Source: a virus | Direction: 5' to 3' (one strand) | DNA length: 56,840 nucleotides | IMG/VR virus record: IMGVR_UViG_3300037189_011039 | Coordinates: 1-56,840 of that record | Shown here: positions 1 through 56,840 of the stretch, one piece after another | How the letters are laid out: each line of letters opens with the position of its first letter | Numbering within the stretch: position 1 is the stretch's first letter | Notes under the pieces: model-generated | Databases searched by the model: none | Told to the model about the DNA's origin: nothing | The model's input: only the letters and a program-made list of their open reading frames with translations | Program-made: the position numbers and the translations under genes

Positions 1-1
1 G

Positions 2-451
2 TTTTTTAATGGTTTATACGAACAAGCAGCAGAAGAATTTAAACGCCATTTGAGTTTGCCTAAAGCTGTTTGGGCTCCAGAACGTGCAGCATCTATGCGT
101 TACATTGCAAAATGCGAACCCGCTCAAGCAGAGTATTGGTTAACTCGTGCAATTGATGAGTCGCCAGGTCGTCGTGAACCTTGGGTTGAACTAGCTCAAC
201 TTTATTATTCCCTTGACTCATGGGAACCGACTTTAGCCGCAGCCGAGAGAGCGCTAGCTATTACTGTAAAACCTCTTGATTATCTGTGTGAAGAGTTTGC
301 TTGGGGTTGGTTACCTTGGGATTTAGCAGCAGTATCTTCATGGAACTTAGGTTTAAAAGATAAATCATTAACTTATGGTGAAAAGGCTTTGGAACTTAAC
401 CTTGATGATGCACGTTTGGCAAGCAATCTAGAGTTCTATAAGGGAAAATAG
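2..451 (+). CDS. Glycosyltransferase-like protein, C-terminal TPR part (5' truncated by window)
   Basis: The frame is open from the first bases of the window, so only the last ~149 codons are present. The visible part is helical and TPR-like: paired repeats with 'AEYWLTRAI..SPGRREPWVELAQLYY' spacing followed by 'GEKALELNLDDARLASNL'. This tail is typical of family 2 glycosyltransferases that carry C-terminal TPRs, in which the catalytic GT-A domain lies upstream. The catalytic domain is not in the window, so the enzyme call rests on the tail alone. An internal TTG at 50 could be mistaken for the start. In phages such genes usually glycosylate virion proteins or host surface polymers. Confidence 0.6.
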   Translation, partial: FFNGLYEQAAEEFKRHLSLPKAVWAPERAASMRYIAKCEPAQAEYWLTRAIDESPGRREPWVELAQLYYSLDSWEPTLAAAERALAITVKPLDYLCEEFAWGWLPWDLAAVSSWNLGLKDKSLTYGEKALELNLDDARLASNLEFYKGK

Positions 452-471
452 AATTCTAAGGAGAGTGCCCA

Positions 472-1047
472 ATGCGTGGTGGTAATGAAAGCGGAGACCG
501 TAACTCCCGCTTTAACATGGACTACGAAGCTTACAGCATGTATGAAGGTATTGCTGAAGAGCTTGGTGGCACTGTAGGTGTAGACGTTGACTGGTTCCGT
601 TGGCAAGACTACTATTTAGCAGATAACTATACTGACATTGTAGACCCAGTTTATGACGTATCTAGTTCTGTGTCTGGTAAAGGTAAGCGTTGGATGCTTC
701 CGTTTAAGATGCCAGTTGTTATGGCACAACAGATTCGTGGTACTAACGTTATGAATGAACGTGGGTTCTATGTTTCAGATACTTTGCGACTTGTAATCAA
801 TGTTGGTGATGTTCAGCGTTTACTTCCTTCTTTGATTAGTGATTCAAATACTCACATTAAAGACCGTGTGCTTTACCGTGGTGAAGTATTTGTTCCTACC
901 CGTGTTCTTCCACGTGGAGCATTCGGTTACCGTTATGCTGTCGTTACTGTTGACTGCAACCAGTTGAACCCTGAGGAAATGGTCAACGACCCACAGTTCC
1001 AAAAGTATGCTGCTATCCCGAATCAGGACCCTAGAAATGCCGTTTAA
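472..1047 (+). CDS. Putative virion or head-tail connector protein
   Basis: A 191-residue protein starting at ATG after a clear AGGAGAG ribosome site. It has no recognised motif. It has mixed alpha/beta composition, no membrane segment, and conserved-looking segments such as 'GKRWMLPFKMPVV' and 'RGEVFVPTRVLPRGAFGY'. Its place just ahead of the neck and tail genes suggests a structural or connector role, but this is inference from context. The end overlaps the next small gene by 11 bases. Confidence 0.5.
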   Translation: MRGGNESGDRNSRFNMDYEAYSMYEGIAEELGGTVGVDVDWFRWQDYYLADNYTDIVDPVYDVSSSVSGKGKRWMLPFKMPVVMAQQIRGTNVMNERGFYVSDTLRLVINVGDVQRLLPSLISDSNTHIKDRVLYRGEVFVPTRVLPRGAFGYRYAVVTVDCNQLNPEEMVNDPQFQKYAAIPNQDPRNAV

Positions 1048-1162
1048 GAGTTTAGCCCAAATGAAGTTTATGTTTGCAAAGCATCCTGAGATGGCTAAAG
1101 AATGGGCTGCGAAAACTGATGTTAAAGCATTACCTAAGAAAGTGAAAAAGAATGGCAAGTGA
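1037..1162 (+). CDS. Small conserved phage protein (PFKS.AQ..FMFA.HPE.A type)
   Basis: A 41-residue, Lys-rich protein beginning MPFKSLAQMKFMFAKHPEMA. This N-terminus is a pattern I recognise from many small tailed-phage proteins of unknown role. It overlaps both neighbours (11 bases at each end), so it is translationally coupled in an operon. It has no Cys and no membrane segment. It is the first of a series of tiny basic genes. Confidence 0.7.
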   Translation: MPFKSLAQMKFMFAKHPEMAKEWAAKTDVKALPKKVKKNGK

Positions 1163-1454
1163 AGCTTGGCAACGTAAAGAAGGTAAAGCCAAAAAAGGTG
1201 GGCTTAACGAAAAGGGGCGTAAGTCTTATGAGGCTGCACACCCTGGCTCTGACCTAAAGGCTCCAGTTAAGTCTGGTGATAATCCTCGTCGTGCATCTTT
1301 CTTGGCTCGTATGGGTCACATGGCTGGTGCAGAGCACAAGCCTAATGGTGAGCCTACTCGTCTTCTTCTTAGCCTTCAGGCTTGGGGTGCTTCATCTAAA
1401 GCTGATGCTGTTTCTAAAGCTAATGCTATGTCTGAAAGACTTAAGGACAAGTAA
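1152..1454 (+). CDS. DUF6321-like small phage protein
   Basis: 100 residues. The order 'AWQRKEGK..KGGLNEKGRKSY' then 'LKAPVKSGDNPRRASFLARM' then a C-terminal 'LLLSLQAWGA' matches, from memory, the DUF6321 family of short phage proteins whose function is unknown. It is basic and probably partly disordered. It starts inside the previous gene and its stop overlaps the next start as TAATG. A family search would settle the DUF assignment. Confidence 0.65.
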   Translation: MASEAWQRKEGKAKKGGLNEKGRKSYEAAHPGSDLKAPVKSGDNPRRASFLARMGHMAGAEHKPNGEPTRLLLSLQAWGASSKADAVSKANAMSERLKDK

Positions 1455-1612
1455 TGGCTGCTAAGAAAGTCTGGAATACCCCAAATCCTAAAGCAAAGAG
1501 CACAAAGCTAACTGACAGCCAAAAAGCTGAAGCTAAAGCTCGTGCCAAGGCTGCAGGCAGACCTTATCCAAACCTTGTAGACAACATGGCAGTTTCAAAG
1601 AGGAAGAAGTAA
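1454..1612 (+). CDS. Small basic phage protein with GRPYPNLVDNM motif
   Basis: 52 residues, about one quarter Lys. The motif GRPYPNLVDNM near the C-terminus recurs in short proteins of unknown function in several phage groups. It is coupled to both neighbours through TAATG junctions (1452-1456 and 1610-1614). A helical 'LTDSQKAEAKARAKAAG' segment precedes the motif. Function unknown; the strong positive charge suggests nucleic acid contact, but that is inference. Confidence 0.65.
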   Translation: MAAKKVWNTPNPKAKSTKLTDSQKAEAKARAKAAGRPYPNLVDNMAVSKRKK

Positions 1613-1851
1613 TGGCTACGGTAACAAAGCTGAGTGCAGCCCCTGTTCCGTACCCTAATGGTGGAGCGATTAAAGCTATGGCAGCAAAAAATAACATCAA
1701 TAAGTCTGAGGTTCACGATAAGATGCGTGCAGAACTTAAAGCTAAGCATGAGCGTGAAGCTGCAGAGCTTGAGTTTAAGATTAAGACTGATTCACAGAAA
1801 CTAGCGCAGAAGGGAAAGCCAAGTGCCTCCAAAGCCAGTACCAAAACCTAA
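1612..1851 (+). CDS. Small basic Ala/Lys-rich protein
   Basis: 79 residues with a charged helical centre (about residues 30-60, 'HDKMRAELKAKHEREAAELEF') that could form a short coiled coil, and a Ser/Lys-rich tail. No family recognised. It is coupled to the gene before it by TAATG and overlaps the next gene by 29 bases. It belongs to the run of tiny basic proteins between the virion-like gene at 472 and the tail genes. Confidence 0.55.
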   Translation: MATVTKLSAAPVPYPNGGAIKAMAAKNNINKSEVHDKMRAELKAKHEREAAELEFKIKTDSQKLAQKGKPSASKASTKT

Positions 1852-1954
1852 GCCTCTTCCGAAGCTTCCTACGAAGCAGAAGAACATGGAACGTGTGCAG
1901 AACATTACTGCTCGTAAAAAGAACTCTCAAGGAAAGAAGAAAAGCAATGCCTAA
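1823..1954 (+). CDS. Proline/lysine-rich 43-residue protein (GTG start)
   Basis: Starts at GTG 1823 behind AGAAGGGAAAG, an acceptable ribosome site. The first 20 residues alternate Pro and Lys (PPKPVPKPKPLPKLP), followed by a basic helix. It lies in a different frame from the genes on either side and overlaps both. No family is recognised. Such Pro-Lys stretches are extended, highly charged linkers. The call rests on frame, ribosome site and similarity in style to its neighbours. Confidence 0.45.
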   Translation: MPPKPVPKPKPLPKLPTKQKNMERVQNITARKKNSQGKKKSNA

Positions 1955-2087
1955 GTTTAGTAAAGGTAAAGAAGTTGCTGCGAATGGCAACCTTGATGGT
2001 AAGTCTGCAGGTAACCTAAGGGGTAAGAAGACTACTCACAAGGGTAAGACTTTATCGAAGTCTAAGACTTCAGTAAAGAAGGCATAG
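1947..2087 (+). CDS. Small Lys/Gly-rich basic protein
   Basis: 46 residues. I chose ATG 1947, after GGAAAGAAGAAA, over an in-frame GTG at 1893 that would lie deep inside the previous gene. The sequence is repetitive in style: 'KGKEV..NGNLDGKSAGNLRGKKTTHKGK', with Lys close to a third of residues. Probably disordered. Function unknown. Confidence 0.5.
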   Translation: MPKFSKGKEVAANGNLDGKSAGNLRGKKTTHKGKTLSKSKTSVKKA

Positions 2088-2088
2088 C

Positions 2089-2142
2089 ATGTGTAACGGT
2101 AACTGCACATGCGGTAAAGATAAGGAGCCTACTAATGGCTAA
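2089..2142 (+). CDS. Possible 17-residue Cys-rich peptide
   Basis: ATG TGT ... TAA encodes MCNGNCTCGKDKEPTNG, directly after the stop at 2087. The CTCGK motif is repeated in the next gene (MAKKCTCGKC...), so this may be a real mini-gene or a relic of a duplication. It has no clear ribosome site of its own and is very short. The 5' leader of the next gene would have the same sequence, so its status is uncertain. Confidence 0.3.
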   Translation: MCNGNCTCGKDKEPTNG

Positions 2143-2302
2143 AAAATGTACCTGCGGCAAATGTGCAGCTTGTAAAGCTAACGCAAAGAAGCCTGCAACA
2201 AAGAATGCAAAGCTTGCTGCTATGTATGGCGACAAGACCAAGATTACTCGTGGCGATGTTATTACTGCCGCAAAAATGAACTCTGACGGAAAGAAGAAGT
2301 AA
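2135..2302 (+). CDS. Small Cys-cluster protein (CTCGKCAAC)
   Basis: 55 residues, preceded by AAGGAG at 2120-2125. Cys residues 5, 7, 10 and 13 form a tight N-terminal knuckle that could bind a metal. The remainder is basic, ending 'TKITRGDVITAAKMNSDGKKK'. It overlaps the possible peptide at 2089 by 8 bases. No named family. Confidence 0.6.
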   Translation: MAKKCTCGKCAACKANAKKPATKNAKLAAMYGDKTKITRGDVITAAKMNSDGKKK

Positions 2303-2304
2303 AC

Positions 2305-2685
2305 ATGCCACTAAGCAAAAACAAACCTGGAAAAACAAAAGCATATCTTAAGGATAAGGGTGTTACCCGTAATGGCGAGGTTAATGGAACAAACGCCATT
2401 GGTGCTGGAAAGAAGGCTAAGGCTGAGTTAAAGAAAACTGCCATTAAGCAGCAGGTACGAGCATCCGCTGACGCAAAGCTTGCAACCTCTAGGGGGCTTG
2501 GACCTGGTGACGGGTCTTGGAACCGAAAAACTGAATCTGCAGCAAAAATTGCGGGCAAAGCTGGCGTACCGATGAATGGTCCAAGCGTTGCAGCAGGCGG
2601 TTCAAGTGCCCGAAAAACTGTTAATAAGCGCACTGCACAATCTATGGAAGCTCGCCCAGAGCTAAAGGGAAAGTACAAGCCGTAG
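2305..2685 (+). CDS. Basic, likely disordered 126-residue protein
   Basis: Lys-, Ala- and Gly-rich with a 'SRGLGPGDGSWNRKTESAAKIA' centre. It starts two bases after the previous stop and is the last gene before a terminator at 2707. No family recognised. The whole set 1037-2685 appears to be one operon of basic proteins lying between virion genes, so a packaged or DNA-contacting role is possible but unproven. Confidence 0.55.
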   Translation: MPLSKNKPGKTKAYLKDKGVTRNGEVNGTNAIGAGKKAKAELKKTAIKQQVRASADAKLATSRGLGPGDGSWNRKTESAAKIAGKAGVPMNGPSVAAGGSSARKTVNKRTAQSMEARPELKGKYKP

Positions 2686-2706
2686 TTTTAACATAAATAA
2701 AAGTTT

Positions 2707-2735
2707 AGGTCCCTTTTAGGGACCTTTTCTTTTAC
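2707..2735 (+). terminator. Intrinsic terminator after the basic mini-gene operon
   Basis: AGGTCCC (2707-2713), loop TTTTA, GGGACCT (2719-2725), followed by TTTCTTTT. A 7 bp stem plus T-run on the + strand. It separates the small basic genes from the neck and tail operon. Confidence 0.85.
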
Positions 2736-2744
2736 TCTAGAGGT

Positions 2745-2767
2745 GTAGCTATTCGTGCGAATACTAC
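2745..2767. promoter_or_regulatory. Inverted repeat ahead of the tail operon
   Basis: GTAG-c-TATTCG / TG / CGAATA-CTAC forms a near-perfect 10 bp dyad with one bulged C. It lies 10 bases after the terminator T-run and 39 bases before the next start, with no gene between. It could be an operator or an mRNA 5' hairpin for the tail genes. No good -35/-10 pair is evident beside it. The downstream gene has AAAAGGA as ribosome site. Confidence 0.45.
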
Positions 2768-2805
2768 CTACCTATGTAGCCTGCACCTGTTAAAAGGATT
2801 TTGCG

Positions 2806-2988
2806 ATGTCATCAAGTTCTAAGCCTTGGTGGGAAAAGATTACCGAGTTCAACACACCCGCTGAAAAGGAAGAATTCCTTAAAGGTATTGGTGGAGCTAA
2901 GCCTTCTTCCCCTAGCTCGAACATCATTTACGCAATAATTGCTGGCTACGTTGGTGGAAGAATCGCCCAACGTAAGTCGAGCAAGTAA
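2806..2988 (+). CDS. Small single-span membrane protein
   Basis: 60 residues: a polar N-terminal half ('KPWWEKITEFNTPAEKEEFLKGIGG'), a hydrophobic stretch at about residues 39-52 (NIIYAIIAGYVGGRIA), and a basic tail. One short predicted membrane segment. First gene after the regulatory gap; its stop overlaps the next start (TAATG). Role unknown. Confidence 0.55.
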   Translation: MSSSSKPWWEKITEFNTPAEKEEFLKGIGGAKPSSPSSNIIYAIIAGYVGGRIAQRKSSK

Positions 2989-3299
2989 TGCTAAAGAGAT
3001 TACGACAGGCAACGCAAAGCGCAGTTCAAGATACAGCTGTATCAATGACTAATCAGCTCCGTCAATCCGCATTGAAAAGTGGTTGGGATAAAGACGTTGT
3101 AGCTAACATGCATGTACAGCATTCAGATGGCAAGTTCAATGTCCATGTATCCCCTGAGTATAAAGACCGTGCTTTTGTACACGAGTTTGGTAATGAAACA
3201 GTTCGACCTACTGCTGTTATTCGTAAATTTAGCAGTAATACTAAAGAAGTTCAACAGTCTTTTATGAGTAACATCAAAAAACATTATGGAGGTAAGTAA
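2988..3299 (+). CDS. HK97 gp10-like neck/tail-completion protein
   Basis: 103 residues. The C-terminal pattern 'AFVHEFGNETVRPTAVIRKF' is the signature of the HK97 gp10-type neck proteins, where a His-Glu-x-G segment precedes a 'P.P.lr.a' segment. These proteins join the head connector to the tail terminator. It sits directly ahead of the tail terminator candidate and sheath, as expected. It is coupled to both neighbours by TAATG overlaps. Confidence 0.65.
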   Translation: MLKRLRQATQSAVQDTAVSMTNQLRQSALKSGWDKDVVANMHVQHSDGKFNVHVSPEYKDRAFVHEFGNETVRPTAVIRKFSSNTKEVQQSFMSNIKKHYGGK

Positions 3300-3895
3300 T
3301 GACTTTTTTACTTTCTGAAGATGCTGCTCTACGTTCTTGGCTTGATGGGATGACTGTAACAGACCAAAAGACTGCTACTGATAATGTCACTCGTCAGGTT
3401 GGTGTGTTTTATGGTCAACCTGACCAAGAGCTGCGTGCCCAGTCGTACCCATACATCACTATTGACATGATTGATGTTGCACGTGACTTTAGCCGTGAAA
3501 TGCGTGGGTTTACTCAAGCAGACTATTTAGCTCCAGATAATCTTCCAGAGCACAAAGGCTGGGAAATAGAGCTACCTATTCCAGTGAACATTGATTACCA
3601 AATCACAACTTATTGTCGTCACCCACGGCATGACCGAGAACTGTTAGCGCAGATTCTCACTTTAAAACTTCCTTTTAGGTTCGGGCAATTAAGTCTAGAC
3701 GATGGAACTAACCGTCGTTTAGAAGTAATTGACGTTTCTAAAAGGGATGCTACAGAGCAGGCAAAGCGCTTGTTTGTAAATGCAATCACTGTACGTGTTT
3801 CAAGTGAAATCGCACAGAAACCACTAAACGAACTCTACCAGGCACTCACTGTCAATACTGACGTGGCTACGGGATACAACCAATACACGATTTGA
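3299..3895 (+). CDS. Tail terminator / tail completion protein (putative)
   Basis: 198 residues, alpha/beta, with 'QSYPYITIDMIDVARDF' and 'VNIDYQITTYCRHPRHDRELLAQIL'. This resembles the tail-completion proteins found immediately upstream of sheath genes in many myoviruses, which cap the finished tail (T4 gp15 or lambda gpU role). The call depends mainly on gene order and general fold pattern, since there is no diagnostic motif. Confidence 0.55.
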   Translation: MTFLLSEDAALRSWLDGMTVTDQKTATDNVTRQVGVFYGQPDQELRAQSYPYITIDMIDVARDFSREMRGFTQADYLAPDNLPEHKGWEIELPIPVNIDYQITTYCRHPRHDRELLAQILTLKLPFRFGQLSLDDGTNRRLEVIDVSKRDATEQAKRLFVNAITVRVSSEIAQKPLNELYQALTVNTDVATGYNQYTI

Positions 3896-3929
3896 AAATC
3901 CAAGAAATAAATCTATCTAAGGAGATAAA

Positions 3930-5519
3930 ATGACCTATGGTCGTCCTGGAGTCTACATTAGTGAGACTCTACTTCCAGCTCCTGTAGCATCTACTGGTAC
4001 AGCTGATGCTGCTGGTGCTGCTATCGGTGCTTTTGCACAAGGACCTACTGCCCTTACTCTAGTCACCTCATGGTATGACTTTGTAAGCAAGTTCGGTGGT
4101 TTCAATGCTAACTTCCCAGCAACCTTTGGTGTAAATCAGTTCTTCCTAAATGGTGGTTCTGAGCTTTACGTAAAGCGTGTTGTTGGAGCGGGTGCAGCTG
4201 CAGCTACAGTAACTATTCCTTCAACTACTGTTGGAACCAACATTGGTACCGCTACTGCACGCAACGTTGGTGCAGCAGGCAACAACCTACGTGTACGCAT
4301 TTACCAAACTGGTTCTGGTAACTCATATACGCTTGCTGTTTACCAAGAAGTTATCTCATCTGAACTAGGAACTAATGATTCAAATGCAAGTAACGATTTG
4401 CTTGTTGAATCCTTTGACAACCTAGTATTCAATGACGCTTCATCGCCTAACTATGCACAAACTGTAGTTAATGCATTGTCTACTTATGTTACCCTAGCTT
4501 TAACTGATACTACCCACGCACCAGCAACCCGAAGCATCACTAACGTTCTACCACTTGTAGGCGGAGCAGACGGTAGTGCACCTGCTGCCTCAAACTATGG
4601 GGCTGTTGTAGCAACTGATGGTTCATCAGAGTTCTCTACTGTTGACCGTCCACTAGTTATCTTTGCTCCAGAACTTTACGCAAAGTTTGTTGTAGATGGT
4701 AACAATGCAGCAGCCGCTGACCTTGCTACTGTACACGACGCTATTTCAGCATGGGCTTCATCAACTAATGGTTATGCAGTACTAGATACTGCGCCAAGCC
4801 TGACCACTGGTGCAGCAATCGACTATGCTACTGCTCGTACAACTACCAGTCAAGCAGCTGTTTACTACCCTAACTACTACATTAGTGACCCACTAAACAC
4901 TAGTCGTGGAATTCTTCGTAAGGTTGGTCCAGCAGGTGCTGTTGCAGGTTTGTACCTACAGACAGACAAGGCTGTTGGTCCTTTCAAGGCTCCAGCAGGT
5001 GTACAAGCAAGCGTAAAGGGTGCAATCTCACTTGAGCGTGCATTTACTTCAACTGACCTAGATTCACTAAACACTGGTATTTACACCAGTGGTGGTTCTA
5101 CTACTTATGGTGTTTCTGTAAACGCTATTCGTAATGTTCCAGGTGCAGGAATCGTTGTTATGGGTGCTCGCACCCTACAGCAAGACGGTACCTCCAACCG
5201 TTACGTAAACATGCGTCGCTCACTCATTTACATTGAGAAGCGTCTAAATGACCTGACCAAGTTCGCTATTTTCGAGAACAACAACTACAAGCTTTGGGCT
5301 CAGCTCAATACTGTAATCAGCGTGTTCTTGACTGAATACTCGAACCAGGGCGGTCTGCGTGGAGCAACCCCAGCGCAGTCATTCTTTGTCAAGATTGATT
5401 CACAGAACAATACTGCACAAACTATCGCTAATGGTGAAGTACACATTCAGGTTGGTGTTGCATTGCAGTACCCATCGGAGTTCATTGTGATTAACCTTAG
5501 CCAAATCACTGGAAACTAG
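3930..5519 (+). CDS. Contractile tail sheath protein
   Basis: 529 residues, strong AAGGAGAT ribosome site. The N-terminus 'YGRPGVYISETLLPAPV' and 'FFLNGGSELYVKRVVG', and the C-terminus 'RYVNMRRSLIYIEKRLNDL...TPAQSFFVKID' are classic sheath signatures. The conserved C-terminal domain (about residues 400-529) forms the inner sheath layer that grips the tube. Length is within the usual 400-660 range. C-ending codons are frequent, as expected for an abundant protein. Followed by the tube gene, fixing this phage as a myovirus. Confidence 0.96.
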   Translation: MTYGRPGVYISETLLPAPVASTGTADAAGAAIGAFAQGPTALTLVTSWYDFVSKFGGFNANFPATFGVNQFFLNGGSELYVKRVVGAGAAAATVTIPSTTVGTNIGTATARNVGAAGNNLRVRIYQTGSGNSYTLAVYQEVISSELGTNDSNASNDLLVESFDNLVFNDASSPNYAQTVVNALSTYVTLALTDTTHAPATRSITNVLPLVGGADGSAPAASNYGAVVATDGSSEFSTVDRPLVIFAPELYAKFVVDGNNAAAADLATVHDAISAWASSTNGYAVLDTAPSLTTGAAIDYATARTTTSQAAVYYPNYYISDPLNTSRGILRKVGPAGAVAGLYLQTDKAVGPFKAPAGVQASVKGAISLERAFTSTDLDSLNTGIYTSGGSTTYGVSVNAIRNVPGAGIVVMGARTLQQDGTSNRYVNMRRSLIYIEKRLNDLTKFAIFENNNYKLWAQLNTVISVFLTEYSNQGGLRGATPAQSFFVKIDSQNNTAQTIANGEVHIQVGVALQYPSEFIVINLSQITGN

Positions 5520-5538
5520 CCAAGAGGAGATTACATAA

Positions 5539-6165
5539 ATGGCAACCGTATTTAACAATCGTTCCACGATTGCAACTGACCCATTAAGAAATTTCCGTTT
5601 CTTAGTGACTTTCACACCGCAAAGTAATGTCAAAGTGAACTCAACTACTGAAGCTGCTACAACTGGTACTTCTGGAATGAAGGGCATTACCTTTGGTTTT
5701 ACTTCAGTATCAGGTTTAGCTACTACTACTGAGTCAATTCCTTACCGTGAAGGTAGCTACAACACTACTGTTCACCAGATTCCTGGACAGACTTCTTTCG
5801 CTCCGCTATCGCTTCAGCGTGGTGTGGTTCTTGGAAGCCGTCAGTCTTGGGACTGGATGCGTGACTTGTTCCGCACTGTACAAGGAACTGATACCCGTAG
5901 TGTTGCAGATAACTTCCGTTGTGACATCACTATCCAGGTTCTAAGCCACCCAATCGCCTCTACTGTAACTTCAAATACTGAAGGAAAGCAGAGCGACCAC
6001 GTAGCAATGGAGTTCAAGGTTTACAACGCTTGGATTTCATCATTGGCTTACTCGGACCTTAACGCTGGTGACAACGCTATCCTCGTAGAAGCAATGACAC
6101 TAGTTCATGAAGGATTCGACATCAGTTGGGCAAATGACCTAACTGATGGTGCAATCCCACTATAA
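5539..6165 (+). CDS. Tail tube protein
   Basis: 208 residues, directly after the sheath gene. It starts 'DPLRNFRFLVTF', has 'GFTSVSGLATTTESIPYREG' and 'SQRGVVLGSRQSWDWMRDL'-like blocks typical of gp19-type tube proteins, which stack as hexamers around the tape measure. Ribosome site GAGGAGAT. The order sheath-tube-chaperone-tape measure is canonical. Confidence 0.94.
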   Translation: MATVFNNRSTIATDPLRNFRFLVTFTPQSNVKVNSTTEAATTGTSGMKGITFGFTSVSGLATTTESIPYREGSYNTTVHQIPGQTSFAPLSLQRGVVLGSRQSWDWMRDLFRTVQGTDTRSVADNFRCDITIQVLSHPIASTVTSNTEGKQSDHVAMEFKVYNAWISSLAYSDLNAGDNAILVEAMTLVHEGFDISWANDLTDGAIPL

Positions 6166-6191
6166 CTAATACCTAAATAAAGGAACATCAA

Positions 6192-7007
6192 ATGGAAAAA
6201 GAAACGTTAAAAGCAGCTGCTAATCCAGCTAAGGCAAATGCCCTAGTAGCAGAGGCACTATCAAATGACGAACCACAAATTGAACCAGCAAAAATTCTTG
6301 CAGGTTCAAACATCGAGGTGACCCTCCCTGGCGGATACATTACATCCGCTGGGGAGGTCTACCAAACAGTTGAAGTAAAAGAGCTGAATGGTAGGGATGA
6401 AGAATACATCGCTAAGGTAGCAAATACTAACAAGATGTATAACGCAATCCTAACCCGTGGGACGGTTGCTGTTGGTGACCTTCCAGTAACAAATGACCTA
6501 TTAGGAAGGCTACTCCTTGGAGACAGGGACGCTATCATGCTAGGTATTTTCCGAGCAACATACGGAGATACTGCTGAAATGGGTTCTTGGTGTAACCAGT
6601 GTGGTAACTATCACCTAGTAAATATAAAAGTAACTGAAGACATTAAAACTAAAGCATTGTTAGACCCTACCAATGACCGAACTTTTACAGTCCAAGGTAA
6701 AAATAAAGAATTTTTGGTAACACTACCAACAGGTGTAACTCAAGGAATTCTTTTAGAACTATCTAATGCTAATAGTGCAGAACAACTAACAGCTTTGCTT
6801 GAACAGACTGTCCTCGAAATTGATGGCAAGCCTGTACTTTCAAAGCTTCAGGTTCAAGATTTAGGTATTGCTGACCGACAGAAGATTGCTGAAGAACTTG
6901 CTAAGCGAACTCCTGGACCACAGTGGGATGACATCACTCTTGATTGCCCCGATTGCAGTGGTGAGTTGGTGGTTCCAATTAGTCTTGGAGCTTTGTTTCG
7001 GTTCTAG
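6192..7007 (+). CDS. T4 gp26-like tail assembly chaperone / baseplate hub assembly protein, frame 1
   Basis: 271 residues. The N-terminal beta part 'VTLPGGYIT..GEVYQTVEVKELNGRDEEYI' plus 'LLLGDRDAIMLGIFRATYGD' matches the T4 gp26-type family of baseplate/tail assembly proteins. Two CxxC knuckles (WCNQCG near residue 136; DCPDCSG near residue 255) suggest a zinc ribbon. Position between tube and tape measure is that of tail assembly chaperones. The reading frame stops at TAG 7005 just after TTT-CGG, where a second frame takes over (see next entry). Confidence 0.8.
   Translation: MEKETLKAAANPAKANALVAEALSNDEPQIEPAKILAGSNIEVTLPGGYITSAGEVYQTVEVKELNGRDEEYIAKVANTNKMYNAILTRGTVAVGDLPVTNDLLGRLLLGDRDAIMLGIFRATYGDTAEMGSWCNQCGNYHLVNIKVTEDIKTKALLDPTNDRTFTVQGKNKEFLVTLPTGVTQGILLELSNANSAEQLTALLEQTVLEIDGKPVLSKLQVQDLGIADRQKIAEELAKRTPGPQWDDITLDCPDCSGELVVPISLGALFRF
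6993..7007 (+). other. Candidate +1 ribosomal frameshift site
   Basis: The zero-frame codons are TTG TTT CGG TTC TAG. Phe-tRNA on UUU can re-pair perfectly with UUC after a +1 slip, and the next codon CGG appears rare in this region, where CGT and CGC dominate. A stop follows two codons later. UUU-CGN is the known +1 site type of influenza PA-X. Confidence 0.55.
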
Positions 7008-7164
7008 CATTGCTAGTTACGAGAACTTGTTAAAGTCTTGGGCATTACTGTCTATGTCTTTTCCAGGATGGTCATTATCTGAACTTCAAGAAATGACCCC
7101 TCGTGAAAGAGTGAACTGGTTAGAACTAGCCAGAGAGTATGGGAAGGTTACGAAAGGTAACTAA
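6999..7164 (+). CDS. Frameshift extension of the tail assembly chaperone (gpGT-like C-terminus)
   Basis: This frame is open from about 6868 to 7164 but has no ATG or ribosome site near where it leaves the first gene. The predicted product uses a +1 slip at TTT (6996-6998) to TTC (6997-6999), giving join(6192..6998, 7000..7164), 323 residues. The added 54 residues (SWALLSMSFPGWSLSELQEM...WLELAREYG) are helical and end one base into the tape measure start. Expressing a longer chaperone by frameshift just before the tape measure gene is widespread in tailed phages. A stand-alone start at TTG 7027 is the alternative. Confidence 0.65.
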
Positions 7165-9668
7165 TGAGCGGAATGAATGAGCTTGATGACAGCTCCAAGC
7201 TATTAGAGGACATTGGCTCACTCGAATCTGCTATCACTCGCCTTGAAGCAAGTTTTAAGAAGCTAACTGAATCAGCTTCTTCCTTTACCACTACTATGCG
7301 TGGAGGCATGGGCAATGTTCCAGGCTCTGCCTCCACTGCAGGTACTGGCGGTGTAGGTGCTAGTGGACCTAACTTTCTAAACCAATCACTTGCATCTGTT
7401 ATGCCATTCATGAAGATGAATGCTCTCAAAAGTGCAAGATTCTCCATTCTTGGTGGAGCTTTACAAGCTGTTGGCGGTGTTACAGCAGGAGCCTTTGCTG
7501 CTATGCCTGATGTTAATGCAGCTCTTGGTATGGCTTCAGGTAACTATTACCAAGGTTACATGTCTGGTAATAACTGGCGTACAGTCGGTAGCAGCACTGC
7601 CAACTTCCTTGGCAGAGGTCAAAACATGGTTGGTGCTTCGGGAGTAGTATCAGCCAGTTTAGCTGCACAAGGCATTACGTTTAATGGCACAAAGAATAAC
7701 TCTGGCGTATTTGGTGGCGCTGGAGTATACGGCAGTATAGCTAAATCTATTGGTGGTGCTGCCCAAATGATGAACGTCTCTAATGACGTTGCAGCTCAAT
7801 CCATTGGAAGCATGTACTCTGGTGCAACCTCAATGGGTTTGATGCAAAACTTTGGTGTCATGACCACCAATCCTAACTCAGGTAAGAGTGCAACACCAAC
7901 TCAAATTTTTGCAATGCTAAATGACCGCCTAACTGGTGGTGGGAGAATGAGCTATAAGCAAGTTCAAACTGCCCTTGGTCCTGGTGGCGCATTAAGCTTA
8001 GACATTCAAAACTCTGGACTTGATGCCACTGGTCAACAAATGCTTCGAAGCTATATGCTTAGTGCTTCCCAAGGTAAGTACCTTAACTTTGATAACCCTA
8101 ACTCTAAAGCAAGTCAATCTGCTATTAATGCTGCTGGTGGAAATCCACTTCAAGCTGGTATGACTGTAACTGCTGCAACTAACCAGACTATGCAAACAGC
8201 TGCAAATTCTTATGTAGATGGTATGAACAAAGCTACTAAGGCGGTTGTTGGTTTAGAGAATGCTCTAAATAACTTCTTGAAGAGTCCTTTTGGGAAATTG
8301 TTTGCACAGACTACTGGTGCTATGAACCTTGCAGGTAAAAGCACTGCTGTTACTGGAATGACTACTGCTGCTAGTGGACTTGTTGGCGGAGGACTTACCG
8401 CTCTTGCGGGAGTTCAAGGGTACCGTGGTTTTAATAAACTAATGAAGAGTTTAGGTGGTGGAGCAGCTACTAAGGCTGAAGGAAAAGCATTAGCTAATAC
8501 GGCTGCTAGAGTTGGTGGCAAAGCTATTGTTAGCAGTTTGGGTAAAGCTGCAACTAAAGCAGTCCCAGTTGTAGGTAGCGTCATTAGTGGTTTAAGCATA
8601 ATGAACGATGTTTCTAACAATGACTGGCGCTCTGTTTGGGGAGATGTTGGAAGCATTGTTGGTGGTGCTGGTCTTACCGCAGGTGTGGCTGCAGCCACTG
8701 GTGGTCTTGGACTAGTAGGAGGTGCTGCAACTTATGCTGGTGGAGCTATTGCAGGTAACATGGGTGGTACTGCACTCTATGATACTTTATTTGGCAATAA
8801 AGGTGGTAAGCCAACTACTGTAAGAACTGGTTCATTTGGTGCAAATAATAACTCTTTCAAACTAAACTACCCAGTTAAAAGTAAAACTATTACTAGCCCA
8901 TTCGGTGCAACTGGAGACTCAAAGTACCACGTAAATGGTCACCAAGGTGTTGACTTTGGTGTAAGCCAAGGAACCCAGGTTTATGCGGCAGCAGATGGTA
9001 CTGTTTCTTCTACACAGTTCGAATATGGTTATGGTCAAACAGTTCGTATTGACCACGGTAATGGGTTTACAACACTCTATGCTCACTTAAGCCAAGCCTC
9101 TGTATCCAATGGTCAAGTAGTTACTGTTGGTCAACCAATTGCTCTTAGTGGTAACACTGGAGCTTGGACTACTGGTGCTCACCTTCACTTTGGACTTTAC
9201 AAGGGTAGTCAAGCAGTTGACCCAGCTCCATTACTTGGAGGTGTAGCAGGATTTGCTAATGCGACTAATGGATTTAATGACGTAGCTGGTGAGAGCGGTG
9301 GAATGTCAAGTAGTTCTACAGCAGTTTCTAGCGGTATTGCTACTGGAGCTGGTTCTTTAGGATACAGTGTAGAGGCTAATAAGTTTGCTACTGCTACTTC
9401 TATTAATGGCGCATCTTCTAGGTACACTGCAAACCCAGGAACTATGTCTGGTGGTTCAAGTATAGGAATTGGTAGGGCTGCTGGCGGTGGTGGTGTCGGT
9501 AACTCCAATACTGGTGGTGGAGAGCCTGGACCTGGTAGAGCACCAGCGAACGTACAAATAAATGTTACTGTTGCTCAAGCTTCTGAGTCAGAAGCAAGAC
9601 GATTAGCTCAAATGGTAAAGAACTATCTTGAAGAAGACACACTGACTTATAGTATGGGAAGAATGTAA
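7164..9668 (+). CDS. Tape measure protein with M23 peptidase domain
   Basis: 834 residues. The N-terminus is a charged helix, followed by Gly/Ala-rich hydrophobic stretches (about residues 380-400 and 485-535). An M23 (lysostaphin-type) metallopeptidase domain spans about residues 560-690: H593-x3-D597 (GHQGVDFG) and H673-L-H675 (AHLHFG) are the zinc ligands and active-site pair. The C-terminus 'NVQINVTVAQASESEARRLAQ' is typical of tape measures. The protein sets tail length, and the peptidase would cut host peptidoglycan cross-links during entry. Starts at TAATG after the chaperone. Confidence 0.9.
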   Translation: MSGMNELDDSSKLLEDIGSLESAITRLEASFKKLTESASSFTTTMRGGMGNVPGSASTAGTGGVGASGPNFLNQSLASVMPFMKMNALKSARFSILGGALQAVGGVTAGAFAAMPDVNAALGMASGNYYQGYMSGNNWRTVGSSTANFLGRGQNMVGASGVVSASLAAQGITFNGTKNNSGVFGGAGVYGSIAKSIGGAAQMMNVSNDVAAQSIGSMYSGATSMGLMQNFGVMTTNPNSGKSATPTQIFAMLNDRLTGGGRMSYKQVQTALGPGGALSLDIQNSGLDATGQQMLRSYMLSASQGKYLNFDNPNSKASQSAINAAGGNPLQAGMTVTAATNQTMQTAANSYVDGMNKATKAVVGLENALNNFLKSPFGKLFAQTTGAMNLAGKSTAVTGMTTAASGLVGGGLTALAGVQGYRGFNKLMKSLGGGAATKAEGKALANTAARVGGKAIVSSLGKAATKAVPVVGSVISGLSIMNDVSNNDWRSVWGDVGSIVGGAGLTAGVAAATGGLGLVGGAATYAGGAIAGNMGGTALYDTLFGNKGGKPTTVRTGSFGANNNSFKLNYPVKSKTITSPFGATGDSKYHVNGHQGVDFGVSQGTQVYAAADGTVSSTQFEYGYGQTVRIDHGNGFTTLYAHLSQASVSNGQVVTVGQPIALSGNTGAWTTGAHLHFGLYKGSQAVDPAPLLGGVAGFANATNGFNDVAGESGGMSSSSTAVSSGIATGAGSLGYSVEANKFATATSINGASSRYTANPGTMSGGSSIGIGRAAGGGGVGNSNTGGGEPGPGRAPANVQINVTVAQASESEARRLAQMVKNYLEEDTLTYSMGRM

Positions 9669-11302
9669 TGACAGATTCAAAAATTAATTACAATAGAACT
9701 GACCCCTCACTTTATAACTCAAAGCACCGTAATGGTGGTTTGGGAGATACTAGCGCAGCGACTCTTGCTAAGTTAAAAAAAGAAGTAGCCTCTAAAAAAG
9801 TTCAAGATACTAAAACTGCAATTGATAAGTTAACTAAGCAAGGTTTAGCTTATGCAAATGTTATGGAAAAACAGTTAACTGCTTTACAAGAAATCCAAAG
9901 ACAGTTAAATAAAGCTACAGTAGTTAGCTATCGACAAAGTGGGACAACCCTTACTTACACAGTAAAATCTAGTGATGTTACATTAATTTCCTCTGCACAG
10001 TCTTTTTACATTCATGATTTGTCTACTACTTACTATGGTTCTTACGCATTAGGCTTCCATACAATTAGCTCTATTTCGGGAGCTAACATAGCAGTTACTG
10101 TAGGTACAAGCAGTACATTTACTACCGTAAAAAGTGCTGGTCAAATTTGGCTTAGCAGTTCTTCCTATGGTGATGAATTAAAGTCTTTAGAAAAACAATG
10201 GTCAGCGTATGATGCGGCAGTAGCCCAGTGGAAAAATAACGCTGATAAGTTACAAGCTTTGGGAGTTACTCTAAATAAACTTGTCCCACCAACTGGTGGC
10301 GGTGGAGGCACACCTCCACCTAGTGGCTCAGTTAACATTACCCCAGACAATGGTCCAGTAGAATACAATGTACCAAGTGTTAAGTCTGCTTATTTTAAAG
10401 TAGATGATTCTATTTTGTTCACTAATGGTGGAAGCCCTGCATCAGCTAGTGCTGTACATAATGCGGCAGACCTTTGGAAAAATGCTAATGATGGTGCACA
10501 TAAGGGAATGTTCCAAACATACAACTATTGGAATTTAAACTCTACGCAGCGTAAGGGTTTAAAGAAAACTGACCCTAATCTTCCTTCATGGTATGGTACT
10601 AGCTACCAAAAGCAAAAATATGGTTTTCAGTTTTTGTACAATCCAAGTGAAGTAAACATGGATTGGGGTGGAACACCAAGTGTTGACCCTGGTCTAATGA
10701 TGAGTGGTAAAGATGCTACACCTTTCATTGTTCCCCAAGCAAGCGCCTCTAACATTAGCTTCAATTTAATTTTGAATAGAATGCCAGATGTTGGGCTTAT
10801 TAATGCTTATGGTGCAGACTATGTTGCAAAAAACTTGAATGACTTTTATTTAAGAGTTCCGCCTTCTGTCAATGGTGAAACTCGTGACATGGTGGATGAT
10901 TTAAATGCTATCCAACACTTAGGCACAATGTATGACATTGAATACTTACTAAGTACATTGGTTGGGTTTAGAAGCTATAGCAACTTACGTTATCGTTGGA
11001 CATCTGACATTGGATTCTTGATGGGTCTTCCAGTAGAACTTCACCTTGGTAAAGATTTACGTTACCTAGGAACAATTGCTTCTTTAAATGTTACCCATAC
11101 TATTTTTGGTAAGGGAATGGTGCCATTGTTTACTAATGTTCAGATTGGATTTGCTCGTCGTATTGAGCCCTCTCAAACAAACCAAGTTAACTCAAAGAAT
11201 GAGAGAATTGGCGAAACAAATGGTTCTTTGACTCCTAACTTAAATAACTCACAACAAACTGCTGAGCGTGCTCTTTTCCGACAGAGCGAACGTAACGGAT
11301 AG
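9668..11302 (+). CDS. Baseplate/tail hub-associated protein
   Basis: 544 residues, coupled to the tape measure by TAATG. N-terminal ~100 residues are Lys-rich helices (likely coiled coil), then a small beta domain, then a Gly/Pro linker (PTGGGGGTPPPSG, residues ~205-220), then a C-terminal domain with 'YGFQFLYNPSEVNMDWGG' and 'LGKDLRYLGTIASLNVTHT'. The C-terminal part resembles the XkdP/gp53-side tail proteins that sit between tape measure and LysM protein in contractile tails. Exact family not recognised. Confidence 0.55.
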   Translation: MTDSKINYNRTDPSLYNSKHRNGGLGDTSAATLAKLKKEVASKKVQDTKTAIDKLTKQGLAYANVMEKQLTALQEIQRQLNKATVVSYRQSGTTLTYTVKSSDVTLISSAQSFYIHDLSTTYYGSYALGFHTISSISGANIAVTVGTSSTFTTVKSAGQIWLSSSSYGDELKSLEKQWSAYDAAVAQWKNNADKLQALGVTLNKLVPPTGGGGGTPPPSGSVNITPDNGPVEYNVPSVKSAYFKVDDSILFTNGGSPASASAVHNAADLWKNANDGAHKGMFQTYNYWNLNSTQRKGLKKTDPNLPSWYGTSYQKQKYGFQFLYNPSEVNMDWGGTPSVDPGLMMSGKDATPFIVPQASASNISFNLILNRMPDVGLINAYGADYVAKNLNDFYLRVPPSVNGETRDMVDDLNAIQHLGTMYDIEYLLSTLVGFRSYSNLRYRWTSDIGFLMGLPVELHLGKDLRYLGTIASLNVTHTIFGKGMVPLFTNVQIGFARRIEPSQTNQVNSKNERIGETNGSLTPNLNNSQQTAERALFRQSERNG

Positions 11303-11311
11303 GAAAGTACA

Positions 11312-11587
11312 ATGCCTTATTCTGATAGCCGATATGCACAAGGATTATTTTTTAAATCAAATGACCCACGCAGCTACACTAACCAAATAGGTGTACTACG
11401 ACAATTTCCTGTACTAAATGGAGATTACTATTACTACACATGGGTAGAAGGTGACCGCATCGACACTGTGGCATTCAACTTGTACAATGACCCAGAGATG
11501 TGGTGGACAATCATGGATGCTAATCCTGAACTTATTGACCCGCAAAACATTGCCCCTGGAACCAACTTGAGGATTCCAAATGTCTAG
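11312..11587 (+). CDS. LysM-like baseplate protein (gp53 / P2 gpX type)
   Basis: 91 residues. 'YYYYTWVEGDRIDTVAFNLYNDPEMWWTI' and 'LIDPQNIAPGTNLRIP' are the pattern of the small LysM-containing baseplate proteins, in which a LysM fold links hub and wedge. Length and position (before the gpD-like hub) fit. Its end overlaps the next gene by 8 bases. Confidence 0.85.
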   Translation: MPYSDSRYAQGLFFKSNDPRSYTNQIGVLRQFPVLNGDYYYYTWVEGDRIDTVAFNLYNDPEMWWTIMDANPELIDPQNIAPGTNLRIPNV

Positions 11588-12866
11588 AGTAGATATAACT
11601 AAGAATAGGCAAGGAACTACTTATAAAGTAACATTCCCAACATTACCTTCTCTTAATCTTCAGCCTATTAAAGTTGATTTGATTGAAGAAAAAGGTGCTC
11701 ACGATATTCTAACGCTGCAGTTTGCAACTACAATGCCTACTTGGTTTTCACTATTAAAGACAGGTGTTCCTGTAATCTTCAGCTATACTCAAGACTCTTT
11801 TAATAGAGCATGGGTAGGCTATGTGTCTCACGTATCAAAGCATGTTATTGGACAACTACAACAAATAATGGAAGTTAAATGTGTAGGTAGCACTTTTGGG
11901 CTTAAGGAAAGAGCCTCAAGAGTTTTTACTAACATGTCTATTACAGATGCAGTAAGCACAATAGTTTCAGAATTTGGGTTTAAGTATGTTGGTGACCAAC
12001 ACTCTGTAAAGTTTGACCAGTTAGTTATTGCTGGGCATTCATATTGGGAATGGATTCAGGAACAAGCTAAAAAAATTGGTTATGGCGTATCGATTGAGGG
12101 AATGACTTTTCATTTCAAACCTATTGATTCTTTCCTTCAATCAGGTGTGTCTAGTGTTCCAATTTTGGCAATGAGTGGTCAAGCAGCGCCTATTACTACT
12201 ATGGTAGAAGACAGAACTTTAGACTGGTTTCAAGTTTTGAATGGTGAACACATCGAGTCTAAAGATAACTCACGCACTGTAAAAGTTTTTGGCGGTGTAA
12301 ATCCACTGAATGCTTCTAAGCATGTTCAAGCTTCTTCACCAAAGTTAACTGGTCAAGCAACTCGTGTAGCGGTAAGTGACGTGCTATTTTCAGAAACTAG
12401 GCAAGACCATGTTGCCAACACTCCAAACGTTGCAAAAGCTTTATCAGATGGTGCGGCACATAATGCCCGTATGAATCTTCCAGCTAAAGCTAAAGGTCAA
12501 GGTGACCCACGTATCAGACTATTCAATCCTGTAATGATTTTGGGCACTGGTTCACAAACCGATGGTTTATGGATGGTCACTAAAGCAGTACACCATTTTA
12601 CAGCCAACAATAACTACCAAGTAGACTTAGACATTTCTACTGATGGTTTAGGAGCGCACACTCAGGCTTATGTAGTTAAAACTTCTAATACCGTCTCTGG
12701 AATGGTAGACTTGAATGAAGCCGTAAATAATGGCGGTTTTGCACCAAAAAGTATAAACCACAAATCCGTAAAACTTACAACTAGTACAAACTTAGTTTCT
12801 GAAAATAATCAAGGATGGAACAGAAGCCCATCCAAATGGGTTTATTCTGCTGTTAAGGGTAGGTAA
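11580..12866 (+). CDS. Baseplate hub protein (gp27 / gpD-like)
   Basis: 428 residues. Sections such as 'DILTLQFATTMPTWFSLLKTGVPVIFSYTQ', 'AWVGYVSHVSKHVIG' and 'SYWEWIQEQAKKIGYGVSIEGMTFHFKP' match the gpD/gp27 hub family, a trimer that joins tube to spike. Position between LysM protein and gp25 supports this. The C-terminal ~60 residues are polar and less conserved-looking. Confidence 0.85.
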   Translation: MSRVDITKNRQGTTYKVTFPTLPSLNLQPIKVDLIEEKGAHDILTLQFATTMPTWFSLLKTGVPVIFSYTQDSFNRAWVGYVSHVSKHVIGQLQQIMEVKCVGSTFGLKERASRVFTNMSITDAVSTIVSEFGFKYVGDQHSVKFDQLVIAGHSYWEWIQEQAKKIGYGVSIEGMTFHFKPIDSFLQSGVSSVPILAMSGQAAPITTMVEDRTLDWFQVLNGEHIESKDNSRTVKVFGGVNPLNASKHVQASSPKLTGQATRVAVSDVLFSETRQDHVANTPNVAKALSDGAAHNARMNLPAKAKGQGDPRIRLFNPVMILGTGSQTDGLWMVTKAVHHFTANNNYQVDLDISTDGLGAHTQAYVVKTSNTVSGMVDLNEAVNNGGFAPKSINHKSVKLTTSTNLVSENNQGWNRSPSKWVYSAVKGR

Positions 12867-12868
12867 TA

Positions 12869-13276
12869 ATGATTCAAGAAAAAGCCATTTCACTTCCCTT
12901 TACTATAACAGCGCAAGGAAACGTAGCTGCTACTAATAGCCAAAGTAAAATTTGGCAGGATAAGGTATTCTCCGTTATTGCTACAAGCATTGGGGAAAGA
13001 GTAAACCGACAGTTATTTGGAACCAAAATTTCAACAGAAAACTTCAATGTATCTGATGGAAAAATTGGAGCCCAAAACATCATACAAAATGAAGTTAACT
13101 CAGCGTTCTCTAGCTTTCTTCCAAAGTTACGTTTAGTTAATGTAATGACTGATTTTTCTATTGACAGTAGTACCGTTACTGTTACCGTAGATTACCAAAT
13201 GCCAAACCAAACTAATCAAAGTGTAGTGTTAGGCAGCTTCCAACTAAACGGTAACCAACCAATCCAGGAGATGTAA
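12869..13276 (+). CDS. Baseplate wedge protein, gp25 / gpW family
   Basis: 135 residues. 'ISLPFTITAQGNVAATNSQSKIWQDKVFSVI' followed by 'GERVNRQLFGT' is the characteristic N-terminal half of gp25-like wedge proteins. gp25 forms the sheath initiator at the baseplate. Starts 2 bases after the hub gene and is coupled to the wedge gene after it by TAATG. Confidence 0.87.
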   Translation: MIQEKAISLPFTITAQGNVAATNSQSKIWQDKVFSVIATSIGERVNRQLFGTKISTENFNVSDGKIGAQNIIQNEVNSAFSSFLPKLRLVNVMTDFSIDSSTVTVTVDYQMPNQTNQSVVLGSFQLNGNQPIQEM

Positions 13277-15141
13277 TGTCTAACAACATTCCTATTGCAG
13301 TTAACTACACTAACAGAGATTTTTACTCGCTTAGAGATGACCTTGTTACTCGTGTACAAGCACGTGTAGCCGAGAATGGGAAAACTTGGAGTGCTAATGA
13401 CCCAGCTGATTTTGGAGTCGCACTTGTAGAAGCTTTTGCATATGTAGGTGACGTTACTAACTACTACATTGACCGAGTAGCAAACGAAGGCTTTATCGGA
13501 ACTGCTACTCAAAGACAAAGTATTTTAGACATTGCTTCACTGTTCGGCTATACACCAGCAGGATACCGTCAATCTTCTTTGACATTATCTTTCAATAACT
13601 ATGACACAACAAATGTTGTAACAGTTCCAGCAGGAACACAGCTATCTGTTGACATAGTTGTGGGTACATCTAATGTACAGTTGTATTTCACCACTATACT
13701 CGATGTTTCTATACCAAGTGCCACGGACATTAATACTCCAGGAACAGCAACAGGTTTAGCATTCCATGGCTATAGTGTAGACATTTTGCCAGCTAACGCT
13801 GCAGGAACAGCAATTTCAAATGACATTGCTGGAGAACTATTGGCTACTAGTAATGGGTTAACCAACCAGTCTTACGAACTTTCAAACAACCAAGTTGTAG
13901 ACAACAGCATCTCCATCTATGTTCATGATGGAAACGTTTTTACTAAGTGGAACCAAGTAACACACTTAGCAGATTACGGTCCAATTGACACAGTGTATAC
14001 AGTAACTACTGATAGCAATAACTACGTAAAAATCACTTTTGGAGACGGTGTTGCTGGAGCAGTTCCTACTTTAGGTTCAGCAATTAAAGCTGTTTATACT
14101 GTTGGTGGAGGATTAGTTGGAAACATTGAAGCTAACCAAAGCTTCAACATTCACGCTGTACCTGTAGCTTCAGGGTATACCATTACAGATTTAGCTTCTG
14201 TAAAAGTATCTAGCTCAGCTGCTGCTACTGGTGGAGAAGACCCAGAAAGCAATGACTCTATTAGAGTAAATGCTCCAGCTGCTATTAGAACTCTTCGCAG
14301 AGCAGTTACTTTATCTGACTATAAAGATTTAGCATTAGCTGTTCCAAATGTTGGTAAAGCATTTGCAAAAGCATCACAACCGCAAACTGTAGCACTATAC
14401 GTGGCTCCATCAGTATCTGATGTTTCTACTGACTATTACCCAGGATTTGATGCAGCGAACATTGCACCTACAACATCTTGGAATACTCTAGCTACAACAG
14501 TGTCTAGCTATTTTAGTGACAAAACTCAAATTGGAGTGAGCGTAAATGTTCTTCCTCCAGCGTATATTCCAGTAAACATTGATGTACAGTACAACAAACA
14601 AGATTCTTATAGCCATGACCAAGTTATTTCTGCACTAAAATACTCTTTGGTATATGGCTACGGATTTAACTTCCTTGATTTTAATCAAGTTATTTATCCA
14701 GAGCAACTTGAAAGCTCAATGATGCTTACTCCTGGAGTAAATTCGCTTAAGGCTATTCATTTATACAGGCACGGCAGTTCTGTAACACGAAGCCCACTTG
14801 TAGCTTCTAATGGAGAGTATTTTGTTTTCCGTGATGAATATGTGAATGTATATCCAGTTGCTTCACTATCTAACCTAGTTACAAGCAGTGGAACACTTTC
14901 ACAAGCATTTGCTTCTTATAATTTTGCTTATGGTGTCACTGGAGTTTCTACAAGCACCATTACTATTACACCAACAGCTTGGGATAGCACTAATGTCATT
15001 ACTGTAAATGGAACTGTAGTAACCTCAGGAACTGCTAGTAGTAGCATTTCTACACCAACAGGTACAACAACTATCACTATTACAGTAACTACTGCTGACG
15101 GTCTTTCAACAAACACTTACCTATTAACTGTAACTAGATAA
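13276..15141 (+). CDS. Baseplate wedge protein, gp6 / gpJ-like, with C-terminal cadherin-like beta-sandwich
   Basis: 621 residues. The N-terminus 'TNRDFYSLRDDLVTRVQAR' with 'DPADFGVALVEAFAYVGD' and the central 'PAAIRTLRRAVTLSDYKDLAL' are hallmarks of the Baseplate_J/gp6 family, whose dimers form the wedge ring. The last ~90 residues (from about 531, 'SNLVTSSGTLSQAF' to 'GLSTNTYLLTVTR') fit the cadherin-like beta-sandwich pattern (PF12733 type) found in surface adhesins. That domain is an addition to the normal wedge protein and could contact the host surface. Confidence 0.87.
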   Translation: MSNNIPIAVNYTNRDFYSLRDDLVTRVQARVAENGKTWSANDPADFGVALVEAFAYVGDVTNYYIDRVANEGFIGTATQRQSILDIASLFGYTPAGYRQSSLTLSFNNYDTTNVVTVPAGTQLSVDIVVGTSNVQLYFTTILDVSIPSATDINTPGTATGLAFHGYSVDILPANAAGTAISNDIAGELLATSNGLTNQSYELSNNQVVDNSISIYVHDGNVFTKWNQVTHLADYGPIDTVYTVTTDSNNYVKITFGDGVAGAVPTLGSAIKAVYTVGGGLVGNIEANQSFNIHAVPVASGYTITDLASVKVSSSAAATGGEDPESNDSIRVNAPAAIRTLRRAVTLSDYKDLALAVPNVGKAFAKASQPQTVALYVAPSVSDVSTDYYPGFDAANIAPTTSWNTLATTVSSYFSDKTQIGVSVNVLPPAYIPVNIDVQYNKQDSYSHDQVISALKYSLVYGYGFNFLDFNQVIYPEQLESSMMLTPGVNSLKAIHLYRHGSSVTRSPLVASNGEYFVFRDEYVNVYPVASLSNLVTSSGTLSQAFASYNFAYGVTGVSTSTITITPTAWDSTNVITVNGTVVTSGTASSSISTPTGTTTITITVTTADGLSTNTYLLTVTR

Positions 15142-15395
15142 TGATTAAAGACGAACAAGGCAACCGCAGATTCTATGGAATTTATAGAGGAATAGTTACC
15201 CACAACCTTGACCCGTTAAAGAAAAATCGTATTAGAATGAACATTCCTCAAGTTTTAGGGGACCAAGTGACTAACTGGGCTTGGGGATTCAACGAGTTTT
15301 CGGCACCAAAAATTGGTCAAGGTGTATGGGTAATGTTTGAAGGTGGTGACCCTGCTTATCCAGTATGGATGGGCAGCTTTGGCACAATTTACTAA
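15141..15395 (+). CDS. gpV/gp5-type OB-fold baseplate protein, single domain
   Basis: 84 residues. 'YRGIVTHNLDPLKKNRIRMNIPQVLGD' and 'WVMFEGGDPAYPVWMGSFG' are the OB-fold core of spike proteins (P2 gpV, T4 gp5). The protein stops right after the OB fold, with no beta-helix needle or lysozyme domain. In P2 the same family is over 200 residues. It should sit as a trimer on the hub; the spike tip must come from another gene or be absent. Coupled by TAATG to the wedge gene. Confidence 0.85.
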   Translation: MIKDEQGNRRFYGIYRGIVTHNLDPLKKNRIRMNIPQVLGDQVTNWAWGFNEFSAPKIGQGVWVMFEGGDPAYPVWMGSFGTIY

Positions 15396-15414
15396 GATAA
15401 ATACCTTTTTATCT
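15395..15414 (+). other. AT-rich hairpin between spike and fibre genes
   Basis: AGATAAA (15395-15401) and TTTATCT (15408-15414) can pair around a 6-base loop, starting just after the OB-protein stop. There is no T-run after it, so a terminator is unlikely. It may modulate readthrough or mRNA decay; weak evidence. Confidence 0.3.
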
Positions 15415-15446
15415 GCGAAACTTGAACCATAGACTTAGGAGAGTAA

Positions 15447-15860
15447 ATGGCAACCGCACTTTACCCAACGTCAGTACAGACGTTCGCATCTCAAAACCCT
15501 AGAACAGATAACATTGATGCTGTAATGGCAGCAGATGTTAACTTGCTATACGTTGAAGTAACTGCTATCGAAGGTATTCTTGGGACTACCCCAGCCACTT
15601 CCACATGGAGTGGCTCATTTGATGGAACAACAACTGCTTGGGCAACAGTAAACTCCCGATTAACAAACATTGAAGCAGGAGTTCTAACTACTTACAATGA
15701 CCGAGTAAAAGCTTCTGGTGGAAGTACTATTTCAACTTCTGGAACTACAGTTGGGCTTACACTAAATACTTCTGGCAGTGGGAACTTACTAAATGCCAAT
15801 AACAATACTGTCATTAATAGCAATGGATACATTGTAACTATTGATGGTGGAACTGCCTAA
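15447..15860 (+). CDS. Short tail fibre / baseplate collar protein
   Basis: 137 residues after AGGAGAG. The N-terminus 'YPTSVQTFASQN...DAVMAADVNLLYVEVTAIEGILGTTP' is the common virion-attachment segment of phage fibre and structural proteins. The C-terminal half is Ser/Thr/Asn-rich beta ('TISTSGTTVGLTLNTSGSGN'), typical of trimeric fibre shafts. It is too short to be a full receptor-binding fibre. Confidence 0.65.
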   Translation: MATALYPTSVQTFASQNPRTDNIDAVMAADVNLLYVEVTAIEGILGTTPATSTWSGSFDGTTTAWATVNSRLTNIEAGVLTTYNDRVKASGGSTISTSGTTVGLTLNTSGSGNLLNANNNTVINSNGYIVTIDGGTA

Positions 15861-15871
15861 GGAATACTCCC

Positions 15872-17938
15872 GTGGGTATTTATAATACATTTAATTTTGG
15901 TGACGGTACCCTTTATGGTAACCAATCTAAACTAGCGTACTCTTCTACACCATTTGTGGCTACAGCAATTGGTAACTTTAATGTAAATGGAGTTTCTAGA
16001 CCAAAAGTTGAGCTGAGTTGGAATAACCCTCAAGGAACTATTTTAGGGTTTAGGATTGTTCGCAATCAAAATGGATTTGCGGAACATGAAGAAGATGGTC
16101 ACATCATTCTTGAAACATTTTCTCCAACGTTACCTACTTCAACAGTTATTTATGACCAAATGTTTAACGTCCCTTTGATTGAAGGGAAGTATGCTTATTA
16201 CACCATTTGGGTATTGCTTGCTGACAAATCCTGGTATTTATCAGCTAGTGATGTTATTTTAATTCCAAAATCACATAATGTTGTTTCTCCAGAAGGAGTA
16301 GAGCTAGTTAGCTCTGAAGACAAATTTGTAGGATTGCTACCTAGAGCATTTACTTCTCAACAAGGAAGTAACTTAGATGAATTAGATAAAAACTCAGACT
16401 TATACAAGTTTTTAGGCGGCTTTGCGTACACGCTAGATGAGATTTTGACTTTTGCTGATTTAACTATTGCTACTCGCAGTGCACAAAACATTAACCCAAA
16501 TTTCACATCAGTAATAGCCAACCAATTTGGATTACCTAACTTTGCTGAGTTAAATCTAAAAACTCAACAACGCTTAATTCAGCAAGCCATTTACATGTAC
16601 CAGCATAAAGGCACTGTTCAAGGACTGAACACGTTCATTGAAACAATCACTGGTTATGCACCTACTATCACAATTTCCCCAAATTTAATAAACAGCTCAC
16701 AAGACAGCTCATTCTATTCAACTAGTGGTAACTGGATTGCAAGTGCATCAGCAGCATTAAGCTCAGTTAGTAACGTAGCATTAACTGCTGCTGAGCCCTA
16801 TGCTGTAGATAAAGTTTATTGCGGAAAAATTATAACCAGCGCAACTAACCAAACCATTTCTTTAGGAAACTCTACTCCAGTATTTAATGGTGTAGCTGTA
16901 ACTGAAGGAGTTAGCTACCAACTTTCTTACTACGTCAATGCTACTGCAACGGGTGGTTCCATCACTCCTACAATCACTTGGTATGACTATACAGGCACTG
17001 CTATTGGTAGCCCAAGTACAGGAACGTCTAACTCGGTAACTACAAGTTGGGGTCGTAAAACATTCATAGCAACCGCACCTACAGGTGCACGTTTCATGGG
17101 TTTGACATTTACTTTTTCTGCTGCAAAAACCTACTATTTAGACATGATTCAGTTTGCTGATTCAAGTGACTCAAGGTCAGCAGTTTATTACCCAGCTAAT
17201 GGTACTCTAGTTTATTTAGCTCCAAGTAAAATAAATTACCTTGAAAATCCGTCATTTGCTTCAAATGGGGACGAAGACTCAGATTGGGTAGTTGTAGGTG
17301 GAACTACAGACTACAGCCTCACAACAACTGTTCCAGGTGTTTTAGACGGCTCTCACATGCTGCATGTCACAACTAGTGGCTCTACACCATTCTCAATGAC
17401 TTGCCACACTGATGTAGTAAAATCTGGAGCGTATTACACTTTCTCAGTATATGCAAAAACAGGTAGCGGAACAGCAGAACTTTCATTCTCAATAACTGCT
17501 CGTGACTCTTCTACTAATGTAATAGTAAACCTAAATGGTGCTGACGTAACTACTACTGTTACTCCTATTCCAAACGTAAACAGTACATGGAGCAGATACC
17601 AAGTCTCAGTATTTGTGCCTCCATACAATGGTTCTTTATACCTAAATGGAGTAGTTAGTAACTCAACTGCACAAACTGGTGCACTCTATTTTGATGCTGC
17701 ACAAATTGAGCAAGGTTACGCTGCAACTGATTATTTTGACGGTGACTATGTAAACCGTGGTGCAGCTTGGGTAAGCACACCAAATGATTCAGAGTCAATT
17801 GCTTATCCTCAAAAAACTTTTAGGCTTAATCTATTAAAAAACAACATTAATGATTTCTTGCCTATCAATACCCCATACATAGTGACTACTGGTTACGATA
17901 CTTTATCTACAATCGAATTCTTAGGATTTTCATCCTAA
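15872..17938 (+). CDS. gpI-like baseplate protein fused to adhesion beta-sandwiches
   Basis: 688 residues, GTG start. An FN3-like segment (about residues 30-125) is followed by a gpI-like core ('DKNSDLYKFLGGFAYTLDEI...YMYQHKGTVQGLNTFIETITG', about 165-270). Two beta-sandwich domains of carbohydrate-binding style follow (about 270-425 and 440-640): each has the 'N..ENPSFASNG..W' opening or the closing 'ALYFDAAQIEQG' pattern. In P2-like tails gpI attaches fibres to the wedge. Here the receptor-binding domains seem to be part of the wedge attachment protein itself. Domain assignments are by pattern only. Confidence 0.7.
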   Translation: MGIYNTFNFGDGTLYGNQSKLAYSSTPFVATAIGNFNVNGVSRPKVELSWNNPQGTILGFRIVRNQNGFAEHEEDGHIILETFSPTLPTSTVIYDQMFNVPLIEGKYAYYTIWVLLADKSWYLSASDVILIPKSHNVVSPEGVELVSSEDKFVGLLPRAFTSQQGSNLDELDKNSDLYKFLGGFAYTLDEILTFADLTIATRSAQNINPNFTSVIANQFGLPNFAELNLKTQQRLIQQAIYMYQHKGTVQGLNTFIETITGYAPTITISPNLINSSQDSSFYSTSGNWIASASAALSSVSNVALTAAEPYAVDKVYCGKIITSATNQTISLGNSTPVFNGVAVTEGVSYQLSYYVNATATGGSITPTITWYDYTGTAIGSPSTGTSNSVTTSWGRKTFIATAPTGARFMGLTFTFSAAKTYYLDMIQFADSSDSRSAVYYPANGTLVYLAPSKINYLENPSFASNGDEDSDWVVVGGTTDYSLTTTVPGVLDGSHMLHVTTSGSTPFSMTCHTDVVKSGAYYTFSVYAKTGSGTAELSFSITARDSSTNVIVNLNGADVTTTVTPIPNVNSTWSRYQVSVFVPPYNGSLYLNGVVSNSTAQTGALYFDAAQIEQGYAATDYFDGDYVNRGAAWVSTPNDSESIAYPQKTFRLNLLKNNINDFLPINTPYIVTTGYDTLSTIEFLGFSS

Positions 17939-17947
17939 GATAGTAGC

Positions 17948-18205
17948 ATGGACTACTTAATCGATGCGCTGCTTGTTGGAGCGGCAACTTACTATTCCAC
18001 GGAACTCATACTTGCTCCATGGAACTCTTCTCGTCTAGTAAAAACACTAGTTGACCTTGTACTATCTGGTACAGGTGGATATTTTATTTACCCTCATAAT
18101 CCTTTGGGTATTGCTGCATTTTTAACTGGCAATCTCATTTCCTCGGTTGTGCGTTTGACTATTGATGCTGTAACATCAAAGCCTCGTGTATTAAATCGTA
18201 GGTAA
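17948..18205 (+). CDS. Small membrane protein, two predicted spans
   Basis: 85 residues with hydrophobic segments at about 5-22 and 50-70 and a basic C-terminus. Last gene of the tail operon. Size and topology would fit a holin, but no endolysin gene is adjacent, so this is only a possibility. No family recognised. Confidence 0.5.
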   Translation: MDYLIDALLVGAATYYSTELILAPWNSSRLVKTLVDLVLSGTGGYFIYPHNPLGIAAFLTGNLISSVVRLTIDAVTSKPRVLNRR

Positions 18206-18211
18206 AGGGAA

Positions 18212-19183
18212 ATGAATAAAGAAGACGCAAAAGAACTACTTGAGTTAGAAGATAGCGCACTACGACTGTTCTTAGTTCTTAGGACTAAGTTAGACCGTTG
18301 GAATGAAGTAAATGCAAGTATGGAAGACCTAGAGGAACTCTCAGGTCTAAGTCGTAGTACTTTAAACCGTTCCTTGAAGGTTCTTACTGAAAAAGGCTTT
18401 GTTTCTGTGGACCGAACCAAGCGCAATTTTGGCATGCTCCATTTCAATCGCTATAAACTTTTACGATGTGTCACCAATGAAACATCGGTGGTAGAAATCG
18501 TTAAAAAGGAAGTTTCACCACGTGTCACTGCTGACACATCAACAGACTCTTTAAATAGCTTAAATAAGTTAATTACAGTTAATAAACTAAATACTTCGTA
18601 TTTAGTTAGCAGCTCCGCTGCTGAAACATCAAAGGACAAGAAGATGGTTAATCGTTGGTCGGAAGATGATGACAGCGCTGGTGGCTTTGGTCGATTCGAA
18701 GAGGAAGTTCCAGTAGCAGGAAAAAAGATTCCTAAGAAACCTCATACTCGTCACCTTCGTCCTCAGAACGAATGGACTGGCGCAGATGTAGCTGCAGAGT
18801 TTGCAAAGCGTATCTATGAGAAGATTCCTGGAATTCCAAACATTGTGAATGCTATGGAGTTAGCTATTTTGCTAAATAAAAACCGCAAGCAATTTGGAGT
18901 AACCGCAGAGCAAGAGATGATTATCCTCGAACAGTTCTTTGATGATGAGCGCAACATTAACCGTTTGAAAGCTAGTCCATTCAAGTCACACCTACGGTTT
19001 GTTACTGCAATTACTCAAAACTTGGGTAAAGTCAAGGATGAGCTGGAGTACGCAAAACCAGCAGCACTTGACAGTAATCTTCCAAGCAAGTATCTTTATG
19101 CTTCAGACGGATTAAAATTTGATAACACTATTGCAGGGCGTGCAGCAATGGCTCGTTATGAAACTAAACTAAAGGGAAAATAA
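18212..19183 (+). CDS. Winged-helix replication initiator-like protein
   Basis: 323 residues. A winged-helix domain spans about residues 10-85: 'DALRLFLVLRTKLDRWNEVNASMEDLEELSGLSRSTLNRSLKVLTEKGFVSVDR' layout (helix-turn-helix 'LEELSGLSRSTLNRSLKVL'). A variable linker follows, then a helical C-terminal domain. This matches the architecture of phage initiators and helicase loaders that bind the origin. It is directly upstream of an AAA+ loader gene and shares its stop with that start (TAATG). A role in opening the origin and recruiting the loader is inference. Confidence 0.65.
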   Translation: MNKEDAKELLELEDSALRLFLVLRTKLDRWNEVNASMEDLEELSGLSRSTLNRSLKVLTEKGFVSVDRTKRNFGMLHFNRYKLLRCVTNETSVVEIVKKEVSPRVTADTSTDSLNSLNKLITVNKLNTSYLVSSSAAETSKDKKMVNRWSEDDDSAGGFGRFEEEVPVAGKKIPKKPHTRHLRPQNEWTGADVAAEFAKRIYEKIPGIPNIVNAMELAILLNKNRKQFGVTAEQEMIILEQFFDDERNINRLKASPFKSHLRFVTAITQNLGKVKDELEYAKPAALDSNLPSKYLYASDGLKFDNTIAGRAAMARYETKLKGK

Positions 19184-19914
19184 TGTACGGAGCATCAGAA
19201 CTAACTTTTTTAAAGCGACACTGGATTACTAAAAACTCAAACATTCCACGACGTTTTTTTGGGTATGAGCCAGCAGACATTGTAGAAAAGACAGGGAGCT
19301 TTTCTCCGCTTATTGAGCTTTGGCTTGAGAATGTCTTAGAGGGAAATAACATTAAGGCTATTGGTGGTTTAGGGACCACTGGAGTAGGTTTGCTTTTTGA
19401 TGGTGCCCCAGGTTTAGGAAAAACTACTCATGCTGTAGTGACCGCTATGGAATTTGTTCGCCGTCTTCCTAATGACCCTATTCAAGCACGTAACTTGCTA
19501 AACATTTCAGCTAAAAACTATGGCAATAACATGCGCCCAATTTATTACATGACTTTTCCAGAGTTTCTATCTCGCAAGAAAGCTATGTTTGAAGCTGACC
19601 CTGAAACCAAAGCAGAAATGCACTTGGAAATGGAAGGCTTTCATGGTCGTGCCTCTACAGAGTTCGACCACCTAAATGTTCGTCTGCTTATTTTAGATGA
19701 CTTGGGTAAAGAGTACGGCTCAGAGTACAACGACAGCTCATTTGATGAGATTCTTCGTTCACGCTATGACAAGGCTTTACCAACTATAATCACTACTAAC
19801 GTCCCTCGTGAAAAATGGGCGAAACAGTACAGTGAAGCAATGGGTAGTTTTGCTCATGAAGCTTTTCAACAGATTGAAATCTTAGGAAAAGACCTTCGTA
19901 AAGCTTCTGAATAA
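19183..19914 (+). CDS. DnaC/IstB-like AAA+ helicase loader
   Basis: 243 residues. Walker A is GAPGLGKTT (about 74-82); Walker B is LLILDDLGKE (D172, D173); sensor 1 is 'PTIITTNVPREKW'. This order and the 'TNVP' motif are typical of DnaC-like loaders that open the DnaB ring. Two genes downstream lies the DnaB-like helicase it would load. Confidence 0.88.
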   Translation: MYGASELTFLKRHWITKNSNIPRRFFGYEPADIVEKTGSFSPLIELWLENVLEGNNIKAIGGLGTTGVGLLFDGAPGLGKTTHAVVTAMEFVRRLPNDPIQARNLLNISAKNYGNNMRPIYYMTFPEFLSRKKAMFEADPETKAEMHLEMEGFHGRASTEFDHLNVRLLILDDLGKEYGSEYNDSSFDEILRSRYDKALPTIITTNVPREKWAKQYSEAMGSFAHEAFQQIEILGKDLRKASE

Positions 19915-19929
19915 CACTTAGGAGTGATT

Positions 19930-20220
19930 ATGGAGATTGAATGGCGTACCGTTCAAATGTTTTTGGGCGATGAAGGCGTATCTGAAGTTTCCGTTGACTC
20001 TGAAGACCCAACAAAGATTCGTTGTTCTTGCACAGTTTTTCAAAAAAATGCTAGGTGTAAACACTCAAAGTTTATGCGAGACAAGTTTCAAACTCGTCAA
20101 GAAGCAGTGCAAATTAAAATTCCAGATAATGTAAGCGATGAAGAGCTAGAACAAGCTTTTAAAGATACTCAATCTTTTAGGGATTTTGTGATTAAATACG
20201 GAAAGGTTTTGGTGTTGTAA
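19930..20220 (+). CDS. Small SWIM-type zinc-finger protein
   Basis: 96 residues. ATG 19930 was chosen because TAGGAG (19919-19924) is spaced correctly for it, whereas an in-frame GTG at 19924 overlaps that site. Residues ~33-50 show C-x-C-x8-C-x-H (CSCTVFQKNARCKHSKFM), the SWIM metal-binding pattern. SWIM domains bind DNA or proteins. Placed between helicase loader and helicase, so probably a replication accessory factor. Confidence 0.65.
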   Translation: MEIEWRTVQMFLGDEGVSEVSVDSEDPTKIRCSCTVFQKNARCKHSKFMRDKFQTRQEAVQIKIPDNVSDEELEQAFKDTQSFRDFVIKYGKVLVL

Positions 20221-20636
20221 TGCAAGGTGGAGACATCTCAAATGAAACACCGCCACGTATTATTGTTGTAGTAGATGTTGTAACAGAGTCCGAACTTGTA
20301 GATGAACGTAAACTACTTCGAAGTTCTACGGAGCGTAAACTACTTGGTATAAACCGTGTTGCTTTATCTCAACTATGGAACCTATCCAATAAGTATGGAC
20401 TTTCTGTTGAACTTGCAGGATTTGCCAATGAGCAATGGACTGAAAAAATTTTAGAAAACTTAATAGACAAACTAGAACGAAGGGGTGCAAACCCTTTCAA
20501 CTATTATGAGCTTTACTCAGACATTGAGGATTTTATTAGCGATTTGCCGTATCGACCAAACCTAAAAGGTGTGATAGATTTACGAGAGCGAGTTGCAAGA
20601 TATGGTTCTTGGGGTTTAGAACTAAACAACTTATAG
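20220..20636 (+). CDS. Unknown protein in the primosome operon
   Basis: 138 residues. 'RIIVVVDVVTESELVDERK' followed by 'LWNLSNKYGLSVELAGFANEQW' gives a Rossmann-like beta-alpha outline reminiscent of HAD-type proteins, but the DxD catalytic motif is missing. No confident family. It is coupled to the SWIM gene by TAATG and precedes the DnaB gene. Confidence 0.5.
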   Translation: MQGGDISNETPPRIIVVVDVVTESELVDERKLLRSSTERKLLGINRVALSQLWNLSNKYGLSVELAGFANEQWTEKILENLIDKLERRGANPFNYYELYSDIEDFISDLPYRPNLKGVIDLRERVARYGSWGLELNNL

Positions 20637-20657
20637 AAATACGAAAAGGGAAAATAA

Positions 20658-21923
20658 ATGGCACTAGATAACGAACACCGTCTCCTTAGTAAGGTCATTC
20701 GTGACCGTGAGATTATCCCAGTTATTGAAAATGGAATCAAAGAAGACTGGTTTGTAGACGCAGACCTTCGCCGTATCTGGGCTTTTATTCGTGACCACTA
20801 CGCTAAGTATCGGGTAGTACCAACTCCTGAAACTATCAAGGATAACTTCCCTAACTTCAAGATGTACAACATCGAAGAGTCACTTGATTATCTAATCGAT
20901 ACCATGGTTACGTTTCGCCGTAACATGCTGACTCGTAATGGCATTCAAGATGTAATGACTAAGATGAGCGCCAATGACCATGAGGCTGCTTTAGGTGAAA
21001 TGAGTAAAACCATTTCATTGGTACAAGCCCAAGGTGTCATGGGAACTACTCACGTAGACTTGACCGATGACCCATCCAAGCGTATTGAAGAGTATGAAAA
21101 CATGGGTGCCCACGATTTGCTGGGGATTCCTACTGGATTTAAAGCTATTGATGAAGCAACTGCTGGGCTACAAGGCGGTCAGTTAATTACATTGATTGCA
21201 CCGCCAAAGACTGGTAAGTCACAGATTGGTTTGCAGACCGCTATCAATGTTCATGAAGCTGGTTACACGACTTTGTTCCAGTCTTTTGAGATGAACAACC
21301 GTGAGCAGACACAGCGTCACGATGTTATGCGAGCACACCTAAACTCTACTAATCTGCGTTTAGGTAAGTTAAACAGTGACGAAAAGTATCGTCTTGAAAT
21401 GATGGCTGCTCGCACCGCTAAGATGAAACCATTCCACTTGGTTGATGCTGTTAATGGACTAACTATCGATGCTTTGATGGCAAAAGCCGAGCAACTAAAC
21501 CCAGATGTGTTGTTTATTGACGGTGTTTACCTCATGCTTGACCAAGTAACTGGAGAAGCTAACACTCCACAAGCATTGACCAACATTACTCGTGGATTAA
21601 AACGTGTAGCGCAGCGTTTAGACATCCCAGTTATTATTACTACTCAAACTCTTCTTTGGAAGATGAAGGGCAACAAAGTTTCTGCGGATTCAATTGGTTA
21701 CTCTTCTTCCTTTTTTCAAGACTCAGATGTGATTCTTGGTCTTGAGCCAATTGATAATGAAGAGCAGCTTCGCACACTGCGAGTTGTACAGGCTCGTAAC
21801 TGTGGTCCAGTAGAGACTACTATTACTTGGCGTTGGGATACTGGTTGTTTTCACGATGAAGAGCAAGACACCAAATGCAAGATGTGTACACCGTTTAACA
21901 CTTACGCATCTGGTGGTTGGTAA
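20658..21923 (+). CDS. DnaB-like replicative helicase
   Basis: 421 residues. N-terminal helical domain to about 135, then a RecA-like ATPase. Walker A is APPKTGKS (about 181-188); 'LLGIPTGFKAIDEATAGLQGGQL' is the standard DnaB entry, and 'PDVLFIDGVYLM' is Walker B. It unwinds the fork as a hexamer and acts with the loader upstream and primase downstream. The C-terminal tail contains four Cys (near 'EDTKCKMCTPF'), an addition not usual in DnaB. Confidence 0.92.
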   Translation: MALDNEHRLLSKVIRDREIIPVIENGIKEDWFVDADLRRIWAFIRDHYAKYRVVPTPETIKDNFPNFKMYNIEESLDYLIDTMVTFRRNMLTRNGIQDVMTKMSANDHEAALGEMSKTISLVQAQGVMGTTHVDLTDDPSKRIEEYENMGAHDLLGIPTGFKAIDEATAGLQGGQLITLIAPPKTGKSQIGLQTAINVHEAGYTTLFQSFEMNNREQTQRHDVMRAHLNSTNLRLGKLNSDEKYRLEMMAARTAKMKPFHLVDAVNGLTIDALMAKAEQLNPDVLFIDGVYLMLDQVTGEANTPQALTNITRGLKRVAQRLDIPVIITTQTLLWKMKGNKVSADSIGYSSSFFQDSDVILGLEPIDNEEQLRTLRVVQARNCGPVETTITWRWDTGCFHDEEQDTKCKMCTPFNTYASGGW

Positions 21924-21925
21924 AC

Positions 21926-22921
21926 ATGCACATCCAATTTGATGTAGTTACCGCCCTAGATGCGATGGGTCTTGACTACGACTCACGTGGGGATGAGGCA
22001 AACGCATTATGCCCAATGCATTACGAGCGCACAGGTAAAGTAGATAACTCGCCATCATGGTGGATTAATCTTTCTACTGGCATGCACACTTGTTTTTCCT
22101 GCCACTACAAAGGGAACTTACTTCAGTTAGTTTGTGATGTTAAAGAGTTTTACATTACAACTTGGGGTGTTGACAAAGCATATGACTACGAAGCTGCTAA
22201 AGAATGGCTAAAGCTAGCAGCTGATGTGACTGTAGAGCAGCTCATGGGTATGCTTGACGAACTTCCTAACTACATTCATAGTTTGCCTAAGCCAATTGAA
22301 ATGTCAGAAGCTCGTTTGGCAGTATACGTTGACCCACCACAAGATGCTTTAGTTGGTCGTAACATTACTGCAGACTCAGCAAAAGAATATGGGGTTCAAT
22401 GGGATGCAGTGAAGCGTGCTTGGATTTTACCTTTACGTGAACCGCACTTCAATAAGCTATTGGGTTGGCAAGAAAAAGGAACTGTAGACCGAACCTTTAT
22501 GAACCGTCCATCAGGACTTTCAAAATCAAAAACTCTTTTCGGAGTAAACGTTCAAAAAGAAGATGTAGCTATTGTTGTTGAATCTCCTCTTGACTGCCTT
22601 CGGCTACATTCAGCAGGGGTTTCTGGTGCTGTTGCTATTTGTGGTTCAGCAGTGTCAGAGGAACAGATTAAACTTCTCAGGTATTCTTCAAAAATTATTT
22701 GTGCTTTTGATAACCCAAACGTAGACAATGCAGGTAAAAAAGCAAGCAAAGAAATGTTGGTTTGGGGACGCAAATACGGACTAAACTTGTGGTTTTTCAA
22801 CTATGGTGATAGTGGAAAGAAAGACCCTGGAGACATGTCCGATGCAGAAATTCTCTGGGGCTTAGAAAACGCTAAGTCTGCACTATACGGAGAAGCCGCT
22901 TATGTTCAAGGGAACCCTTAA
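21926..22921 (+). CDS. DNA primase (CHC2 zinc ribbon plus TOPRIM)
   Basis: 331 residues from ATG 21926; an in-frame start at 21917 would overlap the helicase. C29-P-M-H32 and C56-x2-C59 form the CHC2-type zinc ribbon. The TOPRIM core has 'VVESPLDCLRL' (Glu near 217) and 'ICAFDNPNVDNAG' (Asp near 262). No helicase domain is fused, so it works with the DnaB-like protein encoded just before it. Its end overlaps the next gene by 20 bases. Confidence 0.9.
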   Translation: MHIQFDVVTALDAMGLDYDSRGDEANALCPMHYERTGKVDNSPSWWINLSTGMHTCFSCHYKGNLLQLVCDVKEFYITTWGVDKAYDYEAAKEWLKLAADVTVEQLMGMLDELPNYIHSLPKPIEMSEARLAVYVDPPQDALVGRNITADSAKEYGVQWDAVKRAWILPLREPHFNKLLGWQEKGTVDRTFMNRPSGLSKSKTLFGVNVQKEDVAIVVESPLDCLRLHSAGVSGAVAICGSAVSEEQIKLLRYSSKIICAFDNPNVDNAGKKASKEMLVWGRKYGLNLWFFNYGDSGKKDPGDMSDAEILWGLENAKSALYGEAAYVQGNP

Positions 22922-24470
22922 GCCGTATCAGGTTGAAGCTGTCGAAAAGATGGTGGATAAAAAACGCATTCTAGTTGCGTATGAAATGGGTCTTGGCAAA
23001 ACTCCAATGACAATTGCCTCCATTGAAACTCTCAGAGAGCAAGGACAAATAACCAAGCCTGTCCTTGTTCTTTGTTTGGCATCTCTTAAGTATCAGTGGA
23101 AAAAAGAAGTTGAAAAGTTTACAGACAGAACTGCAATCGTAATTGATGGAACTTCCACGCAAAGAGCGAAGCTATATGCTGAAGCCACTACTTACGACTA
23201 TGTAGTCATGAACTATGAGCAAGTAGTAAACGACTGGGATACTTTAACCACTTTTGTTTTTGATGCCATCATCTGTGATGAAGCCACAGCTATTAAAGGA
23301 TTTAAAGCTAAAAGAGCTAAGAAAGTTAAAGAGTTAGCCAAACATATCTCTATAAAGTTTGCTCTTACAGGTACTCCCATTGAAAACGGTAGACCTGAAG
23401 AAATCTTTTCTATCATGCAGTTCGTAGACTCCAAGGTACTTGGAAGATTTGACCTATTTGATAAAACCTTTATTGTTCGTAACCACTTTGGTGGTGTACA
23501 AAGATATAGAAACCTTCAAGTATTAAATGAAACTTTAGCTGAATACACAGTTCGTAAATCACAAACCGACGAAGATGTAAAACCATATTTGCCAGACGCA
23601 GTATACAGAGAGCCACTTATAGTGAAACTAGATGGTGCTAGCAAAAAGTTATACGACTACATTGCTGCTGACTTACTAGAGTTACTTAGAGATGCTAGTG
23701 ACACCTTTGGTAGTGGGTTTAACTTAGCTGCTCACTACGGTCAAGCTAATACCCCTGGTGACCCCGCAAATCAACTCAGAGGTGAGGTTATGTCACGTAT
23801 CTCTGCTTTAAGAATGCTTTGCTCTAGCCCAAATGTTTTAAAGACTAGTTATACAAACTTTGATAACCACACAGGTAAGGGAAGTGCGTATGTCCACTCC
23901 TTAGGAGATTTATTGCATGGCATTTCAAAAACACCTAAGCTAGATTCTGCAATCAAATATCTAGAGGAGCACTTAGACATCGATGATACCTACAAAGCCG
24001 TTGTCTTCACGTCATATCTGGATTCTGTTGCAGAGATTGTGGAAAGACTCAATACAAAGGGCTACGGAGCAGTTGCCTACACAGGAGAAATGAATGCTGT
24101 CAAAAAAGAGGATGCCAAAGTTAAATTTCAAACTCGCAGTCATATCAGGGTACTTGTCAGTTCTGATGCTGGAGGTTATGGTGTTGATTTACCTCAGGCA
24201 AATCTGCTACTAAACTATGACCAACCATGGTCAGCTGGTCTTGCAGTACAACGTAACGGTAGGATTAATCGTACTTCCAGTACATGGCAAACCATCACAA
24301 TTCAAGACATCTTAGTAAAAGACTCTATTGAACAAAGACAATACGACATGCTCAGTCAAAAGAAGGATGTAGCGGGAGCCATTCTTGACGGTTTAAACAT
24401 CAATAAAGATGGCGGTGTTGACTTTACTGTAGGTTCATTGATAAGATTTATATCCAACGCACTTATTTAG
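22902..24470 (+). CDS. SNF2/superfamily 2 helicase
   Basis: 522 residues. Motif I EMGLGKTP (residues 28-35), motif II DEAT (126-129), motif III 'LTGTPIENG', and C-terminal motifs V/VI 'SSDAGGYGVDLPQANLLLNYDQPW' region and 'QRNGRINR'. Layout is that of phage SNF2-like helicases with replication or recombination roles (branch migration, remodelling). It starts inside the primase gene. Confidence 0.9.
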   Translation: MFKGTLKPYQVEAVEKMVDKKRILVAYEMGLGKTPMTIASIETLREQGQITKPVLVLCLASLKYQWKKEVEKFTDRTAIVIDGTSTQRAKLYAEATTYDYVVMNYEQVVNDWDTLTTFVFDAIICDEATAIKGFKAKRAKKVKELAKHISIKFALTGTPIENGRPEEIFSIMQFVDSKVLGRFDLFDKTFIVRNHFGGVQRYRNLQVLNETLAEYTVRKSQTDEDVKPYLPDAVYREPLIVKLDGASKKLYDYIAADLLELLRDASDTFGSGFNLAAHYGQANTPGDPANQLRGEVMSRISALRMLCSSPNVLKTSYTNFDNHTGKGSAYVHSLGDLLHGISKTPKLDSAIKYLEEHLDIDDTYKAVVFTSYLDSVAEIVERLNTKGYGAVAYTGEMNAVKKEDAKVKFQTRSHIRVLVSSDAGGYGVDLPQANLLLNYDQPWSAGLAVQRNGRINRTSSTWQTITIQDILVKDSIEQRQYDMLSQKKDVAGAILDGLNINKDGGVDFTVGSLIRFISNALI

Positions 24471-24480
24471 GGGTAAAAAA

Positions 24481-24924
24481 ATGGCAAATCTAATACCAGA
24501 AGACACAGACCGCTTCTTCAATCCAGATGACCTAGAGTCACAGGTTCGAGAGTATGCTCTCATTAAGAAGAGCATGGCAACTATGGAGCTCCGCTCAAAA
24601 GAGCTTCGTGACAAACTGTTCGAATACATTGAGGCTAATGGTGATGCTGAATCAGAAGTTTCAGTAAATCTTTACCTTGACAAAGAAATCGAAGGTTTAG
24701 CACGAATCCAAAAGCAGGGTCGTGTAACTCGCAAACTTAATGAAGAAGTTGCTGAGCAGATTATTGCTGAGACTGGCATTGGTGATGACGTGTATGAAAT
24801 GAAGCGTGTAATCAATGAAGATGCTCTTATGGCTTGTCTATACCAAGACAAGATTACTGAAGAGCAACTTGATGCAATGTTCCCACGTTCAATCACTTGG
24901 GCGCTAATAACAAAGAAGAATTAA
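24481..24924 (+). CDS. Unknown acidic helical protein in the replication operon
   Basis: 147 residues, largely helical with a likely coiled coil at residues 20-55 ('REYALIKKSMATMELRSKELRDKLFEYI'). Loosely reminiscent of the Gp157-type phage proteins found beside SSB genes, but the match is weak. Lies between helicase and a DNA-binding-like gene. Confidence 0.5.
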   Translation: MANLIPEDTDRFFNPDDLESQVREYALIKKSMATMELRSKELRDKLFEYIEANGDAESEVSVNLYLDKEIEGLARIQKQGRVTRKLNEEVAEQIIAETGIGDDVYEMKRVINEDALMACLYQDKITEEQLDAMFPRSITWALITKKN

Positions 24925-24927
24925 TTT

Positions 24928-25413
24928 ATGGCAGGCATTCGTAGCGAAGCTGACATCCTTCGTGCATTTGAAGGGTTAGATAAAGCTCCAGGTTCCAAGA
25001 AGGCACGGCGTGAACCCAGCGAGCTTGCTGCTAAAAGGAAGCAAAAATCTTTAGTAGAGTTAGAGAGTTGGGAAAATAACCCAATTGTTCGAACTTTCAA
25101 TGGCAAAGAAATTGAGCTTTACACAATTCAAGCTCTCGGACTTGCACTTGGGAAAGAAATCGTTACAATAAGATTATGGGAACGAAAAGGATACATTCCA
25201 ATCGCTCCTTACCGTCTAAGGTCTAAAAGCCTAAACGGTCAAAAAGTCAAAGGTAACCGTGTATACCCACGGGAAATCATTGAGATAACTGTTGAGGAGT
25301 TCTCACGGCGTGGACTTTTAGGGTCAGCACGTGTAGAATGGAATCAGCACCACGACTTGACAACCACTCTTCTAGAGCGTTGGAAAGACGTAACTAACCG
25401 AATAACCAACTAA
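24928..25413 (+). CDS. MerR-like helix-turn-helix protein
   Basis: 161 residues. The central block 'ELYTIQALGLALGKEIVTIRLWERKGYIPIAPYRL' is the MerR-type winged HTH pattern (helix, turn, 'xxLRxWExxGxIP'), followed by 'VYPREIIEITVEEFSRRGLL'. The N-terminal third is charged and Lys-rich. There is no dimerisation coiled coil or effector domain as in true MerR regulators. Probably binds DNA; possibly regulates the gene that follows. Confidence 0.6.
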   Translation: MAGIRSEADILRAFEGLDKAPGSKKARREPSELAAKRKQKSLVELESWENNPIVRTFNGKEIELYTIQALGLALGKEIVTIRLWERKGYIPIAPYRLRSKSLNGQKVKGNRVYPREIIEITVEEFSRRGLLGSARVEWNQHHDLTTTLLERWKDVTNRITN

Positions 25414-25430
25414 CCGAAAGAAGTCACGTT

Positions 25431-26096
25431 ATGACTACTGCACCATCCGCAAACGCTTCGTCTTACTTTGAAGACGAGGACGAGAACATCCCTGCAAAGA
25501 ACGGCACCACCGTTCAGTCAGGCTGGACTGCCGCTGAGGCATTCCTAAAGCCAAGCAAGAAGGAAAGCAGCTACGCTACTGACCTTCGTCTCTCTGAGAC
25601 CCCACAGCTTATTCGTTTCCTTGACGATGAGCCGTTCTACGTTTACGAGCAGCACTGGATTAACCGTTCAGAGGGCAAGCGTTCATTCGTTTGCTTGAAG
25701 GAAGAGTGCCCACTTTGCACCATTGCAGGTGACAAGCCAACTCCTCGCTTCGTATTCAACGTAGTCGTACTCACTGATGAGGAACCAACTACCCAACTGC
25801 TCACCGCAAGCCGTCCTCTAGCACGCATTATTTTTGCTGCTCACGAAGACCCACGCCGTGGTCCACTAGGTAAGTTCTTCTACTCGATTTCCCGTCAGGG
25901 ACAGAGCACCAGCACTTCTTACACCTTTGAGCGTGTAAAGGCTGTTGACTTGTCTGAGGACTGGGGACTCGACATCGATGTTGTTGAAGAAGCTCTTTCT
26001 TCAGCCACCCGCTACGACAGCAGTGCCATTTACGCCACCCCTCGTGAGGAACTGCTAATTCTTGCTCGCCAGCTTGCTGCAGGCGTGACTAAGTAG
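25431..26096 (+). CDS. Putative single-stranded DNA-binding protein
   Basis: 221 residues. An acidic N-terminus, a central beta-rich core with 'HWINRSEGKRSFVCLKEECPLC' (C88, C93, C96; a metal knuckle as in gp32-like proteins) and an 'FNVV' strand are seen in actinophage SSB-like proteins. Codon use is clearly more C-ending than in neighbouring genes and it ends in its own strong terminator, both signs of high expression. The position before DNA polymerase fits. Family assignment is by pattern and context. Confidence 0.6.
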   Translation: MTTAPSANASSYFEDEDENIPAKNGTTVQSGWTAAEAFLKPSKKESSYATDLRLSETPQLIRFLDDEPFYVYEQHWINRSEGKRSFVCLKEECPLCTIAGDKPTPRFVFNVVVLTDEEPTTQLLTASRPLARIIFAAHEDPRRGPLGKFFYSISRQGQSTSTSYTFERVKAVDLSEDWGLDIDVVEEALSSATRYDSSAIYATPREELLILARQLAAGVTK

Positions 26097-26106
26097 CGAC
26101 TGAACT

Positions 26107-26155
26107 AGTAGGAGGAGAGCGTTATTCCCTTTCGCTTTCCTCCTACTTTTTCTCT
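26107..26155 (+). terminator. Strong intrinsic terminator after the SSB-like gene
   Basis: AGTAGGAGGA-g-AGCG (26107-26121) pairs with CGCT-t-TCCTCCTACT (26133-26147), an almost perfect 15 bp stem with a G-U pair, an 11-base loop, then TTTTCTCTTTT. It closes the primosome/SSB operon ahead of the polymerase gene. Confidence 0.92.
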
Positions 26156-26167
26156 TTTGGGGACATT

Positions 26168-28183
26168 ATGAACATTATTACTACACCAGAGCAACTTGAA
26201 GAGTTTGTAACTTACTACTCTAAAGTTCCAGCTTTTGCATACGACACTGAGACCATTGGTGAGTTTCGTATCAACCCTGTCATTAATGATGTTTGTTGGA
26301 TTGCGTTTGCTACTGAAGGGCGTACTGACGTTATTCCTATGGGGCACCCTAATGGTGCCTTTGAAAGCTTCAAGAAGCCATTACTGCTTCCAGGATTGAA
26401 GCGTCTTGCTGAAGGTAAGCCTATTACTGAGGCACACTACTCTAAAGACCAGCGTAAATGGGAACCACAGTTTGGTACTGCTCCAGAACAACTAACTCCT
26501 GGTCAAGTATTTGCTGCTATCAAGCCATTGATGTTTGGTAAGCAACTAAAGATTGCACACAATGCCAAGTTTGATTTAAAGTCAATTGCTAAGTATTATC
26601 GTGGCGTAGTTCCGACTGGACCACACTTTGATACTTTGATGGCTGCTTTTATTGTAAATAATCTAAACAAGTTTGACCTCGGATTGGCTGCCTGTGTGCG
26701 CCGTGAACTTGGCATTGAAGTTGAAAAGGGTGTTGGTGAAAACGTAGCCTTACACTCTTTTGATGACGTAGCAAAATACGCAGGTATTGATGCTGAAGTT
26801 ACTTGGAAACTTTACAATGCTTTAAACCCTAAGATTGAGGGCAATCTACGCCGTGTATGGCGATTAGAGATGGATGTTTTGCCAGCTCTTTGTGACATGG
26901 AACTAATTGGAGCACCAATCGATGTAGAGCAGTTAGACATTATTGCGGAACAGATTAGCAATGATAAAGAACTTGCTAAAGCCAAGGCATTTAAAGTTGC
27001 AGGCAAACCCTTTGCTATTAACTCAGTGCAAGAAAAGCAACGTTTGTTGTTTGATAGGCAAGATGGCAAGAAGCCTCGTGTTACTCCAAAAACCCACATC
27101 AATAGGAACATTAATAAGAATGCTCTAACTGATAAGGGAGTAGAAACGCTCCGTGCAGGCAACGAATTGGACTCTAGCCACTATTCCACGTCTTCGTCTG
27201 CGTTAGAGCCGTATCGAGGCAAGGATGACCTTGTAGACGCTATTCTGGAGTACCAAGACCTCAACAAACTAATGACTACTTATGTGACTCCTTATAAGGG
27301 AGGAACAGTTGAGCGTGAGACTAACGGAAAGAAGACTACGGTAGAAAAGAAGTCACTTCTGATTCGTGGTCGTGTACACACTAACTTCAAGGCACACGGT
27401 GCTGAAACTGGTCGTTTTGCATCAAGTGAGCCTAATCTACAAAACATTCCCTCATCAGGTGAGTATGGAAAACTAATCCGAAACTTATTTGTTGCTCCTC
27501 CAGGACACAAACTAGTAGTTGCTGACTATTCTCAAATTGAGCCAAGAGTTATTGCATCATTGGCAAATGACCCTGTGCTAGTAGAAAACTATCGCACAGG
27601 AGGAGACATCTACACCACTATTGGTGACACTATGGGTGTTGACCGTAAAGCTGGTAAGGTTCTAGTTCTTGCTATCTCGTATGGTGTTGGTCCAGACAAA
27701 ATTGCTTCGTCTATTGGTTGTTCCTTAACTGAAGCTAAAGATTTGCTTGCTCGATTTGAACAAGAGTTTGTTTCTATTGCTCGTTACAAGGGTGAAGTCA
27801 TTCGTTACGCTAAAAACAAAAAGCCTATACCTTATGTAGAAACTTTGTTTGGTCGTCGTCGTTACATTCCTGATTTGCTTAGCAAAGAAATGTCGTTAGT
27901 TTCTCGTGCAGAACGTCAAGCGTTCAACACGATGATTCAGGGGTCTGCTGCTGACATCATGAAGTTAGCTATTATTCGAGCTCATTCGTGCTTCTTGGAT
28001 GAACCAGACATTAATGTTATCCTTACAGTACACGATGAACTGGTGACTATTGCTCCAGAAGACCGTGCAGAAGAAGTAGCTGAGTCTATTCGTGTATCAA
28101 TGGAAGGAATCCGTTTGCCGCAAATTACTGTTCCATTGAAGGCTGAAGTTTATGTTGTAGATAAATGGGGGCAAGCTAAGTAA
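26168..28183 (+). CDS. polA: Family A DNA polymerase with 3'-5' exonuclease
   Basis: 671 residues. The exonuclease domain has YDTETIG (D26, E28), HNAKFDLKSI and YAGIDAEVT. Polymerase motifs: A 'VVADYSQIEPR' (D453), B region 'RKAGKVLVLAISYG', C 'TVHDELV' (D623). No 5' nuclease domain. In motif B the position matching E. coli Phe762 is Leu501, the variant discussed for phage polymerases as slower and more accurate. Ribosome site GGGGA before ATG. Stop overlaps the next start. Confidence 0.96.
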   Translation: MNIITTPEQLEEFVTYYSKVPAFAYDTETIGEFRINPVINDVCWIAFATEGRTDVIPMGHPNGAFESFKKPLLLPGLKRLAEGKPITEAHYSKDQRKWEPQFGTAPEQLTPGQVFAAIKPLMFGKQLKIAHNAKFDLKSIAKYYRGVVPTGPHFDTLMAAFIVNNLNKFDLGLAACVRRELGIEVEKGVGENVALHSFDDVAKYAGIDAEVTWKLYNALNPKIEGNLRRVWRLEMDVLPALCDMELIGAPIDVEQLDIIAEQISNDKELAKAKAFKVAGKPFAINSVQEKQRLLFDRQDGKKPRVTPKTHINRNINKNALTDKGVETLRAGNELDSSHYSTSSSALEPYRGKDDLVDAILEYQDLNKLMTTYVTPYKGGTVERETNGKKTTVEKKSLLIRGRVHTNFKAHGAETGRFASSEPNLQNIPSSGEYGKLIRNLFVAPPGHKLVVADYSQIEPRVIASLANDPVLVENYRTGGDIYTTIGDTMGVDRKAGKVLVLAISYGVGPDKIASSIGCSLTEAKDLLARFEQEFVSIARYKGEVIRYAKNKKPIPYVETLFGRRRYIPDLLSKEMSLVSRAERQAFNTMIQGSAADIMKLAIIRAHSCFLDEPDINVILTVHDELVTIAPEDRAEEVAESIRVSMEGIRLPQITVPLKAEVYVVDKWGQAK

Positions 28184-28608
28184 TGTTCTTGCCTTTTAAA
28201 TCAGCAAAAAAGAAGTATAAGTCACGAGCCGATGTCAAGAACAGTCTTCGTGAATTTTTATTAGATACTCAAACACCTAATGCTTACTCATTGAGCTTGG
28301 CACTTGGTTGCACACCTATCAGCGACGAACTTGCAGATAGGGAAGAGGAAGAGAGTGAAAAACGAGTTGAACGAATCTCACATTTGTTCCCGTTTATAAC
28401 TACTTATTCAACTATTTATGCCGAAGCTTTTGTAGCAATGATGTTTGAAGATTTAGAAGAACTGCCAGAAGAACTACTGGAAGTTATCGGAGACCTAGCA
28501 GGTAAAGTGCAGATTGCGCTTGAAGAAGGTATGGGTAACGCTATTACAGGGGCAGTATCACAGCTAGTTGACCATAATTTATTATCTATTTCAAGGAGTA
28601 AAAAGTGA
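28183..28608 (+). CDS. Unknown helical acidic protein
   Basis: 141 residues, coupled to the polymerase gene by TAATG. The first 30 residues are basic, the rest acidic and helical ('EDLEELPEELLEVIGDLAGKVQIALEEGMG'). No family recognised. Its place behind polA suggests an accessory replication role. Confidence 0.5.
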   Translation: MFLPFKSAKKKYKSRADVKNSLREFLLDTQTPNAYSLSLALGCTPISDELADREEEESEKRVERISHLFPFITTYSTIYAEAFVAMMFEDLEELPEELLEVIGDLAGKVQIALEEGMGNAITGAVSQLVDHNLLSISRSKK

Positions 28609-28733
28609 AGGCAAAATTTGATGGTTTCTGCGGTTCATGTGGAGAAGAGTTTTGGGAAGGCGAAGACATCTCCTTTGATGGCGGTGTAGGTCGTTGGGTA
28701 CACGACTCTTGCAAGGAGGAATACGATGTCTAA
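28605..28733 (+). CDS. Short zinc-ribbon protein (GTG start)
   Basis: 42 residues; start GTG overlaps the previous stop as GTGA, with AAGGAG upstream. C9-x2-C12 and a C-terminal C36 plus H33 ('VHDSC') are possible zinc ligands. Its stop overlaps the start of the next gene. Unknown function. Confidence 0.6.
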   Translation: MKAKFDGFCGSCGEEFWEGEDISFDGGVGRWVHDSCKEEYDV

Positions 28734-29109
28734 TGCTGATTGGTGGGCGCAAAAACTAGGGAATCAACCTAGCACGCCTAATCGTGCACCAGTGAGTGCA
28801 CCTATTTCGGCACCTTCTCAGATGCCAATGGCGCAGATGCCTGTGTTTCAACAAACCCAGCAAACGCCAACTAAGGCACAGAGTGCTAACCAGCACGCTA
28901 CGTGTCCTGACTGTGGGTCTGGCAACTACTTTTCTGCATCGCCTCAAACGCAACAGCGTTGCTATGACTGTGGGTATCCCGTACAACAATCAGGCTCACG
29001 TTACGGTTCGCTCACTGGTGCAAACGTTCAAGGAGCTGCTAAACCTGCTATGGGAAACGATGCTACTAACAACTACAACCCGACAACAATCATTGGAAAA
29101 GTTGGATAA
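28726..29109 (+). CDS. Disordered protein with central zinc ribbon
   Basis: 127 residues. Residues 1-55 are Pro/Gln/Ala-rich and likely unfolded, then CPDC (about 60-63) and CYDC (about 79-82) form a zinc ribbon, then a Gly/Asn tail ending 'NNYNPTTIIGKVG'. Coupled on both sides (overlap with 28605 gene; TAATG with the recombinase). Similar proteins sit beside RecA-like genes in other actinophages, as far as I recall. Confidence 0.55.
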   Translation: MSNADWWAQKLGNQPSTPNRAPVSAPISAPSQMPMAQMPVFQQTQQTPTKAQSANQHATCPDCGSGNYFSASPQTQQRCYDCGYPVQQSGSRYGSLTGANVQGAAKPAMGNDATNNYNPTTIIGKVG

Positions 29110-30155
29110 TGATAAACGCTGAAGCACGAAAAGTAATTGCCCAGATAAACAAGAAACTTGGAGGCGATGTTGTCGTCATTGGAGAAGACATTCGAAGTGA
29201 CCTTATTACTAGAGCAACAACAGGGTCTACAACTTTTGATTACGTCCTCGGAGGCGGATTCCCTACAAATCAGTGGAACGAGCTCATTGGGGAACCTTCT
29301 CATGGAAAGACTGCCCTCGCACTCAAGACTATTGCAGCAAATCAGCAAAAGAATCCTGAATACACAGCTGTCTGGGTTGCTGCAGAACAATGGGTTCCAG
29401 CTTATGCCGAAATGTGTGGGGTGGACCTTGCACGAGTAATCGTAATTGAAACAAACATCATGGAGGACGCTTATGGGGCGGTTATTGCTTTTGCTGAATC
29501 AAAGTCAGTCGATGCTATTGTTATTGACTCTCTTCCTGCCCTAGTTCCAAGCCCTGAAGCTGAAAAGGAAATGGATGAGATGACCGTAGGTCGTGGTGCT
29601 CTCATCACTAACAAGTTTTTCCGTAAAGCTGGAGCTGCAATGAAGCGCTCTATGACTGAGCAAGAACGACCAATTCTTGGCATCATCATTAACCAGTGGC
29701 GTATGAAGATTGGTGTAATGCACGGAGACCCACGAACTACCCCAGGCGGTGTTGGTAAAGACTATGCCTACTTTACTCGCACTGAGGTAAAGCGTACAGA
29801 CTGGATTAAGGCTGGCTCTGGTGTAAATGAGCACAATGTTGGTCAGCAAATTCGTATGAAGATTATTAAAAACAAAACTGCACCACCAAACCAAGTAGCC
29901 TATGTTGACTACTACTTTAAGGAGTGGAGTATTTTTGAGCCAGGAGACTTTGACACTGCAAAGGAAGTAGCTACCATGGCAGTTACCCTTGGAGTAGTTG
30001 AGCGTAAAGGTGGCTGGGTTAACTACGGTGACCAAAAATGGAATGGCATTAGCGCATTTGCGGATTCGGTACGTGAAGATGTAAACTTGTTCGAGGAACT
30101 TCGTGCGAAGGTCCTTAACTCTACACACCGAACCGAGGAAGACAACAATGAGTAA
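29109..30155 (+). CDS. RecA/UvsX-like recombinase
   Basis: 348 residues. Walker A GEPSHGKT (61-68), Walker B 'SVDAIVIDSLPALVP', and 'ILGIIINQWR' with 'TPGGVGKDYAYFTR' equivalent to the RecA L2/ATP-cap area. Promotes strand exchange. Lacks the long RecA C-terminal domain. Operon includes two resolvase-type nucleases nearby. Confidence 0.92.
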   Translation: MINAEARKVIAQINKKLGGDVVVIGEDIRSDLITRATTGSTTFDYVLGGGFPTNQWNELIGEPSHGKTALALKTIAANQQKNPEYTAVWVAAEQWVPAYAEMCGVDLARVIVIETNIMEDAYGAVIAFAESKSVDAIVIDSLPALVPSPEAEKEMDEMTVGRGALITNKFFRKAGAAMKRSMTEQERPILGIIINQWRMKIGVMHGDPRTTPGGVGKDYAYFTRTEVKRTDWIKAGSGVNEHNVGQQIRMKIIKNKTAPPNQVAYVDYYFKEWSIFEPGDFDTAKEVATMAVTLGVVERKGGWVNYGDQKWNGISAFADSVREDVNLFEELRAKVLNSTHRTEEDNNE

Positions 30156-30411
30156 GCAAGAGTTTTTTATTGAAGACCTTGACTGGTCACAAAAGCTAGA
30201 AACTGAATACGAAGAGTACATGTGGAAGTGCGAAGAATCAGCTGAGGAAGAACCTGAAGATGAAGCACCAGACACTAGCTCCTTTACAACCCTAAGTGGA
30301 GAAGCTTATTGTGGCTGCTCGACTTGTTACACTCGTGAACAACTATTCTTTCTAGTTCCTCGCATCATTAAGGCATACAACGAAGGAAAGATTACACTCA
30401 ATGAAGAGTGA
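30148..30411 (+). CDS. Small acidic protein with CxCxxC motif
   Basis: 87 residues from ATG 30148, which overlaps the recombinase stop by 8 bases; a more distal start would lie in the recombinase. Strongly acidic middle ('ESAEEEPEDEAPD') and a C-terminal CGCSTC. Function unknown. Confidence 0.55.
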   Translation: MSKQEFFIEDLDWSQKLETEYEEYMWKCEESAEEEPEDEAPDTSSFTTLSGEAYCGCSTCYTREQLFFLVPRIIKAYNEGKITLNEE

Positions 30412-30718
30412 GGGTCAAAAACAGTCCCAGAAGCATGAAAAACGTATTGCTAAAGCAGTCGGTGGTAGTACCACAGCTGCTTCTGGGGCTTTTTGGACTC
30501 GCAAAGGCGATGTACGAAACTCTGACCTGCTCATTGAACACAAATGGACAGGTAAGAAAACCAAGACTATTAAGTCTGAAGAACTAAAGAAAATTACAAA
30601 CGAAGCCATCATGGATGGACGCACACCTGTATTTGGAATTCACTTAGATGGAGAAGACTACGTTATTTTGCTTGAATCAGATTTATTTGAACTGCTTCAT
30701 AAACTAGATATGATTTAA
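30401..30718 (+). CDS. PD-(D/E)XK Holliday-junction-resolvase-like nuclease
   Basis: 105 residues. 'AKAVGGSTTAASGAFWTRKGDV' then 'DLLIEHKWT' gives the resolvase core: Asp of KGDV and E-x-K of IEHK. The G-rich loop and length resemble small phage resolvases. Overlaps the previous gene by 11 bases; ends at a terminator. A second resolvase (RuvC type) is encoded at 33474. Confidence 0.7.
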   Translation: MKSEGQKQSQKHEKRIAKAVGGSTTAASGAFWTRKGDVRNSDLLIEHKWTGKKTKTIKSEELKKITNEAIMDGRTPVFGIHLDGEDYVILLESDLFELLHKLDMI

Positions 30719-30720
30719 CT

Positions 30721-30754
30721 AAAACTATGTTTCACAACATTCACGTAGTTTTTT
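30721..30754 (+). terminator. Intrinsic terminator before the HNH gene
   Basis: AAAACTATGT (30721-30730) pairs with ACGTAGTTTT (30743-30752), 10 bp with one T-G pair, 12-base loop, then further T. It isolates the HNH gene transcriptionally from the recombination operon. Confidence 0.8.
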
Positions 30755-30757
30755 AAG

Positions 30758-30763
30758 TAAAAT
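30758..30763 (+). promoter_or_regulatory. -10 box of a probable leaderless promoter
   Basis: TAAAAT lies 6 bases upstream of the HNH ATG (30770), so transcription would start at or next to the A of ATG. No Shine-Dalgarno sequence is present. A convincing -35 is not visible. Confidence 0.5.
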
Positions 30764-30769
30764 TAGCTT

Positions 30770-31258
30770 ATGGAAACTCATATTTGTATAACGTGTAAAG
30801 AAGAAAAACCTTTTACTGAAGATAACTTTAGACCATTCTGTCCATCAGAAATAGCTGCTGGACGTAAAGGGAAACTTTTTCCGAAATGTCGCTCCTGTGT
30901 TACAAAAGCACATACCGCCTGGGGTAAAAAACAAAACTTACATGTAAATGACTACAGTAGGTCGCTTAGGTTTAAACGAGCAGAGCTCATTGATTCAATA
31001 AAAGACGTGCCCTGTAAAGACTGTGGCGTTAAATATCCTCCATATGTAATGGATTTTGACCATTTACCTGAATTTGAAAAGGTAGATAACATCCCTAGAA
31101 TGATTAACAAGCGAGTTTCTATGGACATCCTACTTGCAGAAATTGCTAAGTGTGAGGTAGTATGTAGTAATTGTCATCGTATTCGTACTATGACTAGGGG
31201 TACGATAAATGGGAGATACGCAAAGGGAAGCCCTATTACTGACGGAGATGTGGCGTAA
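30770..31258 (+). CDS. HNH endonuclease with N-terminal zinc ribbon
   Basis: 162 residues. N-terminal knuckles C6-x2-C9 and C40-x2-C43 precede an HNH nuclease core: C82-x2-C85, 'VMDFDHLPEF' (D97-H98), and 'VVCSNCHRIRT' (C132, C135, H136). This is a free-standing, probably mobile homing-type enzyme. It lies between resolvase and WhiB genes with its own terminator upstream and its own putative promoter, so it looks like an inserted unit. Confidence 0.85.
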   Translation: METHICITCKEEKPFTEDNFRPFCPSEIAAGRKGKLFPKCRSCVTKAHTAWGKKQNLHVNDYSRSLRFKRAELIDSIKDVPCKDCGVKYPPYVMDFDHLPEFEKVDNIPRMINKRVSMDILLAEIAKCEVVCSNCHRIRTMTRGTINGRYAKGSPITDGDVA

Positions 31259-31260
31259 CC

Positions 31261-31599
31261 TTGCTTCAACAACTACTAAACGGTGATTACAGCTGGCATA
31301 ACCTTGCTGCCTGTGATGGTATAGACAATCCAGATATTTTCTATCCACCAAGAGATAAGAATCTTTACAGAGTTATTGCCGATGAGGCAAAAAGCTATTG
31401 TTTTGGTTTTGATGATGTGCCACCGTGCCCAGTTAGAGCTCAATGTCTATGGGAGGCTGTAAGCTCTAAAGAAGCACATGGTATTTGGGGCGGTCTTTCC
31501 CATAGAGAAAGAAACGCACTTGTGCGGAAGTGGCAAAGAGAGTATAAAAGAAGCATGACGCTGAAAGAATACATTTTCAGTATCAATGAAAGGGAATAA
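31261..31599 (+). CDS. WhiB-family Fe-S regulator (unusual Cys spacing)
   Basis: 112 residues from TTG 31261. C18, C47, C56, C62 and the G-[IV]-W-G-G turn (HGIWGGLSHRERN) identify WhiB. Normal WhiB proteins have C-x2-C-x5-C for the last three; here the middle gap is C47-x8-C56. WhiB proteins bind a 4Fe-4S cluster and sigma factor and are restricted to Actinobacteria and their phages, so this is strong host evidence. The start is uncertain because no ATG is available. Confidence 0.88.
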   Translation: MLQQLLNGDYSWHNLAACDGIDNPDIFYPPRDKNLYRVIADEAKSYCFGFDDVPPCPVRAQCLWEAVSSKEAHGIWGGLSHRERNALVRKWQREYKRSMTLKEYIFSINERE

Positions 31600-31600
31600 G

Positions 31601-32461
31601 ATGGCTACGAAGATTTCTAGTGAAGAACTAAAAAGGTTCTTAGAAGCAAAGAAATACCCAACTCGTTTAATCGGTGACTTAGAGCGCCATTTAATGCAGC
31701 GCCCTAAAGGTGACCGCCGTACAGACGTGCTTCACCCATCAGAGATTATTAAACCTAACTGGTGTAAGCGTGGTTCGTTCTTTCTCCTAAAGGGTTACCC
31801 AAAGGTGGCTGCTAACCCTACCTTACGTCTTCAAGTAATTTTTGACGAAGGTCACTACATTCACGCCAAGTGGCAACGTTGGTTCCAAGAAATGGGAATC
31901 ATTCACGGTAAGTTTAAGTGCGATGTTTGTGATTCAGTCACTTGGGGAACTTCACCTCAAGAGTGCGAGGTTTGCCAAGCACCTTGGTCAAAGCTAGTCT
32001 ACGATGAAGTAACTTTGATTGATGATGACCTGCACATCGCTGGTCACACCGATGGTTGGGTCAAGGATGCTCAGGGCGATGCCCTCATTGAGATTAAGTC
32101 CATTGGTCCAGGAACTATCCGTGCTATGGCACCACAGCTAATGTCAGATGCTGATGGTGACTTCATGAAGGCTTGGGGTCAAGTTCGCCGTCCTTTTGGT
32201 GAGCACATTTTGCAAGGACAGATTTACCTAGAGCTAATGCGCCGAATGGGTAACCCAGTTGAACAAATTGTTTTCCTGTATGAGCTAAAAGCTGACAACT
32301 CATTCAAAGAGTTTGTTGTAGGTCGTGACTATGAATTAGTACGCCACGTATTTGAGGCTGCAGAAGTATTGGCAACACAGCTAGAGGCTGATGCTGCTCC
32401 AAAGTGTAACATTAGTGCATCAGGAAGCTGTGACCAGTGCAAGGCATATAAGGAGCTCTAA
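31601..32461 (+). CDS. Cas4/RecB-like PD-(D/E)XK exonuclease
   Basis: 286 residues from ATG 31601 (AAAGGGA six bases ahead); an in-frame ATG at 31586 overlaps the WhiB gene. Catalytic residues: 'AGHTDGWV' (D151) and 'LIEIKSI' (E164, K166). C55 with C269, C277 and C280 form the Cas4-type 4Fe-4S set. An extra zinc ribbon (C107, C110, C122, C125) is inserted before the nuclease core. Likely a recombination or DNA end-processing nuclease; there is no CRISPR array nearby. Confidence 0.85.
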   Translation: MATKISSEELKRFLEAKKYPTRLIGDLERHLMQRPKGDRRTDVLHPSEIIKPNWCKRGSFFLLKGYPKVAANPTLRLQVIFDEGHYIHAKWQRWFQEMGIIHGKFKCDVCDSVTWGTSPQECEVCQAPWSKLVYDEVTLIDDDLHIAGHTDGWVKDAQGDALIEIKSIGPGTIRAMAPQLMSDADGDFMKAWGQVRRPFGEHILQGQIYLELMRRMGNPVEQIVFLYELKADNSFKEFVVGRDYELVRHVFEAAEVLATQLEADAAPKCNISASGSCDQCKAYKEL

Positions 32462-32917
32462 ATGACTGATGTAATGAGTAAATTTGGTCTTAAGTTTTAT
32501 AAGCCTGAAATTCAACAAGTAACCTTACCTAATGACATAACTACTCTTAGTAGTGAACAGTTGGCTGAAGTGTTTACTCAGCTGACAGCATGGGCAGACT
32601 ACATTTCATCTGAACTTGCGATTGCTCAAATCCAAGAGCGTAGCGCTCAAAAAGAACTTGATTACATGGAAAACAAAATGCTTGTTCTTCGCATGGGTTC
32701 TCAGGTCAAGGGTGAGCGGATTACTTTGATTAAGGCACAGATTTCTGTTGACCCAGACATTCGTGAAGCGTCAGTTGATTTAGAAAATAAGTATGCTTAT
32801 CGCAAAATGGTTGAAATGATGCTAAACAACCATGAACGTGATTTAGCTCTAGTTAGTCGTGAGATTACTCGCCGTGCTAATGACCAGCGTGCTAATCGAA
32901 AGGACTTTGGGTTCTAA
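32462..32917 (+). CDS. Unknown coiled-coil protein
   Basis: 151 residues directly after the nuclease stop. Strongly helical, with heptad-like stretches at residues 45-75 and 110-145 ('YAYRKMVEMMLNNHERDLALVSREITRRA'). Lies between a nuclease and a nucleotide kinase. Possibly a recombination accessory protein; not recognised. Confidence 0.5.
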   Translation: MTDVMSKFGLKFYKPEIQQVTLPNDITTLSSEQLAEVFTQLTAWADYISSELAIAQIQERSAQKELDYMENKMLVLRMGSQVKGERITLIKAQISVDPDIREASVDLENKYAYRKMVEMMLNNHERDLALVSREITRRANDQRANRKDFGF

Positions 32918-33474
32918 TGATTATTGGGTTATCAGGATGGGCTCGTGCAGGTAAAGACACTGTTGCTGACCATTTAGAAAAAAACTATGGTTTTACTAAA
33001 CTATCTTTTGCTACACCAATGCGTGATGCATTAGTTGCTCTAGACCCAGTTATTAACATCGCTGGTCAGTATGTTTCGTTAGCTCAAGCTGTACGTTTAA
33101 GTGGTTGGGAAAACCTAAAAAGCATGAGTAATGACATTCGACCACTCATGCAGCGACTTGGAACTGAAGTTGGTCGCAACATGTTTGGGGAAAACTTTTG
33201 GGTTAACTTGGCTATGCAAGAAGCTGAAAAATATGAAAATGTAGTTTTTGCAGATTGCAGATTTAAAAATGAGGCTAATGCTATCAAAGAAGCTGGCGGG
33301 CAACTTTGGAGGGTTATGCGTCCAGGATTTTTAGCAGCCAATGACCACATTTCTGAAAATGACCTAAACTCATATTTATTTGATGAGTATTTAAGTAACT
33401 CAAGTGATTTTAGTGGGTTATACGAACAGGTTAATGAAGTAATGCTGCAAACTGATGCACTAAAATTGTTTTAA
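32917..33474 (+). CDS. Deoxynucleoside monophosphate kinase
   Basis: 185 residues. 'LSGWARAGKDTVADHL' holds the Walker A GWARAGKDT (7-15), and 'VVFADCRFKNEANAI' followed by 'RVMRPG' is the T4 gp1-type pattern for dNMP kinases, which convert dNMPs to dNDPs for phage DNA synthesis. TAATG couplings on both sides. Confidence 0.82.
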   Translation: MIIGLSGWARAGKDTVADHLEKNYGFTKLSFATPMRDALVALDPVINIAGQYVSLAQAVRLSGWENLKSMSNDIRPLMQRLGTEVGRNMFGENFWVNLAMQEAEKYENVVFADCRFKNEANAIKEAGGQLWRVMRPGFLAANDHISENDLNSYLFDEYLSNSSDFSGLYEQVNEVMLQTDALKLF

Positions 33475-34064
33475 TGTCTGAAAAAACTTTTGATGGTGGG
33501 TTAGTCCCAGGTAAACCAGTCGCTATTGGCATTGACCAATCACTGACTGGTTTTGCCGTATCTGCTATAAACATTCTAGAGCCAACACACCATGAGACTT
33601 GGGTTTATAAATCAGAGTACAGGGGTGTCAGTAGGTTAGCTGATATTGGTAACTGGCTAATCGATAAGTTAGAGTTTTTAAAAGAAAACGGCAATGACAT
33701 TTTTGACATCGCTATGGAAGGCACAGTTCTAGCTAGTCAATCAGCACTAGTTCTCGGAGAACTTGCTGCAACTGTAAAATTATTTTTGTTTGATTACTTT
33801 AGCAATGATGTTAACCAACAACTTAGAACTCCATTACAAATTCCGCCAATGACTTTAAAAAAGTATGCTGCAGGCAAAGGTAACGCTAAAAAACAAGAGA
33901 TGCTTATGCAAATCTACAAGCGGTATGGCGTTGAGTTTAACGACGATAATGCTGCTGATGCCTACGCTCTAGCCAGATTAGCTGGCGAATGCCAAATAGA
34001 TTCAATAGAAAAGCAAGTAATTGCTCAAGTAAAAGACCCTAAATATAGGGATAAACTTTATTAA
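33474..34064 (+). CDS. RuvC-like Holliday junction resolvase
   Basis: 196 residues. RNase H-fold acidic residues: D21 in AIGIDQSLTG, E82 in AMEGTV, and D158/D162 in DDNAADAYALA. 'KKYAAGKGNAKKQEM' is the RuvC-type substrate-loop Lys motif. Resolves recombination intermediates before packaging. Confidence 0.87.
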   Translation: MSEKTFDGGLVPGKPVAIGIDQSLTGFAVSAINILEPTHHETWVYKSEYRGVSRLADIGNWLIDKLEFLKENGNDIFDIAMEGTVLASQSALVLGELAATVKLFLFDYFSNDVNQQLRTPLQIPPMTLKKYAAGKGNAKKQEMLMQIYKRYGVEFNDDNAADAYALARLAGECQIDSIEKQVIAQVKDPKYRDKLY

Positions 34065-34117
34065 TTTTAATGTACCCTTTATGTGAGGATGGCGATTCTC
34101 TAATTTAAAGGACTACA

Positions 34118-34411
34118 ATGTCAGAAGAAATCGTTACACCAATCACCGAAGAAGACTTCCTGAGGGTATCAGGTGGCTCTAATCCACAATCTGTTGCATC
34201 AGCAATCGCACACGCAATTTACGCAAGCAACCAAGTGAAGCTCCGTGCCGTAGGTGCAAGTGCAGTAAACCAAGCAGTTAAGGCAATTGCAATTGCTCGT
34301 GGATTCGTAGCACCAAGAGGTCAAGACCTAACTTGTCGAATCGGGTTCACTTCCATTGAATCACGAGATGGCACCATCAGCGCCATGGTGTTTATCGTGA
34401 CTTCGAACTAA
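34118..34411 (+). CDS. spoVS: SpoVS-like protein (stage V sporulation protein S family)
   Basis: 97 residues. 'LRVSGGSNPQSVASAIAHAI' and 'RAVGASAVNQAVKAIAIARGF' with 'APRGQDL' are almost textbook SpoVS. SpoVS is a small Alba-fold, dimeric, probably nucleic acid-binding protein of sporulating Firmicutes, Deinococcus and others. The host function is not well defined. It has rich C-ending codons and an AAAGGA ribosome site and is separated from RuvC by 53 bases. It opens the block of unknown genes. Confidence 0.9.
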   Translation: MSEEIVTPITEEDFLRVSGGSNPQSVASAIAHAIYASNQVKLRAVGASAVNQAVKAIAIARGFVAPRGQDLTCRIGFTSIESRDGTISAMVFIVTSN

Positions 34412-34443
34412 AAAAGCCTTACTCTTATATAAAAGGAGTCATC

Positions 34444-34851
34444 ATGGCAACCAATTTCAGTGTCGGTCACGCAATGCGTAGACGTAACGGCATCCCATCG
34501 AACTCACTAGAGGCAGCAGGTAAGAGCATGGCACGTAACCACGCAACCCACGAAGAGGCATACGAGGCAGCAGCTTCTGTAGGCAGTCCACGTATTCCAG
34601 TTAGTGCAGCACCTGCAATGCAGGGAACACTAATGCCTAAGAAGAACACTCAGGCTGGTGACCCAACTATGGGTGGCAAGGCTAACCGTGCAAACATTGA
34701 GCGCATCGGTGCTCAATACCGTATCACTGTGCCATTCACACCAACTATTGACCCAGCTGCTGGTCCTACCATGGCATCTGCAAAGATTATCCCTTCGGTT
34801 GCTGGCGCTAACGCTAACTTCCAGGGTGGCGAGCAGAGCGCAGCCCTCTAA
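34444..34851 (+). CDS. Unknown protein, likely virion-associated or abundant
   Basis: 135 residues after AAAAGGAG. N-terminus 'FSVGHAMRRRNGIPSNSLEAAGKSM', Ala-rich, no Cys. C-ending codons like those of the sheath and SSB-like genes suggest high expression. Stop overlaps the next start (TAATG). No family recognised. Confidence 0.55.
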   Translation: MATNFSVGHAMRRRNGIPSNSLEAAGKSMARNHATHEEAYEAAASVGSPRIPVSAAPAMQGTLMPKKNTQAGDPTMGGKANRANIERIGAQYRITVPFTPTIDPAAGPTMASAKIIPSVAGANANFQGGEQSAAL

Positions 34852-35111
34852 TGGGAATGACAGGTCGCCACTTGTCTGGTAGGGAATTCCCTACCAGCCT
34901 AGCGGTGCACTCTGACCCATACGAAGGTGCAATGGGTGCTGACTCAATGTCTGCTCAGAACCGCACAAGTTTTGAACGTGGTGGCGGTGCTTTCAAGTCC
35001 AGTTCGGTTACTCAAGGACACTTGGCTGGTTTGAGTTCGCAAAACCGTCAAACAGTCGTTAACTGGGGAGATGGTCCTAGTTCACCTAGCTTCCCTGGCT
35101 CTAACAGCTAA
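34851..35111 (+). CDS. Small Gly/Ser-rich unknown protein
   Basis: 86 residues, low-complexity Ser/Gly/Asn content and probably disordered. Coupled to the gene before. It has no motif beyond 'GRHLSGREFPTSLAVHSDPYE'. Confidence 0.5.
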   Translation: MGMTGRHLSGREFPTSLAVHSDPYEGAMGADSMSAQNRTSFERGGGAFKSSSVTQGHLAGLSSQNRQTVVNWGDGPSSPSFPGSNS

Positions 35112-35120
35112 GGATTTATA

Positions 35121-35618
35121 ATGGCAAACGAAGCTAATCAAGGAATGCAAATTCGCCACTTGATGGGTCCTGTACGCATGTTGGCTGCTCAAAAGTTTAT
35201 TGACTACACCAATAAAAATGGTGGAGCAACAATGAACGTAAACAACCTCGATGTCTTAGAGCCAAAAAAGAGCGAAGCATTTGTTGTTGGTGGAGAACCA
35301 GACCAATCTGGTAAGCGCATTGAGACAAAGCCTGTATCAGCTGAAGAACTGACTACTGCCAATGTTTTGTCACATGCACAGCACATTCAAAAATCTACAG
35401 GGTTTAAACCAACCACAAACATTGGTTCTTGGATTGAACCTAGCACAAAAGTTACTGAGCTAGATGCATCAGCTGTTTACCCAGATAAGAAAACTGCATT
35501 ACTTGTTGCTGGTGGAACCGCTAAGGGCGGTGGTCGTAACGAAAAAGCGATTTATAATGTTAAGACTGGCAGAAACAACAAGAACCCTAACTACGACGAA
35601 ACCCAAGACCAGAGGTAG
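35121..35618 (+). CDS. Unknown protein
   Basis: 165 residues after AAGGA. 'MQIRHLMGPVRMLAAQKFIDYTNKNGG' looks helical, then a polar region and 'KTALLVAGGTAKGGGRNEKA'. No family recognised. Part of a co-directional block 34.4-38.1 kb with 1-10 base gaps. Confidence 0.5.
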   Translation: MANEANQGMQIRHLMGPVRMLAAQKFIDYTNKNGGATMNVNNLDVLEPKKSEAFVVGGEPDQSGKRIETKPVSAEELTTANVLSHAQHIQKSTGFKPTTNIGSWIEPSTKVTELDASAVYPDKKTALLVAGGTAKGGGRNEKAIYNVKTGRNNKNPNYDETQDQR

Positions 35619-35624
35619 GTAACC

Positions 35625-36158
35625 ATGGCTGGTGCAGTCGGTAATATGAGCCCAAACCAGAACTGGCAATCGCTAGGAGCTGGCGGGTTACAAGGCTATA
35701 ACAACCAAGGCGGCTACGGTGGACCTGTAGCTCGTGGTGAGCTTGACGCTATCCGCATTGGAACGGGAAGAGTACCTTCCGCAGAGTATCCTGATGGTTA
35801 CCTCGGAACCATTCGCTCACGTAGAGATGACCGTCTATTAGATAGCGTCAAGAGTCGTCTAAACCAAAAAGCATATCAGCGTGGTGTTCACAAGGGTGAG
35901 CGCATTGAGCCTTCTCAATATTTCTGGACTCAGGATTTCAATGCTGACATGGGGATTCAACGTCAGATGAAAGCTAAGCCAGTTAACATTAATGGCGGTA
36001 TTGTTTACCAAGTTCCTCGTAATGCTCCTAATACTTATTTGGTACCTGCACCTCACCTAGTTAATGATGGTAAGTCAAACATGGTTTCGGATTCTCCTGG
36101 AACTATTAATCAAACTCGTGCAAATGCACTAGCCTACTTAAAGCCTGTCTGGAGATAA
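35625..36158 (+). CDS. Unknown Gly/Asn-rich protein
   Basis: 177 residues. The N-terminal 50 residues are Gly/Asn/Gln-rich; the rest has 'RDDRLLDSVKSRLNQKAYQRGVHKGERI' and 'NTYLVPAPHLVNDGKSNM'. Ribosome site GAGGTAGG. No family recognised; a minor structural role is possible. Confidence 0.5.
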   Translation: MAGAVGNMSPNQNWQSLGAGGLQGYNNQGGYGGPVARGELDAIRIGTGRVPSAEYPDGYLGTIRSRRDDRLLDSVKSRLNQKAYQRGVHKGERIEPSQYFWTQDFNADMGIQRQMKAKPVNINGGIVYQVPRNAPNTYLVPAPHLVNDGKSNMVSDSPGTINQTRANALAYLKPVWR

Positions 36159-36159
36159 A

Positions 36160-37188
36160 ATGGCAAAAGAGATTCGTTCTAATAAAACAGACAAACTAGG
36201 GCGTAGCCGTGCAAGTAAGTACCCTACTTTAGTTAAAGACCGTACTGACTTAAACCAAAAAATGATGGCTGATAAGGGCATCAAGCTAGCCGTAAGCCCA
36301 GGAACTATTTCAAACTCTATGAGTGAAAAAGAAGCTCAGGAGCAATTGGGTCGCCTAAAAGAAGGCAAACAGTTTACTGGTGCTGCTGCGACAATGTTAG
36401 ACAACGCTCACGCAGCTATTGAGCACGCTAAAGCAACTGGTACTTTTGATAAGTCTCGTGGCTGGTATTTTGAAGCAAATAACCACGCTAAGCGTTTAGC
36501 TGCTCGTTATGGTGTAGACACTGCTCAAGCAGCAGGTGTAATCGCCTCTATGTCTGGTGGTGGCGGAGAGTGGAACGTAAATAAACTAAACGCTGAAAAG
36601 TTTATACAAAACCATGTCACTGGTAAGCACACAGATAACGTAGTGCAGAACTTCCACGGTGTTGAGGGCAGTCGTATTGCTAACGCTGCCGCAATCATGT
36701 CGGGCACACACCCACACCAAGTTCTAGGTGATTTGAAAGAAAAGAACTTCTTTGACAACATCAACTCCCCAGAATCTGCTGGAGTTGGAGACACTACCCA
36801 AGACCAGCACCAAAACAACATTCTGCGTGGTTGGAAGAAACCTTGGCGTGGTCTCGGTGGCGGTAGTGGCGAGTTGCAAAAGCCAGGGGTTTACCGTCTT
36901 CACCAAGAGATTACAGCGCTTGCAGGTGCAAGTCACGGTCTAGCACCTATTGAGGCGCAACCAGTTGTTTGGGATGCCGCTAAGAGCATTTATGGAAGCA
37001 TTTCAGGTACTCCTACTCCTACTCATCCAGCATTTGCTGATTATTACCCTAGCAATGCTGTTCCTAAGCGTTTTCACGACACTTGGGCTAAGGTTACTGC
37101 CAAAAAGGCAGAGTCAGTTAGCCCTGAAACCATTGAAAAAGCTGGTCGTTCCGCTTCTCTACAAACAGGTATGTCTGAGGGTAGATAA
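36160..37188 (+). CDS. DUF7178-like phage protein
   Basis: 342 residues. The block 'GWYFEANNHAKRLAARYGVDTAQAAGVIASMSGGGGEW' followed by 'NAAAIMSGTHPHQVLGDLKEKNFF' resembles a family of actinophage proteins I know as DUF7178, in which a 'W-Y..A...A..G....AAGVIAALSP...W..N' helical domain is conserved. Function unknown. The helix-turn shape slightly recalls helix-hairpin-helix glycosylases, but no catalytic Asp can be assigned. Confidence 0.5.
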   Translation: MAKEIRSNKTDKLGRSRASKYPTLVKDRTDLNQKMMADKGIKLAVSPGTISNSMSEKEAQEQLGRLKEGKQFTGAAATMLDNAHAAIEHAKATGTFDKSRGWYFEANNHAKRLAARYGVDTAQAAGVIASMSGGGGEWNVNKLNAEKFIQNHVTGKHTDNVVQNFHGVEGSRIANAAAIMSGTHPHQVLGDLKEKNFFDNINSPESAGVGDTTQDQHQNNILRGWKKPWRGLGGGSGELQKPGVYRLHQEITALAGASHGLAPIEAQPVVWDAAKSIYGSISGTPTPTHPAFADYYPSNAVPKRFHDTWAKVTAKKAESVSPETIEKAGRSASLQTGMSEGR

Positions 37189-37562
37189 TGCCTAATTCAA
37201 CTGATGGTCGTTACGACTATACAAAACCTTGGGTAACTAATACCCCATCTGAAGATGCTTACTCAGACCCGCAGCCTACTTGGACTTATAACGGTCCATG
37301 GGCTTCAAACATGGAGCGTTTAACTCAGCAGGCATTGATGGCAGCGACCATGCCAAGAAATGTTCTACAAGACATGGTAGTTGCACCATTGCCACAGATT
37401 CGTTTATTTCCTAGCCGTTTTGGTTTTGGTATCAGATTGCAACCAGAAATTGATGATGTTGTGAGCTTGGACCGTGTATACACCGAACCTAGAGTATCCT
37501 GGTATTCAGGAAGCCCTGCAGGTTTTTCAGGTGCAGATAGAAATAGCTTGGAGACTCTCTAA
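37188..37562 (+). CDS. Unknown protein
   Basis: 124 residues, Tyr/Trp/Pro-rich N-terminus ('YDYTKPWVTNTPSEDAYSDPQPTWTYNGPW'), then 'LPQIRLFPSRFGFGIRLQPEID'. Joined to both neighbours by TAATG-type overlaps. No family recognised. Confidence 0.5.
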   Translation: MPNSTDGRYDYTKPWVTNTPSEDAYSDPQPTWTYNGPWASNMERLTQQALMAATMPRNVLQDMVVAPLPQIRLFPSRFGFGIRLQPEIDDVVSLDRVYTEPRVSWYSGSPAGFSGADRNSLETL

Positions 37563-37735
37563 TGAGACCTATTCCTAACCGTGCTAGTGAGGCTCGCCGC
37601 AAAGCAGAATCAGCAGCCCTAAACGATAACATGGGTAAGTTTCGTACTGGAGCCCACAAAAACCCAAAAGATAAACGAGCAAACACTCGTCAAGCAGCAG
37701 TTGCTAAAGCATTAAGAGAATCAGGTGATGAGTAA
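37562..37735 (+). CDS. Small basic unknown protein
   Basis: 57 residues, Arg/Lys/Ala-rich and helical, overlapping both neighbours by a single base in TAATG junctions. Strong coupling in the operon supports it as real. Unknown function. Confidence 0.5.
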   Translation: MRPIPNRASEARRKAESAALNDNMGKFRTGAHKNPKDKRANTRQAAVAKALRESGDE

Positions 37736-37935
37736 TGTTCGATGGTGATGGCGCAGAGACGCTTGAGCTTCAGGCGTATAAAATCGCCCAAAATGCTACA
37801 CTGTATAAAGGTTCAGCACCATGCCCTACATGTGGCGTAATTATGAATCCTGTAGAGTACATGTACAGTAAGGGCATTTGTGCTCCTTGTACTGAGAAGC
37901 GTAAAGCAGCAAGAGTTAAAGGAAAAATGGCATAA
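37735..37935 (+). CDS. Zinc-ribbon protein
   Basis: 66 residues with CPTC (30-33) and CAPC (53-56), a complete four-Cys zinc ribbon, and a basic tail 'EKRKAARVKGKMA'. TAATG couplings on both sides. Possibly a transcription- or DNA-contacting factor; function unknown. Confidence 0.6.
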   Translation: MFDGDGAETLELQAYKIAQNATLYKGSAPCPTCGVIMNPVEYMYSKGICAPCTEKRKAARVKGKMA

Positions 37936-38147
37936 TGGCAGTTAACACTTCACGTTCAATGAACCAGAGCCTCGCAGAAGGCTCAACTGATGGCAAGTAC
38001 CGTAAGGTTCGCCCAGACACTGAGGTAATCGACATGGATGGTAACGAGAAGACTCTCGACAACCGTCAGTCGCTTCACCCATTCTCAGGTTACGGATTCG
38101 TAACCAGTGAGTTCCCAGCCGATGGTCGAGTAAACCCAGGTAAGTAA
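37935..38147 (+). CDS. Small unknown protein, highly expressed style
   Basis: 70 residues with C-ending codons. 'TDGKYRKVRPDTEVIDMDGNEKTLDNRQSLHP' looks like a compact beta domain. Last gene before a promoter-like gap. No family recognised. Confidence 0.5.
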   Translation: MAVNTSRSMNQSLAEGSTDGKYRKVRPDTEVIDMDGNEKTLDNRQSLHPFSGYGFVTSEFPADGRVNPGK

Positions 38148-38149
38148 CC

Positions 38150-38158
38150 TGCTATAAT
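38150..38158 (+). promoter_or_regulatory. Extended -10 promoter (TGCTATAAT)
   Basis: TGcTATAAT is a perfect extended -10 box in a 38-base gap. The next start follows AAGGAG by 7 bases. No -35 match is obvious, which is common for extended -10 promoters. Would start a transcript near 38165. Confidence 0.55.
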
Positions 38159-38185
38159 AAACCGTACACTTATAAGGAGCATAAA

Positions 38186-38755
38186 TTGTCTGATGCACCA
38201 TTAATCGGCTCTAGGGAAATTGATGGACCAGTTCTTCGACTGGTCTATTGTCTCGTCTGTAACACTATTGAAGAACTCCCACCTCACGATGGTCCACCTG
38301 AAACTGACGTTTTGCTGGAGCTTACTCTAGAAAAGCATGAGTTTGATTCTGGTGAACGCCATGTCGGTAAAATGTTCCTTCTTCCAGTCAAGATGTGGAT
38401 GGAAGAAAAGAGCCGTAAGGCTATTATTAAGCAGTTGCGTGAGTCTGCTGGTCACCTTGTTGGTAGCGGTGAAGGCTTAGACAGCCTCACTGAAGACAAA
38501 GACTATTACACTTCTAAGTCCCAGTTTGGCGAAGACGCTATGAAGTGCTGGTCATACCATTTACAGCCTAAAGATGGTTGTGGCGATTACATGGATGAGA
38601 AGAAGCGTTTAGTTCCTAAGACTGACATTGAACGCAAAAACTTGGGTCTTCCTACTTCTCGTGAATCTGGTATTAATGTGTTTTTGTGTCAATTTTGCCC
38701 TGTTCACAGTACAGTGGTAACTAAGAAACGTGCAATCATGGGAATGTATAACTAA
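38186..38755 (+). CDS. Zinc-binding unknown protein (TTG start)
   Basis: 189 residues. TTG 38186 is supported by TAAGGAG seven bases upstream. CLVC (22-25) at the N-terminus and CQFCPVH at the C-terminus could form one zinc site across the chain. The middle has 'GKMFLLPVKMWMEEKSRKAIIKQLRE'. Seems to be conserved in actinophages; function unknown. Confidence 0.55.
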   Translation: MSDAPLIGSREIDGPVLRLVYCLVCNTIEELPPHDGPPETDVLLELTLEKHEFDSGERHVGKMFLLPVKMWMEEKSRKAIIKQLRESAGHLVGSGEGLDSLTEDKDYYTSKSQFGEDAMKCWSYHLQPKDGCGDYMDEKKRLVPKTDIERKNLGLPTSRESGINVFLCQFCPVHSTVVTKKRAIMGMYN

Positions 38756-39045
38756 TGAAACCAGTAGAAACTTTTTACACCGTAATCCTTTACACTGATG
38801 GAACTATGGCTACCACAACTGATGCTTTGGAGCCTACTTTTATTGGTCAACGCCCTGCTAATGTGGCAGACATTTACACTACTTCACAGCAGTTGGTCAA
38901 GGAAATCGACCAACAGTCTTTGGTTAGTCGCATTGTGCAAGAGATTGCTAAGGCAAATCCTACCCCACAGTCCGTACCTGACCGTATGAAGGATGCTTTG
39001 AAGTCTCGTGGAATTGACCCAGAAAGTATTACGCCAGCAAACTAG
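38755..39045 (+). CDS. Unknown small protein
   Basis: 96 residues, coupled by TAATG. N-terminal beta part 'FYTVILYTDGTMATTTDAL' then helical and a Pro-rich end. No family recognised. Confidence 0.5.
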   Translation: MKPVETFYTVILYTDGTMATTTDALEPTFIGQRPANVADIYTTSQQLVKEIDQQSLVSRIVQEIAKANPTPQSVPDRMKDALKSRGIDPESITPAN

Positions 39046-39054
39046 ACTAGTTGT

Positions 39055-39942
39055 ATGACTAGTTATCTGCCAACTTCGTATTTCAGCGAGCCTGCCCAAG
39101 AACTTGACCCTAAGTTGTTCGAGGGCAGGTCTTTGCGTTCTCAAATTCGTCAAGGCATTGTAAGTATTTTGCATGACTTTTTGCACAGAAGTTACCGTCA
39201 TGCTGACCTATGGGTTCACCCGTATTTGGCTGGGTCTGGCGTATCTTATCAATGGTCTGCTGACCGTATGCCAGGCGATTTAGACTGCCTGATGTCTGTT
39301 GATTTTGTTCAGTTTCGTAAAGCTAACCCAGAGTTTCGTGGATTAAGCGATAAAGAGATTGCAGACCAACTAAATGAAGACTTCAGAGAGAAGCTACAAC
39401 CAACCACTGAAAACTGGAATGGTTTTGAGCTAACCTTCTTTGCTATTACTTCTTCAAACATTCGCTCTATCAAACCTTATGCTGCTTATGATTTGAAGTA
39501 TAACGAATGGGCTGTTACTCCTAACCCTGCTCAAGCAGCTCCTACTGTTTCAGAGTGGGACTCAGTAGCACAAGCAGATAATCACTTAGCCTCTCAAACT
39601 TACACTCGTGCTACTAAAGCCATGCAAGACCTTCAGTTGGCTCAAGGTGGACCTCAAAAGAGAAACGCTGAGGTTGCTTTGCACATTGCATTCCAACAAG
39701 CTGAAGCCCTTTATAACGACATTCACGAAGGTCGTTCTGAAGCGTTCTCTCCTAAAGGCGAAGGTTATGCTGACTTTCACAACTATCGTTGGCAGGCTGG
39801 CAAGCGCAGTGGAACTATTGACCTTTTAAAAGATATTAAAGCATCTTCTCAGACATACTCAAGCAATGAGTCTATTTATGGTGTTCCTCTTCCTGATGCT
39901 TCAACACTAATTAGGCGAGCAGCCTTATATGGAAGAATGTAA
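39055..39942 (+). CDS. Nucleotidyltransferase-like protein
   Basis: 295 residues. 'YLAGSGVSYQWSADRMPGDLDCLMSVDF' gives the Pol-beta-type signature G-S-x(9-13)-D-x-D, with D-L-D as the metal-binding pair. 'RGLSDKEIADQLNEDFREKL' and 'IKPYAAYDLKYNEW' match actinophage proteins annotated as nucleotidyltransferases. Substrate unknown; candidates are tRNA, small molecules or proteins. Confidence 0.68.
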   Translation: MTSYLPTSYFSEPAQELDPKLFEGRSLRSQIRQGIVSILHDFLHRSYRHADLWVHPYLAGSGVSYQWSADRMPGDLDCLMSVDFVQFRKANPEFRGLSDKEIADQLNEDFREKLQPTTENWNGFELTFFAITSSNIRSIKPYAAYDLKYNEWAVTPNPAQAAPTVSEWDSVAQADNHLASQTYTRATKAMQDLQLAQGGPQKRNAEVALHIAFQQAEALYNDIHEGRSEAFSPKGEGYADFHNYRWQAGKRSGTIDLLKDIKASSQTYSSNESIYGVPLPDASTLIRRAALYGRM

Positions 39943-40037
39943 TGTCTTTATTAGACACTTGTAGAAACTGTGGTCACGAACTTTATAAAGAAATCTGTGT
40001 TAAAGATGACTGTAAGTGTGATTGCTACGAAAACTAA
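39942..40037 (+). CDS. 31-residue Cys-rich mini-protein
   Basis: Six Cys in 31 residues (C7, C10, C19, C24, C26, C28), coupled by TAATG to the nucleotidyltransferase gene. A metal knuckle is likely. The short length keeps confidence moderate. Confidence 0.5.
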   Translation: MSLLDTCRNCGHELYKEICVKDDCKCDCYEN

Positions 40038-40049
40038 CTAGGATTATTT

Positions 40050-40538
40050 GTGAAAATACTTGTTGAACTAGATGGGGTATTACGACACACTGATGATTCC
40101 CCAATCAGTACAGGCATTATCTTGTCTGGAACTTTATCTGTTTATAACAGAATAAGCTATCTTGTCTCTGAGACTGAAACTGTAGCCAAACACTGGCTTG
40201 ATTCTAACGGCGTAGTAGACTACGACAACATTATTGATACTTCGGTGTCTCTTCATGGCGAAGACTTGAAGCAACGTCAATTGAATGTTGCAAAGACTAA
40301 AGGTCTAGCTGAAATGGTTATCACTAGTGACCCTAACCTTTGGAAGTACGCTTTTGAACTAGGTATCCCCGTAGTTCTATTTGCTAACCCTGAGTATACT
40401 CGACCAGAGTTTCGACCTGATGCTCCCAAGACTGTGCGGGCTTGGAATCAAGTCGAAGAGGCTATCAAAAAGCAACAGATTCTTCGTACTCAAGATGTGC
40501 GTCAGCAACGGGCAGAGCAGTTGAACTATGGCGACTAA
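40050..40538 (+). CDS. HAD-like protein with altered catalytic motif
   Basis: 162 residues from GTG 40050. 'KILVELDGVLRHTDDSP' aligns with the HAD motif I DxDGvL, but the first Asp (the nucleophile) is Glu. A late 'GIPVVLFANPEYTRPEFRPDAPKTVRAW' block fits the end of a HAD Rossmann fold. Possibly an inactive or altered phosphatase. The protein at 20220 is similar in outline. Overlaps the next gene by 11 bases. Confidence 0.5.
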   Translation: MKILVELDGVLRHTDDSPISTGIILSGTLSVYNRISYLVSETETVAKHWLDSNGVVDYDNIIDTSVSLHGEDLKQRQLNVAKTKGLAEMVITSDPNLWKYAFELGIPVVLFANPEYTRPEFRPDAPKTVRAWNQVEEAIKKQQILRTQDVRQQRAEQLNYGD

Positions 40539-42048
40539 ACTAATCTTTGCAGGAACTGAGATACCTAGCAACCGTACACTTCTTCGTGATGCTGGTGTAG
40601 AGAACGTGATGCTTTCTTACTGGGGTCTACGTAAAAGAGGTTTGCCTAAAACCAAGCCTTATCTTGTTGGTGAACAGTTTGAGCCACAGTTCAAGGTATG
40701 GATTGACTCTGGTGCTACACAGGCAGACAAAGCTAACTTATCTAAAGAAGAACTGCTTGAGTATGCTGCTGATTATGAAGACTTTATCGCATTAAACTAT
40801 GACCGTATTGAAGGGTGGGTTGAGTTTGACTCAGAAGTTCTTGGACTCCAACATGTCGAAGAGAACCGTAGTGCTTTCAAGAATGACCCCAAGATGTGGA
40901 TTGTCTGGAAAGAAACCTACGGCTCTATGCTCTTGCAAAAATGGGCACAAGACTATTCCAACATCGGAATCCCAAGCGAAACAATTGAATCAGTAACTAA
41001 CTTGGCATCTGTGACTCGTGGACTAAGTGCAAAATTTGGTACAAAGTTCCACGCTATAGCCACTGCCAAACCTGATAACCTTCGCCAGATTCCTTTTGCT
41101 ACTGCATCTACCTTGGCTTGGATTAGCCCTATGCGCCGTGGTGAAACTATTATTTGGGATGGCATGAAGTTAGTTCGCTATCCAAAGTCTATGAAGTCTC
41201 AAGCCCGTAAAAGATACAGTCGGATTGTTACCGTTGAAGCAGGATTAGACTTTGATAAGTTTGTTAATGATGATACAACAGAGGCAACTAAGGTTGCTGT
41301 CTGGTCATACCTACAGTTAGAGAAGAACATGGATAACGATAAACCAGACCTTCGAGTTTTGAAGGGTGGCTTGCCTCCGATTAGCAAGTTACTATCTGAT
41401 AATAACGATGATACCCTATACACGGGTTTGATGGATTTTGACCCCAATGGTTCTGATAACAGTGGTTCTGGTATGCGGAAAATTGAGCCTGCTGAAATAG
41501 TCCAAAGAGACCCTTCTGAGGTCACTTCCATGCCAGTTATGGGCTACCAAATGAAGACGGTTGTAGAGACTGAAGATGGGCGAGATGTTCTCAAAGAGGT
41601 GCCCGTTGTGCAATCTCAATACAACAGTTTAAGGCAATGCAACACCTGTTTTGTAGCATCAAATTGCCCTGCATTTAAGCAAGATAATACTTGCGCTTAC
41701 AACCTTCCAATTGAAGTAAAGACCCCTGAACAACTTCGCTCTTTGAATACTGCCATGTTGGAGATGCAAGCCCAGAGAGTAATGTTTATGCGGTTTGCAG
41801 AGGAATTGAGCGGTGGCTATGCTGACCCGAATGTGTCTCAAGAGATTGACCGTTACCAGAAAATGTTAAAGAACATTAAGGAACTTGACGAGTCTAAAGA
41901 GTTCATTCAAATCACTGCTCAAAAGTCTGGCTCACAGGGCATGCTTTCTGCTATTTTTGGTGACCGAGTTCAGGCTATCAAGGAGCAAGATGCACGCATC
42001 TCTGAAGAGAAAACAACCATGATTATTCGAAACAACATAGAAGGCTAA
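40528..42048 (+). CDS. TIM-barrel TGT/DpdA-like protein with C-terminal Cys cluster
   Basis: 506 residues. The first ~280 residues ('FAGTEIPSNRTLLRDAGVENVMLSYWGL', 'VWIDSGA', 'FHAIATAKPDNLRQIPFATASTLAWISP') have the strand-helix rhythm of tRNA-guanine transglycosylase-like barrels. The C-terminal half has C-x2-C-x5-C-x7-C (RQCNTCFVASNCPAFKQ...), likely metal-binding, then long helices. Similar proteins occur in actinophages. No 7-deazaguanine synthesis genes are in the window, so base exchange on DNA or tRNA is only a hypothesis. Confidence 0.5.
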   Translation: MATKLIFAGTEIPSNRTLLRDAGVENVMLSYWGLRKRGLPKTKPYLVGEQFEPQFKVWIDSGATQADKANLSKEELLEYAADYEDFIALNYDRIEGWVEFDSEVLGLQHVEENRSAFKNDPKMWIVWKETYGSMLLQKWAQDYSNIGIPSETIESVTNLASVTRGLSAKFGTKFHAIATAKPDNLRQIPFATASTLAWISPMRRGETIIWDGMKLVRYPKSMKSQARKRYSRIVTVEAGLDFDKFVNDDTTEATKVAVWSYLQLEKNMDNDKPDLRVLKGGLPPISKLLSDNNDDTLYTGLMDFDPNGSDNSGSGMRKIEPAEIVQRDPSEVTSMPVMGYQMKTVVETEDGRDVLKEVPVVQSQYNSLRQCNTCFVASNCPAFKQDNTCAYNLPIEVKTPEQLRSLNTAMLEMQAQRVMFMRFAEELSGGYADPNVSQEIDRYQKMLKNIKELDESKEFIQITAQKSGSQGMLSAIFGDRVQAIKEQDARISEEKTTMIIRNNIEG

Positions 42049-42182
42049 CTATCTGATAAGAGTGAATTTGCATAACTGTTACCTTAGAGACTAGTATTTT
42101 GGTAGTTAACAGGTGCAAAAAGTTTTTTTTGTGAGTCAAAAAATAGGCTACAAAAATTAGGTAAACTATAGGTCTACCTCAC

Positions 42183-42213
42183 AAATGCCCAGTGGTTTTC
42201 ACTGGGCATTTTC
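42183..42213 (+). terminator. Intrinsic terminator in the gap before the RNR gene
   Basis: ATGCCCAGTG (42185-42194), loop GTTTT, CACTGGGCAT (42200-42209), then TTTT. Perfect 10 bp stem. The rest of the gap 42049-42182 is AT-rich with no gene. It holds an imperfect dyad CTGTTACC / GGTAgttAACAG (about 42076-42115) and T-rich tracts. The terminator stands 30 bases before the RNR start, so an mRNA for RNR must begin within or read through this region. Confidence 0.88.
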
Positions 42214-42242
42214 ATCTCACTATTACGAAAGAGAGTCCTTGA

Positions 42243-44279
42243 ATGACTAGTTTCTCATTCAAACTAACCCCAGACTTTGTTGCTGGTTACAAAGACAAAA
42301 AGCCTCCATTTGGTTACGCCGATGTTGCAGGCAACTCAGTAGGTGAGATTACATTCCTTCGCACATACTCACGATTGAAAGAAGACGGAACTAAGGAAAC
42401 TTGGGCTGAAGTTTGTGAGCGTGTAACTAACGGTGTTTATTCGATTCAAAAGGATGAATGTAAGTCTCGCCGTCTTCCTTGGAATGACGCTAAGGCTCAG
42501 GCTTCTGCTAAAGAGTTCTTTGAGCGTCTTTTTGATTTGAAGTGGACTCCTCCTGGTCGTGGTCTTTGGGTTATGGGAACTGCCATTGTAAATGAGCAGA
42601 AGAACAGTGCGGCTTTGCAAAACTGTGCGTTTGTTTCGACTAATGAGATGACCAAGCTTAACCCTGCCAAGCCATTTGGCTTCTTGATGGAGGCTTCCAT
42701 GCTTGGTGTTGGTGTTGGCTTTGATGACAAGGGTGCAGACAAAGGCTTTGAAATCTTCGAGCCTACTGAGTCTGTTGACTATGTAATCCCAGATACCCGT
42801 GAAGGTTGGGCTGACTCTACTACTGCTCTTATCAACTCATTCTTGAAGGCAGACCAAAAGTCTCTTAACTTTAACTATGATGCTATTCGCCCATTTGGTG
42901 CATCGATTAAGACTTTCGGTGGTGTGGCTTCTGGTCCTGCTCCGCTAATCAAGTTGCACGAGCGTATCCGTAATCTCTTTGCTGGTCGCAAGGGTGAGCT
43001 TCTTACTCGTGTAGACCTAGCAGACATTGGTAACCAGATTGGTGCTTGTGTTGTATCAGGAAATGTTCGTCGTTCAGCAGAACTTCTAATCGGTCACATT
43101 GATGACCAGAACTTCTTGAACCTGAAGAACTGGGAAAAGTTCCCAACTCGTAATGACTATTCAGACCCAGAGAATCCAGGCTGGGGCTACATGTCTAACA
43201 ACTCGGTGGAGGCTTCAGTGGGAACTGACTTCTCTCCTATCGTTGAAGGTATCGCTTTGAATGGTGAGCCTGGCGTTGTTTGGATGGACATGAGCCGTAA
43301 GTATGGTCGCCTTGCTGATGGTGTTACCAACAAGGACTGGCGTGTAGTTGGCTACAACCCTTGTGCAGAACAATCCCTAGAGTCTTTCGAGATGTGCACC
43401 TTGGTAGAGACTTACCTAAACCGTCACGAATCTTTGGATGACTTCAAGCGCACTTTGAAGTTCGCTTACTTGTATGCAAAGACTGTTACTCTTCTTCCAA
43501 CTCACTGGGAAGACACCAACGCTATCATGCAACGCAATCGCCGTATCGGAACTTCGGTGTCTGGTGTAGCGAACTTTGCTGATGACAAGGGCTTGCCTGT
43601 TCTTCGTCAGTGGCTTGATGAAGGTTACGCTACTGTGCAGGCTTATGACCAGACTTACTCTGAATGGCTTGGCATCCGTGAGTCTATCAAGACTACTACT
43701 GTAAAGCCTTCAGGAACTGTGTCTATTCTTGCTGGTGAGAGCCCAGGCGTTCACTGGACTGCTGGTGGTAAGTTCTTCAAGCGTGCTATTCGCTTTGCAA
43801 ACAATGACCCAATGCTTGCACTATTCAAGATGGCTAACTATACAATCGAGCTCGATGTCACTGACTCAGGTCGCTCTGTTGTTTACTTCCCTATCAAGTC
43901 TCAGGCTTCACGCTCTGAGAAGGAAGTAAGCATTTACGAGAAGATTGACTTGGCTTCTACTCTTCAGCACTTCTGGTCTGACAACTCTGTATCAGTAACA
44001 ATCACTTTTGATGCTGATAAGGAAAAGGATGATGTTGAGCGTGTGCTTCACATGTATGACGGTAAGTTGAAGACTGTATCGTTCTTACCTATGGGCAACA
44101 CTGTTTACCCTCAACAGCCTTACACTCAGATTACTGAAGAAGAGTATTTGGCTTACGAAGCATCGCTTTTCCCGATTGACCTTGCAGGTATCTACATGGG
44201 TCTTGGCATTGAGGCTATTGGGGAAAACTACTGTAGCACGGACGCATGTGAAATCAAGTTGATTCGTGACAATCAATAG
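42243..44279 (+). CDS. nrdJ: Class II (adenosylcobalamin-dependent) ribonucleotide reductase
   Basis: 678 residues, matching the monomeric Lactobacillus-type RTPR in length and layout. C128 ('LQNCAFVST') and C385 ('FEMCTLVE') form the redox pair; C374 in NPCAEQ carries the thiyl radical with E376; C664-x4-C669 (YCSTDAC) is the C-terminal shuttle pair. 'PSGTVSILAGESPG' is the phosphate-binding loop. Makes dNTPs using vitamin B12, independent of oxygen. Strong GAAAGAGAG ribosome site. Confidence 0.93.
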   Translation: MTSFSFKLTPDFVAGYKDKKPPFGYADVAGNSVGEITFLRTYSRLKEDGTKETWAEVCERVTNGVYSIQKDECKSRRLPWNDAKAQASAKEFFERLFDLKWTPPGRGLWVMGTAIVNEQKNSAALQNCAFVSTNEMTKLNPAKPFGFLMEASMLGVGVGFDDKGADKGFEIFEPTESVDYVIPDTREGWADSTTALINSFLKADQKSLNFNYDAIRPFGASIKTFGGVASGPAPLIKLHERIRNLFAGRKGELLTRVDLADIGNQIGACVVSGNVRRSAELLIGHIDDQNFLNLKNWEKFPTRNDYSDPENPGWGYMSNNSVEASVGTDFSPIVEGIALNGEPGVVWMDMSRKYGRLADGVTNKDWRVVGYNPCAEQSLESFEMCTLVETYLNRHESLDDFKRTLKFAYLYAKTVTLLPTHWEDTNAIMQRNRRIGTSVSGVANFADDKGLPVLRQWLDEGYATVQAYDQTYSEWLGIRESIKTTTVKPSGTVSILAGESPGVHWTAGGKFFKRAIRFANNDPMLALFKMANYTIELDVTDSGRSVVYFPIKSQASRSEKEVSIYEKIDLASTLQHFWSDNSVSVTITFDADKEKDDVERVLHMYDGKLKTVSFLPMGNTVYPQQPYTQITEEEYLAYEASLFPIDLAGIYMGLGIEAIGENYCSTDACEIKLIRDNQ

Positions 44280-44316
44280 GTGAATGAATAAACAACTATT
44301 CTTTGCGAATAAATGG

Positions 44317-44322
44317 TAAAGT
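44317..44322 (+). promoter_or_regulatory. -10 box of a probable leaderless promoter for the second HNH gene
   Basis: TAAAGT lies 7 bases before ATG 44330, mirroring the TAAAAT 6 bases before the other HNH gene. No ribosome site lies in between, so translation would be leaderless. Confidence 0.45.
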
Positions 44323-44329
44323 CGTGTGT

Positions 44330-44788
44330 ATGAAAGTAAAAACAAACACACGGCTTTGCCGTTTATGCAAGATAGATAAGCCTTTAGAAGACTTCTACCC
44401 AGATGCTAGGGTAAAGAAAGATGGGCGCAGGTCACGCTGTATCGAGTGCTTGACTAGCGGCATGCCCCCTGGACCGATTCCAATGAACCCTCTAAATCGT
44501 TATGTTGAGGATGAGCGAGGTTGTTGGATTTGGTCAGGAGCAGTCCATAGTAGTGGATACGGTTCAATAAAGTGGCAAGGTAAAGCCACTGTTGCTCACC
44601 GTGTTATTTATCGACTTACTAAAGGTGAGATACCTAAAGGTTTGATTTTAGACCATCTTTGTAGTGTAAAACTTTGCGTAAATCCAGACCACTTAGAGAT
44701 AGTGAACTATTCTACAAACACCCAACGGGCATGGAACAGGAATCATTGTGCTACATGCACTTGTAATAATGAAAAGAAAGGTAAATAA
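44330..44788 (+). CDS. HNH endonuclease (I-HmuI/HNH_3-type) with N-terminal zinc ribbon
   Basis: 152 residues from ATG 44330; an in-frame TTG at 44303 lacks a ribosome site. N-terminal C10, C13, C37, C40 zinc ribbon. The nuclease core is 'CWIWSG..SSGYGSIKWQGK' with 'AHRVIYRLTKGEIP', 'LDHLCSVKLCVNPDHLEIV' (D108-H109, N118, H121). Homing-type, lying between nrdJ and nrdH, a common homing site in phages. The N-terminal ribbon resembles that of the HNH gene at 30770, although the nuclease cores differ. Confidence 0.88.
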   Translation: MKVKTNTRLCRLCKIDKPLEDFYPDARVKKDGRRSRCIECLTSGMPPGPIPMNPLNRYVEDERGCWIWSGAVHSSGYGSIKWQGKATVAHRVIYRLTKGEIPKGLILDHLCSVKLCVNPDHLEIVNYSTNTQRAWNRNHCATCTCNNEKKGK

Positions 44789-45012
44789 TGAACGTCACAG
44801 TGTATAGCAACCCAAACTGTGTCCAATGCGAGCAGACCAAGAAGTATCTCAAACTAAAGAACATTGAGTTTGAATCCAAGATGATTGCAGACAGCCCAGA
44901 GGTGTTTGCTTTGATTGAGGAAAAGGGCTACAAGTCTGCCCCAGTAGTAGTTACTGATAACGATAGTTGGTCTGGTTTCAAACTAGATAAACTGTCTGCT
45001 CTTCAAAACTAA
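44788..45012 (+). CDS. nrdH: NrdH-like glutaredoxin
   Basis: 74 residues. CVQC (11-14) active site, 'KGYKSAPVVV' with cis-Pro, and 'WSGFKLDKL', the NrdH signature. It supplies electrons to ribonucleotide reductase via host thioredoxin reductase. Coupled to the HNH gene by TAATG. Confidence 0.92.
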   Translation: MNVTVYSNPNCVQCEQTKKYLKLKNIEFESKMIADSPEVFALIEEKGYKSAPVVVTDNDSWSGFKLDKLSALQN

Positions 45013-45020
45013 AGAATAAA

Positions 45021-45060
45021 AAGAAAGCCCTTCACCGATTGGTGAGGGGCTTCTTCTTTA
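45021..45060. terminator. Bidirectional terminator at the strand switch
   Basis: GCCCTTCACC (45027-45036) pairs with GGTGAGGGGC (45041-45050), flanked by AAGAAA and TTCTTCTTT, so both strands have a T-run. It ends the + strand operon (nrdH) and the convergent minus-strand operon (WhiB at 45072). Confidence 0.9.
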
Positions 45061-45071
45061 TCTAAGTCTTC

Positions 45072-45338
45072 TTAGTTTCGCTTAGGCATCCTTTGAATCC
45101 TGCGCTTTAGGAGGTAGCGTTCACGCTCCGTAGTTCCTCCCCAGATACCTTGCTCGTTATTCTTTAGGGCTATTTGGAGGCATGAAGTCTTTACCATGCA
45201 TTTACCGCAAAGTTTTTTGGCTTCGTGTTCCTGCTCTCGCAATACCTTTGTTGGTTCACCTTCAGGGTAGAACAGGTTACCGTCAATCTTTTCAATGGAA
45301 CAAGTCCCATGCTCACTTAGAAATGCATACTCATCCAT
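45072..45338 (-). CDS. WhiB-family Fe-S regulator
   Basis: 88 residues with canonical C13, C44-x2-C47-x5-C53 and GIWGGTTERERYLL, followed by a basic tail RRIQRMPKR for DNA contact. It is the last gene of the long minus-strand operon. Together with the 31261 gene it gives two WhiB proteins in one phage. ATG directly follows the upstream stop (TAAATG). Confidence 0.93.
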   Translation of the reverse strand: MDEYAFLSEHGTCSIEKIDGNLFYPEGEPTKVLREQEHEAKKLCGKCMVKTSCLQIALKNNEQGIWGGTTERERYLLKRRIQRMPKRN

Positions 45339-45515
45339 TTAGTTATCTTCTTCTAGTTGTCCGTAAGTGTAAATCTGTTTGTGTAGTTCGCCATGTAGTT
45401 TGCTCACTTCATTGCTGGCTTTCCATTTTTGTTCTTGAACATAAAGAGTCTCGGCTTGCTTGAATGCTGAAAACAAAATGGCTACTTGATGTTCAGTAAG
45501 TTCCACTTCAATCAT
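45339..45515 (-). CDS. Small helical unknown protein
   Basis: 58 residues, entirely helical-looking ('ILFSAFKQAETLYVQEQKWKASNEVSKLHGEL'), ends EEDN. Overlaps the gene upstream by one base and abuts WhiB. Confidence 0.6.
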   Translation of the reverse strand: MIEVELTEHQVAILFSAFKQAETLYVQEQKWKASNEVSKLHGELHKQIYTYGQLEEDN

Positions 45516-45703
45516 TAGGCTTTACCAATCACTTCGTTGTTATACCAATCAATGACGAATGACTTTAGAAACTCTTCCATGTCTTTCCATTCTTCTTTGA
45601 TGGCTTTCCATTGCTTTTCTTTTGATTCGATTTCTTTGCGGTCATCGCCCATGTAAGCGCAGTGCAACTCGGAAAATGCTTTTCTAGCTTTTGCTACATC
45701 CAT
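45515..45703 (-). CDS. Small charged helical unknown protein
   Basis: 62 residues from ATG 45703, preceded by AAGGG. An earlier in-frame ATG at 45763 would add 20 residues but overlaps the HicA-like gene. Rich in Lys and Glu ('KEIESKEKQWKAIKEEWKDMEEF'), likely coiled coil. It sits directly after the HicA-like gene but does not resemble a HicB antitoxin. Confidence 0.5.
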   Translation of the reverse strand: MDVAKARKAFSELHCAYMGDDRKEIESKEKQWKAIKEEWKDMEEFLKSFVIDWYNNEVIGKA

Positions 45704-45713
45704 GTCTTTACCC

Positions 45714-45947
45714 TTATCTTCTTGGTCTTCTTGATTGTTGGCGTTCAATCTCAATGAACCCATACTTCTTCAAATCTCTCTTTATGTTTTTGAACGCTCT
45801 GTGGTCTGATGGTGTGGAGGCGGAAAAGAAGAACCCACCCAAAGGAGATACCCATTTGTAATGACCTTTGTTTGTTGCAGTCACTAGCCAGCCCTGCTTC
45901 TCGGCTAACTTTATAATCTGTCCCAGTTCTTTATTTACTACGGTCAA
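45714..45947 (-). CDS. HicA-like mRNA-interferase fold protein
   Basis: 77 residues from TTG 45947 (AAGGGA upstream). 'AEKQGWLVTATNKGHYKWVSP..GGFFFSASTPSDHRAFKNIKRDLKKYG' is the dsRBD-like HicA fold; H29 sits where the catalytic His is. No HicB partner is adjacent, so it is an orphan. Such orphans are frequent in actinophages and may act on host mRNA or only bind RNA. Confidence 0.68.
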   Translation of the reverse strand: MTVVNKELGQIIKLAEKQGWLVTATNKGHYKWVSPLGGFFFSASTPSDHRAFKNIKRDLKKYGFIEIERQQSRRPRR

Positions 45948-46080
45948 TGAGTTCCCTTATCTTTTTTTGCACCTTTGGCTTTTGGAAGTAGCGCCAGTTA
46001 TTCACTAACCAACGCCACTCCTTCCGCCAGTCAATAGGTTTAGTCTCAGCCCTATGCTTACTTGTCTTTTGTGTCTTCAT
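45931..46080 (-). CDS. Small basic Trp-rich unknown protein
   Basis: 49 residues with five Trp ('DWRKEWRWLVNNWRYFQKP') and net positive charge. ATG 46080 lies inside the end of the XRE gene and the 3' end overlaps the HicA-like start, so it is tightly coupled. Amphipathic helix likely. Function unknown. Confidence 0.5.
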   Translation of the reverse strand: MKTQKTSKHRAETKPIDWRKEWRWLVNNWRYFQKPKVQKKIRELIDRSK

Positions 46081-46294
46081 CCAACTCACGAGCGACCTCC
46101 TTCAACAGATACGAAGGCGTGACCTCCAGTGCTTCGGAAATAGTCTCCAACATAGAGATAGACGGCTCACGCACACCATGCTCAATGGTGCTCAGATGCC
46201 CCTTGGAGACCATCGGCTCTAACTGGCGCATGGTCATGCCCTGCTGTTGTCGGATACGCTTCACAGCGTTGCCTACTGCATACTTCAACTTCAT
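46058..46294 (-). CDS. XRE/Cro-type transcriptional regulator
   Basis: 78 residues. HTH: 'VGNAVKRIRQQQGMTMRQLEPMVSKGHLSTIEHGVREPSISMLETISEALEVTPSYLL' is a full XRE domain. It could regulate the minus-strand operon or the divergent promoters at the right end. ATG overlaps the upstream stop (ATGA). Confidence 0.88.
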   Translation of the reverse strand: MKLKYAVGNAVKRIRQQQGMTMRQLEPMVSKGHLSTIEHGVREPSISMLETISEALEVTPSYLLKEVARELDEDTKDK

Positions 46295-46488
46295 GCTTGC
46301 TTATCCTTTCTAGGTTTCTTTTTGAAATCAGGTATTAGTTTGCTGGGTGTATACGGCTCAATCTTTCGGGCTTCATTCACGCACTGTTTGTGCAGATGAT
46401 TGCCACCGACTGTTTCTTTTAGAGGGTTACGGGTGGTGTTTGTTTTGCTACCACAAAGGAAGCAATGAACTTCTGAATAACTACTCAT
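46291..46488 (-). CDS. Zinc-knuckle unknown protein
   Basis: 65 residues. C9-x2-C12 and H31-x-x-x-C36 ('HLHKQCVNEA') form a Treble-clef-like zinc site; the C-terminus is basic. Overlaps both neighbours. Confidence 0.58.
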   Translation of the reverse strand: MSSYSEVHCFLCGSKTNTTRNPLKETVGGNHLHKQCVNEARKIEPYTPSKLIPDFKKKPRKDKQA

Positions 46489-46684
46489 CTGTTGCCTCTA
46501 AGTCTTCTTTCATGCCAGCGATTAGCAGGTTGAGTAGAACACGAGATGGAACTAAGTTGGCGTGTTCTTGCTTACTCATACGAGTCAGCATTTCAATAGT
46601 GTCCTGTATGTGTTGTTTGTATCCTTCTGCATACGAATGCAGGTCAGTAACGCCATCGGCGTGTAGTTGTGCCATCTTGCTCAT
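46481..46684 (-). CDS. Small helical unknown protein
   Basis: 67 residues, helical ('YAEGYKQHIQDTIEMLTRMSKQEHANLVPSRVLLNLLIAGM'). No Cys. Overlaps neighbours on both sides (ATGA and an 8-base overlap). Confidence 0.55.
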   Translation of the reverse strand: MSKMAQLHADGVTDLHSYAEGYKQHIQDTIEMLTRMSKQEHANLVPSRVLLNLLIAGMKEDLEATDE

Positions 46685-46839
46685 TTTGTGCCCTTCTTGC
46701 TAATGAATAGAACTAGGAATGCGATGATGCCCAAGGTAAAGTTTACAGTAGGTAAACCTCCACCCAGAACACCCATGAATGCACTGAAAGCGATTGCTGA
46801 ACCAATGCATTGAACCAAAAACCTTACATGGTCATTCAT
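46681..46839 (-). CDS. Two-span small membrane protein
   Basis: 52 residues with hydrophobic segments at about 7-24 and 33-46 separated by a Gly-rich turn, and a basic C-terminus KKGTK. Start has AGATAAGTAAGCATG junction. Role unknown; small membrane proteins in early phage operons often alter the host envelope or block superinfection. Confidence 0.6.
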   Translation of the reverse strand: MNDHVRFLVQCIGSAIAFSAFMGVLGGGLPTVNFTLGIIAFLVLFISKKGTK

Positions 46840-46841
46840 GC

Positions 46842-46967
46842 TTACTTATCTTTCTTATGACAGTTGCACTGGCACAGGATGGTCTTATCAAAAGATGCAA
46901 ATGATTCTTTACATAGTTTGTGATGACCATCCATGCACCAGCCGAAGTTACCACTCCCGCTCGCCAT
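46842..46967 (-). CDS. Cys/His-rich mini-protein
   Basis: 41 residues: 'FGWCMDGHHKLC' then 'ILCQCNCHKK'. The pattern C-x-D-G-x-H...C...C-x-C-x-C-H recurs in small actinophage proteins and suggests one or two zinc sites. Overlaps the upstream gene by 20 bases. Confidence 0.58.
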   Translation of the reverse strand: MASGSGNFGWCMDGHHKLCKESFASFDKTILCQCNCHKKDK

Positions 46968-47337
46968 ACGCATCCGTGTCGAGCGTGTATGAGTCCAAGG
47001 GAGGTAACTTATCTAGTTTGGCTTTGACCGTATTTGGTAGGGTTTGGCATAGTTCTAGGAAATAATCTAGAGTCACGAAGAAGTCATCTCCCCATTCGCT
47101 CTCAGGGAAGTCAGGTGCAATGGCACGGGTCTCTTCCAAGGTCAGCGTGAATGCATTGAGATACAGCCTGAAAGTCCTCCCTAGACTAGTCCCATCATCC
47201 ACTCCAACATAGACAGAGGGCTGAATGGTATAAACATTCGACCATTGGTTTACGCCGTTATGGTCACGCCCAAGGTCTTGGTAAAAGACATTGAGGTCAT
47301 ACTCAACAACTTCGGCTTGCTCTTTGGTGTAAATCAT
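46948..47337 (-). CDS. Unknown acidic protein
   Basis: 129 residues, acidic, mixed fold ('VYTIQPSVYVGVDDGTSLGRTFRLYL'). No family. The start overlaps the upstream stop (TAATG) behind GGAGATAAC. Confidence 0.55.
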   Translation of the reverse strand: MIYTKEQAEVVEYDLNVFYQDLGRDHNGVNQWSNVYTIQPSVYVGVDDGTSLGRTFRLYLNAFTLTLEETRAIAPDFPESEWGDDFFVTLDYFLELCQTLPNTVKAKLDKLPPLDSYTLDTDAYGEREW

Positions 47338-47519
47338 TAGTTATCTCCTTCCAAGGGCTCGGCATTGAATGACTCATTACGCCAGTAAGCATCGGATGCG
47401 ATGCCACCGCCGTTCTCAAGTTCTGCCTTGCCAATGATTAGTGCTTCGTCTTCGTTACGAGCAATCACCACCACTTTGTGCGGTGTGCTCAGGTGTGCTG
47501 TTACTTCAAATGCTGGCAT
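47337..47519 (-). CDS. Small beta-rich unknown protein
   Basis: 60 residues: 'FEVTAHLSTPHKVVVIARNEDEALIIGKAEL', a beta-alpha-beta hint resembling the short DpnD/PcfM-style or related phage beta-grasp proteins, but not assignable. Ends EGDN, within the repeated junction. Confidence 0.52.
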   Translation of the reverse strand: MPAFEVTAHLSTPHKVVVIARNEDEALIIGKAELENGGGIASDAYWRNESFNAEPLEGDN

Positions 47520-47521
47520 GA

Positions 47522-47698
47522 TTAGTTAGTCTCCTTCTTTGGTTCATACGCATTGCCACAGTCTTCGCAACCACAGCAGTTCTGGCAATACTCTGGATAG
47601 TCGTAACACTTGAAAACATCCATGACCCATTCGCCATCTGATGTCCACTTAGTTCCGCAATCTTCACAGATTGAGTCTGGGTTCAGTATTTCATTCAT
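47522..47698 (-). CDS. Multi-Cys zinc-binding protein
   Basis: 58 residues with nine Cys: C11-x2-C14 and a dense C-terminal set (CYDYPEYCQNCCGCEDCG). Probably two zinc sites. Acidic. Unknown role. Confidence 0.58.
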   Translation of the reverse strand: MNEILNPDSICEDCGTKWTSDGEWVMDVFKCYDYPEYCQNCCGCEDCGNAYEPKKETN

Positions 47699-47700
47699 GG

Positions 47701-48027
47701 TTAGTTATCTACTTCTGCATCGGTAGATACCGTGATGCAAATGTGGTTGCTCATGTCTTCCATCTCTGGCTCACGAGCGACTTCGCACACTAGGTAACCG
47801 ATGCGGTTCACTAGGTGGTAGCCAGCACACAGGGCTGTCCCTGAGTCGGTGTCGGTGTAAGTCCAAACATTCTCGTTTGGCTGTGCCATGACGAACTCTA
47901 GTTCAGCCCCGTAGGTTTCGAATAGAACGCCTACGCCGTGCTCATCCTGCCATGAGGCATTCTTACTAAGGTGATTAGGCATTGGTCGAAACTCGGTCTC
48001 CCAATCTTCAAGGGTGTAGTCCTTCAT
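47701..48027 (-). CDS. Unknown acidic protein
   Basis: 108 residues, acidic, with 'YTDTDSGTALCAGYHLVNRIGYLV' central part. Ends EVDN. Found downstream of the 48787-48816 promoter. No family recognised. Confidence 0.55.
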   Translation of the reverse strand: MKDYTLEDWETEFRPMPNHLSKNASWQDEHGVGVLFETYGAELEFVMAQPNENVWTYTDTDSGTALCAGYHLVNRIGYLVCEVAREPEMEDMSNHICITVSTDAEVDN

Positions 48028-48257
48028 TAGTTATCCCGTTCTTGTTCTTCGAATACGATGTCTCCGAGCCATCCAAAGGTTTCGGAAGTAATCTCATCTG
48101 CCCAGAAGCGTGTCTCGGCTCGTTCCATTACTTGCTTGCTTGGCAGGTTGCCTTCATCATCTTCGAAGTCCACTGCTAGGAAGAACTGACCAATGACTAC
48201 TTCTTCAGGGTCATACTTCTGTAAGCGCTCAATAACTTCTTTGACTGTTGTTGCCAT
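48027..48257 (-). CDS. Small acidic protein (VKEVIERLQKYDPEEVV type)
   Basis: 76 residues. The opening 'TVKEVIERLQKYDPEEVVIGQFF' is a pattern seen in several phage and plasmid small proteins. Roughly a quarter of residues are Asp/Glu, giving a DNA-mimic-like charge. Function unknown. Confidence 0.58.
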   Translation of the reverse strand: MATTVKEVIERLQKYDPEEVVIGQFFLAVDFEDDEGNLPSKQVMERAETRFWADEITSETFGWLGDIVFEEQERDN

Positions 48258-48259
48258 GA

Positions 48260-48364
48260 TTAGTTATCCTTTCTTACACAGTCACATGGACTTACGGTAA
48301 CGGTGTTGTTGGTGATGGTGATAGTGCCTTGGGTGTTGCACTGTGGGCAGGTGAAGGACTGCAT
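48260..48364 (-). CDS. 34-residue zinc-ribbon mini-protein
   Basis: CPQC (6-9) and CDC (27-29), Thr-rich between. A start that shares a base with the upstream stop (TAATG) and an exact AGGATAACTAATCATG junction downstream support it as real. Confidence 0.52.
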   Translation of the reverse strand: MQSFTCPQCNTQGTITITNNTVTVSPCDCVRKDN

Positions 48365-48762
48365 TAGCCCTCCAACCCTTCAGGCTTACGCTTGTTGTGG
48401 ATGTCCAATACATCTTGCTCGTCAGGGTCACCATCGTTCGTTAGTTTTTCGAACCAGCGGTTCTGGAGCGAGCCCCACTTGCTGGTGTCAAAGATGGCAA
48501 CTTCGCCGTCTCCCCATGAGCCGTCATCGGCTATCCATAGAGCATCCAACAGGAAGTAATCCTGCGAGCCCTTTAGGCGAGTGATGAGAGCCGTTACGCT
48601 TTGCAACTGCTCCTGAGCGGTTGGGTGGTGGAAGCCATCGTTGCTTGGTGACTGGCTTTCAAGGTATGGGGTGATGGCGTGCACGGTGTGCGTGTGTAGT
48701 GCTGATGTTAGAAGAGTTAGTTCTTCTGGGGTGAAGGTGAAGGTGGTTTTGATGTTTGACAT
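48364..48762 (-). CDS. Unknown protein with DDGSWGDGEV motif
   Basis: 132 residues. First gene behind a TTGACA/TAAAGT promoter, start after AGAAAGGAA. C-terminal half contains 'WIADDGSWGDGEVAIFD', matching 'WVTNDGSYGHGAVITFA' in the 49255 gene; the two seem to be paralogues. Two clustered His pairs (HTHTVH) at the N-terminal half. Function unknown. Confidence 0.55.
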   Translation of the reverse strand: MSNIKTTFTFTPEELTLLTSALHTHTVHAITPYLESQSPSNDGFHHPTAQEQLQSVTALITRLKGSQDYFLLDALWIADDGSWGDGEVAIFDTSKWGSLQNRWFEKLTNDGDPDEQDVLDIHNKRKPEGLEG

Positions 48763-48786
48763 GGTGTGTGTTCCTTTCTAGTAAAC

Positions 48787-48816
48787 ACTTTAGTGGTAAA
48801 TAAATAGTGATGTCAA
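48787..48816 (-). promoter_or_regulatory. Sigma-70-type promoter, minus strand
   Basis: On the minus strand: TTGACA (48816-48811), 18-base spacer, TAAAGT (48792-48787), then GTTTACTAGAAAGGAACACA and ATG at 48762. The same leader follows the promoter at 51289-51318. Drives the downstream half of the minus-strand arm. Confidence 0.85.
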
Positions 48817-48824
48817 GAACTTTT

Positions 48825-49058
48825 TTAGCGTGTCGCATTTGGCTCGGCTACGCCTGTGAGGCATACCAGAGTCTCATGCTGGCGGTTGAACTTTGGGGCT
48901 AGTTTGTATCCACCAGACTGCTCCAAAGCATGGATGGCTTCTTCAAGCCACTTCGTCTGAGTCAAACTATCCAAAGAGTCATAGGGCTCAAAGTCTGTGG
49001 CGTGATGGATACCTGCGTGCTCACGCAAGAACCGTAGGGCTGTGACTAATAAACTCAT
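48825..49058 (-). CDS. Unknown small helical protein
   Basis: 77 residues, 'LVTALRFLREHAGIHHATDFEPYDSL..QTKWLEEAIHALEQSGG'. No family. The gene end lies just upstream of a promoter. Confidence 0.52.
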   Translation of the reverse strand: MSLLVTALRFLREHAGIHHATDFEPYDSLDSLTQTKWLEEAIHALEQSGGYKLAPKFNRQHETLVCLTGVAEPNATR

Positions 49059-49252
49059 TCCACATCCTTGTTGTCATAGCCACACTCTTCGCAGGTGTAG
49101 TGCTCACCGTTGGCGATTGGTGCTGGAAACTGCACGGTGCAAAAGTCACAGCCATACTGGATGGGGTAGCAGTCTTTGCAACCATCTGCTCCGCATCCGT
49201 AACGGCTCTGCTTGGCTTGAAGGTCAGCGACCTGCTCGGTTGTAAGTGGCAT
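49055..49252 (-). CDS. Cys-rich zinc-ribbon protein
   Basis: 65 residues, eight Cys ('CGADGCKDCYPIQYGCDFC' and 'YTCEECG'). Probably two zinc ribbons. Exact AGGATAACTAATCATG-type junction follows its start region. Unknown role. Confidence 0.58.
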   Translation of the reverse strand: MPLTTEQVADLQAKQSRYGCGADGCKDCYPIQYGCDFCTVQFPAPIANGEHYTCEECGYDNKDVE

Positions 49253-49254
49253 GA

Positions 49255-49464
49255 TTAGTTATCCTCGCTGTCTTCCCACTCATCGGTTGACTCACCGTTG
49301 AGTATTGCCTGAAGGTAAGCAAACTTATCTTTGTCAAGTAGGTCTTCGTAGACCTCACGCTGATGGTCTGACAGGTCATCTGGGGCAAAGGTGATTACTG
49401 CACCGTGCCCATACGAGCCGTCATTGGTTACCCAGTCGGTGCGATACTTTAGTTCTACTGCCAT
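49255..49464 (-). CDS. Acidic protein with NDGSYGHG motif
   Basis: 69 residues, 'DWVTNDGSYGHGAVITFAPDDLSDHQREVYEDLL' then an acidic tail. Paralogue of the C-terminal half of the 48364 product. Ends SEDN in the repeated junction. Function unknown. Confidence 0.55.
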   Translation of the reverse strand: MAVELKYRTDWVTNDGSYGHGAVITFAPDDLSDHQREVYEDLLDKDKFAYLQAILNGESTDEWEDSEDN

Positions 49465-49466
49465 GA

Positions 49467-49586
49467 TTAGTTACCTTCTCCATCTTCTCCGTATGATGCT
49501 ACGGTCTCTTCGATTGCGTCAATAACGCTTGCCCAAGTGTGGTCATCCCAACTGTCTAGTCGGGTGATGGTGTATGTCTCTTCCAT
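49467..49586 (-). CDS. 39-residue acidic mini-protein
   Basis: Strongly acidic ('DSWDDHTWASVIDAIEETVASYGEDGEGN') with only one Arg. Start behind AGGATAACTAACCATG. Function unknown. Confidence 0.5.
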   Translation of the reverse strand: MEETYTITRLDSWDDHTWASVIDAIEETVASYGEDGEGN

Positions 49587-49588
49587 GG

Positions 49589-49882
49589 TTAGTTATCCTC
49601 TTCTTCATCGGCTTCATAGTTGCTATCTAGTGGGTCAGTCTCCCAGCCCTCGGCGCTCCACTTGTTCAACTCTCGGCGCATTGCGCTTACTGAGCCAGAC
49701 ATTGAAACATACAGGTCATACTCGGCGTGTGAATAGTTGTAGTAAGACTCACCTGTCGCTCCGTTTCCGTCTGCGCTATACATCCAGACACTAAACTTCA
49801 GGTCAAAGTTTACGCTTGCTCGCTCTCGCTCTTCGAGAGTCTTGATTAGTTCCAGCAGGGCTGGGTTTACATTGATAATCAT
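49589..49882 (-). CDS. Unknown acidic protein
   Basis: 97 residues; 'LLELIKTLEERERASVNFDLKF' helix then Tyr/Ser-rich 'YYNYSHAEYDLYVSMSGS' and an acidic tail EADEEEDN. No family. Confidence 0.52.
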   Translation of the reverse strand: MIINVNPALLELIKTLEERERASVNFDLKFSVWMYSADGNGATGESYYNYSHAEYDLYVSMSGSVSAMRRELNKWSAEGWETDPLDSNYEADEEEDN

Positions 49883-50004
49883 TAGTTATCCTCTTCTTCA
49901 TGAGTGAAGTATGCGTGTGAACAGGTCACGCACATACCCAACTCTTCTTTGTGAATGTCGGTGTCAATCGGTGTTCCGCAAACATCGCAAGGTGTGGTGC
50001 TCAT
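49882..50004 (-). CDS. 40-residue zinc-ribbon protein
   Basis: C6-x2-C9 and C25-x2-C28 form a compact zinc ribbon, tail EEEDN. Overlaps the next gene by one base and starts behind AGGATAAGTAAACATG. Confidence 0.58.
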   Translation of the reverse strand: MSTTPCDVCGTPIDTDIHKEELGMCVTCSHAYFTHEEEDN

Positions 50005-50006
50005 GT

Positions 50007-50267
50007 TTACTTATCCTTGCTGTCTAGAATGTCTAGTGCAAACTGCTTGAACGAAACAAAGTTCGATTCAATCTCGCTCACTAGGAACTCTGTCCATTGG
50101 TCTTCGAATGGTTGCCACACCATGATGTCTGGGTGCGATGGGTAGCCATCCTTATCGGCTTCTAGGCTCTCCAATACCTGCTCGTAGGTTAGGTCTCCCC
50201 AGCCCGCTAGAACGAAGCCGAGAGCCTTCTGCTGGCACTTGGCGATTACTTCTGGCGATAGTTCCAT
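50007..50267 (-). CDS. Unknown acidic helical protein
   Basis: 86 residues from ATG 50267 (GAAGGGG upstream); a GTG at 50276 overlaps the upstream gene. 'PEVIAKCQQKALGFVLAGWGDLTYEQVLESL' helices. Ends SKDK. Confidence 0.52.
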   Translation of the reverse strand: MELSPEVIAKCQQKALGFVLAGWGDLTYEQVLESLEADKDGYPSHPDIMVWQPFEDQWTEFLVSEIESNFVSFKQFALDILDSKDK

Positions 50268-50269
50268 GG

Positions 50270-50494
50270 CTACCACCCCTTCTTCTTTGGTAGATTCAGG
50301 TCAATCTCCATCTGGAGGAACGCCTGCTGGGCTTGGGTGTGTTGCTCCATAAGTTCGATTACCTTATTAGCCTGCTCATCGGTGGCAAACGCCATGAGGA
50401 AGCCTGACAGGACTGCATACGAGAGCGTAGGGTTGTGGTTGACTTGCTCAAGGGCATTGCGTGCCTCGATGAGTCTGGCGTAGTTGTTCTGCAT
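50270..50494 (-). CDS. Unknown helical protein
   Basis: 74 residues: 'RLIEARNALEQVNHNPTLSYAVLSGFLMAFATDEQANKVIELMEQHTQAQQAFLQMEI', an all-alpha protein. Exact AGGATAACTAATCATG before its start. Confidence 0.52.
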   Translation of the reverse strand: MQNNYARLIEARNALEQVNHNPTLSYAVLSGFLMAFATDEQANKVIELMEQHTQAQQAFLQMEIDLNLPKKKGW

Positions 50495-50496
50495 GA

Positions 50497-50643
50497 TTAG
50501 TTATCCTTTTCTACTTCGATTACTTCGACCCATGCACGCATGGTTCGCATGGTGGATGCCAAACGCTCGGCATCCTTCTTGCTGGTGAATACTGGGGCTG
50601 GCTTATCTGAATACCAGTCCCACTTGCTGATGGTGTATAGCAT
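50497..50643 (-). CDS. Small unknown protein
   Basis: 48 residues, N-terminal 'LYTISKWDWYSDKPAPVFTSKKDAERLASTM' suggests a small beta-alpha fold. Start behind AGGATAAATAGTCATG; ends EKDN. Confidence 0.5.
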   Translation of the reverse strand: MLYTISKWDWYSDKPAPVFTSKKDAERLASTMRTMRAWVEVIEVEKDN

Positions 50644-50645
50644 GA

Positions 50646-51266
50646 CTATTTATCCTTTTCTACTTCGATGTATCCGTTATCTAGGGCGATGGCTTTGACT
50701 TCGGTTTCGGTCAGGTCGATGATGAGGTTGCCCCCAACGCTGTCTGTGATGTCCCATGTCTCCATGGTGCGCCCATCTGGGGCTGTCCAGACCGTCTTGG
50801 TCTGGTTGTGGATGATGTAAACATTCCCGTTGACCCACGCCTCTGCCTCTTCGGCAACGCTGGCTAGGGCTGGCTGGTCGTTGCCAACTTCCTTCAGGTA
50901 ATCAGATGTCTCTTTGTCTGCGTATACAACGACTTGAAAACGCTCTCCCTGACTGCTCCCTACTAGGTAGGTGACTTTGGCTACCAGTCCAGCGAGACTG
51001 AAATACAGTTCGACTGCACGCTTGCGTAATGACTGATAGTTCTGTTCGTGATTGTAGTAGTGGAACGCATCGACCAGTCGGTGGATGTTGGCTCGGTGTT
51101 CATCTTCGTTGCCGAAGCGGTTATACTCACGGGTGTTCTCTAGTGACTGAATAGCCCAGCCTTCACCTATTAGTTCGGAAAACCCGTAGTGGTGTTCGTC
51201 ATAACTGACCAACAGGCGCTGGTCTTCGCTGATGCTGTAGTTCTCTACTTCTAAAAAGTATGTCAT
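50646..51266 (-). CDS. Unknown 206-residue protein, first gene of a promoter unit
   Basis: ATG 51266 follows AGAAGGGAAC; an upstream ATG at 51299 would lie between -10 and -35 of the promoter and is rejected. Contains 'YLVGSSQGERFQVVVYAD' and a Glu/Asp-rich rest. It is among the larger unknowns of the arm and, like the 48364 product, is first behind the shared promoter/leader. No family recognised. Confidence 0.55.
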   Translation of the reverse strand: MTYFLEVENYSISEDQRLLVSYDEHHYGFSELIGEGWAIQSLENTREYNRFGNEDEHRANIHRLVDAFHYYNHEQNYQSLRKRAVELYFSLAGLVAKVTYLVGSSQGERFQVVVYADKETSDYLKEVGNDQPALASVAEEAEAWVNGNVYIIHNQTKTVWTAPDGRTMETWDITDSVGGNLIIDLTETEVKAIALDNGYIEVEKDK

Positions 51267-51288
51267 GCTGTGTTCCCTTCTAGTAAAC

Positions 51289-51318
51289 ATTCTAGTCATG
51301 GTTTGCCACGCTAGTCAA
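51289..51318 (-). promoter_or_regulatory. Sigma-70-type promoter, minus strand (second copy)
   Basis: On the minus strand: TTGACT (51318-51313), 18-base spacer, TAGAAT (51294-51289), then GTTTACTAGAAGGGAACACA and ATG at 51266. Same spacer and leader as 48787-48816, differing at one leader base. Confidence 0.82.
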
Positions 51319-51349
51319 TAGTTTGTTTCGGTGTGTCGGTGGGTGGTTC

Positions 51350-51369
51350 AAGGAGGGCTTGCCCTCCTT
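51350..51369 (-). terminator. GC-rich hairpin (copy 1), probable terminator
   Basis: AAGGAGGGC-TT-GCCCTCCTT, 9 bp stem, placed between the 51380 gene end and the 51289 promoter. On the minus strand it is followed by GAACCACCCACC. No T-run; actinobacterial terminators often lack one. Confidence 0.6.
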
Positions 51370-51379
51370 CATGTGATGC

Positions 51380-51553
51380 TTAGTTATTCTTCTTTGCTTT
51401 GGTTGGTAGGTTCAGGAGCAGGAGCGCTACAAAGAACGCTCCTGCCATGGTGAATGACTTGCTGGGGTCGTTGCCGTTGCTGATAGCACCGAAGCCAGAG
51501 GTGATGCCTAATAGGCTGAATAGGCTTGAGCCAGCCTTGAGCACTTGCTTCAT
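51380..51553 (-). CDS. Two-span small membrane protein
   Basis: 57 residues; hydrophobic stretches at about 10-25 and 37-49 ('AGAFFVALLLLNLP'), basic end KAKKNN. Last gene before a hairpin and promoter. Holin-like size but no further support. Confidence 0.58.
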   Translation of the reverse strand: MKQVLKAGSSLFSLLGITSGFGAISNGNDPSKSFTMAGAFFVALLLLNLPTKAKKNN

Positions 51554-51555
51554 GG

Positions 51556-51765
51556 CTACCGAGCCCGTAGTTCTGCTAGACGGCGTTCACGCAGGGCTTT
51601 GCTGATTCCAGACTCCCACACAACCTCCTTGGTGCTGATGCCCTGCCCAGACTCCTCGCATCGGTCAAAGTGAGCGTGCAGGTGGGTGAGGTGCGATACC
51701 AGTTCATCGGTGGTCTGACTGGTGAGCCAGTCTTGGAAGGTGGCGTGCTTGGTGGTGTCCCACAT
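51556..51765 (-). CDS. Small unknown protein
   Basis: 69 residues: 'TFQDWLTSQTTDELVSHLTHLHAHFDRCEESG' then 'VVWESGISKALRERRLAELRAR', which could be a helix-turn-helix-like pair but not assignable. AGGATAACTAACCATG at its start. Confidence 0.5.
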   Translation of the reverse strand: MWDTTKHATFQDWLTSQTTDELVSHLTHLHAHFDRCEESGQGISTKEVVWESGISKALRERRLAELRAR

Positions 51766-51767
51766 GG

Positions 51768-52019
51768 TTAGTTATCCTGTTCTGCATGGGTGAAGCGTGG
51801 GTCGAGTAGGTGGGGAGCGAAGCAACTTAGGATGGTTGCTATCTCGCTGATACGGGTGAAGCGTGGGTCGCTGTCTGGGTAGTCACTTGAGCCGTTCAAG
51901 CCTTCGGCTTCTATGGCATCCATGAGCGCCGAACACTCTTTGGCTAGTTTGTCATAGTTGCTGAGGTCATCGAGCGAGAGGGTTTCAGGCTCGAAGGTAA
52001 AGGTCTCTCGGTTGGTCAT
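51768..52019 (-). CDS. Acidic unknown protein
   Basis: 83 residues, acidic, 'LSLDDLSNYDKLAKECSALMDAIEAEGLNGSSDYPDSDPRF'. Ends EQDN. No family. Confidence 0.52.
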   Translation of the reverse strand: MTNRETFTFEPETLSLDDLSNYDKLAKECSALMDAIEAEGLNGSSDYPDSDPRFTRISEIATILSCFAPHLLDPRFTHAEQDN

Positions 52020-52037
52020 GGTTACTTATCCTGTTCT

Positions 52038-52280
52038 TTATCGGTTGCCAAAGGCAAAGGTGATGAGTAGTTCGGCGGTGTCGGTCTTGATGCCCGACTG
52101 AGATGCAAACTGCTGGACTACGATGTCGAAGTCCTTCAGAGCCTTCAGGTAGTTCTGCCTGTTGACGATGAGGCTCAGGGCTTCATCGAGGCTGGCTATC
52201 CCATCGTTCAACAACGGGATGAAGGTCGCTGGCAGGGACTGGAGCAGGGCGCTCAGGTTCTGGTCGGTGATGGCAGTCAT
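52038..52280 (-). CDS. Unknown helical protein
   Basis: 80 residues, 'LSALLQSLPATFIPLLNDGIASLDEALSLIVNRQNYLKALKDFDIVVQQFA', mostly helix. Ends 18 bases before the next gene. No family. Confidence 0.52.
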   Translation of the reverse strand: MTAITDQNLSALLQSLPATFIPLLNDGIASLDEALSLIVNRQNYLKALKDFDIVVQQFASQSGIKTDTAELLITFAFGNR

Positions 52281-52291
52281 GTCTGTTTGTC

Positions 52292-52444
52292 CTAACTGAC
52301 TGCCGTTGCTGGGGTGCGTGGCTCGAAGTAAATCTTGGTGTCGAAGTCACACACGGTGCAGGTCTCGTAAGTCTGCAACTTATCGATGGCTTGCACCATG
52401 TAGTTGGTTGCGCCATGGCGCTGGCAGTATGGGCAGAGGTTCAT
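52292..52444 (-). CDS. Zinc-ribbon protein
   Basis: 50 residues: CPYC (4-7) and CTVC (29-32) form a four-Cys ribbon. Start behind AGGATAAACAGACATG. Unknown function. Confidence 0.6.
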   Translation of the reverse strand: MNLCPYCQRHGATNYMVQAIDKLQTYETCTVCDFDTKIYFEPRTPATAVS

Positions 52445-52460
52445 GTCTGTTTATCCTGTT

Positions 52461-52694
52461 CTACTTGAGGCGGTTGACTTTGGTGATGATGGCTTCGAGC
52501 CATTCGGCGGTGATGCCGTGGGTGGCGTATGTGCCTGTGCCAGTCTCGGCTCGATGCTTGGCGGTGTAGTGTGCGTCTCGCAGGTTGCGGACTGCTATCT
52601 CAAGGGCTCGCAGTTCGTTGGCGCTGAACGGTGCGTCTGGGTCAACGGTCTCTCCGATTACTGAAAACTTGATGGTCTTGGCGTAGGTTGCCAT
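52461..52694 (-). CDS. Unknown small protein
   Basis: 77 residues, 'SANELRALEIAVRNLRDAHYTAKHRAETGTGTYATHGITAEWLEAII' suggests helix-loop-helix. Behind AGGATAAATAACCATG. Confidence 0.52.
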   Translation of the reverse strand: MATYAKTIKFSVIGETVDPDAPFSANELRALEIAVRNLRDAHYTAKHRAETGTGTYATHGITAEWLEAIITKVNRLK

Positions 52695-52761
52695 GGTTAT
52701 TTATCCTGTCTTTGTTGGGGTGTGTTTGGTGTGGCACGCTTGCCACGCTTGGGTGGGGTCA

Positions 52762-52783
52762 CAGGGGAGGTTTCCCTCCCCTG
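52762..52783 (-). terminator. GC-rich hairpin (copy 2), probable terminator
   Basis: CAGGGGAGG-TTTC-CCTCCCCTG, 9 bp, just after the DUF932 gene stop (minus strand). Followed on that strand by TGACCCCACCC. Confidence 0.6.
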
Positions 52784-52793
52784 CTCTCTCCCT

Positions 52794-53780
52794 TTAGGCG
52801 AAGGCTACCTGCTTGACGATTGATAGCAGGTCGTTCTTCTTGTTGTTGATGAGAGGGTTGAAGCCAGAGGCATCTGCTAGGAGGGACTCTCCATCGTTGC
52901 CACGGGCTGTGCGATACCAGTCCAACTGCTCTTCTAGGGCGTTGAACGCTCCCCATGCGTTGCCGTTTGCTGGGTCACGCTGGTAGAGGAAGTTCACTAG
53001 GTCTACCTTGGTGTCGTATTTGGCGAACGAGCCCTTCACATCTTCTTCGGGCTTGTTGTAGGCGAGTTCCACGATGGTTTCGAACTGGCGCTGGGTGATG
53101 CTGGTTTCGATGAGGCGCTGGGCTTCGAGGGTGAATGCATCGAGGTAGCGGTCTGCGATGCCGAGGGCTTCACGGGCTGTCTGCAAGCGACCCTGTAGGG
53201 TCTGGGTGTGTCGCACCTTGAAGGTCTGCTTGGCGTTGGCTAGGGCGATGCTGAGGGTGTTCTGGCACACCACACGGACTGGGGTTATGGCGATGTTGAT
53301 ACTGGATGAGCCATCGTGTGAGGAACTGACCAGCAGATAGTTGTTTATCCTGTCAGACAGCCCGTTGGGGTCGAGCACGGTCTCACGGTCTAGGGCTAGT
53401 GACCCGAAGACCTTCGTGCCGTGTGCGATTGACCCTGCGGTCTCCCAGCGCCCTCCGTCTAGGAGGAAGTCTCCGAAGTCGAACAGTTCTTCGTTCTGGA
53501 GGACTTTGTAGCGTGCTCCGACCACGCCTAGAACATCGTTCTGGTCTGGGTCGACTGGGTTGGTTCTGACGGTGCTGAAATACTGCTTGTGGCTCTGGTA
53601 GCCCTCTGGGAAGGTGACTTCTTCGAGGCGCACATTCCAGTTGCTCAGGAGGCTGGCATCCAGCATCTGCTGGGTGTTCAACTCGCCTTCGAAGACTGTG
53701 CCGAGTCCGTGCCATGCTGGCTCGGTGCGGGATGCAAAGGTGCTCTGACCGTTTGCGAAGGTTTCGATGTTTGCGACCAT
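52794..53780 (-). CDS. DUF932 (phage/plasmid-like TIGR03299 type) protein
   Basis: 328 residues. The N-terminal 'AWHGLGTVFEGELNTQQMLDASLLSNWNV', 'YKVLQNEELFDFGDFLLDGGRWETAG' and 'TPVRVVCQNTLSIALANA' are the defining blocks of DUF932. These proteins are widespread on plasmids and phages; function is not established. Marked GC-rich codon use compared with the left half of the window. AGGATAAAGAACCATG at the start. Confidence 0.9.
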   Translation of the reverse strand: MVANIETFANGQSTFASRTEPAWHGLGTVFEGELNTQQMLDASLLSNWNVRLEEVTFPEGYQSHKQYFSTVRTNPVDPDQNDVLGVVGARYKVLQNEELFDFGDFLLDGGRWETAGSIAHGTKVFGSLALDRETVLDPNGLSDRINNYLLVSSSHDGSSSINIAITPVRVVCQNTLSIALANAKQTFKVRHTQTLQGRLQTAREALGIADRYLDAFTLEAQRLIETSITQRQFETIVELAYNKPEEDVKGSFAKYDTKVDLVNFLYQRDPANGNAWGAFNALEEQLDWYRTARGNDGESLLADASGFNPLINNKKNDLLSIVKQVAFA

Positions 53781-53814
53781 GGTTCTTTATCCTTTTTTTG
53801 ATTGGGTGGGGTTT

Positions 53815-53838
53815 AGGGGAGGGCGGTTGCCCTCCCCT
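53815..53838 (-). terminator. GC-rich hairpin (copy 3), probable terminator
   Basis: AGGGGAGGGC-GGTT-GCCCTCCCCT, 10 bp, between the 53854 gene and DUF932. On the minus strand AAACCCCACCCA follows. Confidence 0.65.
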
Positions 53839-53853
53839 GTTTGTTGGGTGGGG

Positions 53854-54351
53854 TTACTTCTTGGTGATGGTGTAGTAGATGCGAGTCTCTGGGGCTTTGG
53901 TGTTGTCCCAGAAGTTGCGGACTTCTTCGGTGTGGGTTTGGAGGGTGAGGGTGTCGCTGTTGATGAGCGAGGCGAGGGTTTGGTTGTAGCGCTGGGTATA
54001 GCGCTCCTGCGCCTCTGCGGTCATGCGGTCATTGCTCCAGTTGTTCACGGTGATGCGGTATGAGCCGTCTGCTTCTGGCTCGTGTCCTAAGTTCACATCT
54101 CGCTTGGAGTAGTAGGAGTCGCTCTGTGTGGTGACGCTGATGCCGTGGCGTTTCAGGGTGGCGATGAGGCTGATGCGCTTGCCGTTCTCGGCTCGCCTCT
54201 TGGCTTGGCGTTCTTCCTGCTTGCGCTCGTATTCTCTGCGCCATGCTTGGTTTTCACGGTCAAGGATGGCTTGGTCGATGAGGCGTTGCACCTGTGGGAT
54301 GGTGTAGCCCTTGAGGTCTAGTTCGGTGGTGGTTTCGATGGTGGTGGTCAT
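53854..54351 (-). CDS. Unknown charged protein
   Basis: 165 residues. Central Arg/Glu-rich helix ('RREYERKQEERQAKRRAENGKRISLIATLKRHGISV') then 'YRITVNNWSNDRMTAEAQERY'. It is likely to contain a coiled coil followed by a small beta domain. No family; ATG behind AGGACAAACAGTCATG. Confidence 0.55.
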   Translation of the reverse strand: MTTTIETTTELDLKGYTIPQVQRLIDQAILDRENQAWRREYERKQEERQAKRRAENGKRISLIATLKRHGISVTTQSDSYYSKRDVNLGHEPEADGSYRITVNNWSNDRMTAEAQERYTQRYNQTLASLINSDTLTLQTHTEEVRNFWDNTKAPETRIYYTITKK

Positions 54352-54393
54352 GACTGTTTGTCCTGTTCTTGATTGTTGGCTTTGGGTGGGTTT

Positions 54394-54411
54394 GGGAGGG
54401 CTTGCCCTCCC
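54394..54411 (-). terminator. GC-rich hairpin (copy 4), probable terminator
   Basis: GGGAGGGC-TT-GCCCTCCC, 8 bp, following the 54426 gene stop on the minus strand and itself followed by AAACCCACCCA. Confidence 0.6.
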
Positions 54412-54425
54412 GTGTTAGGTGTTGA

Positions 54426-54587
54426 TTAGTCTTCGTCTTCTTCGAAGCATGGGGAGCAGTAATACGAGATTCTGCCGTAGTTGATGCGGTTGGCTTTGCC
54501 TGAGATGTAGTTGCCACATCCAGAGCAGATTTTGATGTGCTCGGTGTCGGTGCATTCGTAGTCGCACTCTTGGGCGCATGTTGCCAT
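54426..54587 (-). CDS. Cys-rich zinc-binding protein
   Basis: 53 residues: C4, C8, C12, C21-x2-C24, C44-x2-C47, giving a zinc ribbon plus further Cys. Ends EEDED. Start behind AGGACAAGCAAACATG. Confidence 0.58.
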   Translation of the reverse strand: MATCAQECDYECTDTEHIKICSGCGNYISGKANRINYGRISYYCSPCFEEDED

Positions 54588-54629
54588 GTTTGCTTGTCCT
54601 AACTGTGATGGGTGGATGATGCGTGCCAG

Positions 54630-54648
54630 CCGAGGACTTGCACCTCGG
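54630..54648 (-). other. Hairpin downstream of the 54673 gene
   Basis: On the minus strand CCGAGG-TGCAAGT-CCTCGG, 6 bp with a 7-base loop, nested inside outer GCCAG/CTGGC arms. It looks like a tRNA T-arm but the T-loop has TGC instead of TTC. An alternative pairing GCACC/GGTGC exists. Fills the 85-base gap 54588-54672, which holds no gene. Confidence 0.4.
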
Positions 54649-54672
54649 TGTCTGCTGGTCTGGCTTTGGTGC

Positions 54673-54846
54673 TTAGTCAGCGAGTTGCCAGAGGCTCTTC
54701 GCTGAGTATTGGACTGCCCATGCTCTCCCTTCGAACTTGACGAACCATTTGTTTCGAAGTTTGAACACGGCGGTCACTTTGCGAACTGAGCCCCATGAGA
54801 CCACACGGTCTCCGACTGCTAGATGCTGGATAGTCTTGGCAGTCAT
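54673..54846 (-). CDS. Small basic SH3-like protein
   Basis: 57 residues from ATG 54846, coupled by TAATG. 'HLAVGDRVVSWGSVRKVTAVFKLRNKWFVKFEGRAWAVQY' is a beta-barrel-like (KOW/SH3) pattern. Basic. An earlier in-frame start at 55044 overlaps the whole upstream gene and is rejected. Confidence 0.55.
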   Translation of the reverse strand: MTAKTIQHLAVGDRVVSWGSVRKVTAVFKLRNKWFVKFEGRAWAVQYSAKSLWQLAD

Positions 54847-55178
54847 TAGAGCCCCTTGATTAGTTCGTTGGCGTGCTTCCTGAGATGTGAGTTGCTTAGG
54901 TTGGTCTTGAGTCGCAGGATAGCGCCATCGGTGTTGTTCACATCGAGGTGGAAAAAGATGGTGTCTGCTCTGTTCTGCTTGCACTCTGGGCAGGTGCAGA
55001 TGGCTCGTGGCTTGCCTGAGTCGCTCGCCCAGCAGATTCTCCACGCACTGGTCTCAACCAGTAGGTAGTGCTGGAACTTCAGGATGCCCAGATTGAACTG
55101 CGCCTTGGCGATTTTCAACTCCTGAACCAGTAGTGCGTCTGCACGCTGGGTGTCTGTGGTGGCAACGAAAGTGGTCAT
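54846..55178 (-). CDS. Unknown protein with CTCPECKQ motif
   Basis: 110 residues from ATG 55178 behind AAAGGAC. 'SAWRICWASDSGKPRAICTCPECKQNRADTIFFHLDVNN' in the middle; three Cys in C-x-C-x2-C. The frame is open further upstream to 55355, but that part carries hairpins and no ribosome site. Confidence 0.52.
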   Translation of the reverse strand: MTTFVATTDTQRADALLVQELKIAKAQFNLGILKFQHYLLVETSAWRICWASDSGKPRAICTCPECKQNRADTIFFHLDVNNTDGAILRLKTNLSNSHLRKHANELIKGL

Positions 55179-55225
55179 TTTTGTCCTTTGTTCGGCACGC
55201 TGGTGCGTGCTGTGGGTGGGGTGTA

Positions 55226-55245
55226 AGGGGAGGCGTGCCTCCCCT
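55226..55245 (-). terminator. GC-rich hairpin (copy 5)
   Basis: AGGGGAGGC-GT-GCCTCCCCT, 9 bp, followed on the minus strand by TACACCCCACCC. It directly follows the tRNA-like element. Confidence 0.55.
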
Positions 55246-55247
55246 CG

Positions 55248-55358
55248 TGCCGTGTCGAAGATTCGAACTTCGTAGCCTCCGTAGAGGTGTTCCATGAGAG
55301 AGGGAGATAAAGCCCTCTGGCTCTCGTCCATGAACTGGTGTCCATGAACGCCCACGGC
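55248..55358 (-). other. tRNA-like element (T-arm plus acceptor complement), not a standard tRNA
   Basis: On the minus strand a perfect T-arm CGAAG-TTCGAAT-CTTCG lies at 55272-55256, followed by ACACGGC, which pairs six of seven with GCCGTGG at 55358-55352. A long-variable-arm-like CCTC-TACG-GAGG is next to it. The 60 bases between form a long imperfect hairpin around AGAGGG/CCCTCT rather than D and anticodon arms. Total 111 bases, too long and with no clear anticodon. May be a decayed tRNA, one with an insert, or a structured leader. Confidence 0.4.
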
Positions 55359-55474
55359 TACTTTTCGTTTTCCCGTTTCGCCTGTGTCTCTGTTGAGTTT
55401 TCAATGTGCTGGTGCTAGTCGGGCGGTGGCTGGTCGGTGACCAGTTGGTGCTCGTCTGCTTTGGTGCTGAGATG

Positions 55475-55504
55475 AGTCTGGCACGGATTGTTCGCTGGTG
55501 TCAA
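55475..55504 (-). promoter_or_regulatory. Possible minus-strand promoter, weak -10
   Basis: TTGACA (55504-55499) with an 18-base spacer and CAGACT (55480-55475). The spacer matches the two clear promoters of this arm but the -10 is poor. It would transcribe the tRNA-like element and the genes from 55178 on. Confidence 0.4.
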
Positions 55505-55513
55505 ACTATTTTG

Positions 55514-55589
55514 AGAAAAAAGTTTCCAAAAACATCCTGAACAGGGCTACAGCCCTTATGTTTACTGGGAAAAAAAGTTTTCAAAAAAA
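55514..55589. repeat. A-tract direct repeats flanking a hairpin
   Basis: GAAAAAAGTTTCCAAAAA (55514-55531) and GAAAAAAAGTTTTCAAAAA (from 55569) are near-identical A-tract repeats. Between them lies GGGCT-AC-AGCCC (55544-55555) with outer arms AAACAT/ATGTTT (55530-55535, 55558-55563). Abrupt AT-rich island within GC-rich DNA. Could be an origin, a partition-like site or a bent regulatory DNA. Confidence 0.55.
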
Positions 55590-55623
55590 CTTTGCGACAC
55601 GCCGAGAAACAGGTCAAAAAGCG

Positions 55624-56110
55624 CCTCACAGGGCATCCGACAGGCATCGCCAAGCCATGCCCTCACAGGGCATCTGAAGCCCTCCTGAGAGCCCTGCCAG
55701 AGCCCTCCAAACACCTGATAACAAGAGCCCCCATGCTGTCCCAGTCTGGTCTCCTGCCCAGCGAGTCCCTGTTGCCCTGTTGGCAGTAGCCAGTTTGGCT
55801 GGTTAGTCATTGGTGCGCTGGGAGCGCAGATGGACTGGTTGCCTGACCATGCCCTGAGAGGGCACAGGAGGCTCGTAGAGCCCACAACAGGCACAGGGTA
55901 GGGTGATTGCACATCCGTGCCATTCCCAAGCCTCCTACGAGGCGCACAGCGCCCGACACGCCCGACCTGCACACCGATTTGACAAAGGTCGGAACGACCA
56001 CTAAGGTTCGCACCCCACCATCAACCGCAAACACGCCAGCACAACCCCCAGGTCTCAGACCCAGGTAATGACTTTGGAAGTGACACAGTAGCCTAAAAAG
56101 CTGCGCTTTT
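55624..56110. repeat. Non-coding array of short GC-rich hairpins
   Basis: Within the ~0.8 kb gap 55359-56187 no convincing gene is seen. Dyads, most with 3-base loops: ATGCCCT-CAC-AGGGCAT (55657-55673), TGCGC-TGGGA-GCGCA (55814-55828), TGCCCT-GAG-AGGGCA (55850-55864), GGCTC-GTA-GAGCC (55870-55882), GCCTC-CTAC-GAGGC (55930-55943), GGCGC-ACA-GCGCC (55941-55953), GGTCG-GAA-CGACC (55987-55999), GGTCT-C-AGACC (56051-56061), AAAAGC-TGC-GCTTTT (56096-56110). CCTCACAGGGCATC is repeated at 55624 and 55661. The density suggests a control or replication locus. Confidence 0.55.
55979..56007 (+). promoter_or_regulatory. Plus-strand promoter with operator-like dyad in the spacer
   Basis: TTGACA (55979-55984), 17-base spacer, TAAGGT (56002-56007). 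The spacer contains GGTCG-GAA-CGACC (55987-55999), a perfect dyad between -35 and -10. No gene follows on the + strand in the window; the hairpin AAAAGC-TGC-GCTTTT at 56096-56110 could end a ~100-base transcript. Confidence 0.5.
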
Positions 56111-56187
56111 AGTTGTTGTGAGTGGGGTAAATGTGCGGATTTCGTTGTTTGGTGTCCAGCTAGACAACTGATTCCGAAGGTTGTTGG

Positions 56188-56262
56188 CTATTTGGTGCGG
56201 ATGAAGACTATTAGGTTGATTATGAATCCTGTTATGGAGATGAGTGCTATCCATGGGTTCAT
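56188..56262 (-). CDS. 24-residue single-span membrane peptide
   Basis: ATG directly after the upstream stop (TAAATG). Almost wholly hydrophobic (WIALISITGFIINLIVF) with a basic end RTK. Translationally coupled; the size is that of phage membrane micro-peptides. Real existence is likely but unproven. Confidence 0.48.
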   Translation of the reverse strand: MNPWIALISITGFIINLIVFIRTK

Positions 56263-56457
56263 TTAGTTGTTTTCTTTGATTTTATCGATGACGTATTCGA
56301 GTAGTTTCTTTTGGACCCAGTATTCCATGGGCATTTGGTAGGTAGGTCGAGGGTCTATTAGGCTTTCTAATAGTTTGATGATGCGGTTGCGTTCTGCATT
56401 GCGCCAGTGCTGTTCTTCGGAGGTTAGGATGTCTTGCATGTCTTCTGGGAAGCTCAT
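56263..56457 (-). CDS. Small helical protein, paralogue A
   Basis: 64 residues. 'RIIKLLESLIDPRPTYQMPMEYWVQKKLLEYVIDKI' is nearly identical to the same block in the 56649 gene. N-terminal half differs. Charged, no Cys. Overlaps the 56454 gene by 4 bases. Confidence 0.6.
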   Translation of the reverse strand: MSFPEDMQDILTSEEQHWRNAERNRIIKLLESLIDPRPTYQMPMEYWVQKKLLEYVIDKIKENN

Positions 56458-56648
56458 TTACTTATCTCCTCTTTCCAACCGAGGTCAGCAGATACGCCAT
56501 AATCGTAAATTCCTTTATCTGACCATTTTTCGCAAAGATACAGCCAGCGTTTGTGATTCATGCCTAGAGCAATAGCGGCTTCTCTTGGGGTGCGGTAAGA
56601 TGTTCCGTCACCAAACGAATCCCAAAGCGTCTTTTCATCTGGCTTCAT
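56454..56648 (-). CDS. Small HTH-like protein
   Basis: 64 residues. 'YRTPREAAIALGMNHKRWLYLCEKW' reads as a helix-turn-helix of the phage-type (A-A-x-x-L-G-M). Possibly DNA-binding. It lies between two paralogous genes. ATG behind AGGAGAAAAG. Confidence 0.52.
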   Translation of the reverse strand: MKPDEKTLWDSFGDGTSYRTPREAAIALGMNHKRWLYLCEKWSDKGIYDYGVSADLGWKEEISK

Positions 56649-56837
56649 TTACTTTTCTCCTTTGATAAGAGCGATAACGTATTCAAGCAATTTCTTTTGA
56701 ACCCAATACTCCATAGGCATTTCATAAGTAGTGCGTTTATCAATCAAGCCGTCTAGCAACTTGATAATGCGGGTTTGTTCTTCCACAATACCCGCTTCAC
56801 GACCCTTTTCATAGCCACGGTCCCAATCAGGCTTCAA
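56649..56837 (-). CDS. Small helical protein, paralogue B (start near window edge)
   Basis: 62 residues from TTG 56837, 3 bases from the window end; the true start may lie outside. 'RIIKLLDGLIDKRTTYEMPMEYWVQKKLLEYVIALI' matches paralogue A over ~37 residues with few changes. The opening KPDW matches KPDE of the gene between them. Charged and helical. Confidence 0.55.
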   Translation of the reverse strand: MKPDWDRGYEKGREAGIVEEQTRIIKLLDGLIDKRTTYEMPMEYWVQKKLLEYVIALIKGEK

Positions 56838-56840
56838 CCA

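Follow-up and report, generated by a model that had tools for sequence, protein, structure and literature searches.

The genes of the early small-gene arm of the phage analysed here, a freshwater myovirus of Actinobacteria, are joined by a short element that recurs at gene starts. We give a probability of about 0.7 to the reading of this element as a phage-specific translation junction associated with the starts of the arm, with gene exchange at the joints following from its repetition. Reuse of the junction most likely serves the translation of tightly packed small genes. All positions refer to the window, the whole stretch of 56,840 nucleotides that was analysed.

The initial annotation described a single 16-base junction at more than 20 gene starts, which holds for a relaxed form of the element and not for the exact sequence. 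The 16-mer AGGATAACTAATCATG occurs three times in the window (five times if Y is allowed at T), whereas the relaxed element, defined as GGAYAA, 4–7 nt and ATG, plus overlap forms (for example GGATAACTAATG and GATAACTAAATG), is present by our own count at 23 of the 40 curated starts of the small-gene minus-strand arm (Table 1). At up to three mismatches AGGATAACTAATCATG has 18 matches, all on the minus strand, against 0.47 expected and a maximum of two in 100 shuffles, which bears out the claim of a strongly repeated, start-linked and strand-specific sequence within 45336–53793. Seventeen of these matches sit at starts in a single orientation; the other (51375–51390) is a gene end without a start. 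The element reaches past this interval, up to 54364 and 54600, and is confined to the minus arm, being absent from the plus-strand genes (tail, baseplate, replication). With AGGATAANTAANCATG at up to two mismatches, 19 matches were found on the minus and 2 on the plus strand; the motif is thus not equally frequent on both. The genes 48762 and 51266, first after putative promoters, lack the element, and an Rfam search of the arm gave no reliable match.

Table 1. Copies of the junction, candidate cassettes and recombination genes in the window.
Feature	Positions	Strand	Remark
Exact AGGATAACTAATCATG	48255–48270	-	upstream protein ends in -DN; next start 48257
Exact AGGATAACTAATCATG junction	49250–49265	-	upstream protein ends in -DN; next start 49252
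Exact AGGATAACTAATCATG junction	50492–50507	-	upstream protein ends in -DN; next start 50494
Junction AGGATAACTAACCATG	49584–49599	-	contains stop; -DN end
Junction AGGATAACTAACCATG	51763–51778	-	contains stop; -DN end
Junction AGGATAAGTAAACATG	50002–50017	-	contains stop; -DK end
Junction AGGATAAATAGTCATG	50641–50656	-	contains stop TAG; -DK end
Overlap form AGGATAACTAATG (TAATG)	49877–49892	-	-DN end
Overlap form GGGATAACTAATG	48022–48037	-	-DN end
Overlap form GGAGATAACTAATG	47335–47348	-	-DN end
Junction AAGGTAACTAATCATG	49462–49477	-	-GN end
Junction TAGATAACTAACCATG	47696–47711	-	-DN end
Junction AGACTAACTAATCATG	47517–47532	-	-TN end
Junction AAGATAAGTAAGCATG	46837–46852	-	-DK end
GAAGATAACTAAATG ahead of WhiB gene	45336–45350	-	-DN end
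AGGATAAGCAAGCATG ahead of HTH gene	46292–46307	-	ATGA overlap with upstream gene; stop outside TAA
AGGATAAGTAACCATG	52017–52032	-	upstream stop 18 nt 5' of start
AGGACAAACAGACATG	52278–52293	-	upstream stop 11 nt 5' of start
AGGATAAACAGACATG	52442–52457	-	upstream stop 16 nt 5' of start
Intergenic copy AGGATAAATAACCATG	52692–52707	-	99-nt gap
Intergenic copy AGGATAAAGAACCATG ahead of DUF932 gene	53778–53793	-	73-nt gap
Intergenic copy AGGACAAACAGTCATG	54349–54364	-	74-nt gap
Intergenic copy AGGACAAGCAAACATG	54585–54600	-	85-nt gap
Orphan copy AGAATAACTAAGCATC	51375–51390	-	at gene end, no start after
Candidate cassette, gene 50497–50643	50501–50669	-	exact 20-bp repeats ATCGAAGTAGAAAAGGATAA at 50650–50669 and 50501–50520
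Candidate cassette, gene 49589–49882	49589–49901	-	exact 20-bp repeats ATGAAGAAGAGGATAACTAA at 49882–49901 and 49589–49608
UvsX-like recombinase gene	29109–30155	+	possible exchange agent
Exonuclease gene	31586–32461	+	
RuvC-like Holliday junction resolvase gene	33474–34064	+	

The main form of the element has the following features: (i) a Shine-Dalgarno core at -13 to -10; (ii) an A/U-rich spacer, TAACTAAYC, of a constant 9 nt; (iii) a stop no more than 2 nt from the ATG. Outside the Shine-Dalgarno core the junction varies (A/C/G at -6, T/C/A/G at -2), and conservation falls off beyond the junction borders. The junction had been said to merge ribosome site, upstream stop and next start, and to force -DN or -DK on the upstream protein, and both statements apply to a part of the copies. 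The upstream stop lies inside the element in 15 of 23, mostly at a gap of +2 and also at -1 and 0, and outside it in the remaining 8, where the most distant stops are 73–99 nt away (starts 54587, 54351, 53780 and 52694). The -DN/-DK C-termini were found in 14 of 40 curated arm proteins versus 1 of 57 plus-strand proteins.

In the proposed mechanism the AAGGA core would pair with the anti-Shine-Dalgarno sequence, and the A/U-rich spacer may hold the start open within the GC-richer arm; folding is weaker in arm start regions than in the arm background (MFE -4.6 vs -7.7). Where genes abut, the spacer would double as the upstream stop, so that the terminating ribosome would come to lie on the next start and could reinitiate, the tails of the upstream proteins being a probable side effect of the built-in stop. 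Reinitiation is not the explanation for every copy, since eight carry no upstream stop.

Each relative examined possesses its own homogeneous consensus, for example AAGGAGAAACAA-ATG, CCTGAGGAGGCAAC-ATG, GAGGAGAACTAATG or GGACTARYAATC-ATG, and all 13 relatives with both arms are alike in architecture. The relatives retain genes but not the junction sequence. Nearest relatives at the DNA level were not found in the phage collection. A motif scan of IMG/VR returned a single match per contig, consistent with chance, a scan for the motif type of the relative G012 matched only G012 and one unrelated contig, and 80 DUF932 loci from other phages were all without the element. G012 was also the sole source found for the 65-aa family. 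Two further contigs, G014 and G017, are identical in their overlap and therefore offer no gene-content contrast, while in the near-identical G028, G024 and G031 the informative part of the arm is uncovered or holds no gene-level indel.

The repetition might be explained by convergence of ordinary strong Shine-Dalgarno sites in compactly packed genes, a reading that we regard as unlikely. It agrees with the core being the element part with most information, with the frequency of A-rich spacers and of overlapping stops in densely packed phage operons, and with the copies that deviate from AGGATAACTAATCATG at three or more positions. However, several pairs of junctions share exact stretches of 16–20 nt, the core strand has none of the repetition, and the start-upstream information in the window amounts to 7.5 bits in the arm versus 3.7 bits in the core, at a computed anti-Shine-Dalgarno pairing that is hardly stronger in the arm (-7.3 vs -7.0 kcal/mol). 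Shine-Dalgarno strength by itself is therefore no explanation for the homogeneity, and the repetition does go, as the initial annotation held, far beyond such similarity. The 13 relatives, whose arms are small samples, gave 5.9–10.6 bits for the arm versus 2.2–4.0 bits for the core strand, with random-ATG nulls of 0.5–2.5 bits; genes were called with an in-house program that prefers starts with Shine-Dalgarno sites, equally on both strands. A phage or host RNA-binding regulator of the early arm, with a binding site overlapping the ribosome site, would account for the conservation of bases beyond the rRNA pairing, including in intergenic copies that need no stop, and its co-evolution with the site would yield the observed homogeneity within and difference between phages. 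Such a factor is nevertheless very improbable, given that there is no candidate regulator, that the non-Shine-Dalgarno part is variable and poor in information, and that the consensus of the relatives drifts about a plain Shine-Dalgarno sequence with an A-rich spacer.

The junction had also been proposed as a recombination site that shuffles small genes as cassettes. Changes of gene content do fall exactly at junctions, yet the relatives do not share the junction sequence. In G012 two alleles differ by one 136-nt gene lying exactly between 20-bp junction repeats, GAGAGGACTAGTAATCATGG, the one nucleotide-resolved case, situated at the contig ends of this relative. Two genes of the window likewise lie between identical junction repeats of 20 bp (permutation test of adjacency, p ~0.0002–0.0005), and neighbouring junctions are more alike than distant ones. 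At separations of 1, 2, 3, 4, 5–10 and >10 genes, long shared junctions reach 2.9, 2.1, 1.4, 1.2, 1.2 and 0.6% in the arms versus 0.44, 0.15, 0, 0, 0 and 0.01% in the core, a decay that could come partly from regional composition or local duplication. Homology between relatives ends at the start codon in the pairs G006/G007 (at GAGGAAAACTAATG), G004/G015 and G006/G009; core-strand gene boundaries, however, show similar breaks, and insertions between ortholog neighbours (A-B vs A-X-B pairs) are in no excess in the arm (9.6 vs 8.9% in the core). No integrase or other site-specific recombinase was detected among the 50 proteins scanned against PHROGs on this incomplete contig. The junction differs among relatives even at kept genes, so it is no fixed or conserved recombinase target. 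With translation accounting for the position and content of the element, it is doubtful that the junction was selected as a site for general or site-specific recombination of cassettes. The likeness of adjacent junctions would also fit copies that arose when genes were duplicated in tandem together with their leaders, a highly improbable origin: conservation drops outside the junction, and in an all-against-all BLASTP the arm proteins are nearly all mutually unrelated, with one weak pair only (48762/49464, E 0.006). Gene duplication as the source of the copies is thereby largely refuted.

Under the preferred reading as a translation junction, exchange is a consequence. Neighbours share up to 14–20 identical joint bases, so whole genes can be inserted, lost or exchanged there by homologous recombination; the UvsX-like recombinase, exonuclease and RuvC-like resolvase of the phage could serve this process, and local exchange plausibly maintains the likeness of the copies. 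Whole genes apparently come and go at the joints by virtue of the repetition, and it is as a consequence of start-associated repetition that the cassette idea is strengthened. What the evidence favours is recombination through short homology as a by-product; that the junctions are selected for shuffling is unproven. Only tentatively can the start/stop junctions be viewed as homogenised within each genome by recombination and selected as interchangeable joints of an open-ended small early-gene array. If that were true, any gene with the local junction could slot in already translation-coupled, and the ribosome-binding junction itself would be the site of a recombinase-free cassette system in a freshwater actinophage lineage.

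A guiding role in phage mosaicism has been suggested for short conserved boundary sequences, which are not identifiable at most boundaries (PMC3029335). Here, with a recurrent boundary sequence, a likely role for it in translation that can be read off, its versions in each relative and the G012 pair, the connection of translation signals with gene shuffling is open to direct test. The gain or loss of a gene precisely between direct repeats, as short-boundary homologous recombination demands, was found in G012, with support from the G006/G007 break at GAGGAAAACTAATG, and resembles cluster O phages, in which a lone small gene lies between junction direct repeats present as a single copy in relatives (PMC4351075); the repeat is 17 bp at Corndog gene 14 (PMC4351075) and 20 bp in G012. 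The cluster O cases are isolated, whereas here the boundary sequence stands at most arm genes and is the ribosome site itself. Integron-like arrays differ in that their recombination site is conserved among relatives, while here the consensus changes with the phage. Termination–reinitiation coupling requires overlaps or very short gaps (PMC10666635), and such spacing (+2, 0, -1) occurs at 15 of 23 copies. In known pairs, too, the stop overlaps the start or lies within a few nucleotides of it, but no homogeneous sequence across pairs has been reported for them (PMC10666635, PMC6728339), and their gaps are -4/-1 as against mainly +2 here.

The likeness to the start-associated sequences (SAS) of cluster K mycobacteriophages that had been noted is a fitting one. 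Both are over-conserved, with many near-identical, one-directional copies at the ribosome-binding sites of non-structural genes, a Shine-Dalgarno core inside and bases conserved beyond rRNA pairing (PMC3203893), and a role in translation initiation has been proposed for SAS (PMC3203893). The sequence is different, as the 13-bp consensus GGGATAGGAGCCC has no match in the window at up to two mismatches. ESAS, the 17-bp inverted repeats that precede roughly half of the cluster K SAS (PMC3203893), have no counterpart among the repeat families or the 20-bp junction pairs listed; five intergenic hairpins are an element distinct from ESAS. The SAS-like GGGAAAGGACCCC of Microbacterium cluster EF is also independent, with its own consensus at the ribosome-binding site (PMC7302621), but is tied to ESAS in intergenic gaps (PMC7302621) and has no match in the window. 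Inclusion of the stop separates the present element from SAS in frequency and not absolutely: cluster K SAS stand mainly at genes with upstream gaps of >50 bp, and none of 11 in TM4, where the SAS–ATG spacing varies, contains the upstream stop, against 15 of 23 here, yet some cluster K SAS do have a stop inside (PMC3203893). What is new here is an element of the SAS kind with the upstream stop usually built in, which takes start-associated sequences beyond isolated actinophages, into an uncultured group of freshwater myoviruses.

The window is an IMG/VR virus record of 56,840 bases. Its + strand encodes a tail sheath, tail tube, baseplate, DnaB-like helicase, primase and DNA polymerase, together with a UvsX-like recombinase, exonuclease, RuvC-like resolvase and ribonucleotide reductase; the phage is therefore a myovirus. 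Hundreds of IMG/VR sequences are related to the phage's DNA polymerase (top match 77% identity), and no close match was found among isolated phages. The protein encoded at 40528-42048 (+) matches queuine tRNA-ribosyltransferase (phrog_887, E 5e-58), a possible nucleic-acid modification gene judging from sequence. About 40 small genes form an arm on the - strand that spans 56648 to 45072; the last encodes a WhiB protein, which, given the known distribution of this family, points to an actinobacterial host. Within the arm, about 1 kb without evident genes (55180-56190, -) separates a 24-aa membrane-like peptide from the next gene; it contains internal repeats and a tRNA T-arm-like stretch, TTCGAATC, near 55270, and ARAGORN detected no tRNA there.

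The initial annotation described a single 16-base junction, merging ribosome site, upstream stop and next start, at over 20 gene starts. Allowing up to three mismatches, this form, AGGATAACTAATCATG, has 18 matches (shuffle expectation 0.47), all on the - strand from 46292 to 53793, and its frequency is thus far from equal on the two strands. Only three copies are exact; the count holds for a relaxed element, located at 23 of 40 ATG starts curated by reading the - strand. Intergenic copies stand at starts without an adjacent stop, and one copy (51375-51390) lies at a gene end without a start. The conserved part is so a start element, which takes in the stop where genes abut. The C-termini -DN or -DK, supposedly forced on upstream proteins, are enriched (14/40 arm proteins vs 1/57 on the + strand). 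Two promoter-like stretches, 51266-51320 and 48762-48812 (-), share TGTTTACTAGAA ahead of a first gene that uses GGAACACA..CATG and lacks the element. Five intergenic G-rich hairpins (e.g. GGGGAGGGCAACCGCCCTCCCC; window 55244, 54411, 53837, 52781 and 51367, -) precede arm genes, each followed by a CCCACCC-type tract without a U-tract; similar ones occur in the relative G012 (locus L211, ~9365 and 10880), perhaps serving RNA processing or attenuation.

Upstream of arm starts the informative positions are -13 to -7, -4 and -1, with a drop at the ATG. The information totals, over 18 nt, 7.5 bits in the arm (random ATGs 1.2) vs 3.7 bits for + strand genes (random 0.8), whereas computed pairing with a general actinobacterial 16S tail, which may not be that of the host, differs little (-7.3 vs -7.0 kcal/mol). 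Arm starts are therefore more uniform, not stronger, and the repetition does go far beyond ordinary Shine-Dalgarno (SD) similarity, as first proposed. Arm start regions are less structured than arm background (MFE -4.6 vs -7.7 kcal/mol), as are core starts. The ribosome would terminate at a TAA that overlaps the next ATG or lies two bases ahead of it and, with the SD just behind, reinitiate; the stop-start spacing is within the range where termination-reinitiation works (PMC10666635).

Thirteen relatives, fetched whole or mostly and with both strands well represented, were compared using a simple home-made gene caller, biased towards SD when it picks starts on either strand. In all 13 the small-gene arm carries 5.9-10.6 bits upstream of starts vs 2.2-4.0 on the core strand; in Karimac, a phage of Streptomyces whose DUF932 gene is related, the early arm has no more than 3.4 bits. 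The consensus differs by phage: AAGGAGAAACAA in G006, CCTGAGGAGGCAAC and GAGGAGAACTA in G014, GGAGAACTA in G001 and GGACTARYAATC in G012. In G014 (L242-L245, - strand, ~54,000-70,300) two junction classes are present: an intergenic one, CCTGAGGAGGCAAC-ATG, preceded by common blocks of 20-35 nt that resemble the inverted repeats (ESAS) upstream of Start-Associated Sequences (SAS), and an overlap one, GAGGAGAACTAATG. In other freshwater DUF932 phages (L311, L269, L265, L293, L323 and others) a distinct repeat, TGTCAGACCC, stands 4-9 times at a constant position ahead of ATG triplets; it may likewise be linked to starts or to promoters.

The junction had also been proposed as a recombination site for shuffling small genes as cassettes. 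Genes common to two arms may differ in their junctions: that of the 65-aa gene (49055-49252) reads AGGATAACTAATCATG in the window vs plain CAATAATG in G012. A fixed recombinase target is therefore ruled out, and the difference would fit drift accompanied by homogenisation as well as co-evolution with a factor. Several comparisons nevertheless suggest gene exchange at junctions. The contig ends of G012 are alleles that overlap in two pieces (93% and 99% identity); they differ in gene content by exactly one unit of 136 nt, enclosed by two copies of GAGAGGACTAGTAATCATGG. Population variants or a tandem duplication may account for them or, less probably, an assembly artefact. Another repeat pair flanks one gene in G012 (2015/2547). 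When all junction pairs of the window are compared, the two longest repeats measure 20 bp each; both are shared by neighbouring junctions and enclose exactly one gene (permutation p ~0.0002-0.0005).

Window genes enclosed by the longest junction repeats
Feature	Position	Strand	Basis
Gene between 20-bp junction repeats	49589-49882	-	Junction-pair comparison
Gene between 20-bp junction repeats	50497-50643	-	Junction-pair comparison

Across 14 arms, the proportion of junction pairs that have 14 or more bases in common declines from 2.9% at neighbours to 0.6% beyond ten genes (core strands 0.44% to 0.01%), a decay to which regional composition could contribute. Between G006 and G007, similarity runs through one common gene (98% protein identity) and is lost at GAGGAAAACTAATG; homology likewise ends at a junction in G004/G015 and G006/G009. 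However, homology also breaks at gene boundaries of core strands, and insertions between ortholog neighbours are as frequent in the core as in the arm. Exchange is therefore read as made possible by the repetition, though not necessarily as its purpose, and the cassette proposal survives in this weaker form. The UvsX-like recombinase, exonuclease and RuvC-like resolvase could act on 14-20 bp of common junction.

The nearest likeness to the G012 allele pair is found in cluster O phages, where 17-bp direct repeats flank a gene that has been gained or lost (PMC4351075). For the element itself, the nearest known systems are the start-associated sequences of cluster K (PMC3203893) and cluster EF (PMC7302621) phages. 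The suggested likeness to cluster K, with a different sequence, is borne out: the element works alike but lacks the SAS sequence and upstream-gap features, and is therefore not counted as a member. In TM4 (cluster K), none of the 11 SAS copies checked here contains the upstream stop. The window element may be called akin to SAS in kind.
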